Shown here piece by piece: positions 1 through 64,000 of a stretch of DNA of 64,000 nt (its first letter is position 1; each line of letters opens with the position of its first letter). The stretch comes from Natronobiforma cellulositropha (GTDB lineage Archaea; Halobacteriota; Halobacteria; Halobacteriales; Natrialbaceae). The DNA lies in contig NZ_JANZXN010000005.1 in NCBI RefSeq assembly GCF_025629245.1, positions 62,001 through 126,000 of the forward strand, in the 5' to 3' direction. The translations under genes and the position numbers were made by a program. The notes below the pieces were generated by a model that had not been told where the DNA came from, ran no database searches, and was given only the letters and a program-made list of their open reading frames with translations.

Positions 1-2357
1 ACGCGCCACTCCTCGGCGACGGTGTCGGCGGCGAGGTCGGCACACAGCGGCGAGTCGACCGCGTCGTCGAGCATCGCTGCGAGGAACCGGTACCGGGAGC
101 GGCGGGCGTAGTCGCGTTCGACACACCACTGCTCGTCGCTGAGGTACGGGACGAGGACGGTGTCGAACTGGAGTCCCTTCGCTTGGTGGACCGTCATCAC
201 GTCGATGCGGTCCGGCGAGCGCGACCCCTGGCCGTAGGCGCTCGCACCCCCCTCGAGCGTGCGCCGGGCCGCCTCGACGAACGCGGGCGTGAGCGAGCCG
301 AGGACGTCCTCGGCGTCGTAGGCGTCGACGAACCGCTCGAGGCGCTCGAGTTCGAGGCGTTCGTCGCTCGTGAGGTACCACTCGATGCGGGTGGTCTCGC
401 GAAACCGCCTGAAGAAGTGGGCGAGCGGATAGGTCGCCCGGGCGGTCTCGAGCGTCTCGAGGTGGGCGCGGGCGCGCTCGAGACGCCCCCGGTCACGAAT
501 CCCGAGCGTCTCGAAGTCGCCGACGGTGACGGCGTCGAACAGCGAGCCGTCGCGGGCGTGGAGGCGGGCGAGGTCCCCCTCGGTGACGCGGTAGCGGTAC
601 GTGAGGACGCGCCGGAGGTGGACGTCCGCACCAGGGTCGACCAGGACGTGCAGGTACGAGAGGACCGTCCGCATCCCCGGCGAGCGGTCGCCCCTGGCGG
701 AGCCGGAGACCTCGTGGGGTAGCTGGCGGTCGCGAAGCGCCGCCGAGACCGCTCGCGCCTGCTCGTTCGTCCGGACGATCACGGCGACGTCCTCGAGCGT
801 GCGGGCGGGGATGCCCTCGAGGTGGCCGGTGAGCAGCCGTGAGACGGTACTCGCCACCTGGTCGGGCGTCGAGCGCTCGAGGGCTGCGCTCTCGACGGTC
901 GCCACCCGGTGTGGCGGCTCGTCCTCGTCGTGGGTTCCGGGCTCGCGGTCGACCTCTCGCAGCGTCTTCGAGGACTGTGAGCCGTACGAACAGCAGTTGG
1001 TGACGTCGAGTATCTCCTGTTTCGAGCGGAAGTTCAACTCGAGGGCGATCCGTTCGTGATCGTCGAAGACCGTCGCGAGGCGGTCGAGACCGTCGCGGTC
1101 GGTGCCGCGCCAGCCGTAGATCGACTGGTCTTTGTCGCCGATAGCCAGCAGCGTCGGCCGATCCTCGCCCGCACAGAGGCGCGTGATGAGCGAGAACTGC
1201 GTCTCGTCTGTGTCCTGGAACTCGTCACAGTAGACCTGCCTCCACCGGCCCGTGATCTCGGGGGCGACGGGCGAGTCCGCCGCGAGCAGGCGCGTCGCCG
1301 TCCGGACGAGTTCGTCGAAGTCGAGCGCGCCCTCGCGCTCGAGCGTCGCGCGGTAGTCCGCGTAGACGTCGGCGTAGTGGCGAGCCGAGCGCAGGAACTC
1401 GACGTAGTGTGTGAGACGGCCGAACGGCGTCTGCTCGAGGCGGTTCGTCTTCGCTCCCCAGAGCTGGTTGGCGAAGAGCGCCCGCGGGAGCTGTTTCGTC
1501 GCCGGCTCCTCGAGCGAGAGCGTCTCGATGGTGGCGGTCACACAGTCCTGGAGCACACCGAAGTAGCGGTCGACGTCGGCGACGACGGGGTCCGCACGGA
1601 AGGCGTCGGGGTGGGCGGCGACCTGTTCGCGACAGTAGGTGAGGAGTTTGCCGTAGCCGACGAGCGCCTCGCGGGCGGCGTCGTCGTGTTCCTCGCGGTT
1701 GAAAAAGCGCAGCGCCTCGTTGTCGAACGTGAGGTTCTCGTCTGCGACCCGCTCGAGCCAGAGGACGAACTCGCCGAGTGACTCGAGCGTGGCGACGTCC
1801 GGGAGCCGTTCGTCGAGCGTCGCCGGGTCGACGTTCTCCCGGCTCACGTGGGCGACGAAGCGGTCGACCGAGCGGGCGAGGTCGTCGACGGTTTCGTGGC
1901 CGCGGGCGGCGTCGACGAAGCCGTAGTCGGTCTCGGCGAGCAGCCGCCGGACGAGGCGAGAGCGCCCGTGTTCGGTGAGGACGTCGAACTCGGGGGAGAG
2001 TCCCAGATAGTAGGCGTACTCGCGGACGAGGTGGTAACAGAACGAGTGGTAGGTGTAGACGTCGATGGCGGCCGCCGCCTCCGGGTCGAGCCGAGTCGAG
2101 ACCGCCTCGCGGATGCTCGCGGCCGCCTCGTTCGCGAACGTGAGCACGAGGATGTCGTCGGGATCGACACCCCGGTGCTCGATGCAGTGTTCGATCCGCA
2201 TGAGCATCGTCGTCGTCTTGCCCGTCCCCGCCCCGGCGTCGACGGAGATACACGCCGCGTCGCTCTCGATCACGGCTCGCTGAGAACGGTGCGGAGTGAG
2301 CGTCTCGGGGGCGTCGTCGTTCGAGCGCCCCCCAGCGCTCGCGTGCTGGTCACCCAT
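1..2357 (-). CDS. UvrD/PcrA-type superfamily 1 DNA helicase, C-terminus beyond window
   Basis: An SF1A 3'-5' helicase that would unwind DNA with ATP. Reading the minus strand from the ATG at 2357 gives Walker A (GAGTGKTTT, about residue 43), motif II DEFQDTDETQ, motif III GDKDQSIYGWRG, motif IV LELNFRS and motif V TVHQAKGLQFDTVLV, so the core is intact. The protein is open at position 1 after about 785 codons; motif VI and the C-terminal domain lie outside the window. The start ATG overlaps the stop of the upstream nuclease gene by 8 bp, so the two are probably translationally coupled. Together with the next two genes this resembles an AddAB/RecBCD-like end-processing complex. The helicase call is firm; the exact pathway is inferred. 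Confidence 0.93.
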   Translation of the reverse strand, partial: MGDQHASAGGRSNDDAPETLTPHRSQRAVIESDAACISVDAGAGTGKTTTMLMRIEHCIEHRGVDPDDILVLTFANEAAASIREAVSTRLDPEAAAAIDVYTYHSFCYHLVREYAYYLGLSPEFDVLTEHGRSRLVRRLLAETDYGFVDAARGHETVDDLARSVDRFVAHVSRENVDPATLDERLPDVATLESLGEFVLWLERVADENLTFDNEALRFFNREEHDDAAREALVGYGKLLTYCREQVAAHPDAFRADPVVADVDRYFGVLQDCVTATIETLSLEEPATKQLPRALFANQLWGAKTNRLEQTPFGRLTHYVEFLRSARHYADVYADYRATLEREGALDFDELVRTATRLLAADSPVAPEITGRWRQVYCDEFQDTDETQFSLITRLCAGEDRPTLLAIGDKDQSIYGWRGTDRDGLDRLATVFDDHERIALELNFRSKQEILDVTNCCSYGSQSSKTLREVDREPGTHDEDEPPHRVATVESAALERSTPDQVASTVSRLLTGHLEGIPARTLEDVAVIVRTNEQARAVSAALRDRQLPHEVSGSARGDRSPGMRTVLSYLHVLVDPGADVHLRRVLTYRYRVTEGDLARLHARDGSLFDAVTVGDFETLGIRDRGRLERARAHLETLETARATYPLAHFFRRFRETTRIEWYLTSDERLELERLERFVDAYDAEDVLGSLTPAFVEAARRTLEGGASAYGQGSRSPDRIDVMTVHQAKGLQFDTVLVPYLSDEQWCVERDYARRSRYRFLAAMLDDAVDSPLCADLAADTVAEEWR

Positions 2358-3372
2358 CGAATCGCACCTCCTCGCCGAGATGGTCCCCACAGCAGACGGC
2401 GTACGGACAGGACGGACAGGAGTGACTCGAGATGGTCTCCCACTGCTCGTGCGGGTCGAACTGGCCGCTCGCGAGCGCGTCGGCGAGCGCCGCCAGCCGC
2501 GACTCGACCGCACGGTTTCGGTGCTCGAGGGTCATCCCGTAGGTGTGGTGGTCGAGGAAGACGTCGGTGAGGTCCGTCGACTCGAGCGTCACCTCGACGG
2601 CGTCTCTGACCCAGTTCACCCGGAGGCTGCCCGGAGCGGCGAGCGCGACGTGGCGGTACCGACACCGGTGGTCGCCGAGTTCGAGGCGGTCGCGAACGGC
2701 TCTGAGTCCGTCGAGAGTGGCCGCCGTCTCGTAGAGCGCGCCGACGGGACCGGGATCGAACGTCTCGTCTGCGGCGTCGACGTGCGCCTCGAACCGGTCG
2801 GCGACGTCGCCCTCCCAGCGGCCGCGGTAGCGGAGGAGACCGAGCGAGGAGAGCGTCGGGACGAAGCGGACACCCACGAGCGAGGACTCATCGAGGAAGA
2901 CGAGGTCGACGCGCGACTCGAGCGTGATCGCCTCGTCGCTGCCGGGTGCGGTCACCGTCGAGGACAGCGGGAGGTCGGGTCCGACGAGTTCGCCGTCGGT
3001 TCGCTCGCGGAGGGTGGCGAGACCGCTCGCGTGTGCCTCGGCGAAGCGGTCGGCGTAGGCGCGAAGCGTCGCCTCGTGGACGCGACGCTCGTGGTCACGC
3101 TGGGCGTAGGAGTGGTAGTGGACGCCGTCCGTGCGGGCGTGCCAGTGGTCGGCCAGCCGCGTGCGCGCTCGCTCGAGGAGGGCGTCGGGGTCGGTCTCAC
3201 CGGTTCGTAGCGCCGCACAGATGGCGCGCCGACAGTACTCGTGGCGTCGCGCTGCGGCCGCTTCGGCGCTCGAGCGCTCCTCGCCGTCGAGTCCGTAGAC
3301 GGCGGCGTACTCGTAGCGGCGAGGGCAGTGGACGGCCGCGACGAGGTCGTCGACGGCGATCGACTCACTCAC
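2350..3372 (-). CDS. PD-(D/E)XK / Cas4-AddB-like nuclease with probable Fe-S cluster
   Basis: A 340-residue protein that starts with GTG. It has an early cysteine in VHCPRRYEY (residue 16) and a C-terminal cysteine cluster CPSCPYAVCC. This spacing of one N-terminal and three C-terminal cysteines is how Cas4 and AddB nucleases bind a 4Fe-4S cluster. The central part contains LESRVDLVFLDESSLVGVRF, which fits the D-x(n)-E core of the PD-(D/E)XK fold. It sits between the helicase and the scaffold-like gene with 8-bp overlaps on both sides (GTGAGTGA and ATGGGTGA), so the three are almost certainly one transcript. Likely role: nuclease subunit of a DNA end-resection or repair complex. A free-standing Cas4-like exonuclease is the alternative; no cas genes are nearby. 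Confidence 0.75.
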   Translation of the reverse strand: MSESIAVDDLVAAVHCPRRYEYAAVYGLDGEERSSAEAAAARRHEYCRRAICAALRTGETDPDALLERARTRLADHWHARTDGVHYHSYAQRDHERRVHEATLRAYADRFAEAHASGLATLRERTDGELVGPDLPLSSTVTAPGSDEAITLESRVDLVFLDESSLVGVRFVPTLSSLGLLRYRGRWEGDVADRFEAHVDAADETFDPGPVGALYETAATLDGLRAVRDRLELGDHRCRYRHVALAAPGSLRVNWVRDAVEVTLESTDLTDVFLDHHTYGMTLEHRNRAVESRLAALADALASGQFDPHEQWETISSHSCPSCPYAVCCGDHLGEEVRFDG

Positions 3373-5491
3373 GGCGACTCACCTCGCCGGCGGCGAACTC
3401 GAACTGCGAGTGGACGGCCGCGACGAGGTCGTCGTCGACCGACTCGAGGGTGTGTTCGATCTCGGCGAACAGCGCCTCCGTCTCGGCGAGGTCGGTCTCG
3501 CCGCCGGTCGAAGCCTCACGGAGGATCCGCTCGAGTTCGCCCCACGGTTCGTCGAGCAGCGCCTCGAGCGCGTTCGTCCGTCCCGAGAGCGCTCCAGTCG
3601 TCGCTCGTGGAGTCACTGACTCGAGTGTCACCTCGGGGCGTGACTCGAGGGCGCTCAGGTAGCGCGAGCGCTCGCAGGTTCGGCGGAGTCCGCCGGTCTC
3701 GCGCTCGTAGGTACAGAAGTAGAGGTGGCTGCGGGCGGCGCGGGTGGCGAGCGCGAGCGCGCGCCGGGAGCGCTGGGCGTGGTAGGCGTCGAACGGGTCG
3801 CCGGTGGCGTCGGCGGGGTCGGGTGCCGGAGCGAACGTTCGCGAGACCGTCTCCCAGGAGGGGTCGGTGACGGCGGGGAAGGCGGGCATCCCGGTGAGCC
3901 AGGCCCGTGGAAACAGCGGCGTGAGGTGGTGTTCTCCGGGGTAGTTCCCGTCGGTGAGGTCGAGGACGAAGACGACCTCCCGGGAGTCGAACTTGAGGGC
4001 ATCGACCCCACAGACGGTGACGCCGCCGGTCGGCGAGCGCGTCTCGACGTCGTGGACGTAGGGCGCGTCGTACTTGATCGTCCGTCTGAGCATCCGCGCC
4101 AGTCCCTCCCAGTCGGGCGCGACGAGGTCGGTCTCCTCGACGAAGCGGGCGATCTCGAGGACGCGGCGGACGCTCTCGTACTGTTCGGCGGCGTCGATCC
4201 AGGACTCCTCGGTGGCGATCCGTCCCTTCAGATCGGTCTCGACGATCCAGCGCTCGAGCGATCGGGTGATGCTCCGGTCGGCTGTCGCCTCGAGCAGGGC
4301 TGGCGAGAAGTCGGGAACCCGGGCAGCGAGGCGCTCGGTGACGAGGTCGTGTTCGCGCCCGCAGTGAGCGGAGACGACCGCGTACAGTTCGTTGACCGCG
4401 GGATCCTCGGCGAGCGTGTTCGTGCCGACCGTCGCCGTGGGCACCCCGGCGTTTCTGAGTCCCTTCCGGGTCTCGGGGACGCGTTCGACGCTCGGCACCG
4501 CGACGGCGATGTCGTCGTGGGTCCAGTCGGAGCGCTCGAGCACCGTCTCGATCTCGGCGGCGACCGCCCGGACCCCGTCGCGGGCGGTCTGCGTGTGGAT
4601 ACAACGCGCAGTGCCGGCTGTGTCCGGGGCGGTCCCCGTCGCGAGGAACTGCGTGATCGAGGCGTGGGGCGGCCGGTGCTCGGCGTCGGCGCCCGTCTCC
4701 AGGTGGTCGATCTCGAGTCCGTCGGCGACGTCCTCGAGTCGGCCGGGTTCGACGCGGGTCCGCTCGACGCTGGCGTGGCGCTCGCCGAGGCAGACGAGTG
4801 CGGTCTCGGGGTCGGCGGTGAGCGCCGCGAGGTAGCGCCGGTCGAGAGCGCGAAACTCCTCGAACTCGAGCGCGAGGACGGCGTCGAACGAGTCGCTCAC
4901 ACGCGTCCGGAGTCCGTCGGCGTCGGACTCGAGCAGCGAGACGACCCGCGGGATCACGTCCGCGCGTTCGACGAAACCGCGCTCTGTGAGCACCTCGTGG
5001 AAGCGGTCGTTCATCGCGTAGAGGAAGGCGAGACACTCGTGGGCGTCGGCAGCGTCCTCGTGGCGGATCCGCTGGCGGGTCGCCTCGAGTAGCACCTGTC
5101 CCACGTCGCGAGCGAACGTGTCGTGATCGCGTGCGCGCTCGAGGTACGGGGGTATCTCGCGTTTCGCCCCGGCGATCACGAGCGAGATGAGTTCGATCCG
5201 CTCCTCGTACTCGAGGCGCTCGAGCGTCGGGTCGTACTCCTCGAGTACCTTCGAGGCGTGTTCGGGGAGCGACTCGACGCGCGGGGCGAGTGGCGTGCCG
5301 TCGACGGGGTCGGTGTCGGCGATGGTGCGCCGGACGCACTCGACTCCGGCAGGATGGCGCTTACAGACGAGGACGTTCTCCGGGCCGTACTCGCCCGCGA
5401 GCGCCGCGTACTCGTCGGCGACGACGGTGAGGAGGTCCGCTCGAGGTGTCGGCAACACCGTGAGAACGCCCTCGAGTGCGGGGGATGACAT
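3365..5491 (-). CDS. AddB/RecC-like helicase-fold protein without Walker A
   Basis: A 708-residue protein, first gene of the helicase-nuclease operon. The N-terminus (VLPTPRADLLTVVADEY) sits where SF1 helicases carry the P-loop, but no GxGKT motif is present. The second half still looks like an SF1 C-terminal domain: GVDALKFDSREVVFVLDLTD resembles motif V, and RSRRALALATRAARSHLYF resembles motif VI (the usual form is RRLLYVALTRA). This pattern of a kept helicase fold with lost ATPase residues is typical of RecC and of the inactive half of AddB, which read DNA sequence or hold the complex together. A TATA-like element lies about 30 bp before the ATG. Function is inferred from context; a direct family match would need a profile search. 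Confidence 0.65.
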   Translation of the reverse strand: MSSPALEGVLTVLPTPRADLLTVVADEYAALAGEYGPENVLVCKRHPAGVECVRRTIADTDPVDGTPLAPRVESLPEHASKVLEEYDPTLERLEYEERIELISLVIAGAKREIPPYLERARDHDTFARDVGQVLLEATRQRIRHEDAADAHECLAFLYAMNDRFHEVLTERGFVERADVIPRVVSLLESDADGLRTRVSDSFDAVLALEFEEFRALDRRYLAALTADPETALVCLGERHASVERTRVEPGRLEDVADGLEIDHLETGADAEHRPPHASITQFLATGTAPDTAGTARCIHTQTARDGVRAVAAEIETVLERSDWTHDDIAVAVPSVERVPETRKGLRNAGVPTATVGTNTLAEDPAVNELYAVVSAHCGREHDLVTERLAARVPDFSPALLEATADRSITRSLERWIVETDLKGRIATEESWIDAAEQYESVRRVLEIARFVEETDLVAPDWEGLARMLRRTIKYDAPYVHDVETRSPTGGVTVCGVDALKFDSREVVFVLDLTDGNYPGEHHLTPLFPRAWLTGMPAFPAVTDPSWETVSRTFAPAPDPADATGDPFDAYHAQRSRRALALATRAARSHLYFCTYERETGGLRRTCERSRYLSALESRPEVTLESVTPRATTGALSGRTNALEALLDEPWGELERILREASTGGETDLAETEALFAEIEHTLESVDDDLVAAVHSQFEFAAGEVSRRE

Positions 5492-5520
5492 CGGGTATAG
5501 ACGCCCTATGTGGCGGTCTG

Positions 5521-5530
5521 ATACTTAAGG
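5521..5530 (-). promoter_or_regulatory. TATA element of the helicase-nuclease operon
   Basis: The minus strand reads CCTTAAGTAT, centred about 34 bp before the ATG at 5491. This places transcription start within a few bases of the start codon, so a leaderless or near-leaderless operon mRNA is likely. The region is AT-rich against a very GC-rich background. Confidence 0.5.
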
Positions 5531-5645
5531 GTGTGGAGCGACGCGGGAGTGGAGGGAGACATCCACGAGGCGTGCTCCCCAGATGCACACCTAAACAGTT
5601 TGGACGTACGCTTAGGCAGGAGGGAATCTAGGGGTAATACAACCA

Positions 5646-5855
5646 ATGACTAGTGAGGAGACGCGAAAGGGGTTCGCGATCTGCGAGGAGTGTGGGTCAC
5701 CGTACGTCGCACAGATCGGAGCGGACGGTTCGGTACGGCTGATCGGACTGGGAACGACCTGTTCGTGTGGCTGTGAGCGGTTCCGACCGGTAGAGCGCTC
5801 TGGCCCGTCGTCATCGTCGAGCGGGCGAGTCCTCAGCAGCGTGGCGACCGAGTGA
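5646..5855 (+). CDS. Small zinc-ribbon protein
   Basis: A 69-residue protein with two cysteine pairs, CEEC (residues 13-16) and CSCGC (about 39-43), as in the many small zinc-finger proteins of haloarchaea. The loop between them (YVAQIGADGSVRLIGLG) fits a compact rubredoxin/zinc-ribbon fold, and the serine-rich tail looks unstructured. It is transcribed divergently from the helicase-nuclease operon and ends 1 bp before the tnpB remnant. I cannot give a specific function; small proteins of this class often act in regulation or protein-protein contact. Confidence 0.7.
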   Translation: MTSEETRKGFAICEECGSPYVAQIGADGSVRLIGLGTTCSCGCERFRPVERSGPSSSSSGRVLSSVATE

Positions 5856-5916
5856 ACTACCCCGTGCTCGGCCTGGCGGTCTCGCTGAGGACGGGGCTTC
5901 CTGTTTCTTCGACGTT

Positions 5917-5933
5917 GTCAGACTGCGTCTGAC
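5917..5933. repeat. 17-bp palindromic element, copy 1
   Basis: GTCAGACTGCGTCTGAC, a 7-3-7 inverted repeat, within a 39-nt stretch (5914-5952) that adds 13 codons between the conserved TnpB blocks VPAKRV and EETGSPVL. The minus-strand reading frame gives Q-T-Q-S-D across it. Confidence 0.8.
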
Positions 5934-6152
5934 ACCTGGGATTCCTTCGACAAACGCGCTTGGCAGGAACCGAATCGGTTCCCACAGAGAGCGCAGTCTC
6001 CGCAGGCCGTTCGAACGGCTTCGCCTTTCGTGGTGACGAAAACCTTCGATTTTTGCACCACATCGAATCGGAGTGAACCACTCCTACGTAATCGAGTCCG
6101 CGTGAAAGAAGGTTGTACGCCGTCACAAAATCGCTCGCGATGTTGCTGCCCT

Positions 6153-6169
6153 GTCAGACGCAGTCTGAC
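6153..6169. repeat. 17-bp palindromic element, copy 2
   Basis: GTCAGACGCAGTCTGAC, the exact reverse complement of the copy at 5917-5933. It sits in the tnpB remnant just after the zinc-ribbon block GFEAERD, where extra sequence and a frame change separate it from YNLLSRG. Confidence 0.8.
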
Positions 6170-6316
6170 GACCGCGTCGAGGTCGCGCTCCGCCTCGAAT
6201 CCGCACGAGGGACACGCGTGTTCGCGGACCCACTGCGGCTTGTCGGTCGAAACGCCACAGTTGGAACACTCCTTCGTCGTCACCGGCGAACGGCCGCCGT
6301 GGCCGGTCTCGAGCGG

Positions 6317-7786
6317 TTAGACGTGCTCCCAGGGACCCCACTGGCTGCCGCCGGGTTCCTGGTTCTGTGTCCACCACTGGGCCTCCCAGGTCGCGCCGTT
6401 CCAGGTGACGGTGTCGCCTGCGGTGTAGATTGCAGACGCGTCCCACTCCTCACCAGCGCCGTCGTCGTGGCCGTCGTCTCCATCGTCAGCGCCGTCGTCG
6501 TGGTCGCCGTCGTCGTGGTCGTCGCTCGAGTCGTCCGTCTCGTCGTGGCCGTCGTCACCGCCACCGGACTCCTCGTCGGCGTCACCGAGTTCCTCCCAGG
6601 GACCCCACAGTTCGGTGCCCGGTTCCTGGTTCTGCGTCCACCACTGGGCCTCCCAGACGGAGCCGTTCCAGCTAACCCGGTCGCCGTCGTCGTAGATTTC
6701 GCCCGCGTCCCAGGTAGGGTAGTCGCCGCCGTGATCCGGTTCGTCGGCGTCGTCCGAATCGTCGTCGCCGTGGTCCGGTTCGTCGGCGTCGTCCGAGTCG
6801 TCGCCGTCGTCCGGGTCGTCGGGCACTCCAGGGTCGGGAGCGCCGCTCGAGTCGCTCGAGCCACTCGAGGCGGTCTGGCCGTTGACGGTGGCGGTGAACT
6901 CGTGGATTCGCGTCTCGCCTGCGGTGTTCGGCCAGTACTCGTTGCCGATTTCGATGCCGCTGATCCACAGGTCAGAGGTCAGCGGTTCGTGTGAGTCGGT
7001 GACGTGCGTATCGAGGTAGTCGACGATCGCCGTCAGGTCGACCGCGTCGGGGACGGCGTTGGCCGCGACGCGGAAGATGTGGAAACTCCACGCCTCGTTA
7101 CCGTGTGGGGCGTAGTTCGCCCAGTAGTCGACCGTGTTGCCGTAGGCGTCGGTGAACGCGTTCGAGTCGATCGGTGCGCCGTGGTTGTGGTCGTCGCTCC
7201 ACTCGAGGACCAGCATGATCTCGTGGGTGATCGAGCTACTGACGTCCGCTCCGGGACGGTCACCGGTGAGCCACCACTCGAGCGCGAGGTTCCACTCGCC
7301 ACCGCTCGGGTTGTTGTCGACGTCGAACGTGACGGTCATCTCGTCGACGTCGCCGCGCTGGATGGGAAACAGCGACGTCGACGTGGTGTCGCCCCAGGGT
7401 TTGGTCCCGAGTAACACCTGCGGGTAGTTCGGGTAGGCCGAGTCGTTCGCGACGTTTCTGCGATCCCACTCCCAGCCGTAGCTGCCGTCGTCGTAGACGT
7501 ACGAGCACATCTCGACGCCCTCGTCGACGCCCGCGCTCCAGTCGTTGTTGATGACGACGAACTCGCCGCCCTCGAGGGAGAGTTCGCCGAAGGACTCGCA
7601 GGTCTCGTCGATGGCGGCCGCGCTGGCCGCACTCGTCCCCGCGCCGATGGCGAGTGCGCTCGCCCCCGCGACGGCAGTCGTCCGGAGGAACGAGCGGCGT
7701 GATAGTGGTCCTACACTCTCGCCGTCGTACTCGGTTTCTGATGTCGGTTCTCCCCGCCCCCTGGAATCACGTGTGTATTCAGTCAT
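6317..7786 (-). CDS. Tat-secreted GH12 endoglucanase-like enzyme with two CBM5/12-like domains
   Basis: A 489-residue secreted enzyme expected to cut beta-1,4-glucan (cellulose or xyloglucan). A twin-arginine signal (LSRRSFLRT, RR at 30-31) is followed by a hydrophobic stretch ending in ASAAA. The catalytic region (about 60-305) has the GH12 pattern: EWNLALEWW, then THEIMLVLEW with the likely nucleophile E189, and SGIEIGNE with the likely acid/base E279. Two WNGxxWEAQWWTQNQEPG domains (about 357-400 and 447-489) are typical CBM5/12 chitin/cellulose-binding modules. They are joined by very acidic Asp/His/Gly linkers. It is the last of three tandem GH12 genes. The substrate could also be a mixed-linkage glucan; the family call is good, the substrate is not proven. 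Confidence 0.85.
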   Translation of the reverse strand: MTEYTRDSRGRGEPTSETEYDGESVGPLSRRSFLRTTAVAGASALAIGAGTSAASAAAIDETCESFGELSLEGGEFVVINNDWSAGVDEGVEMCSYVYDDGSYGWEWDRRNVANDSAYPNYPQVLLGTKPWGDTTSTSLFPIQRGDVDEMTVTFDVDNNPSGGEWNLALEWWLTGDRPGADVSSSITHEIMLVLEWSDDHNHGAPIDSNAFTDAYGNTVDYWANYAPHGNEAWSFHIFRVAANAVPDAVDLTAIVDYLDTHVTDSHEPLTSDLWISGIEIGNEYWPNTAGETRIHEFTATVNGQTASSGSSDSSGAPDPGVPDDPDDGDDSDDADEPDHGDDDSDDADEPDHGGDYPTWDAGEIYDDGDRVSWNGSVWEAQWWTQNQEPGTELWGPWEELGDADEESGGGDDGHDETDDSSDDHDDGDHDDGADDGDDGHDDGAGEEWDASAIYTAGDTVTWNGATWEAQWWTQNQEPGGSQWGPWEHV

Positions 7787-7840
7787 GCGTAAATCGGTAT
7801 CTTCCGTCGTCCGGCTACATTCACCATTACTAATCGTGGT

Positions 7841-7850
7841 ATAAATAAGT
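7841..7850 (-). promoter_or_regulatory. TATA element of the CBM-bearing GH12 gene
   Basis: The minus strand reads ACTTATTTAT, 55-64 bp before the ATG at 7786, in an AT-rich patch of a 195-bp intergenic gap. This would give a leader of about 30 nt and means the gene has its own promoter. Confidence 0.5.
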
Positions 7851-7947
7851 TACTTCAGCGATATACAATTATTTCTGACGGTCGTGTACACAGGCCGGAC
7901 GGCGAGCCGGTGCCGAGGTCGCACACACGGGTGGAGATCAGCTCGAA

Positions 7948-7969
7948 CACCCCCGAGCGAAGCGGGGTG
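7948..7969 (-). terminator. Hairpin after the dockerin-bearing GH12 gene
   Basis: CACCCCCGAGCGAAGCGGGGTG folds into a GC-rich stem-loop 13 bp after the stop of the gene that ends at 7982. It may end or stabilise that transcript. No T-run follows, so the terminator role is tentative. Confidence 0.35.
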
Positions 7970-7981
7970 AACTCGAGCGGC

Positions 7982-9205
7982 TTACAGACGCTCGAAGAGG
8001 GCGACCACGTCGTTGAAGCCCACGCTGGCGCTGCCGGAGAAGTCGAAGTGCTCGACGTTGCTCTGGACGACGTCGCCGTTGTGCTCTTCGAAGAACGTCA
8101 CGACGTCGTTGAACCCGAGGTTCCCGTCACCCGTCACGTCCTCGTAGAGACCGTCACCGGTGAGGTCCTGGGCCGCGTTGCCGTCGCCGGTGACGTCGAT
8201 CTCGCTCGGGTCCGGGTCTGGGTCTGGGTCTGGGTCGGGATCCGGATCAGTACCTCCCTCGCCGCTCCCGCTCGTGTAGGTCCGTCCGTTGATCGTCACG
8301 TCGAACTGGTGGAAGGTGGTCTCACCGTAGCTGTTGACCCAGTTCTCGTTGCCGAGTTCGACGCCGGTCAGCCAGAGGTCGTCGGAGATCGGGCTGTTCG
8401 GGTCGTGGACCGTATTCAGGTAGTCGATCATCGCCGTCAGGTCGAGCCGTTCGGGCACCTCGTTGTCCGCGGTCCCGAAGATGTGGAAACTCCAGCTCTC
8501 GTCGCCCCAGTTGGGGTTGTACTGCCAGTAGTCGATGGTGTTGCCGAAGGCGTCGGTGAACGCCCCCTCCTCGACCATGCCACCGTCTGCGATGTCGCGC
8601 CAGTAGTCGTGCTGGTCGCCCCACTCGAGTACCAGCATCATCTCGTGGGTGATCGTCTCTGCGACGTCCGGGCCTTCCTCCTCGGTGAGCCACCACTCGA
8701 GGGCGAAGTTCCACTCGCCGCCGCCAGCCATCGTATCGACGTCGATGTCGACGGTGAGTTCGTCGACGTCACCGCGCTGGACCGGAAACGAGTCGACGCC
8801 GGTGTCGTCGTCCCAGGGTTTCGTGCCGAGTAAGAGCTGTGGATAGTTGATCTCGCCAGCACCGCCGCGTTCCCACTCCCAGCCGAAACTGCCGTCGTCG
8901 TTGACGAAGACGCACTGGCTGACGTCGTTGTAGTCCGCCGTCGGCGCACCCCAGTCGTTGTTGATGACCCAGAAGTCGTCGTCGTGGCCCGCCGTGACCG
9001 TCCCGAAGTCACCGTCGCAGTCCTCGTCGACGACGGCCGCGGCGGCGGTCGCCGTACTCCCACCGAGTGCGAGCGCGCTCGCCCCGGCGATCGCACTGGT
9101 GCGAAGGAAGTTGCGACGCGACAGTGCAGGCAGTGCGGTACGTTCGTGATCGTGCCCCTCGTTCGACCCCGTGTTCCGTGTGGAACGCTGGTTAGATTCG
9201 TCCAT
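7982..9205 (-). CDS. Tat-secreted GH12 endoglucanase-like enzyme with C-terminal dockerin
   Basis: A 407-residue paralogue of its neighbours. It has a Tat signal (LSRRNFLRT, RR at 30-31) and a GH12 core with EWNFALEWW, THEMMLVLEW (likely nucleophile E188) and TGVELGNE (likely acid/base E283). A Asp-Pro repeat linker (about 320-333, hexanucleotide DNA repeat) leads to a C-terminal type I dockerin-like pair of calcium loops: DVTGDGNLGFNDVVTFF (about 357-373) and FDFSGSASVGFNDVVALF (about 387-404). The second loop lacks one Asp (SGSAS). No CBM is present, so attachment to a partner or surface through the dockerin may replace direct substrate binding. Expected substrate: cellulose or xyloglucan outside the cell. 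Confidence 0.85.
   Translation of the reverse strand: MDESNQRSTRNTGSNEGHDHERTALPALSRRNFLRTSAIAGASALALGGSTATAAAAVVDEDCDGDFGTVTAGHDDDFWVINNDWGAPTADYNDVSQCVFVNDDGSFGWEWERGGAGEINYPQLLLGTKPWDDDTGVDSFPVQRGDVDELTVDIDVDTMAGGGEWNFALEWWLTEEEGPDVAETITHEMMLVLEWGDQHDYWRDIADGGMVEEGAFTDAFGNTIDYWQYNPNWGDESWSFHIFGTADNEVPERLDLTAMIDYLNTVHDPNSPISDDLWLTGVELGNENWVNSYGETTFHQFDVTINGRTYTSGSGEGGTDPDPDPDPDPDPDPSEIDVTGDGNAAQDLTGDGLYEDVTGDGNLGFNDVVTFFEEHNGDVVQSNVEHFDFSGSASVGFNDVVALFERL
8207..8250. repeat. Hexanucleotide repeat coding an Asp-Pro linker
   Basis: About seven tandem 6-bp units (GGGTCT and close variants on the plus strand) code for alternating Asp-Pro in the linker between the GH12 and dockerin domains. Such tracts change length by slippage in whole codon pairs, so linker length may vary between strains. 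Confidence 0.8.
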
Positions 9206-9394
9206 GGTTGGATGGCCACCGTTTCGTTCGGACCGTGACCCGTGTTACTATTCGGCATCCTCGGGGTAAAAATCACACGGTGTACAGATTGTATTTTATC
9301 CGCAGGCGGCAGTCGGAGAGCGCGTGGATACGGCTGTCGAACGAGAAACGCGATTCGTCGGCACACGAACAGCGGAGTCGGTGACTCGAGCGGC

Positions 9395-10879
9395 CTACAG
9401 GCGCTCGAAGAGGGCGACCACGTCGTTGAACCCGACGCGGCCGTCACCGCTGAAGTCGAACGCCTGGGCGTTGTTCTGTATCTCCGGGCGCGAGTGTTCT
9501 TCGAAGAACGTCACGACGTCGTTGAAGCCGAGGCTGCCGCTGCCGGTGACGTCGGTGTGGAGTCCGTCCCCATCCAGGTCGCAGGCATCGTACTCGCCGA
9601 TGTCGATCGAACTCACACAGTCTCCCGGCGTGTCACCGTCGTCGGTCCGCGCAGAGACCGACGAGGACGGTGCGGACTCGAGTCCCGCGTCGGTGACGGC
9701 CACGACGGCGAACTCGTAGGCGGTGTCAGAAGTGAGTCCCGTCACCGTCGCCTCCGTCGAGGTGACGGTCGTCGCCTCGTCACCGTCGACGGTGACGACG
9801 TAGTGGTCGAGCGCGCCGTCACCGGTGTCGGTGGGGCCGACCCACGAGAGCGTCACGCTCGAGTCGTCGCTACCTACGACGGTCAGGTCGGTCGGCGACG
9901 CCGGTGGCGCCGGTGGCTCCGAGAACTCGCCGCTGACGCCTGCGGTCGCCGTCTCCCCGTTGAGGCGGACGTTGAACTCGTTGACGCGGGTGTCGCCGTC
10001 GGTCTCGTCCCAGATCTCGTTGCCGATCTCGACGCCGGAGATCCACCGGTTGCCGTCCGAGACGCCCGGGTCGTTCAGCGCGTCGTGTGGATCTTCGACC
10101 AGGTAGTCGAGGATCGCCGTCAGGTCGATGTGGCTCGGAATCTCGTTGTCCGCCGTCCGGAAGATGTGAAAGCCCCAACTACTGTCGTGGCTCGGTCCCT
10201 CCGGGAGGCTCTCCCAGTAGTGGAAGGTGTTGCCGTATTTGTCGGTGACCGCGTCGTCGACGACGTTGCCGTCTTTCGTGTGCATCTCGCTGCGCTCGAG
10301 CACGAGCATGATCTCGTGGGTGATGGTGTCGCCGGCACCCGGTGGCTGGGCGTCGGTGAACCACCACTCGAGCGCGAAGTTCCACTCGTTCGGCGAGCGC
10401 TCCTGTTCGACGTCGAGTTCGACGTCCCAGTCGGTGACCTCGTTGCGCTGGATCGGGAACATCGGGACGCCGCTGTCGTCCGCCCAGGGTTTGGTGCCGA
10501 TCAGCGCCTGGGGATAGTTCGGCAGGTCCTCGCCGTGGATCTCGGTCTCTCCCCGGTACCACTCCCAGCCGAAACTCCCATCGCCGTAGTGGGAGATGCA
10601 CATGTCGGCGCTCGAGGTCGCCCAGTCGTTGTTGATGACGAGTGCGTCGTCGACCCACAGCTGGTCGTTCGACCCGCATCGGTCACCCGAAACGTGTCGG
10701 CCGTCGACCGACTCGGTGTGGTGGGCGCTCGCCACGCCGCTCGTGAGTGCGAGCGCGCTCGCACCAGCAGCGACGCTCGCACTCAGTAGTGACCGTCTCG
10801 ACAGCGGTCGGTCTCGGACGTGTCCGCCTTCGATACCCGACGGCTCGTGACCTTCGCCGGGTTCGGAATCTCCGTTCAT
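9395..10879 (-). CDS. Tat-secreted GH12 endoglucanase-like enzyme with FN3 and dockerin domains
   Basis: A 494-residue enzyme, the first of the three GH12 genes. The Tat signal is LSRRSLLSA (RR at 28-29), followed by ASAHH. The GH12 core shows EWNFALEWW, THEIMLVLER (likely nucleophile E189) and SGVEIGNE (likely acid/base E284). A Pro-rich linker leads to a fibronectin type III domain (about 327-412: SPTDLTVVGSDDSSVTLSW to YEFAVVAVTDAG). A dockerin-like pair of loops follows (DLDGDGLHTDVTGSGSLGFND and FDFSGDGRVGFNDVVALF, about 434-494). Its dockerin ends in the same VGFNDVVALFERL as the neighbouring paralogue, which points to recent duplication of that module. Expected role: extracellular beta-glucan cleavage. 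Confidence 0.85.
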   Translation of the reverse strand: MNGDSEPGEGHEPSGIEGGHVRDRPLSRRSLLSASVAAGASALALTSGVASAHHTESVDGRHVSGDRCGSNDQLWVDDALVINNDWATSSADMCISHYGDGSFGWEWYRGETEIHGEDLPNYPQALIGTKPWADDSGVPMFPIQRNEVTDWDVELDVEQERSPNEWNFALEWWFTDAQPPGAGDTITHEIMLVLERSEMHTKDGNVVDDAVTDKYGNTFHYWESLPEGPSHDSSWGFHIFRTADNEIPSHIDLTAILDYLVEDPHDALNDPGVSDGNRWISGVEIGNEIWDETDGDTRVNEFNVRLNGETATAGVSGEFSEPPAPPASPTDLTVVGSDDSSVTLSWVGPTDTGDGALDHYVVTVDGDEATTVTSTEATVTGLTSDTAYEFAVVAVTDAGLESAPSSSVSARTDDGDTPGDCVSSIDIGEYDACDLDGDGLHTDVTGSGSLGFNDVVTFFEEHSRPEIQNNAQAFDFSGDGRVGFNDVVALFERL

Positions 10880-11222
10880 TATCGTACCCGTCAGAAATTA
10901 ATCCGCCTCGTATTTAGTAATTATTGGATATGAATTTACAAATATTATCACAGGTTCGGAGACCACAGATACTCCATCGACGGCGTACCGGCGACCCACG
11001 ACAGAAGCCCCCGAGATTCCACCTCGCGCGTCTATGATCGGACGACGGCGGCATATTGGTCTCGCACCGTTCGAAAAATTTATAACTAGCTCCTCTAATA
11101 ATTACCTGCGGAAAAGGCCAGAGGCACCACACCAACTGTCACACGCAATCCACCAACTCTGGTACTTTGCTGCGGAAACTACGAGGAGCGAAGCGACGAG
11201 GTGACGCCCCACCAGACGCCCG
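10880..11222. other. AT-rich intergenic region upstream of the GH12 cluster
   Basis: 343 bp with no convincing gene. It is much richer in A and T than its surroundings near 10905-10950 and 11075-11100, and it holds the promoter of the first GH12 gene. TATA-like choices on the minus strand lie near 10896-10906 and 10911-10920. The sequence CCGTCAGAAAT at 10888-10898 also occurs before the gene at 7786. A 73-codon minus-strand reading frame here has many Arg, Cys and Trp codons unlike haloarchaeal proteins and is rejected. Confidence 0.6.
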
Positions 11223-11663
11223 TCAGCGCTCGAGTGAGCGCCCCGTCTCACCGTCTCCGAGGGCCACTCCCCCCGCTTCGGCCGCCGCGTCGGTCGGTGT
11301 CGTTCCATCGGGGGCGGCGAGGAGGTGTCCCCGACAGTCACAGTCGGAGGCGCCGAAGCCCGTGACGGCGCTGCCGGGAAGTGTCCGCGCCAGGGCACAC
11401 TCCCGGTCCTCACCGGGGAACGTGACGACGCCGGTCAGCGTCGCCGACGCGTGACCGAGGAGGTAGTCGACGTGCCAGTGGCGGACGTCGCGCTCGCCGC
11501 GGGCGAGTTCGCGGTGTCGGTCGACGCGGGCGAACCCGCCAGGACCGAAGGCGCTGCCTACGTAGGCGTACCGGCCGGCGTCGAACGCGTGCGACCCGAG
11601 CGCACCGACCACGAGCGTGACCGGGCGTGCGAGCGCGATGTCGAGTACGTACGTACCACCCAT
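11223..11663 (-). CDS. DUF123 (GIY-YIG-like) domain protein
   Basis: A 146-residue protein that starts MGGTYVLDIALARP. The segments GRYAYVGSAFGPGGFARVDRH and RHWHVDYLLGHA match the DUF123 family, a distant GIY-YIG endonuclease-like group common in archaea and some bacteria. The Y-x-G (YVG) and Arg of the GIY-YIG core are visible, and two cysteines in DCDCRGH near the C-terminus could bind metal. A much longer frame upstream is only the shadow of egsA, so the start at 11663 is chosen. It is divergent from egsA with a 99-bp gap. Substrate unknown. Confidence 0.8.
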   Translation of the reverse strand: MGGTYVLDIALARPVTLVVGALGSHAFDAGRYAYVGSAFGPGGFARVDRHRELARGERDVRHWHVDYLLGHASATLTGVVTFPGEDRECALARTLPGSAVTGFGASDCDCRGHLLAAPDGTTPTDAAAEAGGVALGDGETGRSLER

Positions 11664-11762
11664 ACACGAAGCCGACGAGCCGTCGGTACAACAGTCGACG
11701 GGTTTCGACTCGAGCCGCCCGAGGGAACAACACGTATGTCGGCGCGCCGAGAGAGTCACGGT

Positions 11763-12869
11763 ATGTTCGAAAAGTCGACGTGGATTCGACTGCCCCGAAA
11801 CGTCGTCGTCGGTCACGGCGTCCTCGAACAGGTCACAGACGTCGTCGCCGACCTCCACCTGCAGGGACGCCCGCTGTTCGTGACGAGTCCGACCCCCCGT
11901 CGCCTCGCTGGCGAGCCGATCGCCGCGGCGTTCGAAGCCGAGGGCATCGACCCCGCCGTCGTCACCGTCGAGACGGCGAGTTTCGACGCGGTCGAGACGG
12001 TCATCGAGACGGCCGACGCCGAGGAGTGTTCGTACCTGATCGCCATCGGTGGCGGGAAAGCCATCGACATCGCGAAGATGGCGAGCGACCACCTCGAGAT
12101 GGGCTTTCTCTCGGTGCCGACGGCGGCGAGTCACGACGGCATCGTCTCGAACCGTGGCTCGGTCCCCGAGGGCGACACCCGCCACAGCGTCGCCGCCGAA
12201 CCGCCGCTGGCGGTCGTCGCCGACACCGAAATCCTCGCGAACGCGCCGTGGGAACTCACCACCGCAGGCTGTGCCGACATCATCTCGAACTACACGGCCG
12301 TCCTCGACTGGCGACTCGCTCACCGTCTGAAGAACGTCGAGTACTCCGAGTACGCCGCGGCGCTCGCGGAGATGACCGCCGAGATCCTCGTTGGCAACGC
12401 CGACCTGGTCAGACCCGGACTCGAGGAGTCCGCCTGGATCGTCACCAAAGCGCTCGTCTCCTCGGGGGTCGCCATGTCGATCGCCGGCTCCTCGAGACCC
12501 GCCAGCGGCGCAGAGCACCTCTTCTCCCACCAGTTGGACCGGCTCGCACCGGGGGCTGCCCTCCACGGCCACCAGGTCGGCGTCGGCGCGATCATGACCG
12601 CCTACCTCCACGGCGGTTCGGTGAGCGCGACCGGCCGCGTCAACGGCTCGTTCGGCGGTACTGGCGACCGCGGCATCTGGACGGACATCCGTGACGCCCT
12701 CGCCAGCATCGACGCGCCGACGACCGCCGCGGAACTCGGCGTCGACGACGAGGTCGTGATCGAAGCCCTCACCACCTGTCACGGGATCCGCGACCGCTAC
12801 ACCATCCTCGGCGACGGCATGGACGAACGCGCCGCCCGCGAGGTCGCACGCCGGACCGGCGTCATCTGA
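11763..12869 (+). CDS. egsA: sn-glycerol-1-phosphate dehydrogenase
   Basis: EgsA makes sn-glycerol-1-phosphate from dihydroxyacetone phosphate with NAD(P)H. It sets the stereochemistry of archaeal ether lipids and is a hallmark archaeal enzyme of the cytosol. The 368-residue protein has the nucleotide-binding GGGKAIDIAK (97-106) and the conserved SVPTAASHDGIVSNRGS. The zinc ligands of the family are present: D172 (GCADIIS), H252 (GAEHLFSH) and H270 (LHGHQVGVG). Start chosen at MFEKSTWIRLP; a start 9 codons earlier (11736) is possible. Divergent from the DUF123 gene. Length matches the family (about 350). Confidence 0.96.
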   Translation: MFEKSTWIRLPRNVVVGHGVLEQVTDVVADLHLQGRPLFVTSPTPRRLAGEPIAAAFEAEGIDPAVVTVETASFDAVETVIETADAEECSYLIAIGGGKAIDIAKMASDHLEMGFLSVPTAASHDGIVSNRGSVPEGDTRHSVAAEPPLAVVADTEILANAPWELTTAGCADIISNYTAVLDWRLAHRLKNVEYSEYAAALAEMTAEILVGNADLVRPGLEESAWIVTKALVSSGVAMSIAGSSRPASGAEHLFSHQLDRLAPGAALHGHQVGVGAIMTAYLHGGSVSATGRVNGSFGGTGDRGIWTDIRDALASIDAPTTAAELGVDDEVVIEALTTCHGIRDRYTILGDGMDERAAREVARRTGVI

Positions 12870-13208
12870 CCGCAACCCCGCTGCAGCGAGAATATATCTC
12901 TACCACACATATGAACGTCAAATATCAATTAGGGCATGTAGGTTTGTAGTGACAGAATAAGCATTTCGAATGTACACCACATTCCGTCAAAGTGTGTGTA
13001 GTGTATACCACAGGCGGCCCGATGTTGCCGTTGTAGAATATTTTCGACTGGACAGAGCAGTCGGCGACTGTGTCTTCAAGTCACTAATGGCACCACCTGA
13101 CGGAATGGGTACGTGTAAGATTAGCGTCGGTGAACGACAGGGACGGTCGCCCACTCGAGAACGAAGCCGACTCACCGGATCGGTTCCTCGAGTGTCGTGA
13201 GGAAGTGT
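12870..13208. other. AT-rich gap between two converging genes
   Basis: 339 bp between the 3' ends of egsA and the alcohol dehydrogenase gene. The first half is AT-rich (ATATATC near 12891, TGTATACCAC near 13001). One 76-codon plus-strand frame (12970-13200) has many Cys and Arg codons and no family resemblance, so it is not annotated. I see no tRNA or clear terminator. Confidence 0.6.
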
Positions 13209-14336
13209 TCAGACGCCGTGTGGGTGGATCGACGCGCGCAACGCACCGCCTGCGGCCTGCGTCTCGTAGGCGTCCTCGACCTCGTCGATCGAGACCCGGT
13301 GGTTGAACAGGTCCTCGAGCGGCAGTTCGTCGGCCAGTCGCGGGAGCAGTTCGACGGCGGTGCGAAACTGCGCCGGTGGGGCGGCCTTGCTCCCGAGGAT
13401 GGTGAGTTCCTTCTGGACGATCCGGGTCGGGTTGATCTCGACCTCGCCGTTGTAGGCGTAGTGGCCAGCCTCGACGAAGACGCCGCCGTCGTGTGGAATC
13501 TCGATCGCCTGGGGCACCGAGGCGGGAACGCCCGTCGCCTCGATGACGGCGGTCGGCCCGTAGCCGTGGTCGGTCTGCTCCTTGACGGCCCGGACGATCT
13601 CCTCGTCGCCGTCGTAGTCGGTGATGTTGACGGTATCGGTCGCGCCGAACTTCCGGGCGAACTCGAGGCGTTCGTCGAGGGCGTCGATGGCGATGATCTG
13701 GCCGGAGCCAGCGGCGTGGGCGGCGGCGATGGTGAGCAAACCGATGGGTCCGACGCCCTGGACGGCGAGGCTACTACCGAGACCGACGCCCTCGTTGACG
13801 TCGGGTAAGCCGGGCATCGCGGCGCGTTCGTAGGCTCTGACGCCGATCGAGAGCGGTTCGGCGAGCGCGCCGAGTTCGGGGTTCATCCCGTCGGGAAGCC
13901 GGTAGACGTCGGCTTCTTCGGGCAGGACGATGTACTCGCTCATCCCGCCGACGTTGCCGGTCGACGCCGGGGCGAGACCGAGACCGGTGATCCCCTCGAA
14001 CAGCACCGGCCGGGTCGGGACGTTCTTCGAGTACCAGTCTTCTTCGACCTGCCAGAAGGGGATCGCCGTGATCGGATCGCCCTCCTCGAGTGGCTGGCCG
14101 CGGGCGTCGGTCTCGACTTCCTCGCCGAGGCGTTCGACGCGTCCGGCGAACTCGTGGCCGGGGAGGATGGGGAACTCGAGGTGGTTCATCCCGCCTTCGT
14201 TGATGTGGACGTCGGTGCCACAGACGCCGTTCAGTTCGACGCGCATGAGGACGTCGTTCGCTCCGAGGTCCGGGAGGTCGAACTCGCGGACGCTGAACTC
14301 GCCGGGTTCGTCTAGGACGACTGCTCTGGTTTTCAT
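13209..14336 (-). CDS. Zinc-dependent alcohol/polyol dehydrogenase (MDR family)
   Basis: A 375-residue medium-chain dehydrogenase, predicted to oxidise a sugar alcohol, aldose or alcohol with NAD(P). Catalytic zinc ligands are visible: Cys in GVCGTDVH (about residue 39) and the His-Glu of PGHEFAGRVE. The Rossmann motif is VQGVGPIGLLTIAAAHAAGSG. The structural-zinc loop, which normally has four cysteines after residue 90, has none here (TDARGQPLEEGDPITAIPF). This is known for threonine-type and several archaeal glucose-dehydrogenase-like members. It follows the SDR gene at 14428 by 91 bp on the same strand and probably works with it in sugar oxidation. Substrate not determined. Confidence 0.88.
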   Translation of the reverse strand: MKTRAVVLDEPGEFSVREFDLPDLGANDVLMRVELNGVCGTDVHINEGGMNHLEFPILPGHEFAGRVERLGEEVETDARGQPLEEGDPITAIPFWQVEEDWYSKNVPTRPVLFEGITGLGLAPASTGNVGGMSEYIVLPEEADVYRLPDGMNPELGALAEPLSIGVRAYERAAMPGLPDVNEGVGLGSSLAVQGVGPIGLLTIAAAHAAGSGQIIAIDALDERLEFARKFGATDTVNITDYDGDEEIVRAVKEQTDHGYGPTAVIEATGVPASVPQAIEIPHDGGVFVEAGHYAYNGEVEINPTRIVQKELTILGSKAAPPAQFRTAVELLPRLADELPLEDLFNHRVSIDEVEDAYETQAAGGALRASIHPHGV

Positions 14337-14427
14337 GGATGGTGTGTGGGGTGTCGTAGCGTGTTCGCGTGTGGTTCTGTGTTCGTTCGCACGGGGGTAA
14401 GTCGTATCGGTCGGCCGTCGCCCACGC

Positions 14428-15195
14428 TCATCGCACCATGTAGCCGCCGTCGATGGCGACCGACGCGCCGGTGACGTACGAGGAGGCGTCGCTCGCGAGG
14501 TAGACCGCGAGCGGGGCGATGTCCTCGGGCGAGGCCAACTCGTCTAAGAGCATCTCGGACTTCCAGGTGTCGATCATCTCCTGGTCGTCGACGAGGATTT
14601 CGGTCGCGACGTAGCCCGGCGCGATGTTGTTGACGCGGATGCCGTGTTCGGCCCACTCGGAGGCGAGCTGGCGCGAGAACGCCTCCAGGCCCCCCTTCGA
14701 GGCCTGGTAGTCGACGTGTTTCTGCGGGTAGTTCGCGATGAACGCCGACATCGAGGTGACGTTGACGATCGAGCCACCGCCGTCGTCGATCATCACCCGT
14801 CCGGCGTGTTTCGAACAGAGGAACGCCCCCGTCAGGTTGATCTCGAGCGTCTGGTCCCACTCCTCGAGTGACTTCTCCTCTGCGTCGCCGTGGATCGCGA
14901 TGCCCGCGTTGTTGACGAGTACGTCGACGGAACCGAACGCCTCGACGGTCCGTTCGACGAGCGCCTCGACGGCCGCTTCGTCCGAGACGTCCGTCTCGAC
15001 GGCGATGGCGTTCGCGCCCGTCTCGGCTTCGATTTCCGCGGCGGCTTCCTCACCTGACTCGAGCGTCCGGTTGGCGATGACGACGTCCGCGCCCGCTTCG
15101 GCGAGCCCCGTCGCGATTGCCTTGCCAATTCCCCGGTTGCCGCCGGTGACGATCGCTGCCTGTCCGTCGAGTCGAAATCTCTCTAGTACCGACAT
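14428..15195 (-). CDS. Short-chain dehydrogenase/reductase (gluconate-5-dehydrogenase-like)
   Basis: A 255-residue classical SDR. It has the cofactor motif TGGNRGIGKAI (about 18-28), the NNAG motif, the catalytic Ser in NVTSMSAF and the Tyr-Lys pair YQASKGG. It ends in the usual SVAIDGGYMVR. It is closely related over its whole length to the SDR at 26296-27075 (shared LASEWAEHGIRVN, VYLASDAS, DGGYxVR), so the two are paralogues. A TATA element about 28 bp before the ATG supports this start. It probably oxidises a sugar or sugar acid with the neighbouring alcohol dehydrogenase. Confidence 0.9.
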   Translation of the reverse strand: MSVLERFRLDGQAAIVTGGNRGIGKAIATGLAEAGADVVIANRTLESGEEAAAEIEAETGANAIAVETDVSDEAAVEALVERTVEAFGSVDVLVNNAGIAIHGDAEEKSLEEWDQTLEINLTGAFLCSKHAGRVMIDDGGGSIVNVTSMSAFIANYPQKHVDYQASKGGLEAFSRQLASEWAEHGIRVNNIAPGYVATEILVDDQEMIDTWKSEMLLDELASPEDIAPLAVYLASDASSYVTGASVAIDGGYMVR

Positions 15196-15217
15196 AGTAC
15201 CGGCTTCTCGTGACTGG

Positions 15218-15228
15218 GGAATAAAGAT
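15218..15228 (-). promoter_or_regulatory. TATA element of the SDR gene at 15195
   Basis: The minus strand reads ATCTTTATTCC, centred 28 bp before the ATG, which predicts a leaderless transcript. Confidence 0.6.
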
Positions 15229-15284
15229 TATGTAACACGGTGGGGAGTTCAGCGGCGGAGACCGATGCTCACCGGTTCACCGGT

Positions 15285-16166
15285 TCACAGCTCTCGCCAC
15301 GTCCGCGCTGGCTCCCACCCCAGCAGCTCCCTCGCCTTCTCGATGGAGATGAGCGACTCCGTCCCCGGAATCTCACGCCGGTGTTCGGTCTCGGGATAGT
15401 ACTCCTCGAGCAGCGTCTGGCTGTCGACCTCGGCGGTCGTGTCCGCCGCGACCGCCCAGAAGCACTCGTGGCCGTCGAGGTCGGCTTCCAGCGCGAGGCG
15501 AGCGATTTCCGCGCCGTCGTCGACGTGGAGGTACGAGAACATGACGTCGCGCGTCGTGTGGTGCCAGGCCTCGCGCAGTCCCTCGAGGTCGCGCGGTTTC
15601 TCGACGAAGTACTCGCGGAGTTCGTCCTCCGTGGCGACCCACGGATACCGGAGCGAGGCGATCGACGGCGCGTCTTCGAGGCGGCCGAAGCCGTCGGCGG
15701 TCACCTCGATGGCGTGTTTGCTGATCGCGTAGGGGTCTCGTGGAGTCACCGGGTGGGCTTCGTCCATCGGCAGATACTCGACCTCGACCGGTTCGTCCTG
15801 GTAGGCACAGCCGAGGGCGTTGATGCTCGAGGCGAGCACGACCGACTCGAGACCGAGTTCGGTGGCCGCCTCGAGCACGTGATAGGAGGACACGACGTTG
15901 CTCTCGTAGGTGACGAAGCCGGGGTGGTTCGTCGGGCCGGGAATCGTCCCCATGTGGACGATCGCGTCGGCGTCGCTGCGTGCGAGCGACCCGTAGACCT
16001 CGCCAGCGTCGAGGAGATCCGTCGTCAGATACTCGTCAGAGACCTCCTCGCGGCGCTTCCCACGGGCGACGTTGACCGTGTCGTAGCCGTGGCCGTTGAG
16101 GTGGTCGATGATCGCTTCGCCGATCTTGCCGTTCCCGCCGGTCACGGCAACCTTCTCGATACCCAT
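15285..16166 (-). CDS. NAD-dependent epimerase/dehydratase family protein (extended SDR)
   Basis: A 293-residue extended SDR. The N-terminal VTGGNGKIGEAI is the NAD-binding loop. The active-site Ser is in VVLASSINALG, and the Tyr-Lys pair is in DPYAISKHAIE. The C-terminal SIEKARELLGWEPARTWREL is typical of sugar-nucleotide epimerases and uronate or aldose dehydrogenases. In haloarchaea relatives of this shape include the NAD-dependent glucose-6-phosphate dehydrogenase Azf and uronate-dehydrogenase-like enzymes. The surrounding sugar genes favour an aldose or uronic acid dehydrogenase over a nucleotide-sugar epimerase. It has its own promoter and lies divergent from the histidine kinase. Confidence 0.85.
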   Translation of the reverse strand: MGIEKVAVTGGNGKIGEAIIDHLNGHGYDTVNVARGKRREEVSDEYLTTDLLDAGEVYGSLARSDADAIVHMGTIPGPTNHPGFVTYESNVVSSYHVLEAATELGLESVVLASSINALGCAYQDEPVEVEYLPMDEAHPVTPRDPYAISKHAIEVTADGFGRLEDAPSIASLRYPWVATEDELREYFVEKPRDLEGLREAWHHTTRDVMFSYLHVDDGAEIARLALEADLDGHECFWAVAADTTAEVDSQTLLEEYYPETEHRREIPGTESLISIEKARELLGWEPARTWREL

Positions 16167-16190
16167 GTGTGGTACACGAACACATCGGTA

Positions 16191-16199
16191 GGTATAGCT
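16191..16199 (-). promoter_or_regulatory. TATA element of the epimerase-family gene
   Basis: The minus strand reads AGCTATACC, about 29 bp before the ATG at 16166. A partial inverted repeat, TGTGGTACACGAACACA (16167-16183), lies between it and the start codon and could be an operator. Confidence 0.5.
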
Positions 16200-16259
16200 A
16201 TCGGTCCCGGACCACCGCCCAATATTTCCGACCGATGCTCGCGGAAACTGTCACAAAGA

Positions 16260-16268
16260 GTTTACTTT
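16260..16268 (+). promoter_or_regulatory. TATA element of the histidine kinase gene
   Basis: GTTTACTTT is centred 27 bp before the ATG at 16291, which predicts a leaderless transcript from this divergent promoter region. Confidence 0.5.
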
Positions 16269-16290
16269 CCTCGGGCGATAGCTACGACCA

Positions 16291-17712
16291 ATGCTTTCTC
16301 ACCGGCGATCGGACGTGACGACCGTTCTCTACGTGGACGACGACCCGGTCGTCGGCGCTCGCCGTGGTCGGGCGTTAGAGCGCGAACGCGCTCGCTTCGA
16401 CGTACAGGTCGTCCGCGACCGGAACGACGCACTCGAGCAGGTCGACGAACGGCCTGTCGACTGCCTCGTCGGCCCGCTCGAGGACCGAGCGCTGCTCGAG
16501 TCGGTCCGGGCGACCGACCCGGCGCTACCCGTCGTCCTCGTCGGCGAACCCGACACCGCGGTGGCGCTCAACCGCGCGCTCGAAGGCGGCGCGACGGACG
16601 TCGTCTACCGAACCGACGACACCTGGCTCGACCTGCTCACGGTCCGCATCGAGCGCGCCGCCGAAGAGTATCACCGACGCCTCGAATTCGAGCGCTATCA
16701 GCTCATGCTCGACAGCGTGCCCGACGGGGTCTACGCCCTCGACCGTGACTTACACTATCAGTACGTCAATCAGGCGATGACCGACCTCCTCGGCTATCCG
16801 GCCGAGAAACTCGAGGGGAGCGATATCTCGCTGGTCAACGACGACAGCGGCATCGAACGCGCGAACGAAGCACGCCTCCGCGCGCTCGAGCGTGACGATC
16901 GCCGTGGTGTCGCCTACAACGACCACATCACCGCCGACGGCGAACGCATCCCCTGTGAGGTGCTCTTCCGGGCCATCGTCGACGACGACGAGTTTCAGGG
17001 CACCGTCGGCGTCCTCCGCGACATCAGCGACCGACTCGAGCGCGAGCGCGAACTCAAACGCCAGAACGACCGACTGAACGAGTTCACGAGCATCGTCTCA
17101 CACGACCTCAGAAACCCGCTGTTGATCGCCCTCGGTAACCTCGAACTCGCCGAAGAGACCGGCGACGAGGCGGCCATCGAAGAGGCGACGCTCGCACTCG
17201 AGCGCATGTACGACCTCATCGAGGACCTCCTCACGCTCGCCCGTCAGGGGCGGGTCATCGACGACCGCGAGCGCCTCGACCTCGCCTCGCTCGTCGACAC
17301 CGCCCTGCTGACCGTCGGCACCGACGACGTCACCGTCGACGTCGACGGTCTCGAGTCGGTGACGGTCTCCGGCGACGAAACCCGCCTCGGCGAGTTACTC
17401 GAGAACCTGTTTCGGAACACCGTTGAGCATAGCTCAACGAGCCACGCGCTCGACGACGAGGGGGACGGTGACACAGTCACCATCTGGGTCGGTCCACTCG
17501 AGGACGAACCCGGCTTCTACGTCGAAGACGACGGGCCAGGAATCCCCGAATCGGAGCGCGACCGGGTCTTCGACCCCGGGTACACCACTCGAGAGGGCGG
17601 TACCGGCTTCGGGTTACGCATCGTCGAGGAGATCGTCGACGCCCACGGCTGGTCGATCGAACTACGCGAGGGGCGTACCGGCGGGGCGCGCTTCGAGATC
17701 ACGTACGACTAG
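16291..17712 (+). CDS. PAS-domain sensor histidine kinase with degenerate receiver domain
   Basis: A 473-residue soluble signalling kinase with no membrane segment. Residues 12-115 form a receiver-like domain with the acidic pocket VDDDP, but the place of the phospho-acceptor Asp reads CLVGPLED and the usual Lys is Arg (VVYRTDD). It therefore probably cannot be phosphorylated. A PAS domain follows (about 133-250), then HisKA with the phosphorylated H271 in SIVSHDLRNPL. The HATPase domain has the N box ENLFRNTVEHSS, G1 EDDGPGIP and G2 GGTGFGLRIVEEI. Haloarchaea have many such kinases, often without an adjacent regulator, and none lies next to this one. The signal is unknown; the location amid sugar genes may be chance. 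Confidence 0.93.
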   Translation: MLSHRRSDVTTVLYVDDDPVVGARRGRALERERARFDVQVVRDRNDALEQVDERPVDCLVGPLEDRALLESVRATDPALPVVLVGEPDTAVALNRALEGGATDVVYRTDDTWLDLLTVRIERAAEEYHRRLEFERYQLMLDSVPDGVYALDRDLHYQYVNQAMTDLLGYPAEKLEGSDISLVNDDSGIERANEARLRALERDDRRGVAYNDHITADGERIPCEVLFRAIVDDDEFQGTVGVLRDISDRLERERELKRQNDRLNEFTSIVSHDLRNPLLIALGNLELAEETGDEAAIEEATLALERMYDLIEDLLTLARQGRVIDDRERLDLASLVDTALLTVGTDDVTVDVDGLESVTVSGDETRLGELLENLFRNTVEHSSTSHALDDEGDGDTVTIWVGPLEDEPGFYVEDDGPGIPESERDRVFDPGYTTREGGTGFGLRIVEEIVDAHGWSIELREGRTGGARFEITYD

Positions 17713-17744
17713 CTTTTTGTGAGCCGCTCGTGTACCGGACGGGC

Positions 17745-18755
17745 ATGACACTGCGAGTCAGCGACGAGTACACCCGCCGCGGCATCGACACCGTGTTCCT
17801 CGAGAACGACCACCTCCGCGTCGAGGTCCTCGCCGGAAAGGGCGGCGACGTCACCGAGATCCGCGACAAACGGACCGACGTCAACGTCCTCCTCGAGTGC
17901 CCCCACGAGTGGCGTGCACCCGCCGACGGCATCGTCGGCGCACCCGACCCCGCCTTCGCGTTCATGGACCACTATCCCGGCGGCTGGAACGGCGTCCTCC
18001 CCGCCGCAGGCGCACCGACCGAACACCACGGGGCGACCCTCGCCCTCCACGGCGAGTCCTCGCTGGTCCCCTTCGACGCCCAGCCGTTCGACGACGCCGG
18101 CCGCGTCGGCGTCAGACTCACCGCGGACCTGACGCGCTATCCCCTCCACCTCGAGCGCGAACTCTCGCTGTCGGCCGACGAGTCCGCTCTCCGCTGGGCG
18201 GAGACCGTGACGAACACCGGCGCCGTCGGCGTCGACTACTCCTGGCTCCAGCACGTCGCACTCGGCGAGCCGCTCGTCTCCCCGGGCGCGACCCTCGAGA
18301 TCGACTGCGAGCGCGTCCTGACGGACCCCGACCACGACCCCGACACGCGCAGACTCCCCCGCGGCGAGGCGTTCGACTACCCCATCTGTGAGACCGACGA
18401 CGGTCCCATCGACCTCCGCGAGTTCCCCCCGCGCGAGGAGCGCGTCCACGACCTCGCCGCCTTCGCCGACCTCGCCGAGGGGCGCTACACCGTCACCAAC
18501 CCCGACCTCGACCTCGGCGCGACCCTCGAGTTCGACGCCGACCTCTACGAGTACGTCTGGTACTGGGGCGCGTTCGGCGGCTTCGAGACCGCCCCCTACT
18601 TCGGGCGCAACTACAACGTCGGTCTCGAGCCCTGCACCTCGATTCCGACCCAGGCGGGTCTCGACGGCCAACTCGAGAACGAGACCGCGAACCACCTCGA
18701 AGCGGGCGAGACGGTGTCGACGACGCTCACGCTCGAGACGCACGCGGCAGAGTGA
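17745..18755 (+). CDS. Aldose 1-epimerase-like / DUF4432-type protein
   Basis: A 336-residue protein of the galactose-mutarotase fold, expected to bind a sugar and possibly interconvert anomers. The start MTLRVSDEYTRRGI is chosen; a GTG 5 codons earlier is less likely. FLENDHLRVEVLAGKGGDVTEIRDKRT is the usual N-terminal region in which ligand-facing strands begin. DHYPGGWNGVLPAAG, FGGFETAPYFGRNYNVGLEPCTS and the C-terminal THLTLET-like strands fit the DUF4432/aldose-epimerase superfamily. It converges on the SDR at 18776 and lies 32 bp after the histidine kinase gene. In context it likely helps sugar entry into the local oxidation pathway. Confidence 0.75.
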   Translation: MTLRVSDEYTRRGIDTVFLENDHLRVEVLAGKGGDVTEIRDKRTDVNVLLECPHEWRAPADGIVGAPDPAFAFMDHYPGGWNGVLPAAGAPTEHHGATLALHGESSLVPFDAQPFDDAGRVGVRLTADLTRYPLHLERELSLSADESALRWAETVTNTGAVGVDYSWLQHVALGEPLVSPGATLEIDCERVLTDPDHDPDTRRLPRGEAFDYPICETDDGPIDLREFPPREERVHDLAAFADLAEGRYTVTNPDLDLGATLEFDADLYEYVWYWGAFGGFETAPYFGRNYNVGLEPCTSIPTQAGLDGQLENETANHLEAGETVSTTLTLETHAAE

Positions 18756-18775
18756 AAACGAGAGTCGAGGTCGGC

Positions 18776-19582
18776 TCAGACGTCGATCGTCCAGATCGAC
18801 CCGCCGTCGACGCGCCAGTTCGCGCCGTGGACGAACGCGGCGCGCTCTGAGGCGAGGAAGGCGACGACGTTGCCGATGTCCTGTGGGTCGCCGAGGCGGC
18901 CGGTGACGATACCCGGCTTCTCCTCGGCGATGAACTCCGCTTCGACCTGTTCGAGGCTCTTGCCGGTCTCCTCGGCGCGCTCTTCGAAGATCTCCTCGAC
19001 CAGCGGCGTCTTCGTCGTCGCCGGGGAGACGGCGTTGACGCGGATGCCCTCGGGACCGTAGGTCTTCGAGAGGTTCTTCGTGATGTTGATCATCGCCGCC
19101 TTGGTCGCATCGTAGTGGGTCTTGAACGGGTCGGGCTGTGCACCGGCCTCGGAGGCGGTGTTGACGATCACGCCCGACTCCTGCTCGCGCATGTAGGGCA
19201 ACACCTCGCGGGTGACGCGCACGGCGGCCATGATGTTGACGTCGATGACCGCCTCCCACTCGGCGTCTGGAATCTCGTGGAACGGCTTCTCGCTGCCGAG
19301 GATCCCCACGTTGTTGACGAGTACGTCGACGCCGCCGAAGGTGTCGACCGTCTCCTCGACGAGTCGCTCGACGTCCTCGGGGTTCGTCACGTCACCGGCG
19401 ACGCCGAGCACCTGGCCCTCTTCGGGGGCGATTTCGGCCGCGACGCCCGCCGGGTCGTCCTGCTCGAGCGCGGCGATGGTGACGTAACAGCCCTCCGCTG
19501 CGAGCGTCTCGGCGATCGCTCGCCCGATACCCTGGCTGCCGCCCGTTACGATCGCTACCTGCTCCGTGATACCGAACTCCAT
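18776..19582 (-). CDS. Short-chain dehydrogenase/reductase
   Basis: A 268-residue classical SDR with TGGSQGIGRAI (about 14-24), NNVG in place of NNAG, the catalytic Ser in NTASEAGA and YDATKAA as the Tyr-Lys pair. The C-terminal ANWRVDGGSIWTIDV is a little unusual. A longer insertion (EEIFEERAEETGKSLEQVEAEF) before the last third covers the substrate loop. It is less close to the other two SDRs of the window than those are to each other. A TATA element about 29 bp before the ATG supports the start. Likely a sugar or hydroxy-acid dehydrogenase. Confidence 0.9.
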   Translation of the reverse strand: MEFGITEQVAIVTGGSQGIGRAIAETLAAEGCYVTIAALEQDDPAGVAAEIAPEEGQVLGVAGDVTNPEDVERLVEETVDTFGGVDVLVNNVGILGSEKPFHEIPDAEWEAVIDVNIMAAVRVTREVLPYMREQESGVIVNTASEAGAQPDPFKTHYDATKAAMINITKNLSKTYGPEGIRVNAVSPATTKTPLVEEIFEERAEETGKSLEQVEAEFIAEEKPGIVTGRLGDPQDIGNVVAFLASERAAFVHGANWRVDGGSIWTIDV

Positions 19583-19605
19583 ACGGGAGTATCTCTGTCG
19601 ATCGA

Positions 19606-19615
19606 TTACATAAAC
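19606..19615 (-). promoter_or_regulatory. TATA element of the SDR gene at 19582
   Basis: The minus strand reads GTTTATGTAA, centred 29 bp before the ATG, in an AT-rich patch; a leaderless mRNA is predicted. Confidence 0.6.
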
Positions 19616-19631
19616 GCTTGGGTTCGACCGC

Positions 19632-19883
19632 TCACAACTGGAAGAAGACGAGGAAGAAGACGACCAGGACGGCCAGGACTACCAGCGCCCGCACCGCGAC
19701 GAACAGGCGGTGGTGACGCCGACAGACGTAGTGTTTCGCGATCGGGTCCCCGCCCTCGGTGGCGCGCATCTTCCGCGGGACCGCCCCCGGGCGCTCACAG
19801 CCAGCGACCTGGCAGGTCGGCGCTGGCTCCTCGTCGGTCCCGGCGGCCGTCTCGGGGGCGAACGGGTGTTCGGACTGGCTCAT
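19632..19883 (-). CDS. Small membrane protein with zinc-finger-like cysteine/histidine motif
   Basis: An 83-residue protein. The N-terminal half is polar with CQVAGCERPG (about 24-33), and a CRRHH motif follows (about 54-58), a C-x4-C...C-x2-HH pattern that could bind zinc. One hydrophobic helix (about 62-82, LVVLAVLVVFFLVFF) ends the protein, so it is probably tail-anchored with the metal site in the cytosol. It is common in outline among haloarchaeal small proteins; function unknown. A TATA-like ACGATAAATCG (minus strand near 19914) precedes it. Confidence 0.7.
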   Translation of the reverse strand: MSQSEHPFAPETAAGTDEEPAPTCQVAGCERPGAVPRKMRATEGGDPIAKHYVCRRHHRLFVAVRALVVLAVLVVFFLVFFQL

Positions 19884-19941
19884 ACGCCGAGGTGCGCCCT
19901 CGAGTTACTTAGCGATTTATCGTAACAACTGCAACGATTTA

Positions 19942-19977
19942 CACACTGATCGCCGACCCGTCTGGCGATCAGGTGTG
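19942..19977. terminator. Strong hairpin between the ABC importer operon and the small membrane protein
   Basis: The arms CACACTGATCGCC (19942-19954) and GGCGATCAGGTGTG (19964-19977) pair over 13 bp with a one-base bulge and a 9-nt loop. It lies about 130 bp after the stop of the last importer gene and just upstream of the next promoter. It may end the importer transcript or serve as an operator. Confidence 0.45.
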
Positions 19978-20104
19978 CACTGACTTGCAGTGGCTACTAT
20001 AGCTCGAGTGTGAGCGCGGTGGCGGGCGTGGCTGCGTGAGTGGGGTGAGACGCCGGATCACTCGAGCGGTGACGAAAAAACCGAGGCTCCGAGGTGCTGG
20101 ACCG

Positions 20105-21178
20105 TCAGTCGGCCCGGTTGCCCGGCGTCTTCATCCCGTCCGAGACCATCTCGGGTGGGACCTCCGGCGAGGCGTCGGCCATGAGTTCCTCGTCGTAGAG
20201 GATACAGCGCGCGCGCTGCTCGCCGACGTCGTACAGCCGTGGCTCACCCTCGCGACACTCGGGCATGGCGGCCGGACAGCGCGGGGCGAACCGACAGCCG
20301 GGATCGAGGTTGACCGGGTCGGGGACCTCGCCTTCGATCTCGATTGGCGTGCGTGACTCGTCGGGGTCGACGATCGGCGTCGAGGAGACGAGCGCCTGCG
20401 TGTAGGGGTGTTTGGGGTCGTTGATGACCTCCGTGGCCGGACCCTGCTCGACGACCTTCCCGAGGTACATGATGGCGATCCGGTCACAGGTGTGTTTGAG
20501 CAGCGAGATGTCGTGGCTGATGTACATCACCGCGAGTCCCATCTCTCGTTGCAGTCGGTTGAGTAAGTCGAGCACGCCCGCGCGCACGCTCACGTCGAGC
20601 ATGCTCGTCGGCTCGTCGGCGACGACGAACGACGGGTTGAGGACGATGGCTCGAGCGATACCCACGCGCTGGCGCTCGCCGCCGCTGAGTTCGGAGGGAT
20701 ACTCCGAGGCGAACGCTTCGGCCGGGCGCAGGCCCGCGAGTTCGAGCGTCTCGAGGACGCGTTCTTCCCGCTCCGCTTCGGTCCCGATGTTGTGGACGTC
20801 GAGTGGCTCTTTGATCCAGTTGAACACCGTAAAGCGTGGATTGATCGACTGGTACGGGTCTTGCTGGATGATCTGGAGCTTGGTCCGTAGCTCCGGGTCC
20901 GTCCGCAGCCTGTCGGTGACGTCCTCACCCTCGAACCGGACCGTCCCTGCAGTCGGTTCGGTCAGTCCGAGTAGGGTCTCACCGAGAGTGGTCTTCCCAC
21001 AGCCACTCTCGCCGGCGATGCCGAGCGCCTCGCCCTCGCGGATGTCGAGTGAGACGCCGTCGACGGCCTTGACCGTCTTCGGTTCGCCCCAGCCGAACAG
21101 CCGGTTGAACAGGTCGTCGTCCGCGCTGAACTGCTTTTTCAGGTCCGCTACCTCGACGACGGATTCGGGGTCAGTCAT
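20105..21178 (-). CDS. dppF: Oligopeptide/oligosaccharide ABC transporter ATPase (DppF/OppF type)
   Basis: A 357-residue ATPase of the Dpp/Opp importer family, second of the two ATPases. It shows Walker A GESGCGKTTLG, the signature LSGGERQRVGIARAI and Walker B FVVADEPTSMLD. The C-terminal oligopeptide-transporter tail CRFAPRCPAAMPECREGEP contains the cysteine motif seen in this family. Its start overlaps the stop of the DppD gene by 8 bp. In halophilic archaea, Dpp-type systems often carry sugars instead of peptides, and the surrounding sugar genes favour that here. Membrane-associated on the cytosolic side. Confidence 0.93.
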   Translation of the reverse strand: MTDPESVVEVADLKKQFSADDDLFNRLFGWGEPKTVKAVDGVSLDIREGEALGIAGESGCGKTTLGETLLGLTEPTAGTVRFEGEDVTDRLRTDPELRTKLQIIQQDPYQSINPRFTVFNWIKEPLDVHNIGTEAEREERVLETLELAGLRPAEAFASEYPSELSGGERQRVGIARAIVLNPSFVVADEPTSMLDVSVRAGVLDLLNRLQREMGLAVMYISHDISLLKHTCDRIAIMYLGKVVEQGPATEVINDPKHPYTQALVSSTPIVDPDESRTPIEIEGEVPDPVNLDPGCRFAPRCPAAMPECREGEPRLYDVGEQRARCILYDEELMADASPEVPPEMVSDGMKTPGNRAD

Positions 21179-22292
21179 CGTTCACCTCGAGTTCCTCGAG
21201 TCGCTGTTCGCGGCTCCCCTCTTGGACCGAGAGCCACGTCTCTTTCTTCTCTGCCTCTGCTCGCAGGTACTCCGCTTCGTCCGCGCGGTGACACTCGACG
21301 ACGTGCTGGTCGCCGTCGGGGAACTGCTCGGGTTCGGGCGTCACCTCCCAGCACTCCTCCTCGGCGAACGGACAGCGCGGGGCGAAGCGACAGCCCTCCT
21401 CAGGATCGATCACCTCCGGCGGACTGCCGGGAATCGAGACGAGGTCCTGGTCGTCCTCGGAGATGTCGGGGAAGGCGTTTCGCATCCCCAGCGTGTAGGG
21501 GTGGCGTGGGTTCTTGATGACGGTCTCTGCGTCGGCGAACTCGACGACGCGGCCGCCGTACATCACGGCGATGTAGTCGCAGTTCTCGGAGACGACCGAC
21601 ATGTCGTGGGTGATCATGATCATCGCCGTGTCGAACTCCCGCTGGAGATCCTTGATCTGGCGGAGGATGCGGTCCTGGATCATCACGTCGAGGGCGGTCG
21701 TCGGCTCGTCGGCGAGGATGATCGAGGGGCTGAGCGCCAGCGCCATCGCGATCATCGCCCGCTGGGCCATCCCGCCGGAGAACTGGTGGGGATAGTCGTG
21801 GACGCGACTCCCCTCGAGTCCGAGGTTCTCGAACAGTTCCTTCGCGCGTTCCCAGGCCTCGGCTTTCGGCGTCTCGGTCTCGTGGCGACGGATCACGTCG
21901 ACGATCTGTCTGCCGACGGTCTTGACCGGGTCGAAGCCGTTCATCGCCGTCTGCGGGATCATCGAGATCTCGGTCCAGCGGATCTCCTCGCGGAGCTGTT
22001 TCTCGCTCAACTCGGTGACCTCGACGCCGTTGAGACGGATGCTGCCGGAGACGACCTCGCCGTTTCGCGGCAGCAGGCGCATGATCGACTTCGCCATCGT
22101 CGTCTTCCCACAGCCGGACTCGCCGACGAGTCCGAGCGTCTCCTGGCGGTCGAGCGTGAGGCTCACGCCGTCGACGGCGTGGAGGTCGCCCGCCTCCGTG
22201 TGGTAGAACGTCCGGAGGTCGTCGACCTCGAGCATGTGGTCGTCGCGCTCGGTGGGCGGTGCGTCGGTCTCGGTGGTGTGTTCTGTCGTCAT
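21171..22292 (-). CDS. dppD: Oligopeptide/oligosaccharide ABC transporter ATPase (DppD/OppD type)
   Basis: A 373-residue ATPase; start chosen at MTTEHTTETDAPPTERDDH because its ATG shares one base with the stop of the permease gene (TGATG). A longer frame upstream would run through the permease. Walker A GESGCGKTTMAKSI (about 57-70), signature FSGGMAQRAMIAMAL, Walker B IILADEPTTALD and the family tail GCRFAPRCPFAEEECWEVTPE are all present. It pairs with DppF to power uptake through the two permeases. The compact order binding protein, DppB, DppC, DppD, DppF is the standard one. Confidence 0.93.
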   Translation of the reverse strand: MTTEHTTETDAPPTERDDHMLEVDDLRTFYHTEAGDLHAVDGVSLTLDRQETLGLVGESGCGKTTMAKSIMRLLPRNGEVVSGSIRLNGVEVTELSEKQLREEIRWTEISMIPQTAMNGFDPVKTVGRQIVDVIRRHETETPKAEAWERAKELFENLGLEGSRVHDYPHQFSGGMAQRAMIAMALALSPSIILADEPTTALDVMIQDRILRQIKDLQREFDTAMIMITHDMSVVSENCDYIAVMYGGRVVEFADAETVIKNPRHPYTLGMRNAFPDISEDDQDLVSIPGSPPEVIDPEEGCRFAPRCPFAEEECWEVTPEPEQFPDGDQHVVECHRADEAEYLRAEAEKKETWLSVQEGSREQRLEELEVNDD

Positions 22293-23227
22293 CAGTGTCT
22301 CAGCTCCGGATTGGTGATCTCCTCGAGTGATCGGCCGATGAAGAAGACGGCCATCACGAGCAACATCAGGCAGATGCCCGGGGGTAAGACCCACCACCAG
22401 GCGAAGCGGATCGCCCCGGAGTGGTAGGCCTGAAAGAGCATCTGTCCCCACGAGTAGAGTTCGGGGTCGCCGAAGCCGAGGAACGCCAGGCTGGCCTCGT
22501 AGATGATGGCGTAGGCGACGGCGAACGCCGCGTAGAGGCCGACGAGCGGGAGGACGTTGGGGAAGATGTGTTTGTACATGATCCTGAGGTCGCTCGCGCC
22601 GATGGCGCGGGCGGACTTGACGTACGGCCGTTGTTTCTGTGTCAGTACCTCGGAGCGGACGACCCTGGCTGAATCACGCCAGAGGACGGCGGCGATGACG
22701 AAGACGATGTTCCAGATGTTCGAGCCGAAGATGAACACCAGGACGATCACGAACGGGAGGAACGGCAACCCGTAGGCGATGTCGACGATGCGCATCAGGA
22801 CGTCGTCGACCCTGCCGCCGTAGTAGGCGCTGATCAGGGCGACGTTCGCGCCGATGAACACCGCGATCAGTGCGGCCAGGAGACCGACGAAGACGGAGAC
22901 GCGCACGGAGACGATCACCTGCGAGAGGACGTCCTCGCCGTAGTTCGTGGTTCCGAGGTAGGCACCCTCGGAGAAGGTCTCGGTCGGCGAGTCGGTCCGG
23001 AGGAGCTGGCCGTCCTCGCCGCGGAGGTTGTCGCCCGGGTCGTGAGGGGCGAGCATCGGCCCGAACAGCGCCAGAAAGAGGAAGCCGAGGATGATCACGA
23101 CGCCGATGGTGGCGAGCGTGTCACCGCGGATGATCCCCCAGACGTAGCCGGCGTCTTTCGAGAGTTTGGCCAGCCTGCGGTTCCCCTCGACGGTCGCGTC
23201 GAGTCGGTCTCTGATATCTGTGCTCAT
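22292..23227 (-). CDS. dppC: ABC transporter permease (DppC/OppC type)
   Basis: A 311-residue inner-membrane permease with about six hydrophobic helices. The N-terminal helix TLATIGVVIILGFLFLALFG is followed by GPMLAPHDPG, a DppC landmark. The EAA-type coupling loop is KSARAIGASDLRIMYKHIFPN, and EASLAFLGFGDPELYSWGQML is typical of the family. Start and stop overlap its neighbours (4 bp with DppB, 1 bp with DppD), so coupled translation is likely. Confidence 0.93.
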   Translation of the reverse strand: MSTDIRDRLDATVEGNRRLAKLSKDAGYVWGIIRGDTLATIGVVIILGFLFLALFGPMLAPHDPGDNLRGEDGQLLRTDSPTETFSEGAYLGTTNYGEDVLSQVIVSVRVSVFVGLLAALIAVFIGANVALISAYYGGRVDDVLMRIVDIAYGLPFLPFVIVLVFIFGSNIWNIVFVIAAVLWRDSARVVRSEVLTQKQRPYVKSARAIGASDLRIMYKHIFPNVLPLVGLYAAFAVAYAIIYEASLAFLGFGDPELYSWGQMLFQAYHSGAIRFAWWWVLPPGICLMLLVMAVFFIGRSLEEITNPELRH

Positions 23228-24195
23228 TCGTATCTCACCCTCGGGTCGAGGAAGACGTAGACGATGTCTGCGACGAAGTTCATGAAGATCACGACGCTCC
23301 CCATCAGGAAGAAGACGGACTGGGCCATCGCGTAGTCGTTGTGCATGACCGAGTCGACCATCTCACGGCCCATGCCGGGCCAGCTGAACACCGTCTCGAT
23401 CACGAGCGAGCCACCGAGGGCGACGCCGACGACGATGGCGACCACCGTCGTGATCGGCAGGATCGAGTTCCGCGCGGCGTACTTGTAGAGGATGATGTAC
23501 TCGGGGTGGCCCTCCGCCTTCTTGATCTCGATGAAGTCGGAGTTCAACACCTGGATCATGCTACTGCGCATGAGCAGCGCCGGTGTCGCCATGTAGAAGA
23601 TGACGCCGGTGAGCAGCGGCAGGAACATGTGGTGGAGGAAGTTCAGCGACAGGTACCGGTCCCAGAACGTCGCGGCCTCGTAACCCGTCTCTCGCATCCC
23701 GCCGGATGGGAACCAGCCGAGGTAAAACGAGAACGTCATCAACAGGAGCAGGCCGATCCAGAACTCCGGCGAGGAGCGGGCGACGAGCGTCATGATGACG
23801 CCGAAGCGCTCTTTGGCGCTCCCGCGGACCCATCCCATGAACGCGCCGATCCCGATCCCGAGGACGTAAGCGATGAGAAAGGCCGGCCCCATCAGGAGGA
23901 CCGTATTCCAGAAGCGGACCCAGATCACGTTCTCGACGGCCGTCCCGTAGCGGAACGACTCACCGAGATCGAGCGACAACAACTGCAGCAGGTAGTTCAC
24001 GTACTGTTCGTGCAACGGCCGATCGACACCCAGTCGCTCGAGCGTCGCCTGACGCTGTTCCGGTCCCATTCCCTCGAGGAGGTACATCGAGGTCGGATCA
24101 CCCGGAGCGATCCGGAAGACGACGAACAGGAGCGTCAGGAACGCGAAGTACGTAACTAGCAGCTGTAAGATCCGCCGCGTGACGTACTTCTTCAT
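23224..24195 (-). CDS. dppB: ABC transporter permease (DppB/OppB type)
   Basis: A 323-residue membrane permease. The start MKKYVTRRILQLLVTYFA, the FRIAPGDPTSMYL segment and LGLDxPLHEQY-like text (RLGVDRPLHEQYVNYL) are DppB landmarks. The coupling loop is KKAEGHPEYIILYKYAARNSI, and the end VYVFLDPRVRYE is standard. It lies 231 bp downstream of the binding-protein gene; a hairpin in that gap probably lowers permease expression compared with the binding protein. Confidence 0.93.
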   Translation of the reverse strand: MKKYVTRRILQLLVTYFAFLTLLFVVFRIAPGDPTSMYLLEGMGPEQRQATLERLGVDRPLHEQYVNYLLQLLSLDLGESFRYGTAVENVIWVRFWNTVLLMGPAFLIAYVLGIGIGAFMGWVRGSAKERFGVIMTLVARSSPEFWIGLLLLMTFSFYLGWFPSGGMRETGYEAATFWDRYLSLNFLHHMFLPLLTGVIFYMATPALLMRSSMIQVLNSDFIEIKKAEGHPEYIILYKYAARNSILPITTVVAIVVGVALGGSLVIETVFSWPGMGREMVDSVMHNDYAMAQSVFFLMGSVVIFMNFVADIVYVFLDPRVRYE

Positions 24196-24327
24196 CGATC
24201 GATCACCGACTGTGTGTCAGTCTCTCGCACCGTGTGCTCGTGCCGACTGATACGGCTCTGCCAGGGCATGAAATCTATCAGGGTTGTTGGAGACAGTCAT
24301 AAATAACTGTTACTGTGTGGTGTCGTA

Positions 24328-24348
24328 CCACCCCGGAGAGCGGGGTGG
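24328..24348 (-). terminator. Hairpin between binding-protein and permease genes
   Basis: CCACCCCG-GAGAG-CGGGGTGG is a perfect 8-bp stem with a 5-nt loop, about 80 bp after the stop of the binding-protein gene. Hairpins at this place in importer operons often stabilise the binding-protein mRNA or stop part of the transcripts, giving more binding protein than permease. Confidence 0.5.
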
Positions 24349-24426
24349 CGGTGGGGTGCCCAAGAAGCGGTTGATAGCTGTGTGGTGGACGAGCGATGCA
24401 ACTGGTGGACAGCCGGGTCGGCGGGA

Positions 24427-26151
24427 CTACTCCGGCTGGTGGGGGTCGGCCCACTCGTCTTGCGGTTCGTACTCCGGTGGGTAGTGAAGCTGGCCGTCTT
24501 CGTTCCACTGGAAGCCCGCGTCGGCTAAGACGTCGATCGCCGCCTCGATGTCGAACGGTCGCCCGTCGAGAGTGTCGTTGTACCAGAACTCGAGTCCCGG
24601 CGAGAGCGTCGCGTCGATGATCTCGGCGAAGCCGTCGGCACCGATGTCGACGATGTCCTCGCGCGGAATCGTGTAGGCGACCGCCTCCCGGATCGCCGGG
24701 TTGGCGAACGGCTCGCGGCGGCGGTTGGGGACGCCGTAGTGGATCGAGGTCATCAGCGCGCTCTCGAGGGCGATGTCGTCGTCGTCCTCGAGCGTGATCA
24801 GCTGGTCGGCGGGCAGGTCGAAGTTGATCATGTCGACCTCGCCGCCCTGGACGAGACTGGCCGACGAGGAGGCGTCCGCGGACTCGACACGGATGAACTC
24901 GTCGACGTTCGGCTCGTGGTGGTGGCCCTCGTGTGCGCTGAGCCTGAGGTCCTCACCGAGGTCGAACGACTCGAACTGGAACGGCCCGCTGCCGACGTAG
25001 TCCTGTTCGTCGACGATCTCACCGGGTTCGCGACCCTCCCAGACGTGCTGGGGGATGAGACTCGCGTTCCGTCCGGCGAGGATGACCGACTCGAAGATGG
25101 CGTCCGGCTCCGAGAGGTCGAAGCGGACGTCGAGGTCGGTCTCGGCCTCGACGGTCTCGAGGTTCTCCGCGAGCCCGCCGAAGTCGGGGTTCTCCTGTTC
25201 GTGGTACTCGAAGGTGAAGACGACGTCGTCCGCGTCGACGGACTCGCCGTCGTGCCACTCCATACCGTCGCGGAGCGTGACGAGGACGGTCGTGTCGTCC
25301 TCCCACTCGACGCTCTCGGCCGCCCACGGCTGTGGCGTGTACTCCTCGTCCGGGTCGGGGTGCATCAGCCGGTCGTAGACCAGCTGGATCATGTCGCGGT
25401 TGGCGCGGCTCACCAGTCCGGTGACCGGGTCGAGGTTCGTCAGGTCCTCGTGGGAGGCCGCCGTGAGCCGGCCGTCGTCGGTCTCGACCTCGACCATGTT
25501 CCAGATGCCCGCGAGACCGTCCTCGAGCATCCCCGAGACGTTCGAGACCCGGTCGGAGCGGTACGGCATCGCCCGGTCCTGGACGACGATCGGGTGAATC
25601 ACGTTCTCCTCGACGAGGTACTCCTGCATCTCGAAGACGACCTCCTGGCGCTCGTCGGGGTCGACCAGCCCGCGCTGTTCTGCGAGCATCTCCTCGTACT
25701 CCTCGTTGACGTGGCCCGGGACGTTCCCACCGCCTTCGGTCAGCGTACTCTCGCTGGCGATCGTCCGGAGCGCGTTGTCCGGGTCGAAGCCGTCGAGCCA
25801 GCGCATCACCGTGTAGTCGAACTCGCGCGTGTCGAACACCCGCTCTAGGTGAGCGTCGAGCGCTCTCGAGTTGTAGTCGACCTCGATACCGAGTTCGCGG
25901 ATGTTCTCGGCGTGTTGCTGGCCGTACCAGTACCGGAGCGGCGCGTCGGGATCTAAGTTCTCGTAGGTCAGTTCCGGGACCGGTTCACCGTCCGGGTCTT
26001 CGACGACCGCTTCGTCAGGCGCACCCACATCGTCGTCGTCGCCGTTACCCGTACACCCTGCGAGCGAGACCACACCGACCGTTCCTGCGAGACCGGTTGC
26101 CCTGAGGAACGTGCGGCGTGATGGCTGTTCGCTACTGTGTAGCTCTACCAT
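24427..26151 (-). CDS. ABC transporter substrate-binding lipoprotein, SBP_bac_5 fold in circularly permuted order
   Basis: A 574-residue secreted lipoprotein that should deliver solute to the adjacent Dpp-type permease. A Tat signal (SRRTFLRAT, RR at 12-13) and lipobox LAGC (Cys33) anchor it outside the membrane. Residues 60-222 match what is normally the C-terminal part of family 5 binding proteins: AENIRELGIEVDY, EFDYTVMRWLDGFDPDN and EEYEEMLAEQRGLVDPDERQ. Residues 224-555 match the normal N-terminal and middle part: RLTAASHEDLTNLDP, LVYDRLMHPDPD, VTLRDGMEWHDGESVDADDV, YVGSGPFQFE, REAVAYTIPREDI and AIDVLADAGFQW. The order is thus swapped while every block is present in one open frame. ATG at 26151 fits the signal peptide and the TATA element; a longer frame starts 14 codons earlier. 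Confidence 0.88.
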   Translation of the reverse strand: MVELHSSEQPSRRTFLRATGLAGTVGVVSLAGCTGNGDDDDVGAPDEAVVEDPDGEPVPELTYENLDPDAPLRYWYGQQHAENIRELGIEVDYNSRALDAHLERVFDTREFDYTVMRWLDGFDPDNALRTIASESTLTEGGGNVPGHVNEEYEEMLAEQRGLVDPDERQEVVFEMQEYLVEENVIHPIVVQDRAMPYRSDRVSNVSGMLEDGLAGIWNMVEVETDDGRLTAASHEDLTNLDPVTGLVSRANRDMIQLVYDRLMHPDPDEEYTPQPWAAESVEWEDDTTVLVTLRDGMEWHDGESVDADDVVFTFEYHEQENPDFGGLAENLETVEAETDLDVRFDLSEPDAIFESVILAGRNASLIPQHVWEGREPGEIVDEQDYVGSGPFQFESFDLGEDLRLSAHEGHHHEPNVDEFIRVESADASSSASLVQGGEVDMINFDLPADQLITLEDDDDIALESALMTSIHYGVPNRRREPFANPAIREAVAYTIPREDIVDIGADGFAEIIDATLSPGLEFWYNDTLDGRPFDIEAAIDVLADAGFQWNEDGQLHYPPEYEPQDEWADPHQPE

Positions 26152-26173
26152 GCGTCGTACATGCGGCCGGACT

Positions 26174-26182
26174 GTAATATAC
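26174..26182 (-). promoter_or_regulatory. TATA element of the importer operon
   Basis: The minus strand reads GTATATTAC, centred 27 bp before the ATG at 26151, so the binding-protein mRNA is predicted to be leaderless. Confidence 0.65.
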
Positions 26183-26262
26183 GTTATGTTCACTAACGAT
26201 CATGGTCCCGTCGTTTCGTCCACTACCAGTTAGAAAGAAGATTTGTTTGCGGGTGGCGATGG

Positions 26263-26270
26263 TATTTTAT
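26263..26270 (+). promoter_or_regulatory. TATA element of the divergent SDR gene
   Basis: TATTTTAT is centred 29 bp before the ATG at 26296. With the importer promoter it makes a 144-bp divergent control region, so both directions may share one regulator. Confidence 0.65.
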
Positions 26271-26295
26271 CCTCCGTCTGCACATCACCTCGAGT

Positions 26296-27075
26296 ATGGA
26301 CCTGTTCGACCGACTGGACCTCACCGGCGAGGTCGCCATCGTCACCGGCGGCAGCCGCGGCATCGGATACGGCGTCGCACACGCACTCGCGGAGGCGGGC
26401 GCTCGCGTCGTCATCACCAACCGTGACGCAGCGAGCGGTGCGAGCGCAGCGGCAACGATCGAAGCCGACACCGATGCGAGCGTCGACGCGCTCGGGGCGG
26501 ACGTCTCGGACGAAGCGGCCGTCGAAGCGCTCGTCGACCACGTGCGAGCGGAACACGGGACGGTCGACGTGCTCGTGAACAACGCGGGTATCGTCCACAA
26601 CGTCCCGGCCGAAGCGATGACGCGCGAGGAGTGGCGGGCCGTCCTCGAGGTGAACCTCACCGGCGCGTTCCACTGCGCGAAACACGTCGGGCGCGTGATG
26701 ATCGCCGACGGTGGCGGCTCGATCGTCAACCTCTCGTCGATCTCGGCGTTCGTCGCCAACCACCCCCAGCCACAGGTCAGCTACCAGGCCTCGAAAGGCG
26801 GGATGGACGCGATGACGCGCCAACTCGCCTCCGAGTGGGCCGAACACGGCGTCCGCGTCAACAGCATCAACCCCGGCTACGTCCGGACCGACCTGATCGA
26901 GGACGTCCTCGAGACCGACCCCGAGATGGCCCGCGAGTGGTACGACGGGATGTTGCTCGAGGAGATGGCCAGACCCGAAGACGTCGGCCCGCTCGCGGTC
27001 TACCTCGCGAGCGACGCCTCGGCGTACGTCACCGGCCAGTCGGTCACCATCGACGGCGGCTACACGGTTCGCTGA
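26296..27075 (+). CDS. Short-chain dehydrogenase/reductase
   Basis: A 259-residue classical SDR with TGGSRGIGYGV (about 15-25), NNAG, the Ser in NLSSISAF and YQASKGG as the Tyr-Lys pair; it ends SVTIDGGYTVR. It is a paralogue of the SDR at 14428-15195, sharing long stretches such as RQLASEWAEHGVRVN and VYLASDASAYVTG. It is read divergently from the importer operon out of a shared control region, so it probably acts on the imported sugar or its first product. Typical relatives oxidise gluconate, sorbitol or similar polyols; the substrate here is not known. Confidence 0.92.
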   Translation: MDLFDRLDLTGEVAIVTGGSRGIGYGVAHALAEAGARVVITNRDAASGASAAATIEADTDASVDALGADVSDEAAVEALVDHVRAEHGTVDVLVNNAGIVHNVPAEAMTREEWRAVLEVNLTGAFHCAKHVGRVMIADGGGSIVNLSSISAFVANHPQPQVSYQASKGGMDAMTRQLASEWAEHGVRVNSINPGYVRTDLIEDVLETDPEMAREWYDGMLLEEMARPEDVGPLAVYLASDASAYVTGQSVTIDGGYTVR

Positions 27076-27132
27076 GCGGGACGAGACGACTGGTCGCGTT
27101 CGGCTCGCGCGTGCGGAACCGCGAAGTTCGGC

Positions 27133-27993
27133 TCAGTACTCGACGCGCGAGTAGTACTCCGGTTTTCCTTCGTACTCGAGGTCGAACGCGAACAGCCGTC
27201 CGGCGAGCGCGTTCGTCAGGGGTGCCTCGAAGGTCGCGCTCGTCACGTAGGCACGCCGGGAGTCCTCGCCCCCGAAAGAGAGTGTGGTGACGTTCGCCGC
27301 CGGCACGTCGACCCACTCGTCGAGGTCGCCCTCGGGGGTGAGACGGACGATCGCGTGGCCGCCCCAGAGACCGACCCAGACGCCGCCGTCGGCGTCGACG
27401 GTCAGGCCGTCGTAGGCCCACGCCTCGTCGGCGCTCGCGAAGACCCGCCGGTTCGAGAGGTCGCCCGTCTCGACCTCGTAGTCGTAGGCGTAGATCGTGT
27501 TCGTGTTCGTCTCGACGAGGTAGAACGTCTCCTCGTCGGGCGAAAATCCCATCCCGTTCGGGAGTTCGACACCGTCCTCGAGTCGGGTCAGCGTGCCGTC
27601 GGTCTCGAGGCGGGAGAGGTGGCCGACGCCGTGGTCGTCGTCGGTCATCGACCCGACGAAGACGCGACCGCGCGGATCGGCGACGACGTCGTTGAACCGC
27701 AGCCCGTCCTCCTCCGCGAGTCCGTCGACGACGGTGTCGGCCGCGCCGTCGTCCCAGACCGTGATGCGCCCGCCCGCGCCGAACAGCAGGACGGAGCCGT
27801 CGTCCTGGAACGTGAAGCCGCCGATGGGTGGGTCCGTGTGACACAGGTCGTGCTCGTCGGCGGCCGGATCGTACCGGTACAGCGACCCGCTCGGGATGTC
27901 GACCCAGTAGACGGTCCCCTCGTCCGGATGCGCGAGCGCTCCCTCACCGATCCAGCACGGAACGTCGGCGACGACGCTCGGTTGTGGTGGCAT
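27133..27993 (-). CDS. SMP-30/gluconolactonase family lactonase
   Basis: A 286-residue six-bladed beta-propeller, expected to open sugar lactones made by the dehydrogenases around it. Metal ligands of the family are visible: Glu in WIGEGALAHP (about 15), Asn in RFNDVVAD, Asn in ELPNGMGFSPDE and Asp in YDGLTVDADGGVWVGLWGG. The metal is usually calcium or zinc in the cytosol. A TATA element and a 15-bp palindrome lie right in front of the start. Lactonase plus sugar dehydrogenases is a strong sign of an oxidative, non-phosphorylated sugar route. Confidence 0.92.
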   Translation of the reverse strand: MPPQPSVVADVPCWIGEGALAHPDEGTVYWVDIPSGSLYRYDPAADEHDLCHTDPPIGGFTFQDDGSVLLFGAGGRITVWDDGAADTVVDGLAEEDGLRFNDVVADPRGRVFVGSMTDDDHGVGHLSRLETDGTLTRLEDGVELPNGMGFSPDEETFYLVETNTNTIYAYDYEVETGDLSNRRVFASADEAWAYDGLTVDADGGVWVGLWGGHAIVRLTPEGDLDEWVDVPAANVTTLSFGGEDSRRAYVTSATFEAPLTNALAGRLFAFDLEYEGKPEYYSRVEY

Positions 27994-27995
27994 AG

Positions 27996-28010
27996 CTCAC
28001 ACAGTGTGAG
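27996..28010. promoter_or_regulatory. 15-bp palindrome, probable operator of the lactonase gene
   Basis: CTCACACAGTGTGAG is a perfect 7-1-7 palindrome between the TATA element (28018-28026) and the ATG at 27993. A repressor bound here would cover the transcription start. The IclR protein encoded at 31662-32447 is the nearest candidate. Confidence 0.6.
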
Positions 28011-28017
28011 GGGGCGG

Positions 28018-28026
28018 CATAAAGGT
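28018..28026 (-). promoter_or_regulatory. TATA element of the lactonase gene
   Basis: The minus strand reads ACCTTTATG, centred 29 bp before the ATG at 27993; a leaderless transcript is predicted. Confidence 0.6.
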
Positions 28027-28040
28027 ACGGCTCGCAGGAA

Positions 28041-28652
28041 TCAGGCCGGGGTCGTCTCGAGTTCGCTCGACTCGAGCGCCTCGACGACGGCTTCGACGAA
28101 CTCGGGGAGGTCGTCGGGCACGCGGCCGGTGACGATGGTGCCGTCCTGAATCGCAGGGACGTCGTGGACCGTCGCACCGGCGTTCTCCAGATCGGTGTGG
28201 ATCGCCTCGTAGCCACAGACGTCTCTCCCGTCGGCGATGTCGGCTTCGACCAGCATCCACGGGCCGTGACAGATGGAGGCGACGAGCAGGCCGCGCTCGT
28301 AGGCCTCCCGGGTAAACTCGACGACCTCGGGGATGACGCGCAGGTGGTCCGGCGAGAACCCACCCGGGTAGAGCACGCAATCGAGTTCGTCGAGGTCGAG
28401 GTCCTCGAACTCGACGGTGGTGTAGCGGTTGCCCTCGACCATCACTTCAGGTGGGAGGGGCGTCCCGAAGCGGCCGGTGACGGGTTTGGTTCCCGTCTCG
28501 GAAAGCGCCGGCCGCGGGTGGTGGCCCGACTGGACCGGGACCAGCAGGACCTCCGCGCCCTCGTGGCTCAACTGCAACAGCGGATACTCGAGTTCGATGT
28601 CTTCGAACTCGTTCGATGCGATGATCGCGACGGTCTTCTCTTCGACGCTCAT
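28041..28652 (-). CDS. DJ-1/PfpI family glutamine amidotransferase-like protein
   Basis: A 203-residue protein with the nucleophile elbow SICHGPWML (Cys conserved) and the upstream Glu region of the DJ-1/PfpI superfamily; LYPGGFSPDHLR and DGTIVTGRVPDDLPEFVEAV complete the fold. Members include proteases, glyoxalase III-type deglycases and chaperones. Next to sugar-oxidation genes a role in removing reactive carbonyls such as methylglyoxal is plausible but not proven. The start at MSVEEKTVAIIAS is followed by a typical first strand. A TATA-like GCGTTTACC lies about 40 bp before it. Confidence 0.9.
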   Translation of the reverse strand: MSVEEKTVAIIASNEFEDIELEYPLLQLSHEGAEVLLVPVQSGHHPRPALSETGTKPVTGRFGTPLPPEVMVEGNRYTTVEFEDLDLDELDCVLYPGGFSPDHLRVIPEVVEFTREAYERGLLVASICHGPWMLVEADIADGRDVCGYEAIHTDLENAGATVHDVPAIQDGTIVTGRVPDDLPEFVEAVVEALESSELETTPA

Positions 28653-28725
28653 GAGTGATGCCTCGTCTCGACCGACGGGTTCCTCACGGGTAAACGCTTC
28701 TGCCGCGGAGAGACACGACCGCCAC

Positions 28726-30915
28726 CTACCTCGGCGCGATCAGTTCCGCGACGTGCGCCGGGTCGTCGTCCAGCACCGCCGCCACCTGTTCGCCACAGGA
28801 GGTGCCGCTGGTGAGGACGTGATCGTACTCGAGCGAGGAGAGCTGGTCGCCGAGTGACTCGCCGACTTCCATCGCGAGTTCGTAGTACTGGCTCTTGTAG
28901 CCGAAACTGCCCGCCATCCCGCAGCACTCGGCCGAACTCGTCTGGACCTCGTAGCCCAGTTCCTCGAGCACGGCGACGGTGTGTGCCTCGAGTCCCATCG
29001 TCCGCTGCTGGCAGTGGCTGTGGTAGGCGACGCGCGCCCCGCCGGTATCGTCCGGCCCGGCGAGCGCGCTCGGGTCGACACCCTCCTGGACGACCAGTCC
29101 GTAGACGTACTCGAGCAGGTCGTAGCTGTTCGACGACAGCCGGTCGAACGAGGCGTCGGGCAGGAACTTCTCGTAGTCGTCGCGGAACATCGCGAGGTCG
29201 CTCGGCTCGACGACGACCACGTCCGCCCCGGCGTCGAGGTGGTCGGCCAGCGCCGCGTCCACCGCGTGGGCACGCTCGCGGGCCGTCTCGACCATCCCCT
29301 GTGAGAGCGGGGCGCGCCCGCTCGAGGGGACGGCCGGAATCTCGACCGGGACGCCGAGTGACTCGAGGACCGCGACGGCGGCTTTCCCGCGCTCGACGTC
29401 GATGTAGTTCGTCGCCGTGTCGGGGTAGAGGACGACTCGCCGGTCGGTCGTCGGCTCGCGGACGTGCGTCCCGCCGCGTGCCGCGAACCACTCGCGCAGC
29501 GTCTCACGCTGGAACGTCGGGAGGTCCCGACGGCGGTCGACGCCCGCGAGGCGCTCCAGCAGGTAGCGACTCGGCGCGAGCGAGCCGACCCAGTTCGAGA
29601 GCGGAGCCAGCGCGCTCCCGACTCTCGCGAGCGTCTCAAAGTTGCCGAAGAGGCGCTTCTGGTGGTCGATCCCGCCGTCCTCGATGTCGGGCGTGAGTCC
29701 CGCATACAGCGGGTCGAGGATGGCGTCGTCGCCGGTGCGGTTGACCCGGTCGCGGACCGCGGTGTTGATCCACGGGATGTCGATCTCGACCGGACACTGG
29801 TTGACACAGCGGCTACAGCCGGTACAGAGGTCGTTGAACGTGGCGGCGCTGTCCTGGCCGTGGATGCCCGCCTCCCAGCCGGTCGCGATGCCGCCGGTGT
29901 AGGTCTCCCCGCCGAAGGCGTGGCCGCCGACGTGCTGAAAGTTCGCACACGAGTTGAGACAGGCCGAACAGCGCACGCAGTAGAGTGTCTCGCGCAGCAC
30001 CTCGTCCTCGCGCATCTCGCTGCGGCCGTTGTCGATCAGGACGAGGTGAAACGCCCGCTCGTCCGCGCCGTCGAGCGGCGGCGTGTTCACCGGCGGCGAG
30101 AAGACCGAGGTGTAGCTCGTGATCGACTGGCCGTTGCCCGAACTCGCGACGAGTTCGAAAAACGGGGCGAGATCGGTCAGCGAGGGAACGATCTTCTCGA
30201 TGCCCGCGACCGCGATGTGGGTGTCGGTCGACTCGACCACCTTCCGGGCGTTGCCCTCGTTGGTGATCAGCGCGAGCGAGCCCGTCTCGGCGACGAGGAA
30301 GTTCGCCCCCGTCATCCCCACGTCGGCCTCCTCGATCCGCTCGGCGAGGTAGTCGCGCGCGAACGCGGTCAGCTCCTCGGCCGACTCGAGTGGCTCCTCG
30401 AGGTCGAAGTGTTCGTCGAACAGCGCCGCGATCTCGGGTTTCGACTTGTGGAGACTCGGCCCGACGATGTGTGAGGGTTTCTCGCCGGCGAGCTGGATCA
30501 CCAGTTCGCCGAGGTCGGTCTCGTGGACCTCGACGCCGCCTGACTCGAGGGCGTCGTTGACCTCGATCTCTTCGGTGGTCATCGACTTCGACTTCACGAC
30601 CGACTCCGCGCCCGCCTCGGCGACGAGGTCGGCGATGTGTCGGTTCGCGTCGGCGGCGTCGGCGGCGAGGTAGACCGTTCCGCCGTTGGCTTCGACGCTC
30701 TCGCGCAGTTGCTCGACGAGTTCCGGGAGGCGTTCGATGGCGTCTTCCTTGATCGCGCGAGCGCGACTCCTGAGGTCCTGGCGCGCCTCCTCACCCATCT
30801 CTTCGAAGACGTCGTAACGGCGCTGGTTGATCACCGTCGTGTTGTGCTTGACCGTCTCGCCTTCGGTCTCCATCAGCCAGCGGATGTGGGCTGCGGTGTC
30901 GCGTTTGCTCGTCAT
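28726..30915 (-). CDS. lutB: LutB-LutA fusion: LUD-domain iron-sulfur oxidoreductase with CCG domain
   Basis: A 729-residue protein that joins two subunits of the lactate (or other hydroxy-acid) oxidase complex LutABC. Residues about 50-300 are a LUD domain (GANFLVAETGSLALITNEGN). Two 4Fe-4S motifs follow: CVRCSACLNSCANFQHVGG and CTGCSRCVNQCPVEI. The C-terminal third is a LutA/GlcF-like CCG domain with HSHCQQRTMGLEAH and SSAECCGMAGSFGY. In bacteria LutA and LutB are often separate genes. It overlaps LutC by 4 bp (ATGA). It probably feeds electrons from lactate or glycolate to the membrane; a related sugar-derived hydroxy acid is also possible in this setting. Confidence 0.92.
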   Translation of the reverse strand: MTSKRDTAAHIRWLMETEGETVKHNTTVINQRRYDVFEEMGEEARQDLRSRARAIKEDAIERLPELVEQLRESVEANGGTVYLAADAADANRHIADLVAEAGAESVVKSKSMTTEEIEVNDALESGGVEVHETDLGELVIQLAGEKPSHIVGPSLHKSKPEIAALFDEHFDLEEPLESAEELTAFARDYLAERIEEADVGMTGANFLVAETGSLALITNEGNARKVVESTDTHIAVAGIEKIVPSLTDLAPFFELVASSGNGQSITSYTSVFSPPVNTPPLDGADERAFHLVLIDNGRSEMREDEVLRETLYCVRCSACLNSCANFQHVGGHAFGGETYTGGIATGWEAGIHGQDSAATFNDLCTGCSRCVNQCPVEIDIPWINTAVRDRVNRTGDDAILDPLYAGLTPDIEDGGIDHQKRLFGNFETLARVGSALAPLSNWVGSLAPSRYLLERLAGVDRRRDLPTFQRETLREWFAARGGTHVREPTTDRRVVLYPDTATNYIDVERGKAAVAVLESLGVPVEIPAVPSSGRAPLSQGMVETARERAHAVDAALADHLDAGADVVVVEPSDLAMFRDDYEKFLPDASFDRLSSNSYDLLEYVYGLVVQEGVDPSALAGPDDTGGARVAYHSHCQQRTMGLEAHTVAVLEELGYEVQTSSAECCGMAGSFGYKSQYYELAMEVGESLGDQLSSLEYDHVLTSGTSCGEQVAAVLDDDPAHVAELIAPR

Positions 30916-31430
30916 TCGACGATCACGACCTCCATCTCCGCCGGGCCGTGGACGCCGACGACCAGTTCACCCATGTCTCCCGTCGAGGACGGTCCCGTGA
31001 CGAAGACGACGTCGTTCGCCCCCGCCGCGAAGTCCGCCGCGAGCAGTTCGAGCGCCGTCTCGAGGTCGGCGACGATGTCGGCCGCCTCGAGGATCGCGAC
31101 GTGTTTCGGCGGGAAGAGGCTCACGGGTCCGTCGAGACCCGGGCTCGAGGAGACGACGATGCTGCCGAGGGAGGCGACGCCGAGACGCGCACGCGTGATT
31201 CCGGTCGCGGCCGCCCGGAGGTCCGCCAGTGTCGGTTCGGTGCCGATTGCGGCCGGGAGGTCGACGCCGTCGCCGAGGTCGCTCGCGACGGCGGGCTCGG
31301 TGAGCCGCGTCTCGAGTGTATCCGCGAGTGCATCTCTGGAAACGACCGTCGAGTCGACGTCGACCGCTGCCAGGCGGTCTCGAAACGCCGAGCGGAGCGA
31401 CCGGTCGACAGTGTTGTTCGTACGGCTCAT
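30912..31430 (-). CDS. lutC: LutC-like LUD-domain protein
   Basis: A 172-residue protein with the LUD fold: ARLGVASLGSIVVSSSPG matches the ligand loop, and ANDVVFVTGPSSTGDM is the conserved end of LutC, close to the subunit contact. The start MSRTNNTVDRSLRSAF is chosen; the frame extends 56 codons further up, but that stretch is Arg-rich and unlike the rest. A TATA-like element at 31621-31630 would give a leader of about 165 nt to this start. It overlaps the LutB fusion gene by 4 bp, so the two form one unit. Confidence 0.85.
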   Translation of the reverse strand: MSRTNNTVDRSLRSAFRDRLAAVDVDSTVVSRDALADTLETRLTEPAVASDLGDGVDLPAAIGTEPTLADLRAAATGITRARLGVASLGSIVVSSSPGLDGPVSLFPPKHVAILEAADIVADLETALELLAADFAAGANDVVFVTGPSSTGDMGELVVGVHGPAEMEVVIVE

Positions 31431-31620
31431 GCCGCCACCTCGGCAGCGCGTCGTGGCATCTCGTCTGTGTGTGCGCTCATGTGCTTCGTTGCGTTGGTCG
31501 GCCGGCCGGACGCGTCTCGAGCGGTGGAGACGGGTCCATGGCCGGTCAGCGTGGAACGCGGATAGTCGACTCCACGTACCACTCGGGTTCGGTCTCACTC
31601 ACTACTGGTGAGCCATACGG

Positions 31621-31630
31621 AATAAATGTG
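31621..31630 (-). promoter_or_regulatory. TATA-like element of the lut genes with flanking inverted repeat
   Basis: The minus strand reads CACATTTATT. An inverted repeat TGTGAC-11 nt-GTCACA (31627-31649) covers its upstream edge and could be a regulator site, for instance for the IclR protein encoded next door. Confidence 0.45.
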
Positions 31631-31661
31631 ACGGTGAGACGGAGTCACACGGAGCGGGCGG

Positions 31662-32447
31662 TCAGTAGTGGTTGTAGCGCAACTCGGCGACGTTCGCGTG
31701 GTTTCTGACGGCGTCGATGAACGCCGGGTTCAGGTTGCCGTCGCGTTTGAGCCGGTGACGAGGTCCCGAGATCGACAGCGCGCCGACGGCGTGGCCCGTG
31801 TCCGTGTTTCGGATCGGTGCGGCGATGGCGACGACGCCCTCGCGACGCTCCTCGTCCTCGATCGAGTAGCCATCGTTGACGATAGTGTCGAGTTCGTTGA
31901 ACAGCTGTTCACTATCAGTGACAGTGTTGGGCGTCGATCGCGGCAATCCGTGCCGGTCGACGATGGCTTCGACCTCCTCGCGGGGGCGGTAAGCGAGGAT
32001 TGCCTTCCCGATCGCCGTCCAGTGCATCAGCGTGAACTCCCCGGTGGGCGTGTTGTCGTAAATCGCTTCACCCACCTCGTGCTTGTAGAGAATAACGCGC
32101 TGACCCCCCTGTTCAACGCCGAGATTACCGGCCTCGCCGGTCTCTTCGGCGAGCTGTTCGACCTCACCCTTGGCCGCCCGGTAGACGTTACAGCTGTTGC
32201 GGGCGGAGGAGCCGTAGCGGAGAAACTCGAGCCCGAGGCGGTACTGCTCTCCGTCACGAACCACGAATCCGGCCTGCTCGAGCGTCGTGAGGTGGACGTA
32301 GACGGTGCTTCGCGGCATGTCGAGTTCGGCCGCGAGTGCCGACACACCCACTGGCGCGTGCGTACGGAGGGCGTCAGTGATTGTGAACGCGGTCTCCACC
32401 GCCCCAACCGTCCGAATCGAGCCGTGGTCACCCGTTGTCCGGTTCAT
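31662..32447 (-). CDS. IclR family transcriptional regulator
   Basis: A 261-residue regulator. The N-terminal winged helix (about 14-75) has VSALAAELDMPRSTVYVHLTTLEQAGFVV. The effector domain follows (about 90-255) with LMHWTAIGKAILAY, the loop RREGVVAIAAPI and GHAVGALSISGP. IclR proteins bind sugar acids, aromatic acids or glyoxylate-type effectors. In haloarchaea they control sugar uptake and oxidation, as XacR does for xylose and arabinose. It sits directly upstream of the lut genes and is the only clear DNA-binding regulator in the sugar region. It probably binds the palindromes noted at 27996 and 32610. Confidence 0.95.
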   Translation of the reverse strand: MNRTTGDHGSIRTVGAVETAFTITDALRTHAPVGVSALAAELDMPRSTVYVHLTTLEQAGFVVRDGEQYRLGLEFLRYGSSARNSCNVYRAAKGEVEQLAEETGEAGNLGVEQGGQRVILYKHEVGEAIYDNTPTGEFTLMHWTAIGKAILAYRPREEVEAIVDRHGLPRSTPNTVTDSEQLFNELDTIVNDGYSIEDEERREGVVAIAAPIRNTDTGHAVGALSISGPRHRLKRDGNLNPAFIDAVRNHANVAELRYNHY

Positions 32448-32470
32448 ACACGTAGTTGAGCCGTGTTTCG

Positions 32471-32480
32471 CATAAGTGTT
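32471..32480 (-). promoter_or_regulatory. TATA element of the IclR gene
   Basis: The minus strand reads AACACTTATG, centred 28 bp before the ATG at 32447; a leaderless transcript is predicted. Confidence 0.55.
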
Positions 32481-32593
32481 GCTAGCACGTGTCGAGACCC
32501 GCCTCGTTCACTCACGGTAACACCACTCACATTCCAGTACTCACCAGGGAGTCAGCCGCGCAGTCGGATCACTCGAGTGAAGGCTCACAACCC

Positions 32594-32666
32594 TACGACT
32601 GTAATGGATGTGAACCGGTTCACTGGCTGTACCCTCATCCGATTACACCCATACGACTGTAATGGA
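32594..32666. repeat. Direct repeat pair around a palindrome
   Basis: TACGACTGTAATGGA occurs twice, 58 bp apart start to start; GTGAACCGGTTCAC follows the first copy by 1 bp. The spacing is about five to six helical turns, which would suit co-operative binding. Confidence 0.75.
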
Positions 32667-33000
32667 AAAGAGGACGGCACCGGCGAACAGCGAGCGCGAA
32701 TCGAGCGTTCGTGGCAGATATGACAATTTTGAGTGTATATAGTCGAGAGAATGTTATATTCGACGACAGACCGGAGAGGTTCCCGGCTACGAGCAGCCAT
32801 GCGGCCACACACCGGCATTTGAGAGAGTATCCACTGGTCCTGGAACGGAGGTCACCAGTGTATCCACCAGGGTGCCGTGTAAGGGAGTTTGGGAGGCCAA
32901 AGCACAGGTGTCGAAAAAATTACCACCTCCCGATTGAATAGACAGAGGAGAGATAGTAGTAGAGAGTAGTGAGCAGGTTGGAATTTATGGAGGAAGAGAG

Positions 33001-34032
33001 CTACCGCTCGAGTTCGACGAGTGAGGGGTGGCCGGCCACGGTCAGGTAGATGGCACCGAGTCCACCGAGGAGGACGTGTTGCCAGTACGTTGATAGTCGG
33101 TAAAGCAACGTTACTGCAGTCGCCAGGTCACCCGAGAGGCCGACCGTCGCCACGAGCAGTCCGGCCAGGGCGTACTCGATTCCGCCGGTCCCACCCGGCA
33201 GCGGGATCACCCCGCCGAACGAGGCCAGCGGCGCACACGCGAGCGAGAGGGCGAGCGGGGCGTCGACACCGAGCGCGAGCAGACTGAAGTACAGCGGCAA
33301 CGCGTTGACCACCCAGCTACAGAGGGCGACGGCGAAGGCAGCCACCAGCGTCCGTCGGGCCGCGCTGACCGCATCGAGCGTCGCGAAGAAGCCCTCGAGT
33401 CGGCCGCGGACGCGGCCACGGCCGCCGGGCAGGCGAGGCGAGCGCTCGGCGAACCGGTCCCAGCGCGCGGCGAGCGCACCGAAGAGCGCGTGTGCGCGGT
33501 CCTGGCCGACGAGGACGACGACCATCCCCACGACGAGGAGGCTCCCGACGGCGACGAGCGAGAGCGTGAGCAGGAGGTCCCCCTCGGGGGACTCGACTCC
33601 GACGAACATCGCCAGGCCGACGAGACCGACGACGACGGAGGCGACGAACGCGAACACTTCGGCGACGGTGACGACCGCGAGGTTGTCCTCGAAGGCCGAC
33701 TCCGAGTTGCGAGCGAGGAGGTAGGCGGTGACCGGCGCCCCGGTCGAGCGACCCCACGGGAGCGTACTCCGGGCGAAGTAGCCCGCGAGGAAGGCCGTCG
33801 CGAACGCCCCACCGCGCGCACTCCCCTCGACCGGACCGAGTAGCTGTCTGAGCAACACGCCGCGGAGGGCGAGAATCACCGCACCCGCACCGGCGGCGGC
33901 CGCGAACGCGACCGGATTCGCCGCTCTGAGGTGCTCGAGGACCGCTTCCCACCCCACCCCGTAGACGAGCACCCCGACCAGGACGAGAGCCACCGACAGG
34001 CCGACGGCGACCCGGCGCGCGTGCATGCTCAC
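33001..34032 (-). CDS. Lysylphosphatidylglycerol synthase-like (UPF0104/AglD-type) membrane protein
   Basis: A 343-residue protein with about eight hydrophobic helices. GGVIPLPGGTGGIEYALAGLL near residue 280 and RSTLPWGRSTGAPVTAYLLAR near 95 are the conserved loops of the UPF0104/LPG synthase membrane family. In Haloferax the AglD family helps add the last sugar of the S-layer N-glycan, though AglD itself has an extra GT2 domain that is absent here. Function is thus a guess: flipping or transfer of a lipid-linked group. The start may be GTG at 34032 or ATG at 34026. Confidence 0.85.
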   Translation of the reverse strand: MSMHARRVAVGLSVALVLVGVLVYGVGWEAVLEHLRAANPVAFAAAAGAGAVILALRGVLLRQLLGPVEGSARGGAFATAFLAGYFARSTLPWGRSTGAPVTAYLLARNSESAFEDNLAVVTVAEVFAFVASVVVGLVGLAMFVGVESPEGDLLLTLSLVAVGSLLVVGMVVVLVGQDRAHALFGALAARWDRFAERSPRLPGGRGRVRGRLEGFFATLDAVSAARRTLVAAFAVALCSWVVNALPLYFSLLALGVDAPLALSLACAPLASFGGVIPLPGGTGGIEYALAGLLVATVGLSGDLATAVTLLYRLSTYWQHVLLGGLGAIYLTVAGHPSLVELER

Positions 34033-34133
34033 CCGTCTGACGTCGAGACCTCTTGTACGCTCCTATCACTCCGAAAAACGGACAGCGGGCTGACGGCAGT
34101 GCGGGCGAATCGCTCGAGCGGGGGAGCGGCGAC

Positions 34134-35939
34134 TCAGACGTGCTCGTCGAGGAAGTCGGCGATGGCCGAGTAGGCCTCGATGCGGTTCTCGAGTTTCGAG
34201 AAGCCGTGGCCCTCGTCCTCGAAGATGAGCTTTCTGACCGGGACGCCCTGTTCTGCGGCCCGTTCGGCGATCTGTTCGGCCTCGCCCACCGGGACGCGCG
34301 GGTCGTTCGCGCCGTGGAGGACGAACAGCGGGGCGGCGATGCGCTCGACGTTGTTGATCGGCGAGATCGACTCGAGGAACGCCCGGTCCTCGTCGAGCGA
34401 GCCGTACTCGGCCTCGCGGAGCGCTCTACGCCACTCGCCGGTGTTCTCGAGGAAGGTCACGAAGTTGGCGATGCCGACGATGTCGACGCCCGCTGCCCAC
34501 CGCTCGGGGTACTCGGTGAGCGCCGCGAGTACCATGAAGCCGCCGTAGGAGCCACCCATCGCGACGAGGCGGTCGGGATCGACCGCCGGATGCTCGGCGA
34601 GGAACGCCGCACAGGCCTCGATGTCGGCGACCGAGTCCATGCGCAGTTCGACGTCGTCGAGGCTCGCGTACTCGCTCCCGTAGCCCGACGAGCCACGGAC
34701 GTTCGGCTCGAAGTAGGCGTAGCCCCGGTCGAGGAAGTACTGTTTGGCCGCGCTGAACGAGGGGCGGCGCTGGCTCTCGGGACCCCCGTGGATGTCGACG
34801 ATGACCGGCGCGCCACCGTCACCCGTCTCCTCCGGGAGTGAGAGGAAACCCGGCACCTCGAGTCCGTCGCTCTCGACGTGGACGAGGGCGGACTCGCGGA
34901 AGGTCTCGGGGGGAATGCCGGCCGTCGGCGCGGCGGTCCACTGCTCGGCCGCGCCGGTCTCGACCTCGACGACGAAGACGTTGGCGTTGATCGCGTCGCC
35001 GGTCGTCGAGAGGGCGACGCGCTCGGCGTCGGGGCTGAAGCTCACGCCGCCGCTGACGCCGCCGGGCAGGTCCGGTGTCGGGAAGGTCTCGAAGGCGGTC
35101 GGCTCCTCGTCGTCGAACGCGCCGACGGTGAGTTCGGTGTAGCCCTCGACGTTTCGCGAGTAGACGAAGCGGCCGCTCTCGTGGTCGAGCGCGATGCCGT
35201 CGACGTTCCAGCCAGCGCCGTCTGCCACCGTCTCGAGCGCGAGCGTCTCACCGTCGAGGTAGGCGAGCGAGAGCGTATCGCCGTCGCGGTCGGTGACGAG
35301 GTAGACGCCCGCACCGTCGGGTGCGTAGCTCGCACTTCCGTAGCGAACGTCGCCGTCGTGGGGGGTGAGGTGGCGCAACTCGCCGGTCTCGAGCGAGAGT
35401 TCGTAGAGGTCCTGATCGAAGTTCGAGTACGCCTGGGAGACGAGCAGGTGGCTGTCGTCGGGGTGCCAGTCGCTGACCGTGAGCCAGCCGTCGCCCTCAC
35501 AGACGAGGGTGGCCGCCTCGCCGACGGCGTCACGGTCCTGGACGTAGACGTCGAAGACGGATTCGTCGCGGCGGTTCGAGGTGAACGCGAAGCGCTCGCC
35601 GTCGTGGCTGAACCCACCCCAGCGGTGTTTCGCCTCGGGTGTCGCCGTCAAATTCTCGATCACGCCGGTGTCACGCTCGAGGCGAAACAGCTGCGCTCGC
35701 TCGTTGCCACCCTCGTCCATCCCGAAGATCAGTTCGGGTCGTGTCGGCGACCAGGAAGCGAAGGTGATCCGTTCGTCGTAGAAGGTCCGCTGCACCGGCC
35801 AGCCGCGAGCCTCGGTCAGCGTCCAGACCTGTGGGACGCCGGTGGTCGTCATCAGAAACGAGAGGTGCTCGCCGTCGGGACCGAACGACGCGCCGTAGGC
35901 ACTCCTGACGTTGAGGTAGCGCTCGATGTCGTAGGCCAT
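34134..35939 (-). CDS. S9 family prolyl oligopeptidase / acylaminoacyl peptidase
   Basis: A 601-residue serine peptidase. The N-terminal part is a beta-propeller (blades such as PDGEHLSFLMTTTG, SHDGERFAFTSNRRDE, HPDDSHLLVSQAY). The C-terminal alpha/beta hydrolase has the nucleophile GGSYGGFM, the Asp in HGANDPRVPV and the His in EDEGHGFSK. PVIVDIHGGPESQRRPSF supplies the oxyanion region. It is likely cytosolic with no signal peptide and removes or trims short peptides. Start MAYDIERYLNVR is chosen; the open frame runs 127 codons further but that part is non-coding in style. Confidence 0.93.
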   Translation of the reverse strand: MAYDIERYLNVRSAYGASFGPDGEHLSFLMTTTGVPQVWTLTEARGWPVQRTFYDERITFASWSPTRPELIFGMDEGGNERAQLFRLERDTGVIENLTATPEAKHRWGGFSHDGERFAFTSNRRDESVFDVYVQDRDAVGEAATLVCEGDGWLTVSDWHPDDSHLLVSQAYSNFDQDLYELSLETGELRHLTPHDGDVRYGSASYAPDGAGVYLVTDRDGDTLSLAYLDGETLALETVADGAGWNVDGIALDHESGRFVYSRNVEGYTELTVGAFDDEEPTAFETFPTPDLPGGVSGGVSFSPDAERVALSTTGDAINANVFVVEVETGAAEQWTAAPTAGIPPETFRESALVHVESDGLEVPGFLSLPEETGDGGAPVIVDIHGGPESQRRPSFSAAKQYFLDRGYAYFEPNVRGSSGYGSEYASLDDVELRMDSVADIEACAAFLAEHPAVDPDRLVAMGGSYGGFMVLAALTEYPERWAAGVDIVGIANFVTFLENTGEWRRALREAEYGSLDEDRAFLESISPINNVERIAAPLFVLHGANDPRVPVGEAEQIAERAAEQGVPVRKLIFEDEGHGFSKLENRIEAYSAIADFLDEHV

Positions 35940-36123
35940 AGTCCCTCTCACGGCGGCGGCCCGGTAACCGTTTCCGATACCGCAGGCGAGGCCCTCCGCA
36001 AAACCGTAGCCGCCGCCTACCACGTGCAAACGACGACGTTCCCGAGTGTGGGAACGTCGACGGACGGTCCCAGTGCGGTGTTGGGAGTGCGTAACAAAAA
36101 CGGCCGTCCCCGTGTGAGCGGGC

Positions 36124-36438
36124 ATGCGAGACGAGGAGGGACGCGAGGCGGGGGCGGGTGGAGACGACGCGTCGCCGGGGACGGCGGTCGTGGTGATCGT
36201 CGTCACGCTCGTCGCGTTCGGGGCGACGGTCGCCATCGTCGGCTCCGGCGTCCTCGACGGCACCGGTCCCATCGACTCGTCGTTGATCGACGACGGCACC
36301 GACAGCGCGTTCAACCACACGGGCCAGAACGGTGCCGGGAGCGAGGCCCACGAGAACGCGTCGGCTCCCGCAGGCGAGAGAAGTGAGCGCGAGCGAAATC
36401 AGACGAGCGACGAGCGGCCGGAGATCGACGACGAGTGA
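36124..36438 (+). CDS. Small single-pass membrane protein
   Basis: A 104-residue protein with an acidic N-terminus, one hydrophobic helix (about 20-41, TAVVVIVVTLVAFGATVAIVG) and a polar, acidic, Asn/Glu-rich tail with NHT and NAS sites for N-glycosylation. The tail therefore probably lies outside. Codon use is GC-rich at third positions as in its neighbours. Divergent from the peptidase gene. I do not recognise the family. Confidence 0.6.
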   Translation: MRDEEGREAGAGGDDASPGTAVVVIVVTLVAFGATVAIVGSGVLDGTGPIDSSLIDDGTDSAFNHTGQNGAGSEAHENASAPAGERSERERNQTSDERPEIDDE

Positions 36439-36510
36439 CCGGCCTGCCTCGAGCGCCCTCGCGAGGCGGGATGCGGGAGCAGCCGTCGGTCGGACCTCGA
36501 GAATGAATCG

Positions 36511-36518
36511 ATTTTTTA
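36511..36518 (+). promoter_or_regulatory. TATA element of the glycosyltransferase gene
   Basis: ATTTTTTA is centred 29 bp before the ATG at 36544, so a leaderless mRNA is predicted. Confidence 0.55.
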
Positions 36519-36543
36519 CCTTCGGCCGTCATGGTGGGTCCGT

Positions 36544-37605
36544 ATGCGACTCGCGTTCGTCTCGTTCGAAACGATCTACCACCGTGACGCCGAGGCGAAC
36601 GCGCGTCTGGCCACTGTGATCGACTTGCTTCGCGAGCGCGGCCACGAGGTCCACGTCCTCTGTGCGGCCTTCTGGGACGGCGACCACGCGACCTTCGAGC
36701 GCGACGGCGTCACCTACCACGGTCTCGTCGGGGACCTCGAGTCCGCCCGCTCGTTCCTCTGGCGGGTCCCGACCGCCCTCAGACGGATCGGTCCCGACAC
36801 GGTTCACGCGAGCGCCCACCCGCCAGCGCAGGTCGCCGCCGCCAGCGCGGGGGCGGCGCTCGCGCGCGTCCCGCTGCTCGTCGAGTGGTACGGCGACGAG
36901 GGAATCGACGAGGGGCGCTGGAGTCGCCTCGCGGCGCGCCGTCCCGACCGGATCGTCACCCCGTCGCGACTCGTCCGGACCTGGACGCGCGAACTCGGTG
37001 CCGAGGGCGAACGCGTCGACGTGATCCCGTGTCCGGTCGACTGGTCGGTGATCGACGGGACCGAGCCGGCCGAGGGCGCGGAAATCGTCTACGCGCGCCA
37101 CCTCGACGAGGGGGCGAACCTCGAGAGCCTCATGCTCGCGCTCGCAGAGCTACGCGGCCGCGACTGGGCAGCGACGGTGATCGGCGACGGTCCCGAACGC
37201 GAGCACTACGAGGACCTCGCCCGTGACTTACGGATCGACGAGCGCGTCTCGTTCGCCGGCGACCTCGAGCGCGAGGCGCGCGTGGCGGCCTACAAGAACG
37301 CCCACGTCTTCGTCCAGACGGCGACCCACTGCGTCTTCCCGACCGAACTCGCCTGGGCGCTCGCCTGTGGCTGTATCGGCATCGTCGAGTACCACGCGAA
37401 CTCGAGCGCACACGAACTCGTCGAGGGGCGCGAACGCGGCTTCCGGACGACGACCGAGCGCGAACTCGTCGAGACCATCGTCGACGCGGGCGACCTCGAA
37501 CACCGCGAGCGCGACGACGCCTTCGAGCCGTTCGGCCGACGGCCGACGCTCGAGCGCTACCTCCAGCACTACCGCGACCTACAGCTCGAGTACGGACTGC
37601 TCTAG
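36544..37605 (+). CDS. Family 4-type (GT-B) glycosyltransferase
   Basis: A 353-residue glycosyltransferase. The first half has the acceptor-side Rossmann fold (RLAFVSFETIYHRDAEANAR, RGHEVHVLCAAFWDGD). The second half has VVTPSRLV-like text, VDVIPCPVDWSVID, then ATVIGDGPEREHYEDLAR and RVSFAGDLEREARVAAYKNAHVFV, which are GT4 landmarks. The donor site E-x7-E region appears as FPTELAWALACGCIGIVEY. It may act in glycan or glycolipid synthesis at the membrane. It converges on folCP and their TAG stops overlap in one CTAG. Confidence 0.9.
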   Translation: MRLAFVSFETIYHRDAEANARLATVIDLLRERGHEVHVLCAAFWDGDHATFERDGVTYHGLVGDLESARSFLWRVPTALRRIGPDTVHASAHPPAQVAAASAGAALARVPLLVEWYGDEGIDEGRWSRLAARRPDRIVTPSRLVRTWTRELGAEGERVDVIPCPVDWSVIDGTEPAEGAEIVYARHLDEGANLESLMLALAELRGRDWAATVIGDGPEREHYEDLARDLRIDERVSFAGDLEREARVAAYKNAHVFVQTATHCVFPTELAWALACGCIGIVEYHANSSAHELVEGRERGFRTTTERELVETIVDAGDLEHRERDDAFEPFGRRPTLERYLQHYRDLQLEYGLL

Positions 37606-40073
37606 TCGACCGTCCGGTGTGGGTCGCGCAGGGCGAGCGCACTCTTCACCGCGGCGACGTTCTCGGGCACGTCGTGGACACGGACGATGTCCGCGCCGCG
37701 CTCGACGGCGAGGGCGGTCGTCGCGACCGTCGCGTCCCGGCGGTCGTCGGGACCGTAGCCGAGGTGGTCGAACATCGACTTGTGCGAGTGGCCGACGAGG
37801 ATCGGACAGCCGAGGGCGCGAAGCTCCTCGAGTCGGGCGAGCAGGTCGAAGCTCTCGCGTGGGGACTTGCCGAAGCCGAGACCCGGGTCGACGATCAGTT
37901 GCTCGCGCGAGAGACCCGCCTTCTCCGCAAGCAAGAGCCGTTCGGTGAGCGCCCCGATCACGTCCTCGACGACGTCGTCGTAGCTGACCGTCCGGCCGGG
38001 GACGACGGGCGCGTCGATGCTGTGCATGAGACAGAGCGGGACGTCGTACTCGGCGGCGACGAAGCGCATCTCCGGGTCCGCGAGCCCCGACACGTCGTTG
38101 ACGAGGTCGGCACCCGCCTCGAGTGCGGTCTCGGCGACGGCGGCTTTCCGCGTGTCGACCGAGAGCAGCGGCTCGTCTTCGTCCGAAAACCGTTCGGCCA
38201 GGCGCTCGATCACGGGGACGACGCGCTCGGTCTCCTCCTCGGTGGCGACCTCGTCGGCTCCCGGCCGGGTCGACTCGCCGCCGACGTCGACGATGTCGAC
38301 GCCCGCCGCAGCCATCGCCTCGGCCTGGGCGAGCGCGTCCTCGAGCGCCGCGTACTCGCCGCCGTCGTGGAAGCTGTCGGGCGTGACGTTGACGATGCCC
38401 ATCACCGACGGGCGTTCCTGCCAGGGGTAACGCGGCGGCGGTGACTCGACCTGGATGTCGAGCGTCTCGCGCAGGTCGCGGGCGACCTCGGCGAGCCCGT
38501 AGGGCTGGGCCTCGAGTTTCTCGGTGACGCGCTTGAACTGCGAGAGCGTCCCCATCAGGACGGCGTCGACCGGTTCGTCGCCGCGCTGGAGTCCCGAGAG
38601 GGCGCACTCGCCGCCGACGCTCAGCAGTTCCTGCTTGAGGTAGCTCGCCTGGCGGTACTGGAGGTCCGTCTTCACCACCCGGTGGACCGCCTTCCCGCGC
38701 ATCCGCCAGACACCCTTCGAGGTGACGCCCGCCCCCTCGAGCGTCTCGCGGGCGTCCGCGAGGTCGCGAACCCGTTTCGGAATCACGGTCGAGGTGTAAC
38801 GCGAGCGCGCCTCGGCGACGGCGAACAGCGAGCCGGTGACGAGGACGGCGTCGTCGGGTCCCGCAGCCTCGAGCGCCGCGGCGAAGGCGTCGGCGACGGC
38901 CGAGCGCTCGCGGACCGGCTCGACGCCAGCGCGCTCGAAGACCGTCGCGAGCACGTCGCGGTCTTCGGCGCGCGGGAGGTCGGGTTCGCAGGTGATCACC
39001 GTATCCGGTGTCGGGAGCGCCTCGACCATCCCCGCGTGGTCTTTCTCGTGCATCGCGCCGAAGACGAGGTGGAGCGCGTCGTACTCGAACGTCGAGAGCG
39101 TCTCGGCCAGCCGGGCGCAGGCACCGGGGTTGTGCGCGCCGTCGAGGACGACGAGCGGGTCGCGCTCGAAGACCTCGAAGCGGCCCGGCCAGTGGGCGTT
39201 TCGCAGGCCCCGCTCGAGGTCCGCCGTCGAGACGTCCGCCACCTGCCGGGCGAGCGTCGCGGCGATGGCGGCGTTTTCGGCCTGGTGGGTCCCCAGGAGG
39301 GGGATCTGCGCCTCGAGCGACCACGGCTCGTCGGTGTCGGCGTCGATCGAGACGGCCGCTTCGAGGTGGTTCGTCCGCCCCTCGTAGGCGACGCGGACGT
39401 CCGGTGTGGCCGGCCGGTCGCCGGAGCCGACGGTGACGACCGAGCCGGCGACCTCCCGGACCACCTCGAGCGCCGCTCCCGAGACGCCCGTGACCAGCGG
39501 CGCGTCGGCGGGGGCGACGTGGGCTTTGTCGCGAGCGATCTCTTCGAGCGTGTCACCGAGGATGCCGGTGTGCTCGAGCGAGACGCTCGTGACGGCGCTC
39601 GCGACGGGCGAGACGACGCTCGTCGCGTCGAACTTGCCGCCGATGCCGACTTCGAGGACGGCGACGTCGACCCCCTCGCGGGCGAAGTGCCAGAGCGCGA
39701 GGGCGGTCATCGTCTCGAAGAACGTCGGTGAGTTGCCGTCTGCGGCCCGCTCGGTGAGGTACTCGCCACACTCCTCGACGAACGCGACCAGCGCAGAACG
39801 CGGCAGCAACCGTCCGTCGACGCGGATGCGCTCTCTGAGGTCCTCGAGGTGTGGCGAGGTGTAGAGACCGACCGAGAGCCCCGACTCGCGCAGCACCCGC
39901 TCGAGCATCCGCGCCGTACTCCCCTTCCCGTTCGACCCGGCGATCTGGACACACGCGAGCGTCTCGTGTGGGTCCCCCAGAAACGAGAGAACGTCCGCCG
40001 TCGAGTCCGTGCCGGGCCGCGGCCGGAAGCGACGAAGGTCGAAACAGACGTTCGCCGCCTCGTGGTACTCCAT
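37602..40073 (-). CDS. folCP: Fused dihydrofolate synthase and dihydropteroate synthase (FolC-FolP)
   Basis: An 823-residue bifunctional folate enzyme. The N-terminal half (1-430) is FolC, a Mur-ligase-like ATP enzyme: P-loop AGSNGKGSTARML (about 45-57), YTSPHLEDLRERI and LEVGIGGKFDATSVV. A linker of about 110 residues follows, then FolP (about 545-823) with SVMGIVNVTPDSFHDGG, DVGGESTRPGADEV, LVNDVSGL, VDPGLGFGKSP and LVGHSHKSM. FolP joins the pterin to p-aminobenzoate and FolC adds glutamate. This fusion is well known in haloarchaea. TATA about 26 bp before the ATG. Confidence 0.96.
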   Translation of the reverse strand: MEYHEAANVCFDLRRFRPRPGTDSTADVLSFLGDPHETLACVQIAGSNGKGSTARMLERVLRESGLSVGLYTSPHLEDLRERIRVDGRLLPRSALVAFVEECGEYLTERAADGNSPTFFETMTALALWHFAREGVDVAVLEVGIGGKFDATSVVSPVASAVTSVSLEHTGILGDTLEEIARDKAHVAPADAPLVTGVSGAALEVVREVAGSVVTVGSGDRPATPDVRVAYEGRTNHLEAAVSIDADTDEPWSLEAQIPLLGTHQAENAAIAATLARQVADVSTADLERGLRNAHWPGRFEVFERDPLVVLDGAHNPGACARLAETLSTFEYDALHLVFGAMHEKDHAGMVEALPTPDTVITCEPDLPRAEDRDVLATVFERAGVEPVRERSAVADAFAAALEAAGPDDAVLVTGSLFAVAEARSRYTSTVIPKRVRDLADARETLEGAGVTSKGVWRMRGKAVHRVVKTDLQYRQASYLKQELLSVGGECALSGLQRGDEPVDAVLMGTLSQFKRVTEKLEAQPYGLAEVARDLRETLDIQVESPPPRYPWQERPSVMGIVNVTPDSFHDGGEYAALEDALAQAEAMAAAGVDIVDVGGESTRPGADEVATEEETERVVPVIERLAERFSDEDEPLLSVDTRKAAVAETALEAGADLVNDVSGLADPEMRFVAAEYDVPLCLMHSIDAPVVPGRTVSYDDVVEDVIGALTERLLLAEKAGLSREQLIVDPGLGFGKSPRESFDLLARLEELRALGCPILVGHSHKSMFDHLGYGPDDRRDATVATTALAVERGADIVRVHDVPENVAAVKSALALRDPHRTVD

Positions 40074-40095
40074 ACCCGAACCACAGAGTCCGGTC

Positions 40096-40103
40096 GCTTT
40101 TAG
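40096..40103 (-). promoter_or_regulatory. TATA element of folCP
   Basis: The minus strand reads CTAAAAGC, centred 26 bp before the ATG at 40073, so a leaderless mRNA is predicted. Confidence 0.55.
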
Positions 40104-40217
40104 CTGTATTGGAGCGTCTCGAGCGACCGTTCACCCGGGCGCGAGGAGGGCAGCTGAAGTCGCGAAATCGGCCGTCTCGAGTGACTTTCTCGCCCGTCTA
40201 GGGATGGCGAGGTAGAA

Positions 40218-40226
40218 AACTTATGA
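40218..40226 (+). promoter_or_regulatory. TATA element of the gene at 40249
   Basis: AACTTATGA is centred 27 bp before the ATG and predicts a leaderless mRNA. Confidence 0.55.
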
Positions 40227-40248
40227 GAGGTGGCTCTGACCTCGGGGT

Positions 40249-40509
40249 ATGGCACGCGAACTGACGATCGACGCACGCACTGGACCGACGAACTTCGAGA
40301 TCACCGTCGACGGAACGATCGACCCGACCGTCGAGGACCCGGTCCGAGAGACAATCGTCGCCTCCGGGAGTACGGTCGAGGGACTCGTCGACGGCACGCC
40401 GCTCGCGTTTCGCTTCTCGGGCGACGTGACCGACATCACCGTCACGAACACCGACGCCTCGGTGTGTATCGACGGCGAGGCGGTCGACCCCGAATCCTAC
40501 CGGACCTGA
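40249..40509 (+). CDS. Small conserved haloarchaeal protein of unknown function
   Basis: An 86-residue acidic protein made mostly of beta-prone segments (RELTIDARTGPTNFEITVDG, PLAFRFSGDVTDITVTNTDA), with no signal or membrane helix. Third-position GC and a clean TATA element support it as a real gene. It lies between folCP (divergent) and carB (convergent). I do not recognise a functional family. Confidence 0.75.
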   Translation: MARELTIDARTGPTNFEITVDGTIDPTVEDPVRETIVASGSTVEGLVDGTPLAFRFSGDVTDITVTNTDASVCIDGEAVDPESYRT

Positions 40510-40563
40510 GGCAGACTCGAGCGAACTATCTGCGAGAACAGAACGTTCAGCGGTGAGCCGTGG

Positions 40564-43797
<3,234 letters not shown>

Positions 43798-43824
43798 TTG
43801 CTCGTCCGACCGAAGTGCGTACAT

Positions 43825-43835
43825 CGTAATAAGCC
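43825..43835 (-). promoter_or_regulatory. TATA element of carB
   Basis: The minus strand reads GGCTTATTACG, centred about 32 bp before the ATG at 43797. This supports the start at 43797 and not the one 14 codons upstream. Confidence 0.55.
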
Positions 43836-44040
43836 CCACGAAATGCTACGAATACCGAAACACAATTTCGAATTTCGAACCCATGGTGACGTGTGACGTG
43901 CCAGCGCGGGACGCGAGGCGTGGTGCGTCAGGGACGCTCGAGCGTGCCCAGTCCACCGGAGGCGCACACTCCCGAGCCGTCGTTCTCCGCTCGAGTGAGA
44001 TGATACCACTGCCCACCACACTAAAATATTTGGCAGTCGT

Positions 44041-44049
44041 GTTATATTC
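44041..44049 (+). promoter_or_regulatory. TATA element of the small zinc-finger gene at 44071
   Basis: GTTATATTC is centred 26 bp before the ATG, which fits a leaderless mRNA. Confidence 0.6.
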
Positions 44050-44070
44050 TAATAGTTTCTCTATCCACAC

Positions 44071-44220
44071 ATGATGACGAACGTCTCCGGTCCGGACCGT
44101 TCCGACGAGACCGCCCGTGTCTGCCCCCTCTGTGAGAGCGCGCTCTCTCAGTACCACCCGACGGGGAACCTCGAGTGTGAGAATCCTCAGTGTGGCTTTC
44201 GCTCGATCAAAGTTCCCTGA
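44071..44220 (+). CDS. 49-residue zinc-finger protein
   Basis: A short open frame starting MMTNVSGPDRSDE. It carries CPLCES (cysteines about 23 and 26) and CENPQCGFRS near the end, a C-x2-C...C-x4-C zinc ribbon typical of the one- or two-CPxCG mini-proteins of haloarchaea. A well-spaced TATA element and GC-rich third positions support it. It is too short for common gene-finding cut-offs. In Haloferax such mini-proteins affect growth, motility and biofilm; this one has no assigned role. Confidence 0.75.
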   Translation: MMTNVSGPDRSDETARVCPLCESALSQYHPTGNLECENPQCGFRSIKVP

Positions 44221-44258
44221 GACGGCCCGTCGTCCCGACTGCTGACAGACCGTTCGGG

Positions 44259-44792
44259 TTAAACCGGCCGGTCGTGTTCGCTCTCGAAGTCGCGCATCGC
44301 GCGGTACTCGTCGACGAACGCCTCGACGTCGAACTCGAGCATCTGGCGCTCGAAATCGGTGCGCGCGCCGTCGTCTTCGGCGTGGCTGATCGCGTGCTCC
44401 ATGAGTTCGACGACGAGTTCGACGACGACGACGTGGAGTCGGTGGGAGTCGAAATCGGTCATCCACAACAAGGTGTAGCCGACGCTGCCGGTCTCGGCGG
44501 CGTCGTAGGCGACGACCTGCTCGGGGAACTCCTCCATGACGATCCCGAGGAGGTGGGGCGTGCCGAACTCCTCGAAGTCGTCTGCGGTCTCGACCGTCTC
44601 GCGGAGGACGTCGACGAGCGACTCGGGGAAAAAGCGCGAGGGCGGGTGGAGGTCCATCACGACGGCGTGGCGCTCGCCGCAGTTGCAGTCGTACTCGCGC
44701 ATCCCGAGGTCGATCGTCGTCGGGTCGATCGACTCCCCACAGGGCAACTCGAGGGTGTCCCGGTCGTCACCCGGAACGCGGGGTTGTGCCAT
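44259..44792 (-). CDS. Conserved haloarchaeal protein of unknown function
   Basis: A 177-residue soluble acidic protein. The N-terminal part has MREYDCNCGERHAVVMDLHPP, with a CxC and nearby His that may bind metal. The rest is mainly helical (EFPEQVVAYDAAETGSVGY, LVVELMEHAISHAEDD). The start MAQPRVPGDDRD is chosen because the longer frame upstream overlaps a Ser/Pro/Arg-rich non-coding stretch. I believe it belongs to a halobacterial DUF but cannot fix the number. It lies downstream of the membrane-protein gene on the same strand with a 46-bp gap. Confidence 0.75.
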   Translation of the reverse strand: MAQPRVPGDDRDTLELPCGESIDPTTIDLGMREYDCNCGERHAVVMDLHPPSRFFPESLVDVLRETVETADDFEEFGTPHLLGIVMEEFPEQVVAYDAAETGSVGYTLLWMTDFDSHRLHVVVVELVVELMEHAISHAEDDGARTDFERQMLEFDVEAFVDEYRAMRDFESEHDRPV

Positions 44793-44838
44793 CGGGTAGC
44801 GTTCGGCCGTCGCAGGGATAAGCCCGACGACTCGCGGT

Positions 44839-45630
44839 TCAGGGCAGGAGTTCGTCGTCGATGCCCGCCCACTTCTCGGCGGCGTCGGCGCGGGCGGTCT
44901 CGAGGTGGTCGAACGCGCTCGCGAGGATGGCGAGGGCGGCCAGCCAGGCGAACGCATTGAACGCGACGTTGAGGAGTTCGCCGGCGACGGGCGCGGCCAG
45001 AAGCGCCGAGAACGCGAGCGCGAACCCGCCCAGGAAGCTCACGCCCAGGTAGGTGAGGACGGTGACCGCGAGAACGACGAACACGTCGAGTCGGTAGCCG
45101 TCGGTCGCGGCGTAACTGCGCCGCATCGCCTCGACGGTGTCGACGCGCTCGAGTGAGATGTACGCGTGAGTGAACGCGAACGCGCTCGCGAGGAACAGGC
45201 CGGGGAGGACGAGCAAGACCAGGCCGGTGGCGACGACGAGGACGCCGACGACGGCGGCGACGAACCCGTGGGCCGTCGCGAGGAGGAGACCGTGGCGGGA
45301 GGGAGGATCGCTCGACGGGCCGTCCTCGCGGGCCAGCAGCGCGCGGAACGCGACGACCGACGCCGTGACGAACCCGGCTAGCGCGAGTCCCCAGACGACC
45401 CAGGCGAGGGTGGCGGAGACGTCGAGCGCGAGCGGGAACTGGTCGGGGAGCAGCGCCTCACCGACGAACGGGTCGGCCGCGAGCGCCTCGCGCTGGCGCT
45501 CGAGGTAGCTCTGGGTGGCGACGACGAGGGCGAGGTGGACGGCGTAGAGGGCGAGAAACACCGGGAGGAGGCGTCTGTCGAGGACGCGTTCGATGCCGTC
45601 GTCGAGGACGTCAGTGACCGAGAACGTCAT
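44839..45630 (-). CDS. Multi-pass membrane protein of unknown function
   Basis: A 263-residue protein with about six hydrophobic helices, for example LPVFLALYAVHLALVVATQ, ATLAWVVWGLALAGFVTASVV and VGVLVVATGLVLLVLPGLFL. The GLFLASAFAFTHAYISLERVDTVEAMRRSY segment looks like the glycerophosphodiester-phosphodiesterase-type / DUF7544-like membrane domain of haloarchaea, but I am not certain. It starts 1 bp after the stop of the gene at 45632, so the two are probably co-transcribed. Confidence 0.8.
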   Translation of the reverse strand: MTFSVTDVLDDGIERVLDRRLLPVFLALYAVHLALVVATQSYLERQREALAADPFVGEALLPDQFPLALDVSATLAWVVWGLALAGFVTASVVAFRALLAREDGPSSDPPSRHGLLLATAHGFVAAVVGVLVVATGLVLLVLPGLFLASAFAFTHAYISLERVDTVEAMRRSYAATDGYRLDVFVVLAVTVLTYLGVSFLGGFALAFSALLAAPVAGELLNVAFNAFAWLAALAILASAFDHLETARADAAEKWAGIDDELLP

Positions 45631-45631
45631 C

Positions 45632-46021
45632 TCAGGGCCAGTCGTCGCGGACCGGTTCCGACTGTTCGGCTCCGTCGGTCTCCGAGGCGAGCGGCCACTC
45701 GGCGGCGGCCGCGGCGTCCTCGACGGCGAGGTACTCCCAGCCGAGGTCGGCCGCGAGCGCTTCGTCCTCCTCGTCCGTGCCGACGAAGACGTGGCGTTCG
45801 GTGTCGAACTGGCGTTTGACGCTCTCTAAGCTCTCGGCCTTCCCGCGCGGGCCCGAGAAGAAGTCCTGGCGGATCCGGTTCTTGCGCGTGTAGTTCGTGA
45901 CGACGTAGGTCGGCTCTTCGGAGACGACGCCGACGTACGTACTCCACCCGCGCGCGTCGTCGAAGACCGCCTCGGGGACCGCCAGTTCCTGTAGCGCCGA
46001 GAGCTCGAACGCGAGGGTCAT
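45632..46021 (-). CDS. Conserved haloarchaeal protein of unknown function (DUF7124-like)
   Basis: A 129-residue soluble acidic protein starting MTLAFELSALQELAVPEAVF. The block NYTRKNRIRQDFFSGPRGKAESLESVKRQFDTERHVFVGTD looks strongly conserved and is what I recall of a widespread halobacterial DUF (7124 from memory, not checked). A start 6 codons upstream (MNGGSD) is possible. It is followed after 1 bp by the membrane-protein gene. Function unknown. Confidence 0.75.
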   Translation of the reverse strand: MTLAFELSALQELAVPEAVFDDARGWSTYVGVVSEEPTYVVTNYTRKNRIRQDFFSGPRGKAESLESVKRQFDTERHVFVGTDEEDEALAADLGWEYLAVEDAAAAAEWPLASETDGAEQSEPVRDDWP

Positions 46022-46120
46022 GTCGCTTCCACCGTTCATGGCTACTCTCTGCTCCGGACGGCGCAAAACGGCTTCGGTACTACTCGAGTGCGACCGGGTC
46101 GCGAGCGGATCGTTGCCCCG

Positions 46121-46345
46121 TCACTCCAGCGAGACCCGGTAGTAGTCGGTGAAGACGATGATCTCACCGTCGACGAACCCCGTCAGGTCCGTCACTGCCG
46201 ACCCGCCACCGGAGGTGACCAGGTCGTAAAAGCGCGCCAGCGCGTCCTCACTCAGTTCGTCGACGTGGCGGACTCGCGGCGGTGAACGAACCGTCTCGGT
46301 CCGTCGCAGGGTGACCGTCCGCCCCACTGTGCTACTGCTAGACAT
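46121..46345 (-). CDS. Small protein with HalOD1-like output domain
   Basis: A 74-residue protein. ALARFYDLVTSGGGSAVTDLTGFVDGEIIVFTDYYRVSLE resembles part of the HalOD1 output domain found in halobacterial signalling proteins, which commonly contains a final strand ending in Y-x-V. The start MSSSSTVGRTV is preferred to one 8 codons earlier that has two Cys. It stands alone with a 173-bp gap to the next gene. Confidence 0.6.
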   Translation of the reverse strand: MSSSSTVGRTVTLRRTETVRSPPRVRHVDELSEDALARFYDLVTSGGGSAVTDLTGFVDGEIIVFTDYYRVSLE

Positions 46346-46518
46346 ACACACACTACTGCAGGGCGACACGCGACTTAACTCTTCTGTCGATACCGGTCAC
46401 CCGTGGAGAAATCGGCCGACGGCGCTCGCTCGAGTAGGAAGGACAGGTGGTACCATCGCACACGCGCTCGAGCGAAGCGGAGAGACGGAGCCGCAGGAAC
46501 TCGACGGGGGCGAGGGCG

Positions 46519-47757
46519 CTACTGCTCCTGGGCCGGAGCGAGGTCGTCCAGGTCGACCGTCTCGGCGAGCAGCACCTCTTTCTGGTCGGCGACGACACGC
46601 CCTTCGCGCATCAGTTGCTTGAACTTGCTCTGGGGGGCGAGGTCGCCGATGAGGACGCCGCCGACGATTTTGCCGTCTTTGAACGCGATGCGCCGCCACT
46701 CGGTGTCCGAGTACTTGCGTTCGGCGTGGTCGTCGCCGAGGGTGGGGTGGCCAAAGGAGAGAAACGGGAAGTCGAAGTGGGTGATCGAGTACGAGGAGAC
46801 CCACTCGAACCCCTCGGTCTCGCCGTCGGCGGCCATGTTGGTTCCGGCGATCCGGCCCTGTTCCTTCGCCGAGCCCCACGAGCCGTTCTGGGCGTGCTCA
46901 CCCAGTAAGACGTCGTAAAAGCGCGTGAGGTCACCCGCGGCGTAGACGTCCTCGAGGTTCGTCTGCATGTACTGGTCGACGACGATGCCGTTGTCCATCT
47001 CGAGGTCGACGTCGTGGAGGAACTCCGTGTTGAACGTCAGGCCGATGGCGACGCCCGCGAAGTCACAGGGGTAGCGCTCGCCGTTGGGGTCGACCGCAGC
47101 AGTGACCTGGCCGTCGTCGTCGGTCTCGAAGTGGTCGAGACCGCTGTCGAAGACGGGTTCGACGCCGACGTCGCGCATGCCCTGGTGCATGATCTCTGCG
47201 CCCTCACTCGAGAGGGCGTAGCGCCACCAGCGGTCGCCGCGCATGAGGTAGTTGCCCTCGACGCCCTGGGCACCACAGACCGCCGCGAAGTCGATACCGA
47301 GCAGGCCCGCGCCGACGATGGCGGCCTGCTCTGCCTCCTCGGCGTACTCCTTGATCCGGCGTGCGTCCTGGAACGTCCAGAAGTGGAGCACACCCTCGGC
47401 GTCGCTCCCTGGCACGGGGAGCTGTGTGGGGGTCCCACCGGTCGCGATGAGGAGTTTGTCGTAGGAGACGTCCGATCCGTCGTGGATGCGGACGACCTTC
47501 TCGTCCGTATCGACGGTCGTGACGTGGGTGTCGAGCGAGAGCGTGATGTCCCGGTCTTCGTACCACGCTTCGTCGTGGATCGAGATGGGCGCTTCGGGAA
47601 GTTTCCCTTTCGCGTGCTCTTTGATCAGGATGCGATTGTACAGGGGTTCCCCCTCATCGGTGATGACGGTGATCTCCGAGTCGGGATCTTCTTCCCGGAG
47701 CGTCTCGGCAGCAGAACTACCCGAGATACCATCACCGATGATGACGTACTCAGTCAT
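46519..47757 (-). CDS. FAD-dependent pyridine nucleotide-disulphide oxidoreductase (NirB/rubredoxin-reductase-like)
   Basis: A 412-residue flavoprotein. FAD binding starts at VIIGDGISGSSAAETL (about 5-20), and the NAD(P)-binding loop is AAIVGAGLLGIDFAAVC. The TNLEDVYAAGDLT motif is the usual second FAD contact. LYNRILIKEHAKGKLPE resembles nitrite reductase NirB and assimilatory reductase N-terminal domains. It has no redox-active Cys-Cys pair, so it likely passes electrons from NADH to a small acceptor protein instead of reducing a disulphide. A TATA element 28 bp before the ATG predicts a leaderless mRNA. Confidence 0.9.
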   Translation of the reverse strand: MTEYVIIGDGISGSSAAETLREEDPDSEITVITDEGEPLYNRILIKEHAKGKLPEAPISIHDEAWYEDRDITLSLDTHVTTVDTDEKVVRIHDGSDVSYDKLLIATGGTPTQLPVPGSDAEGVLHFWTFQDARRIKEYAEEAEQAAIVGAGLLGIDFAAVCGAQGVEGNYLMRGDRWWRYALSSEGAEIMHQGMRDVGVEPVFDSGLDHFETDDDGQVTAAVDPNGERYPCDFAGVAIGLTFNTEFLHDVDLEMDNGIVVDQYMQTNLEDVYAAGDLTRFYDVLLGEHAQNGSWGSAKEQGRIAGTNMAADGETEGFEWVSSYSITHFDFPFLSFGHPTLGDDHAERKYSDTEWRRIAFKDGKIVGGVLIGDLAPQSKFKQLMREGRVVADQKEVLLAETVDLDDLAPAQEQ

Positions 47758-47780
47758 ACTCGGAACGTTCGCAACGGGGG

Positions 47781-47790
47781 GTAAAGTGGG
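47781..47790 (-). promoter_or_regulatory. TATA element of the FAD oxidoreductase gene
   Basis: The minus strand reads CCCACTTTAC, about 28 bp before the ATG at 47757. Confidence 0.5.
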
Positions 47791-47847
47791 TTGCTATCTC
47801 GTCTATTCTACCGGATTTGGTCATAGAACTGAACACCCTCCGAATCC

Positions 47848-47856
47848 CTCTTTACC
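47848..47856 (+). promoter_or_regulatory. TATA element of the gene at 47878
   Basis: CTCTTTACC is centred 26 bp before the ATG at 47878. Confidence 0.5.
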
Positions 47857-47877
47857 GTCGCGTTCACATGTACACCT

Positions 47878-48480
47878 ATGAAGATCCGTCAGAACGTCCG
47901 TCACTTCGCCTCGAAGACCGCCCTCGAGACGCCCGTCGTCCGCTCGGTCGCCACCTCCGGACTCGTCCGCCTACACACCAAAGTCTTCACGAAAAAGGCC
48001 GACCCCGCCCACGCAGACGAACGCAAAGCCCACCTGGACGGTCTCTTCGAGGCGACCATCGACACCTACCTCGAGGCCCTGCGCGCCGGCTACTCCGAGG
48101 CCGAGGCCAGAGAGATCACCCACATCCAGGCCAACTTCGACTTCTACAACCACGGCTGGACCGAGATGATGGAGTTCCCCGCCGACGAACTCGAGACCCA
48201 CTACGAGCGCTACGCGGACTTCTTCAGCACGTGGGGGATCACCATCGCCGACCCGCTCGGCGAGTTCGAACCGTCGGGCGGCATCCCCGAAGCCCCCTCG
48301 ACGCCCGAACGGCTCGAGGACCCAGTCCACCCCCACGCCGAGGGCGGCTTCGCCGACGACGTCTACGTCGAAGGTCCCGACGGCGAGCTAATCGTCGGCG
48401 GCCAGGACGAACCCGAGGACGTCGACGTGAGCCAGGCCGTCGGCGTCGACGCCGCGGACGAAGACGAGACCGACGACTGA
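47878..48480 (+). CDS. Conserved haloarchaeal protein (DUF6149-like)
   Basis: A 200-residue soluble protein. The basic N-terminus (MKIRQNVRHFASKTALETP) is followed by helical text (HLDGLFEATIDTYLEALRAG, EAREITHIQANFDFYNHGW) and a long acidic tail. It matches my memory of a halobacterial DUF (6149), not verified. The divergent FAD oxidoreductase gene lies 120 bp away and the MFS gene follows 67 bp downstream. Function unknown. Confidence 0.75.
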   Translation: MKIRQNVRHFASKTALETPVVRSVATSGLVRLHTKVFTKKADPAHADERKAHLDGLFEATIDTYLEALRAGYSEAEAREITHIQANFDFYNHGWTEMMEFPADELETHYERYADFFSTWGITIADPLGEFEPSGGIPEAPSTPERLEDPVHPHAEGGFADDVYVEGPDGELIVGGQDEPEDVDVSQAVGVDAADEDETDD

Positions 48481-48547
48481 ACGTCGTCCGGTTCCGTATC
48501 CGAGTCCCTAAGTACCGGCGCGGTCGCTCTCCGGCAACGACCTCGAG

Positions 48548-49813
48548 ATGGTACTCACCGCGAACGACCGAGCGATCGCCCGCTTCACCATGCTCGGGCA
48601 CGCGCTCGTCCACTGGTTCGAAACCTCGATCCCGATCTTCCTCGTCGTCTGGCTGGCGTCGTTCGACGTCTCCGTCGCCGTCCTCGGCGTCGTCGTCGCC
48701 CTCGGCTACGCCCCGTTCGGTCTCGGCGCGCTCCCCGGCGGCATCCTCGCCGACAGGGTCGGCCCGAAACGGCTGATCCTCGCCTGTCTGCTCGGCATGA
48801 GCGCCAGTTTCGTCGGTCTCGCCCTCGCTGGCGTCGCCGACTCCATCTACGCCGTCGCCGTCGCCCTCTGTTGCTGGGGCATCGCCGCCAGCGTCTACCA
48901 CCCGGCCGGACTCTCGCTCATCTCCACCGGCGTCGCCGACCGCGGCACCGTCTTCGCCTACCACGGCATCGCCGGCAACGTCGGCATCGCCCTCGGCCCG
49001 TTCGTCACCGCGACGCTCCTGATCGTCCTCGAGTGGCACCTCGTCGCGCTCGTGCTCGCACTGCCGGGGCTGCTCGCCGTCGCCTACGGCCTACGCGCGA
49101 CGTTCGACCCGATGGCCGAGACGGAGACCGAAGCGGGGGCGGGCACGCTCTCGCTGGTCTCGCTCCTGGCGAACTCGCGAGCGCTGTTCGCGAGCGCCTT
49201 CGCCGTCGTCTTCGTCATCGTCACCTTCGAAGGGCTGTTCTACCGCGGCGTCCTGACCTACCTCCCGGAGATCCTCACCGACCTCCCGGCGGTGGGCGAC
49301 CTGACGCTCGCGAGCGGACTCGAGGGCATCGACGCCGCCTTCTACGTCTACGTCGGTCTCCTGGTCGTCGGGATGGCCGGACAGTACGCCGGAGGGAAGG
49401 CGATCGCCCGAATCAGGCCGGCACGCGGGCTGGCGGCCATCTTCACGCTGCTGGCGCTGCTCGCGCTCGCGTTCGTCCCCGTCACCGCGCTCGGACTCGC
49501 CGCGACGCTCGCCTACTGTGCCGTCCTCGGCTTTTTCCTCTTCGCCATCCAGCCGTTCTACCAGGAAGCCGTCGCGGTCTCGACACCGCCGGAGGGCCGC
49601 GGTCTCTCCTACGGCTACACCTACCTCGGCGAGTTCGGTCTCGGCGCGACGAGCATCGCCCTCGGCGGCGTCGTCCTCGGCTGGAGCCTCACCGCCTTCT
49701 TCGCGATGCTCACCGGCTTCGCCCTCGTCGGCGCCGCACTCGCCACCGCGCTGGCCGTCGGCGTCGGGCCGACTCGAGAGACCGCCCGCTCGAGCGGCGA
49801 GACACGCGAGTGA
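48548..49813 (+). CDS. Major facilitator superfamily transporter
   Basis: A 421-residue secondary transporter with about twelve hydrophobic helices. The helix 2-3 loop is LPGGILADRVGPKRLILACLLG, the classical MFS G-x-L-a-D-r-x-G-x-k/r motif. VYHPAGLSLISTGVADRGTVFAYHGIAG resembles the fosmidomycin-resistance (Fsr) and NNP-like subgroups. A central acidic loop (PMAETETEAGAG) divides the two halves. Substrate unknown. Confidence 0.92.
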   Translation: MVLTANDRAIARFTMLGHALVHWFETSIPIFLVVWLASFDVSVAVLGVVVALGYAPFGLGALPGGILADRVGPKRLILACLLGMSASFVGLALAGVADSIYAVAVALCCWGIAASVYHPAGLSLISTGVADRGTVFAYHGIAGNVGIALGPFVTATLLIVLEWHLVALVLALPGLLAVAYGLRATFDPMAETETEAGAGTLSLVSLLANSRALFASAFAVVFVIVTFEGLFYRGVLTYLPEILTDLPAVGDLTLASGLEGIDAAFYVYVGLLVVGMAGQYAGGKAIARIRPARGLAAIFTLLALLALAFVPVTALGLAATLAYCAVLGFFLFAIQPFYQEAVAVSTPPEGRGLSYGYTYLGEFGLGATSIALGGVVLGWSLTAFFAMLTGFALVGAALATALAVGVGPTRETARSSGETRE

Positions 49814-49907
49814 ACGCGGCTGCCCTGCAGGCGAGACCGACGGCCGACCCACCGGTTTCCGATCGACGGCTCCCCGTGAGCGCTCGAGTCGGAGAGCCCC
49901 CGGTTCG

Positions 49908-49919
49908 CTACCTTTTTGG
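49908..49919 (+). promoter_or_regulatory. TATA-like element of thrB
   Basis: CTACCTTTTTGG is centred 30 bp before the ATG at 49943 and supports that start. Confidence 0.45.
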
Positions 49920-49942
49920 CAGCACTGTCTGAAGATGCACCC

Positions 49943-50830
49943 ATGTTCACCGTGCGGGCCCCGGCGTCGAGTGCGAACCTCGGGAGCGGGTTCGACGTCT
50001 TCGGGATCGCACTCGGCCGACCGGCGGACGTCGTTCGCGTCGAGCGCGCCCCAGAGACGACGATCACCGTCACCGGCGCTGGCAGCCAGTACATTCCGGA
50101 AGACCCCGAGCGGAACACCGTCGGGGCCGTCGCCGAGGCGCTCGACGCCCCGGCGAGGATCCAGATCGACAAGGGCGTCAGACCCTCCTCGGGACTCGGC
50201 TCCTCGGCCGCGAGCGCCGCCGCCGCCGCCGTCGCGCTCAACGCCCTCTACGACCGCGGCCTCTCTCGAGAGGAACTCGTCCCCATCGCGGCCGAAGGCG
50301 AGGCGCTCGTCTCCGGGGCGGCCCACTCCGACAACGTCGCCCCCTCGCTGCTCGGCGGCTTCACCATCGTCACCGAGGGTGGAATTACGCAGGTCGACGC
50401 CTCGCTCTCGCTCGTCGCCTGCCTTCCCGAGATCAACGTCTCCACGCGCGACGCGCGCAAAGTCGTCCCCGAACGCGCCGAGATGGCCGACATCGTCTCC
50501 ACCGTCGGCCACGCCGCCACCCTCGCCGTCGGCATGGCCCGCGACGACCCCGACCTCGTCGGCCGCGGCATGGACGACGGCATCGTCACCCCCGAGCGTG
50601 CCGCGCTCATCCGCGGCTACGACGACGTGCGCGACGCCGCGCTCGCCGTCGGCGCGACCGGCGTCACCGTCAGCGGCGCGGGGCCAACGCTCCTCGCCGT
50701 CTGTCGCGAGCCCGACCGACGGGCGGTCGCCTCCGCGATGATGGACGCCTTCGACGACCACGGCATCGAGAGCCGCGCCTACCAGACGGAAGTCGGCGCG
50801 GGTGCACAGCTGTATTCCGACGCCGAGTAA
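49943..50830 (+). CDS. thrB: Homoserine kinase
   Basis: A 295-residue GHMP-family kinase that phosphorylates homoserine with ATP on the way to threonine. MFTVRAPASSANLGSGFDVFGIAL is the classical ThrB start, and the phosphate loop GVRPSSGLGSSAASAAAA (about 79-96) is complete. HSDNVAPSLLGGF and VTVSGAGPTLLAV are the other two GHMP motifs. The start at 49943 is chosen over one 9 codons earlier because it fits the family and the promoter. Thr synthase is not nearby. Confidence 0.96.
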   Translation: MFTVRAPASSANLGSGFDVFGIALGRPADVVRVERAPETTITVTGAGSQYIPEDPERNTVGAVAEALDAPARIQIDKGVRPSSGLGSSAASAAAAAVALNALYDRGLSREELVPIAAEGEALVSGAAHSDNVAPSLLGGFTIVTEGGITQVDASLSLVACLPEINVSTRDARKVVPERAEMADIVSTVGHAATLAVGMARDDPDLVGRGMDDGIVTPERAALIRGYDDVRDAALAVGATGVTVSGAGPTLLAVCREPDRRAVASAMMDAFDDHGIESRAYQTEVGAGAQLYSDAE

Positions 50831-50837
50831 CGGGCAG

Positions 50838-51185
50838 ATGGGTGCTCGAACTGATGGCGCGCTCGCCGTCTTCGTGCTCCTCGCCGTCGCCGTCGGGTTC
50901 GTCCTGACGAACGCCAGCCTCTCGAGGGGCGCGTTCGCACTCGGCGGGCTCGCCACGCTCGCATTCGAGGCCGTCACCGCCCGGAGAGCCGACGCCGTTC
51001 GCACCTACTGGGAGCGCCGGCCGGTACAGCTGGGGGCCGTCGCGCTCGCGCTCGGGTGCGCTCTCGTGGGCGCGGTGGTCGCCCCCTCGAGCGTGCTGTC
51101 GGCGATGGCGGGCGCGCTCGTGGCCTACCTGCTGTTTCTGGGAGCCGTCGTCAGTTCGGCTCGGTCCAGGTGGCTGTCGCGGTGA
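50838..51185 (+). CDS. Small membrane protein of unknown function
   Basis: A 115-residue protein with about four hydrophobic segments (ALAVFVLLAVAVGFVLT, GAFALGGLATLAFEAVTA, LGAVALALGCALVGAVV, AMAGALVAYLLFLGAVV). It lies 7 bp after thrB, so it is probably in the same transcript. Its last 35 bp overlap the end of the lipoprotein gene on the other strand. No family recognised. Confidence 0.7.
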   Translation: MGARTDGALAVFVLLAVAVGFVLTNASLSRGAFALGGLATLAFEAVTARRADAVRTYWERRPVQLGAVALALGCALVGAVVAPSSVLSAMAGALVAYLLFLGAVVSSARSRWLSR

Positions 51186-52173
51186 CGCGCTCCCCGTCGA
51201 TATCGACCGACCGCTCGTCCGCGGACACACCGAGGACGGTCACGAGTGCGTCCTCGTCCGGGTCGTCGACGAGGGCCGCGAAATCGCCGGTAGACGTTTC
51301 GGCGTCTTCGACGCGCAGCGACGAGACGACGCCGTCGGCGTCCGCGAGTTCCGCGAACGACCCGAACGCGAGACCGACGAGTCCCTCGTCGTCGGCCGCG
51401 CCGATTCGGTCGCCGTACTGCCCGACGGTGACGTCGCCGTCACCGGCGGCTTCGACCAGCCACGCGAACGCCTCCGAGTCGTCGGTCGCCCGGTCGGCGT
51501 CGCCCTCCCCGACGGCGACGGTCGCCTCGAGAACCGCCGTTGGATCGTCGGCGGTCCCGTCGACACCCTCGCCAGGGACGACGACGAGCGCGTCGTCGGC
51601 GACACCGATCGCCGCACCGTCGTCGGCCGCGACCGTCTCGTAGACCTCGTACCCGTCGGTTTCGCCCGTCCGCTCGAACTCCTCGATGAACTCGAGCGCT
51701 GGCTCGCCGGTCAGGTGGTCGTCCAGTTCGTCGCGGTCTATCTCTCCGGTCGCGACCAGCGCGTCGTCGATCACCAGCAGTTCCGCGACGGCCGACTCGA
51801 ACGCGTCGGCTTCGAGGAGCCTGCCGAGACCGTACTGGGCGAGGTCGATCCCGACGAAGAGATACGCCTCGAGCAGCCCCTCGGAAGCGGGTGCAATCAT
51901 CGGATCCGCGTCGTACTCCGGCGGCAACGTGTCCTCCTCGGCACCCGGCTGGACGGCCGCCAGTTCGTCTTCGACGTACCCCTCGAGAGCCGCCCAGTCG
52001 ACGGCGACGAACTCGAGACCGTCGTCCTCGAGCGCGAGCCACCGGATGTACGCCGGCATCTGGTCGGGCGTGTCCTGTGCGTCGACGCCGACACAGCCTG
52101 CGAGTCCGCCTGCGAACACTGTCGCCGCCGTCGCGCCTGTGAACTCGAGGACGTCGCGTCGGTTCGGGACCAT
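51151..52173 (-). CDS. Tat-secreted lipoprotein of unknown function
   Basis: A 340-residue protein. It has a twin-arginine start (NRRDVLEFTGATAATVFAGG) and the lipobox LAGC (Cys27), so it should be lipid-anchored outside the membrane. The mature part is very acidic with repeated alpha-beta segments (YLFVGIDLAQYGLGRLLEAD, GYEVYETVAADDGAAIGVADD). It resembles other halobacterial lipoproteins of unknown function. It is convergent with the small membrane protein and shares 35 bp with it. Confidence 0.8.
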   Translation of the reverse strand: MVPNRRDVLEFTGATAATVFAGGLAGCVGVDAQDTPDQMPAYIRWLALEDDGLEFVAVDWAALEGYVEDELAAVQPGAEEDTLPPEYDADPMIAPASEGLLEAYLFVGIDLAQYGLGRLLEADAFESAVAELLVIDDALVATGEIDRDELDDHLTGEPALEFIEEFERTGETDGYEVYETVAADDGAAIGVADDALVVVPGEGVDGTADDPTAVLEATVAVGEGDADRATDDSEAFAWLVEAAGDGDVTVGQYGDRIGAADDEGLVGLAFGSFAELADADGVVSSLRVEDAETSTGDFAALVDDPDEDALVTVLGVSADERSVDIDGERVTATATWTEPN

Positions 52174-52267
52174 CGCTCGAGCGTACGCGGACGGGTTCGA
52201 TATAGCCAGGGCCCTCGTTCAGGCGTCGCTGAGTGTCGCCACGCCGGTCTGGAACCGCCACGCGGTC

Positions 52268-53125
52268 TCAGATGTCCCGGCGGACGAAGACGGCGGTGGC
52301 GACGGCGACCAAGACGAGAAACGCCGCCAGCAGGACGCCGGCGTCCCCAAATGCGAACTTCTCGTGGACCAGAATCGCCGTCTCGTCGTAGTACCGACTC
52401 GGCGTCACCGCACCGACCCACTCGAGGTCCTCGTCCAGCCCGGAGACGGCGTCGACCAGCCAGAGAACGAACACGAGCGTGATTGCTGCTGCCCTGGCAG
52501 TTCGCGCTCGACTGATGGCGACCGAGAGCACGAGTCCGATCCCGGCACAGACCAGCAGGTACGGAATCGAGAGGAGGTGGACCATCGCGAGCGCGACGGG
52601 ATCGAACGACTCGCCGATGACGAGCGCTCCGACGTAGACGATGGCTGGAACGCCGACGTTCAGGACGGCCAGCGGCACCCAGAGCGCGGCGACCTTCTGG
52701 AGGACGACCGACTCGCGCGAGACCGGATTCGAGAGGGTGAGGTCCATCTTCCGGTCGTCGATATCCGTCGCGATCAGCCCCGCACCGATGTAGGCGAAGT
52801 AGATGCCGACGAGGATCACCCAGAAGAACGAGTAAATCTCGGCGGCGATGAATCCCTCGATCGTGTGGAGCGCTTCGATCCCGAAGAGATCGAAGAAGAA
52901 GGCCGGAAACGCCTGCTCGAGCGCCTCCATCTCCTCGGAGAGACCCGGAAACATCGCGAAGTACAGCGCCGCCAGCAGGGCGAAGACGACGACGAGGACG
53001 ACCGAGCCACGGACCCGCTTTCCCGACTCGACGCGGAGGATAGCCGTCGCGCTCCCGGCATCGCCCGTCGCCGAGGAGTCGGTTGCGCCGGCCGTCGCGA
53101 CATCACCACCCGTATCCGGCGTCAT
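52268..53125 (-). CDS. ABC-2 type transporter permease
   Basis: A 285-residue membrane protein with about six helices. SSxxSRESVVLQKVAALWVP, DRKMDLTLSNPVSRESVVL and the C-terminal FLVLVAVATAVFVRRDI fit the ABC-2 permease family (NatB/YhaP-like). It is about half identical in pattern to the next permease at 53125-53907 (both share PVSRESVVLQKVAALWVPL and SRYxD-x-AILVH), so they are a tandem duplication. The start MTPDTGGDVATAG shares one base with the stop of the other permease (TGATG). Together with the ATPase it makes a half-size exporter; cargo unknown. Confidence 0.9.
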   Translation of the reverse strand: MTPDTGGDVATAGATDSSATGDAGSATAILRVESGKRVRGSVVLVVVFALLAALYFAMFPGLSEEMEALEQAFPAFFFDLFGIEALHTIEGFIAAEIYSFFWVILVGIYFAYIGAGLIATDIDDRKMDLTLSNPVSRESVVLQKVAALWVPLAVLNVGVPAIVYVGALVIGESFDPVALAMVHLLSIPYLLVCAGIGLVLSVAISRARTARAAAITLVFVLWLVDAVSGLDEDLEWVGAVTPSRYYDETAILVHEKFAFGDAGVLLAAFLVLVAVATAVFVRRDI

Positions 53126-53907
53126 CAGATATCCCTCCGGACGAAGACGACGAGAGCGATCACGATCAGTGCGAGAAACGCGACCAGCAGCAGTCCGGCG
53201 TCCCCGAACGCGTACTCTCCGTGAACCAGTATCGCTCCCGGATCGACGTACCGACTCGGCGTCGCCGCGCCGACCCACTCGAAGTCGGGGTCCATGTGTG
53301 AGAGACCGTCGACCAGCCAGAGGACGAACACGAGCCCCAGCGCCGCCGCCTGGGCGCTCTCGACGCGCTCGAGGACGACGGAGAGGACGATCCCGATCCC
53401 GGCACAGACCAGCAGGTAGGGGACGAGAAACAGGTGCGCCATCGCGAGCGCCACGGGGTCGAGCGACTCGCCGATGACGCGAATACCGACGGCTACGACC
53501 GCGAACAGCCCGACGTGCAACGCGACCAGCGGCACCCAGAGCGCGGCGACCTTCTGGAGGACGACCGACTCCCGTGAGACCGGACTCGAGAGGGTGAGAT
53601 CCATCCGTCGCGTGCGGATGTCGTCGACGATCATCCCGGCGCTGACGTACGCGAAGTAGATGCCGGCGAACAGAATCCAGACGATGGAGAAGACGTAGCC
53701 GCCGACGAAGCCCTCGATCGTGTGGATCTCTTCGATTCCCAGTAGCCCGAGCAGGACCGGCGGAAACGCCTCCTCGACGAGTGCGGCTTCTTCCGCGAAG
53801 CCCGGAAAGACGGCGAGGACGAACGCCAGGAGCAGGGCCAACAGGCCGGTCAGAACGAGCGAGCTACGCACCAGTTGTCGGGATTCGGCGCGCAGAATCG
53901 CCGTCAT
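53125..53907 (-). CDS. ABC-2 type transporter permease
   Basis: A 260-residue membrane protein, paralogue of the preceding permease. It starts MTAILRAESRQLVRSSLVL, has LLALLLAFVLAVFPGFAEEA as first helix, DDIRTRRMDLTLSSPVSRESVV as the conserved loop and ends in VFVRRDI. It overlaps the ATPase gene by 4 bp (ATGA), so translation is coupled. It probably pairs with the other permease as a heterodimer. Confidence 0.9.
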   Translation of the reverse strand: MTAILRAESRQLVRSSLVLTGLLALLLAFVLAVFPGFAEEAALVEEAFPPVLLGLLGIEEIHTIEGFVGGYVFSIVWILFAGIYFAYVSAGMIVDDIRTRRMDLTLSSPVSRESVVLQKVAALWVPLVALHVGLFAVVAVGIRVIGESLDPVALAMAHLFLVPYLLVCAGIGIVLSVVLERVESAQAAALGLVFVLWLVDGLSHMDPDFEWVGAATPSRYVDPGAILVHGEYAFGDAGLLLVAFLALIVIALVVFVRRDI

Positions 53908-54830
53908 TCTGCCTCCGTCTGGACAGGCTCTTCGTGATTCGTCGCCGCCGACCCGTCCTCCCCGTAGTAGTGTTTGAAAATCTCGTCCAGTTGCGGATCG
54001 GTGATCTCGATGTTGGCGATGTCGAACGCACCCAGATGGTCGACCAGCGCGTTGTACTCGCCGGTGTAGGTGAACTGGGCCGCGCTGTCGACGACCTCGA
54101 GGTCGATCATCTCGGGGGTCACGAACCGCTCCTCGTCGACCGGGTCCGTCAGGTGGATCCACACACGCTTGCCGCTTCGCTCCAACAGCGCGTCGATGTC
54201 CTCGAGCGCAGCCAGTTTCCCCTCCCGGATGATGCCAACCCGATCACAGACGCGCTGGACCTCGCTCAGGACGTGTGAGGAGAGGAAGATCGTCTTCCCC
54301 GCGTCGCGTTCTGCCTCGAGAAACTGGTGGAGTCGGTCCTGCTTGAGCGGGTCGAGTCCGGAGGTCGGTTCGTCGAGAATCGCGAGTTGCGGGTCGTGCA
54401 TGAACGCCTGGACGATCCCGAGCATCCGCTTGTTCCCGTGCGAGTAGGTCTCGACCGGCTTCTCGAGCGGCGGGTGGAACAACTCGAGTAACTCGTCCCG
54501 TCGCTCGTCGCCACGCATCCGCGCGAAGTAGTCGAGCACCTGCCGGCCGGTGAGTCGCTCCTCGAACCCGAGCGAGTCGGGGAGGTAGCCGACAGCGGCC
54601 TTCCGTTCGGTGAGCGCCCGCCGGTCGCGAATATCCGCCCCGAGCACCGCCGCCGTCCCCGACGTCGGCTTGATGAGTCCGAGCAACAGGCGGATCGTCG
54701 TCGTCTTCCCCGCACCGTTCGGGCCGAGATAGCCGAATATCTCCCCGGAGCCGACGTCGAAGGTAACACTGTCGTTGGCGAGGACGTCCCCGTAGCGCTT
54801 GGTGAGGCCATCCATATGGATGGTTGACAT
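53904..54830 (-). CDS. ABC-2 type transporter ATPase
   Basis: A 308-residue ATPase with Walker A YLGPNGAGKTTTIRLLLGL (about 33-51), Walker B LAILDEPTSGLDPL and the H loop IFLSSHVLSEVQRV. The signature reads YSHGNKRMLGIVQAF in place of LSGGQ, as in the NatA/BcrA-type subfamily. A C-terminal extension (about 210-308) is typical of drug or peptide exporters. It is the first gene of a three-gene operon with the two permeases. Cargo could be an antimicrobial, a lipid or a protein; not predictable. Confidence 0.93.
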   Translation of the reverse strand: MSTIHMDGLTKRYGDVLANDSVTFDVGSGEIFGYLGPNGAGKTTTIRLLLGLIKPTSGTAAVLGADIRDRRALTERKAAVGYLPDSLGFEERLTGRQVLDYFARMRGDERRDELLELFHPPLEKPVETYSHGNKRMLGIVQAFMHDPQLAILDEPTSGLDPLKQDRLHQFLEAERDAGKTIFLSSHVLSEVQRVCDRVGIIREGKLAALEDIDALLERSGKRVWIHLTDPVDEERFVTPEMIDLEVVDSAAQFTYTGEYNALVDHLGAFDIANIEITDPQLDEIFKHYYGEDGSAATNHEEPVQTEAE

Positions 54831-55054
54831 AATAGTCGTACGACGCCGCGGTACTTGAAGCGGTAGCCGCCGTGGGTACCGTGAGGGGCGTCTCGAGTGG
54901 CACCTCGAGCGTCGAGCGCGCGGAACTCGAGTGCTATCGGCCGACCGGTGTGCTCACAGCACACCGTAGCCGGGAGAGAACGGGCGCGACGGACCCGGCG
55001 ATGGGGCGATCCGTCGTCCGGTTCGGCGGTCGGAGTCGTCCCGTATCGGCTCGC

Positions 55055-55975
55055 TCAGACGCCTCGGCCCTGCAACTTCTCTTCTTCGGGGAGGTCGACG
55101 TTCGCATCGCCTTTCATCCCCTTGCCGATGTTCTTGCTGATCTCGGCGAGCGCCTCGGGGTCGTCCCAGTTGTTCACCGCCTGGACGATGGCGTCGGCCA
55201 TCGCCTCGGGGTTCTCCGCCCCGAAGATACCGCTGCCAACGAAGATGCCGTCACACTCGTGGTGCATCATCAGCGCCGCGTCGGCGGGCGTCGCGATGCC
55301 ACCCGCGGCGAAGTTGACGACCGGAAGCCGGCCCATCTCCGCGGTCTCGTGGACCAGCTCGGCGGGTGCGCTGATCTCGCGAGCGTAGGCTTCGCGCTCC
55401 TCGTGGGTCATCCCCTCGAGTTCGCGGATCGCGCCCTTGATCGTACGCTGGTGGTAGACGGCCTGGTTGACGTCGCCCGTCCCTGCCTCGCCCTTCGTGC
55501 GGATCATCGCCGCGCCCTCGTGGATGCGCCGGAGCGCCTCGCCGAGGTTGCGCGCGCCACAGACGAACGGCGCAGTAAAGTCGCGCTTGTCGATGTGGTA
55601 GGCGTCGTCCGCGGGCGTGAGCACCTCCGACTCGTCGATCATGTCGACGCCGACGGCTTCGAGGATCTGTGCCTCTTTCGTGTGGCCGATGCGCGCTTTG
55701 CCCATCACTGGGATCGAGACCGCCTCGACGATCTCTTCGACCTCCGCCGGATCCGCCATCCGGGCGACGCCGCCGCGTTTCCTGATGTCGGCGGGGACGG
55801 CCTCGAGCGACATGACGGCCACGGCACCGGCTTCCTCGGCGATGCGCGCCTGCTCGGGATTGACGACGTCCATGATGACGCCGCCTTTCTGCATCTGTGC
55901 GAAGCCGCGCTTGAGCAGGTCCGTCCCGCGACGTAACTGCTCGAGGTCGGTCTCTGCGCCGGATGTCTCGGTCAT
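55055..55975 (-). CDS. pdxS: Pyridoxal 5'-phosphate synthase, synthase subunit
   Basis: A 306-residue TIM-barrel enzyme that forms vitamin B6 (PLP) from ribose 5-phosphate, glyceraldehyde 3-phosphate and ammonia. [39 protein letters not shown] and ARMADPxxVEEI are the standard PdxS blocks. [35 protein letters not shown]-type text follows in pieces, and the catalytic lysines are in place. The glutaminase partner PdxT is not adjacent. Length matches the family (about 300). Confidence 0.97.
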
Positions 55976-56071
55976 GTGCGAGCGTTCGTCTCGGTCGCAC
56001 TTACGCGTGTCTGTTTCTCGTGTGCGTGCGTCTCTGTCGGCCGCCGCCGCTCGCCGATCGGTCGGATCGCT

Positions 56072-56080
56072 ATCGTTTTG
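56072..56080 (+). promoter_or_regulatory. TATA-like element of the DUF1405 gene
   Basis: ATCGTTTTG is centred 30 bp before the ATG at 56106. Confidence 0.4.
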
Positions 56081-56105
56081 AGACCGCCCGCCCTCGAGTC
56101 GGCCA

Positions 56106-56798
56106 ATGGGTGACTCGAGCGCGATTCCCGAGCGAGAACCGCTGGCACGATACGTCGCGCCGCTGCCGACGCGACTCGAGGACCTGGGGCTTCGCTACGC
56201 CTGGCTGGTGGTGGCGATCAACCTCGCGGGAACGGTCTTCGGCTTCTGGTACTACCGCCACCAGTTCACCGTCGAGCCGATGGTGATGTGGCCGTTCGTC
56301 CCCGACAGCCCGGTCGCCACGCTGTCGATCGCGCTCGCCATCGCCTGCTGGAAACTCGGTTACGAACTGCCCTGGCTCACCGCGTTAGCCTTCTTCGGGA
56401 ACGTGATTCTCGGGCTGTGGACGCCGTACGTCCTGCTCGCGTTCGCCGACGTCTACGTCGCCCAGCTCCACCCCGCGATGTACCTCTTTCTGTTCTTCAG
56501 CCACCTCGCGATGGTGGTCCAGGCACTGGTCCTCCACCGGATCACCGACTTTCCCGTCTGGGCGGTCGCCGTCGCCCTCTGCTGGTACGGCGTCGACCTG
56601 ATCGTCGACTTCTCCGTCCCTATCGTCGGCGAGCCACACCACACCCAGCTGCCGGTCGCCCGGGAGACGCCGATGTACCTCGGCGCGGACGCCCTCGGGG
56701 TCGCCGCGGCGGGCGCGACAGCGTTTACGCTCCTCGCGCTGTTTCTCGCGCTCGCGACGCGCGTCGAGAAACTGAAAGCCCGCGCTCGAGCGGACTGA
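56106..56798 (+). CDS. DUF1405 family membrane protein
   Basis: A 230-residue protein with six to seven hydrophobic helices. [21 protein letters not shown] near the N-terminus, [30 protein letters not shown] and [11 protein letters not shown]-type text ([14 protein letters not shown]) are the conserved blocks of DUF1405 in archaea and Bacillus. [20 protein letters not shown] contributes further helix sequence. Function unknown. Confidence 0.9.
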
Positions 56799-56884
56799 GA
56801 CGGCGCGCCACCTCGAGTGGATCCAACGGCGGAAAAACGACCAGCGCCGCCCGTCAACAGTGGTCCGTCACGTCGCGACGTCGG

Positions 56885-57253
56885 CTACAACTCGGGACCG
56901 ACGGCGAGTTCGAGGTACGGCTCGAGCGAGCGCGCTGGCTCGAGGAGTTCGATCGTCTCCCGGATCGGGTCGTATCGGGCGACACCCGTATCGACCAGCT
57001 TCGGGAGGTGGTTGTGGTGGAGTCCGGTCGAGATGCGCTCGACCCGGTCGAACGTCGGCGTCTCCTCCCAGAGGGCGAGCTGTTCGGCGAGTTCGTCTAA
57101 GGGAACCGCGCCAACCTTCCGTGAGAGGTAGTAGAGCGCGTAGCGTCGACGCTGGTCGAGCAGCAACTCGAACACCGTGTTCGCGGGAAGCACTGCTTCG
57201 GTTCCGGAAATCTCCACGTCCGAGGTATCTGTCTTCATGATGTCCGTACTCAA
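56885..57253 (-). CDS. Winged-helix DNA-binding protein (DUF7344-like)
   Basis: A 122-residue protein. VFELLLDQRRRYALYYLSRK, VPLDELAEQLALWEETPTFDRV and TGLHHNHLPKLVDTGVARYDP are the pattern of the halobacterial winged-helix domain that ends in an HHNHLPKL-type recognition region (DUF7344 from memory). Such proteins are small transcription regulators without a sensor domain. ATG at 57253 is used; an internal ATG 5 codons later (MKTDTSD) is possible. Target unknown. Confidence 0.8.
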   Translation of the reverse strand: MSTDIMKTDTSDVEISGTEAVLPANTVFELLLDQRRRYALYYLSRKVGAVPLDELAEQLALWEETPTFDRVERISTGLHHNHLPKLVDTGVARYDPIRETIELLEPARSLEPYLELAVGPEL

Positions 57254-57428
57254 CTTACACGGCTTCTGACGGCTCGTCGACTCGCATTCGACTTCAGCGG
57301 AGTACAGCCGCTCGTTGGTCCATACCGGGCATAACCTTTTCCATATATGTGGACAGAGTGGCTGATACTATTGAAAAACAGAACCATATCCAGGAAGGTT
57401 GGCAACGGTTGTCGCGTTCGACAGCCAT

Positions 57429-57662
57429 TCAGTACCCGTCCGTCCCGTCTTCGAAAACGGTGTCCTCGCGCGCCCGTCCGGTACACGAGTGGCGTCGGAT
57501 CTGGATCGTCCAGTCCGGAACCGTCGACGGCGAGGGACAAATCTCCCAGGTTCCCTCCACTCTCGCCCCACGAGCGAACGCCTCGAGGACGAGCGCCTCG
57601 AGGTCACGCTCGAAGGCGACGGTCGCCATACTCGCCTGTTCGATGTCGTCGTCCATGACCAT
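57429..57662 (-). CDS. Small haloarchaeal protein of unknown function
   Basis: A 77-residue protein with an N-terminal helix (ATVAFERDLEALVLEAFARGARVEG) and a short strand region containing TWEICPSPSTVPDWTIQI. The shape is that of the many small halobacterial proteins with a conserved W-x-(V/I)-P-x-P-D-W motif. Start may be MDDDIEQ two codons later. Third positions are GC-rich. The 175-bp stretch to the winged-helix gene holds AT-rich text. Confidence 0.6.
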   Translation of the reverse strand: MVMDDDIEQASMATVAFERDLEALVLEAFARGARVEGTWEICPSPSTVPDWTIQIRRHSCTGRAREDTVFEDGTDGY

Positions 57663-57816
57663 GGTGTCTCGATATCGCTACACACCAGAACCACCGGCCC
57701 GTGTGCGTATAGGGACCGAGTAGCAGCGCTCGGTATATAACGCCGCCGTCAGGATCGCCAGACTGTCTCGGCTGGCGACCGAACGGCGGAGAGCCGTGAG
57801 GAAAGAGACCGGGTGG

Positions 57817-60474
57817 TCAGCCGACGATGACGACCGCCGATTCGGTCTCGAGCATCTCACCGTCGCCGGAGTAGGTTCGCTCGAGCGAGACCTCGAAGAG
57901 GTCGTCCTCGAGGTCCTCGCCCGCGACCGAGAGGACATCGTGGTCCTCGTCGAGTTCGTAGGCACCCTCGTCGATGGCGGCGTCGATCTCACCGACTTTC
58001 GCGCCGTAGCGCGGCCCGAGCGTGGCGTACTCGAGGTCGATCGAGGCGACCTCGGTCGTGATCTCCGGCGGCTCCGCGAGCACCGCGAGCGTCTCGACGT
58101 GCATCACGTCACGGATGGCCGCCTCGAAGCCGGAGACGTCGCCGAAGACCGAGACCGACTCGAGGTCGGCGTTGAGCGGCAACTGGCGTTCGGACTTGTA
58201 GCGACGGAGCGCGGAGATGACCTCCATCGCAGTCTCGCCCGCCTCCAGGTCGGCGTCGTAGCCCGCGGGCGTCGGCCAGGACTCGGTGTGGATGCTCTCG
58301 AGGTCGTCACCGTCGGCGTAGACCGCCTGCCAGATCTCTTCGGTGACGTGTGGCAGGAACGGAGCCCAGAGCTGTAAGAAGGTGCGGTGGGCCGTCCGGA
58401 GCGCGTACTGCGTCGAGGCGCTGTCCTCGCGGGTCTTCGCGATCTCGAGGTAGTCGTCACAGAAGGTGTTCCAGAAGAACGTCCGCAGGAGGTTGCGCGC
58501 CTTCGCGAACTCGTAGGTCTCGAAGTGGGCGGTGAGCCGCTCGACGACGGCGTCGAGTTCGGCGAGCAGCCAGCGGTCGATCGACTCGAGTTCGTCGGGT
58601 TCTTCGGGGGTCGGCGGTGCGAGCGAGTCGATGAGCTTCGAGGCGTTCCAGAGCTTGCGGAGCAGTTTCTCCCCGGCGACGATGTCCTTCTCGGAGAAGG
58701 GGAAGTCGTCGCCGACGGCGGCGCTGGCCGCCCAGAAGCGGACCGCGTCGACGGGGTACTCGGCGAGCACCTCGCTCGGGTCGACGACGTTGCCCTTCGA
58801 TTTCGACATCTTCTCGCGGTTCTCGTCTAAGACGTGGCCGTTGATCAGCACCGAGTCGAACGGCACCTCGCCGGTGTGTTCGTAACACTTGACGACGGTG
58901 TGGAACAGCCAGAACGAGATGATGTCGTGGCCCTGCGGGCGGAGGTCGAACGGGTAGAGTTCGGGGTTGGCCATGGTGAACTCGCCGTCCTCCCAGTCCC
59001 ACCCGGCGTTGATCAGCGGCGTCAGCGAGGAGGTCGCCCAGGTGTCGAAGACGTCCTCTTCGGGTTCGAACTCGTCTGCACCACACTCCGGGCAGGCGTC
59101 GACCGGCGGGTCGTCGCTGAGCGGGTCGACCGGCAGGTCCTCGCGCTCGGCGAAGATCGGGTGGTCGCACTCGCTGCAGTACCAGACCGGGAAGGGAATT
59201 CCCGAGTCGCGCTGGCGGGAGATCAGCCAGTCCCACTCGAGACCCTCGATCCAGTGTTTGTAGCGCGTGAACATCTTCTCGGGGTACCACTCCATCTCGC
59301 GGCCCGCCTCGAGGTACTCGTCTCGGTGGTCGAGAATCTCGACGTACCACTGTTTCGAGACGCGGTACTCGACGTCGGTGTCACAGCGTTCGTGGACCTG
59401 GACGACGTGACTGATCTCGCGGCGGTCGCGGAGCGCCCCCACATCGTCCAGATCCTCGACGATGGCTTCGCGCGCCTCGTGGGTGCTGAGTCCCTCGTAG
59501 TCGTCGGCGAGGTCGGTCATCGTGGCGGTCTCGTCGATGGCGACGCGCAGCGGGAGACCGTGGGCCTGGTACCACTCGATGTCGTTCTGATCACCGAAGG
59601 TACAGCACATGACGACGCCGGTTCCCTTCTCCATGTCGACGCGCTCGTCTTCGATGATCGGCACCTCGTGGCCGAAGAGGGGGATGCGTGCGCGCTCGCC
59701 GACGAGGTCGGCGTTCTCCTCGTCGTCGGGGTGGACGAAGACGGAGACACAGGCGGGGAGCAACTCGGGACGGGTCGTCGAGATGACGAACTCCTCGCGC
59801 GGGACGTCCTCGCCGACCATCTCGAAGGCGATGTCGTTGAAGTGTGAGTCGCGTTCTGCGTCCTCGGTCTCGACCTGGGAGATGGCGGTCTCACACTCGG
59901 GACACCAGATCGCTGGCGCGTTCTTGCGGTACTCGCGGCCCTGCTCGTAGAGGTCGAGGAAGGAGAGCTGAGAGATGCGCTGGACGCGCGGCTCGATCGT
60001 CTTGTAGGTGTGACTCCAGTCGATCGAACTGCCGAGCGCCTGCATCTGTTCGGTGAACGACTCCTCGTAGGTCTCACAGACCTCGCGACACAGCTGCTGG
60101 AACTCCCGGCGCTCGTAGTCCTGGTGTCGAATGTCGAGATCCTGTTCGGTCAGGCGCTCGCTCGCGATGCCGTTGTCGTCGTAGCCGAAGGGAAAGAGGA
60201 CGGGACCGTCCGCCATCCGCTGGAAGCGCGCGGCGAAGTCCTGGAGCGTCGAGCCGTAGAGGTGGCCCATGTGGAGACTGCCGGAGACCGTCGGCGGCGG
60301 CGTGTCGATGGCGTAGGCCGTGTTCGGGTCCGACGCGTCCGCCCCGTCCTCGTAGGCGTAGACTTCCTCGTCGACCCAGCGGCGTTGCCACTTCGGCTCG
60401 ATGACCTCGGGGTCGTAGCCGCCCTCGAGCGAAGCGACGTCCTCGCTCGAGCGTTCTTCCGTGTCCATGCTCAT
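57817..60474 (-). CDS. valS: Valine--tRNA ligase
   Basis: An 885-residue class I synthetase that loads tRNA-Val. The HIGH motif appears as PTVSGSLHMGHLYG (about 60-73), the signature KMSKSKGNVVDP is complete, and the editing (CP1) domain with AIWCPECETAISQVE and FVISTTRPELLPACV lies between them. The anticodon domain and C-terminal part follow (WLLAELDAVVERLTAHFE). Zinc cysteines are visible in CSECDHP and CPECGADEFE. A perfect 15-bp palindrome lies 9 bp before the start. Confidence 0.97.
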   Translation of the reverse strand: MSMDTEERSSEDVASLEGGYDPEVIEPKWQRRWVDEEVYAYEDGADASDPNTAYAIDTPPPTVSGSLHMGHLYGSTLQDFAARFQRMADGPVLFPFGYDDNGIASERLTEQDLDIRHQDYERREFQQLCREVCETYEESFTEQMQALGSSIDWSHTYKTIEPRVQRISQLSFLDLYEQGREYRKNAPAIWCPECETAISQVETEDAERDSHFNDIAFEMVGEDVPREEFVISTTRPELLPACVSVFVHPDDEENADLVGERARIPLFGHEVPIIEDERVDMEKGTGVVMCCTFGDQNDIEWYQAHGLPLRVAIDETATMTDLADDYEGLSTHEAREAIVEDLDDVGALRDRREISHVVQVHERCDTDVEYRVSKQWYVEILDHRDEYLEAGREMEWYPEKMFTRYKHWIEGLEWDWLISRQRDSGIPFPVWYCSECDHPIFAEREDLPVDPLSDDPPVDACPECGADEFEPEEDVFDTWATSSLTPLINAGWDWEDGEFTMANPELYPFDLRPQGHDIISFWLFHTVVKCYEHTGEVPFDSVLINGHVLDENREKMSKSKGNVVDPSEVLAEYPVDAVRFWAASAAVGDDFPFSEKDIVAGEKLLRKLWNASKLIDSLAPPTPEEPDELESIDRWLLAELDAVVERLTAHFETYEFAKARNLLRTFFWNTFCDDYLEIAKTREDSASTQYALRTAHRTFLQLWAPFLPHVTEEIWQAVYADGDDLESIHTESWPTPAGYDADLEAGETAMEVISALRRYKSERQLPLNADLESVSVFGDVSGFEAAIRDVMHVETLAVLAEPPEITTEVASIDLEYATLGPRYGAKVGEIDAAIDEGAYELDEDHDVLSVAGEDLEDDLFEVSLERTYSGDGEMLETESAVVIVG

Positions 60475-60482
60475 GCTCTCAC

Positions 60483-60497
60483 CGCCCGAATCGGGCG
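60483..60497. promoter_or_regulatory. 15-bp palindrome in front of valS
   Basis: CGCCCGAATCGGGCG, a perfect 7-1-7 palindrome that ends 9 bp before the valS ATG. As RNA it would form a very GC-rich hairpin right at the ribosome entry site; as DNA it could be an operator. Confidence 0.5.
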
Positions 60498-60616
60498 TCG
60501 GTACTGGCTGCAGTTCGGTCGCAACTGGTCTGCGTGTGCGAACATTGTGATTACTCGTTGTCGGTGAATACTGGTCCGGGACGATACATCCGTCGAAGTA
60601 GTGGTGTGAGGTGGGC

Positions 60617-60718
60617 CTAGGCGGGCCCTACGAACACGACGGCGCGCTCGACGCCGCGTCGGGTCCCGGGACCGACGGCGAGAGAGCCACCGGCGGCGGT
60701 GGAAACGTACGCGGTCAT
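60617..60718 (-). CDS. Possible 33-residue mini-protein
   Basis: Reading MTAYVSTAAGGSLAVG then PGTRRGVERAVVFVGPA. Third positions are mostly G or C and the peptide has a plausible acid/base balance, but there is no clear TATA element at the right distance, and a longer frame upstream is not gene-like. Listed only as a candidate. Confidence 0.3.
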   Translation of the reverse strand: MTAYVSTAAGGSLAVGPGTRRGVERAVVFVGPA

Positions 60719-60831
60719 ACCATCCGATAGTGAGGCGGCGCGTGTTAGCTGTTTCGTGTCGCCGACTCGAGTCGCGCCTCCTCGAGAGAGCTGGCTGTGA
60801 ATCACGTCTCCCCGAGCGAGACGGGGGCGGA

Positions 60832-61467
60832 TCACGCCTCGTCGACGGAGATGACGGCGAGACGTTCCGAGGTGTAGCGGACCTCGCCCTCGAGGTAGGC
60901 CGCCAGGCGGTCGACGTGTGCGCGGTCGTCCTCGTCTGCGAGTCGGAGGGTGATCCGGTCGTGTTCGGCGACGTCGCGCCCACCCTCGACGACGAGCGAG
61001 AAGAGTTCGCGCGGTGTGAGCGCCTCCCCCGCCGCCAGCCGTGTCTCGAGCGCCTCGAGCGTCGTGTTGACGGTCGTCTCGACCTCGAAGGTGACGTCGA
61101 CGGAGACGTTCGTCGCCGACTGCTCGACGGCGTACGCTTCTTCGGCGCTCTGGACGGCGGGAACGAGCACGCGCTCGAAGTCGACGCCCTGTTCTTTCAG
61201 GCCGATGTAGGTGAACGCGAGCGCGGCGACGAGTGCGCGCCTGAACTCGCCATCGTCGCGTGCGCGTTCGAATATTAGGTCTCTGTCTTTGTGCTCGAGC
61301 AGGTGGGTGAAGAGATTGAAATCGAGGAAGCCGTCGGTGATCCGCCGGCGGATCCGGGCCTCGGCGTTGCGTTTCGACTGTGCGTGGCTCATCTCGACCT
61401 CGCCTAGCAGATACGCGCGGTCGGCGGGCGAGAGGATACCCCGGTCTCTGTCTGTGTCCGTGTTCAT
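60832..61467 (-). CDS. Conserved haloarchaeal protein of unknown function
   Basis: A 211-residue soluble protein starting MNTDTDRDRGILSPADRAYLLGEV. The first third (RDRGILSPADRAYLLGE and SHAQSKRNAEARIRRRITDGFLDF) is a recurrent N-terminal block in halobacterial proteins. The remainder is helical with ESxxEAYAVEQSATNVSV. A start 8 codons upstream overlaps an AT-rich, promoter-like patch (TATAATC near 61480), so the later ATG is used. Function unknown. Confidence 0.75.
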   Translation of the reverse strand: MNTDTDRDRGILSPADRAYLLGEVEMSHAQSKRNAEARIRRRITDGFLDFNLFTHLLEHKDRDLIFERARDDGEFRRALVAALAFTYIGLKEQGVDFERVLVPAVQSAEEAYAVEQSATNVSVDVTFEVETTVNTTLEALETRLAAGEALTPRELFSLVVEGGRDVAEHDRITLRLADEDDRAHVDRLAAYLEGEVRYTSERLAVISVDEA

Positions 61468-61643
61468 ACTCGGAAACCGATTATACGACACCGGATTCGA
61501 CCCGAAGCGCTATCAAGGTACGGAGTCGAGCGACGGAGTATGAGCCCGGACGTGTCGCGAGAGCGCGGTGGGGACCGACGGTGGCAGATCGGCGGTGACG
61601 GGTCACAGAGCCGGAGTGCGAGGTCTCCGGCGAGAGGTCGCCA

Positions 61644-64000
61644 GTGAGCGGCCAGTTAGCTGAGCGGTACGCGGACGTGATCGTCTCCCACAGCCGTCTC
61701 GTGATCGTTCTCCTCCTGCTCGCGACCGTCGTCGTCGCCGCCGGAGCAGTCGTCGGCGAGAACGAAGAGGGCGAGATCGGTGGCTTCGACGTCGACGCAC
61801 CCGAAACCGACGCACTCGAGGAGATCGACGCGAGCTACGCGAGCGACGACGCCGTCGTCGTCCAACTCGTCGTCCGCGACGAAGGCGGCGACGTCCTCAC
61901 ACGCGAGTCGCTCCTCGAGAGCCTCAGGCTCCACCAGGCAATCCGTGAGAACGAGACGCTGAACGCGACCGTCGAGGAGATGATCGGACTCGAGACGCTC
62001 GTCGCCACCGGTGCGGTGTTCGAAGACCGGGCGGCGGCCGCGAACGGCCCGCCCGACACCGCGACGCCGACGCTCGCCGAACAGATCGAGGCGCTCGAGT
62101 CGCGAACCGACGCGGAGGTCGACGACCTGCTGGCCGACCTGCTGGACCCCGACGCGGACGCCCCGGGTGATCCCTACGAGTTCCTCCCCTCGAGCTACGA
62201 GCCCGGGACGACGGAAGCCGACGCCCGGCTCACCGTGCTCTTCCAGGTCGACGACAGCGAGGACGAAGAGGCGCCACAGGCGGCCTACGACGCCCAGATC
62301 GGCATCGAGGCGCTGTTCGAAGAGCGCTTCGATGACGGCTTCGTCTTCGGCCAGGGGATCACCGACGCCGTCACCTCGAGTGCGGTCGGTGACAGCTTCG
62401 CCATCATCACCCCCGTCGCGTTCGTCCTCGTACTGTTCGTCTTCGCCGTCACCTACCGCGACGTCGTCGACGTGCTGATCGGTCTCGTCGGCATCGCCGT
62501 CGTGATGGCCTGGCTCGCCGGCATCCTGGGCTGGCTCGAGATTCCGACCAGCCAGCTACTGATCGCCGTCCCCTTCCTGCTGATCGGGCTGAGCATCGAC
62601 TACTCACTGCACGTCGTGATGCGCTCCCGGGAGGCGCGAACCGGGTCGCTCGAGCTGATCGACGACGAGACCAGCCCCTCGCGCGGGGTTCGCGGCGGGA
62701 TGGCTCTCGGTCTCGTGAGCGTCGTCCTCGCGCTCGCGGCGGCGACGTTCTCGACCGGCATCGGCTTCCTCTCGAACGTCGTCAGCCCGCTCCCGGCGGT
62801 CCGGGACTTCGCGCTGCTCTGTGCGGCGGGCATCGTCGCCACCTTCGTCGTCTTCGGCGCGCTCGTCCCCGCACTAAAAGTCGAGGTCGACACCCTGCTC
62901 GAGGAGCGCTTCGGGCGCGACCGCCGCCTCCCCGCCTTCGGCACCGACACCGGCGTCGCGAATCGGCTGCTCTCGAGCGGCGTCGTGCTCGTCCAGCGCG
63001 CGCCGGTCGCGGTCGTCGTCGTCGCGCTCGTCCTCGCCGCTGGCGGTGCCTACGGTGCGACGGGCATCGACACGGAGTTCAACGAGACTGACTTCCTCCC
63101 CCAGGACGCCCCCGAGTGGGCGAAGTCCCTCCCCGGCCCGTTCGCCCCGGACACCTACACCATCGCCGACGACGTCGCCTACCTCGGCGAGAACTTCGAC
63201 GAGCGAGGCGACGGCAGCCAGGTACAGCTGCTGGTCCGCGATGGCGTCACCGATCCGGCGACGCTCGAGTCGATCACCGGCGCGAGCGACGCCGTCGACG
63301 GCGACGGCACGATCACCGTCCGCGCCGACGGCACGGCCGCCATCGAGAGCCCGCGTTCGGTACTCGAGGAGACTGCCGCCGAGAACGACTCGCTCGCCGC
63401 CGCACTCGAGCGCTACGACGCACAGGCACAGCCCTCGAGTGACGACCTGGTCGCCCTCTACGACCTGCTGTACGCGGTCGATCCCGACGCGGCGGCGACC
63501 GTCCTCGCCCGCGGTGACGACGGGAGCTACGAGTCGGCGCGCCTGCTGGTGGGCGTCCGCGGTGACGCCTCGGCGCAGGCGGTCGCCGACGATTCCCGGG
63601 CGCTGGCGAGCGCCATCGAGTCGGGAACGGCCGCCACCGTAATCGCAACGGGCGGTCCCGTCGTGACGGCAGTCGTCCAGGACGCCTTACTCGAGACGCT
63701 CGTCCAGGCGTTCGCGATTACGCTGGTCGTCATCGGCGTGTTCCTCACCGTCCTCTACTGGGTGCGCGAGCGCGCGCTGACGCTCGGGGTGGTGACGCTC
63801 GCGCCCGTCGTCGCCGCGCTGTGCTGGCTGCTCGGCGTGATGGCGCTGCTCGGGTTGCCGTTCAACAGCGAGACGGCAGTCATCACCAGCCTCGCGATCG
63901 GTCTCGGCGTCGACTACAGCATCCACGTCGGCGAGCGCTTCGTCGCCGAACGCGACCGCCGCGAAGACCTCGGCGAGGCGCTCTCGGCGACGGTGACCGG
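61644..64000 (+). CDS. RND superfamily (MMPL-type) transporter, C-terminus beyond window
   Basis: At least 785 residues, open at the right edge. The GTG start gives a short cytosolic end and a first helix (VIVLLLATVVVAAGAVVGE). A large acidic extracellular loop (about 50-245) follows, then a block of helices with FVLVLFVFAVTYRDVVDVLIG and LLIGLSIDYSLHVVMRSREAR, the D-Y-S motif of the MMPL/sterol-sensing domain. This pattern repeats in the second half (GLGVDYSIHVGERFV near the window end), as in RND proteins of two halves. Halobacterial MMPL proteins may move lipids or other hydrophobic cargo; substrate unknown. No in-frame ATG lies near, so GTG at 61644 is chosen. Confidence 0.9.
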   Translation, partial: MSGQLAERYADVIVSHSRLVIVLLLLATVVVAAGAVVGENEEGEIGGFDVDAPETDALEEIDASYASDDAVVVQLVVRDEGGDVLTRESLLESLRLHQAIRENETLNATVEEMIGLETLVATGAVFEDRAAAANGPPDTATPTLAEQIEALESRTDAEVDDLLADLLDPDADAPGDPYEFLPSSYEPGTTEADARLTVLFQVDDSEDEEAPQAAYDAQIGIEALFEERFDDGFVFGQGITDAVTSSAVGDSFAIITPVAFVLVLFVFAVTYRDVVDVLIGLVGIAVVMAWLAGILGWLEIPTSQLLIAVPFLLIGLSIDYSLHVVMRSREARTGSLELIDDETSPSRGVRGGMALGLVSVVLALAAATFSTGIGFLSNVVSPLPAVRDFALLCAAGIVATFVVFGALVPALKVEVDTLLEERFGRDRRLPAFGTDTGVANRLLSSGVVLVQRAPVAVVVVALVLAAGGAYGATGIDTEFNETDFLPQDAPEWAKSLPGPFAPDTYTIADDVAYLGENFDERGDGSQVQLLVRDGVTDPATLESITGASDAVDGDGTITVRADGTAAIESPRSVLEETAAENDSLAAALERYDAQAQPSSDDLVALYDLLYAVDPDAAATVLARGDDGSYESARLLVGVRGDASAQAVADDSRALASAIESGTAATVIATGGPVVTAVVQDALLETLVQAFAITLVVIGVFLTVLYWVRERALTLGVVTLAPVVAALCWLLGVMALLGLPFNSETAVITSLAIGLGVDYSIHVGERFVAERDRREDLGEALSATVT

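Follow-up and report, generated by a model that had tools for sequence, protein, structure and literature searches.

The region analyzed in this work (hereinafter the window, i.e., the whole stretch of 64,000 nucleotides of the Natronobiforma cellulositropha genome) harbors, at positions 24427-26151 of its minus strand, an open reading frame coding for 574 amino acids if counted from ATG, with an alternative GTG start possible 14 codons upstream. The gene codes for a solute-binding protein of family 5 (SBP_bac_5) and is followed downstream, on the same strand, by a complete dppB-dppC-dppD-dppF set in the normal order; on both points (the open frame and the order of the permease genes) a preliminary description of the locus proved correct. 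The features of the gene and of its operon are as follows:

26053-26151, minus strand: signal peptide (residues 1-33), with RR at 12-13 and the lipobox LAGC with Cys33, read from the sequence
25978-26052, minus strand: acidic linker (about residues 34-58), likewise a reading of the sequence; the mature fold starts at strand 61-66
25483-25974, minus strand: block B (residues 60-223), equal to the normal C-terminal part (PF00496 positions 290-367 and beyond), from the profile match of the relatives' block B and the mapping on MppA
25474-25488, minus strand: join between former C-terminus and former N-terminus (about residues 222-226, MVEVETDDG-RLTAAS), MppA 537 to 36
24478-25476, minus strand: block A (residues 226-558), equal to the normal N-terminal part, with PF00496 positions 1-287 on residues 272-556
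24430-24477, minus strand: new C-terminus past the cut (residues 559-574); homologues end at or just after ...GRLHYP
23224-24195, minus strand: dppB-type permease (BPD_transp_1, E 1.9e-34)
22292-23227, minus strand: dppC-type permease (BPD_transp_1 and OppC_N)
21171-22295, minus strand: dppD-type ATPase (ABC_tran and oligo_HPY), start codon uncertain
20105-21178, minus strand: dppF-type ATPase (ABC_tran and oligo_HPY)

The twin-arginine motif and the lipobox that had been reported in front of the protein are visible by inspection, and RR 12-13 and G32/C33 of the signal peptide are kept in the alignment of haloarchaeal homologues; the Pfam TAT_signal profile remained under its cut-off (E 0.013), and export as a Tat lipoprotein is inferred from the motifs alone. 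At the other end of the chain, nearly all of the 29 haloarchaeal homologues stop at ...AGY-W--DGRLHYP or a few residues beyond. The window gene differs from its best homologue by 0.27, 0.20, and 0.55 at codon positions 1, 2, and 3, respectively, as expected for a protein that is maintained by purifying selection.

The presence in one operon of two permeases and of two ATPases with oligo_HPY assigns the gene to an importer of the DppABCDF type. In the window it runs in line with dppBCDF, and in the two closest loci (L231 and L232) it is divergent, which indicates that it has been flipped relative to the permease genes. Much of the neighborhood is kept in the closest genome (G043). The importer is flanked (13209-19582 and 26296-27993) by several dehydrogenase genes and by genes for an epimerase-family protein, a DUF4432 protein, and an SMP-30/gluconolactonase, an assortment resembling sugar or sugar-acid catabolism; an IclR regulator and LUD and iron-sulfur genes of the kind known from lactate utilization also lie nearby. 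At 28726-31598, a 729-aa protein in which LUD is fused to iron-sulfur and cysteine-rich domains adjoins a separate LUD gene, the two forming a set of the lactate-utilization type. The neighboring genes suggest, as weak evidence only, that the ligand is a sugar or a sugar-derived acid.

Block order and predicted fold

The whole window protein gave a single match to PF00496 (SBP_bac_5), in which residues 272-556 cover positions 1-287 of the 368 of the profile (E 3.6e-54); its score of 184.7 bits, against a curated cut-off of 32.4, places it in the family. Nothing beyond positions 1-287 is co-linear with the profile, and since the match ends at position 287 and the protein stops there, the last 81 positions are absent from their normal place. 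Scanned alone in Pfam, the window protein's N-terminal block is too diverged and gave no match of note. The N-terminal blocks of seven relatives match PF00496 solely at positions 290-367 (E 0.01 to 5.3e-11), and in permuted relatives the C-terminal part matches it at about 1-287. The pair of reversed PF00496 matches by which the permutation was to be recognized is found in the blocks of the relatives, whereas the window protein itself yields only the one (1-287). A sequence search against the PDB aligned residues 269-559 with residues 54-348 of Listeria CtaP (5isu) and residues 83-193 with residues 363-470 of the same chain, that is, in reversed order, the second stretch being weak if taken alone (i-Evalue 0.45). 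When the family profile was compared with the PDB, the 60 top-ranking chains all had their best stretch starting no earlier than profile position 213, so that none of these 60 chains exhibits the permuted order. The swapped blocks of the preliminary description are in agreement with the profile positions, the relatives' blocks, and the reversed PDB stretches, and the limits it gave (60-222 and 224-555) were right to within a few residues. The window protein is thus confirmed to be a circularly permuted family-5 solute-binding protein with block order B-A.

The AlphaFold model of the window protein, obtained with an input of 33 permuted sequences, has a pLDDT of 89.1 and a pTM of 0.86, with low confidence at residues 1-38. 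The series of elements E H E H E H H H E predicted in residues 61-198 matches that of residues 403-538 in the model of a normal-order control, and the counterpart of the terminal helix 535-544 is control helix 375-384, from which the control passes into that very series. The cut separates, as had been proposed, a helix from the strand that follows it, with helix 535-544 at the new C-terminus and strand 61-66 at the new N-terminus. The Foldseek comparison of the model with solved family members extended over about 346 columns with a TMt of at most 0.57, compared with about 510 columns and a TMt of 0.88-0.93 for the best matches of the control. Given that the Foldseek alignment is sequential and that a permuted chain can match only partly, this short match is, at the level of the predicted structures, the pattern expected from circular permutation. 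All the best PDB matches of the model belong to family 5/cluster C, and the predicted fold is of the two-lobe OppA/DppA kind that the preliminary description had anticipated. Overall, profile positions, homologues, AlphaFold model, and fold search all support a permutation with a complete two-lobe fold.

In the alignment to E. coli MppA, the cut falls at residues 376-383, block B maps from about residue 383 through the C-terminus at 537, and the new join leads from 537 to about 36. In the MppA structure, domain 2 comprises residues 288-506 and domain 1a residues 23-65, 197-285, and 509-540 (PMC6022919); according to this mapping and these borders, the old ends are fused inside lobe 1, and lobe 2 carries the new ends along with the lipid anchor. 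We propose that the gene codes for a lipid-anchored binding protein that serves a DppABCDF-type importer and is permuted with respect to OppA/DppA, the former ends being joined in lobe 1 and the new ones opened in a helix-strand loop of lobe 2. The membrane tether would be attached to lobe 2 rather than to lobe 1; the shift of geometry itself is real, and its mechanical effect is inferred. Since lobes and ligand cleft are unchanged, the ligand should be bound and handed to DppBC in the usual way, ligand binding and transport being inferences.

Distribution and origins of the permuted order

Block order was scored with separate profiles for the two blocks in all long frames of the loci retrieved. 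The 29 haloarchaeal homologues that were aligned, over their full length and at 25-64% identity to the window protein, all share the permuted order, the outcome that the preliminary description had foreseen for related haloarchaeal genomes. The source genome harbors 15 SBP_bac_5 genes, four of which are permuted (the window gene and three paralogues with the same order and cut), and about 55 of the 82 genomes of the window's taxonomic order possess a permuted member (counted by hand, a best match with E no worse than about 1e-79 being taken as the proxy). Identical order and cut were found in Halobacteria, Desulfurococcaceae, Pseudomonadota, Thermodesulfobacteriota, Bacillota, Chloroflexota, Actinomycetota, and Atribacterota; the permuted order spans at least six bacterial phyla, some of which also hold normal members, and several of the taxa with permuted members are represented by metagenome-assembled genomes. 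A scan of genome contigs with a single protein gave no match, the patterns being too specific, and an alignment-based scan succeeded. At E <= 1e-85, no permuted member was found in 299 sampled genomes of Pseudomonadota apart from the seed genome, and the permuted form is rare in this phylum at that threshold.

The phylogenetic trees were built on common-frame alignments, in which block order carries no signal. In the first set the permuted rows cluster, and constraining them to one clade lifts the likelihood by 24.9 units (p-AU 0.908); as far as such trees can tell, the window protein sits in one old permuted SBP_bac_5 subfamily. In the wider set, one clade of all first-type permuted rows was rejected (log-likelihood 415 lower, p-AU 4e-29), and with it a single origin for all permuted forms. 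The tree including the Thermoproteota forms needs seven changes of architecture. The clearest nested case lies within one genus, where a permuted pair (support 97) falls inside a group with support 100 that also contains normal congeners. Judged from the sequences, the permutation as a whole arose repeatedly; the trees being quick ones with support from likelihood tests only, the number of events is approximate and their direction unrooted. The locus is not, then, the singular oddity depicted in the preliminary description; it belongs to an old and widespread permuted subfamily, and several permutations occurred independently.

A second type of permutation was found in four Thermoproteota proteins (L211, L217, L222, and L227) ordered A2-B-A1, with the cut at about MppA 231-240 in lobe 1. 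This position lies inside domain 1a, which rules out the hinge as the site of the second cut. At least some of these proteins continue past A1, in some via an extra domain, into a hydrophobic C-terminus that is probably membrane-spanning.

A recent permutation comes from a family of the same phylum (f21), in which the gene is permuted in three genomes (G298, G290, and G339) and in normal order in three congeners (G274, G286, and G404), the two forms sharing 81-87% identity in block A and 84-90% in block B. The cut lies in the same loop: the normal protein reads ...AGYSE|DNKLKLELWWTP..., whereas in the permuted one the signal is followed by KKLKIELWWTP... and the chain ends with AGYSE-stop. The permuted gene of G298 is divergent from dppBCDF and the normal gene of G237 collinear with it. 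The permuted loci L202, L203, and L204 and the normal loci L205, L206, and L207, all of one archaeal genus and 81-90% identical per block, represent a natural pair for experiments.

According to the usual model, natural permutations arise through duplication, in-frame fusion, and then trimming. Applied to this family, a normal gene would have been tandemly duplicated and its copies fused; the loss of the first block in copy one and of the last block in copy two would then have led to the B-A order. Both the recent permutation among congeners and a fused tandem protein fit this route; the latter (L197, 130-3207, plus strand, in a draft genome) is one frame of 1026 aa with the arrangement A1-A2-B-A1-A2-B and halves 68% identical, and it looks like the expected intermediate. 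As the model predicts, the recently permuted genes have retained a signal peptide resembling the normal one (MKKL...LLGCAQQ). No convincing decayed second copy was found beside the recently permuted genes, so the route, although the most likely one, is inferred and not observed directly.

Three other readings of the locus have to be considered. The source genome is a draft of 60 contigs, and it might be argued that an assembly error or a local rearrangement broke the gene; we give this idea practically no credit, as it is refuted by independent genomes with the identical order, including full-length homologues at 65%, 53%, and 44% identity, and the codon-position pattern is that of a maintained gene. 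The conservation of the order in all the aligned haloarchaeal homologues excludes chance and also, as the preliminary description had maintained, a faulty assembly. It is also conceivable that block B is an unrelated or convergent N-terminal domain placed ahead of a truncated binding protein, a reading to which its lack of a Pfam match of note in the window protein and the weak CtaP match lend some support. We consider it very improbable, given that block B of the relatives matches PF00496 positions 290-367 (up to E 5e-11), that in the recently permuted genes it shares 84-90% identity with the C-terminal part of the congeners in normal order, and that its secondary-structure elements follow in order those of the control's C-terminal part.

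Lastly, the protein might be permuted and folded, yet no part of an importer, acting as a stand-alone receptor or sensor; indeed, some haloarchaeal permuted paralogues (L108 and L110) have no dpp permease genes in their fetched flanks. This possibility is slight, if somewhat less so than the other two: dppB, dppC, and dppD adjoin the window gene and most of the bacterial members with enough flank, mostly together with dppF, the bacterial members mostly directly precede dppB, and the two closest homologues are also next to dppBCDF. We hold with high confidence that the locus encodes a working, lipid-anchored, permuted binding protein of the DppABCDF type belonging to an old subfamily, with ligand binding, transport, and the duplication route as inferred components; order, conservation, predicted fold, operon, and repeated origin have been established computationally. 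As for the family at large, it appears probable that circular permutation via fused tandem copies is a recurrent event in the evolution of family-5 binding proteins, that a single helix-strand loop of lobe 2 was opened on several independent occasions and another site, in lobe 1, in Thermoproteota, and that the permuted forms are stable alternatives that shift the chain ends and, where the protein is anchored, the tether.

Known binding proteins and the position of the tether

The canonical cluster C proteins (OppA, DppA, MppA, NikA, AppA, and CtaP; PF00496) share with the window protein the same blocks, the dppBCDF kind of operon, the type of signal, and, according to the model, the two-lobe fold. 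They differ in block order (A-B versus B-A); in the window protein the former ends are linked in lobe 1 and the chain is opened in lobe 2, near MppA 376-383. The lobe strand order of periplasmic binding proteins has changed before in evolution, through the domain dislocation that relates type I and type II. That event is ancient and lies between fold classes, whereas the present swap occurred within one sequence family, repeatedly, and once between congeners.

A natural circular permutation has also been described in another ABC-importer binding protein, TpMglB-2 (Tp0684) of Treponema pallidum, for which the designation 'Type Ic / Cluster Bc' was proposed; a set of related proteins is permuted, and binding and closing were shown to survive (PMC4990184). 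The likeness ends there, since TpMglB-2 has a cluster B sugar-binding fold, belongs to an unrelated family, and has another cut, and many permuted family-5 members lack a lipobox. Nor does the window protein belong to that type: Pfam returned only SBP_bac_5 and weak signal-peptide families, and its best structural matches are of cluster C. Permuted binding proteins engineered as biosensors (PMC6335823) also have new chain ends in a binding-protein fold; they are man-made and derive from other binding-protein families, whereas the family-5 permutants are natural and conserved. No earlier description of a permutation in family 5/cluster C was found in openly licensed PMC papers. The statement that permutation was undescribed in this importer family holds to that extent, binding-protein permutation as such being known in cluster B, and within the literature searched this is the first one found in cluster C, where it is widespread and recurrent.

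Family-5 binding proteins are among the very numerous transport genes of prokaryotes. Since family models assume a co-linear order, the permuted members are only half recognized and generically named, and public plasmid records label such genes merely as 'ABC transporter substrate-binding protein'. The repeated origin, above all the congener pairs with 81-90% identity per block, makes the natural origin of permutation directly testable, as are its effects on folding, ligand binding, membrane anchoring, and permease docking.

For TpMglB-2, tethering was proposed by the authors as a possible reason for the permutation (PMC4990184). In family 5, a simple motif test showed no lipobox in 12 of the 13 permuted frames from Pseudomonadota; since most of these proteins lack one, a moved tether cannot be the general reason, and the strong form of this explanation was rejected. 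A separate observation concerns L167 (minus strand, 588 aa), which is permuted, has no clear lipobox, and ends in TPGFGVIAVIAGVMAATYLLRRRR. This ending resembles a sorting signal of the PGF-CTERM type and would place the anchor at the new C-terminus.
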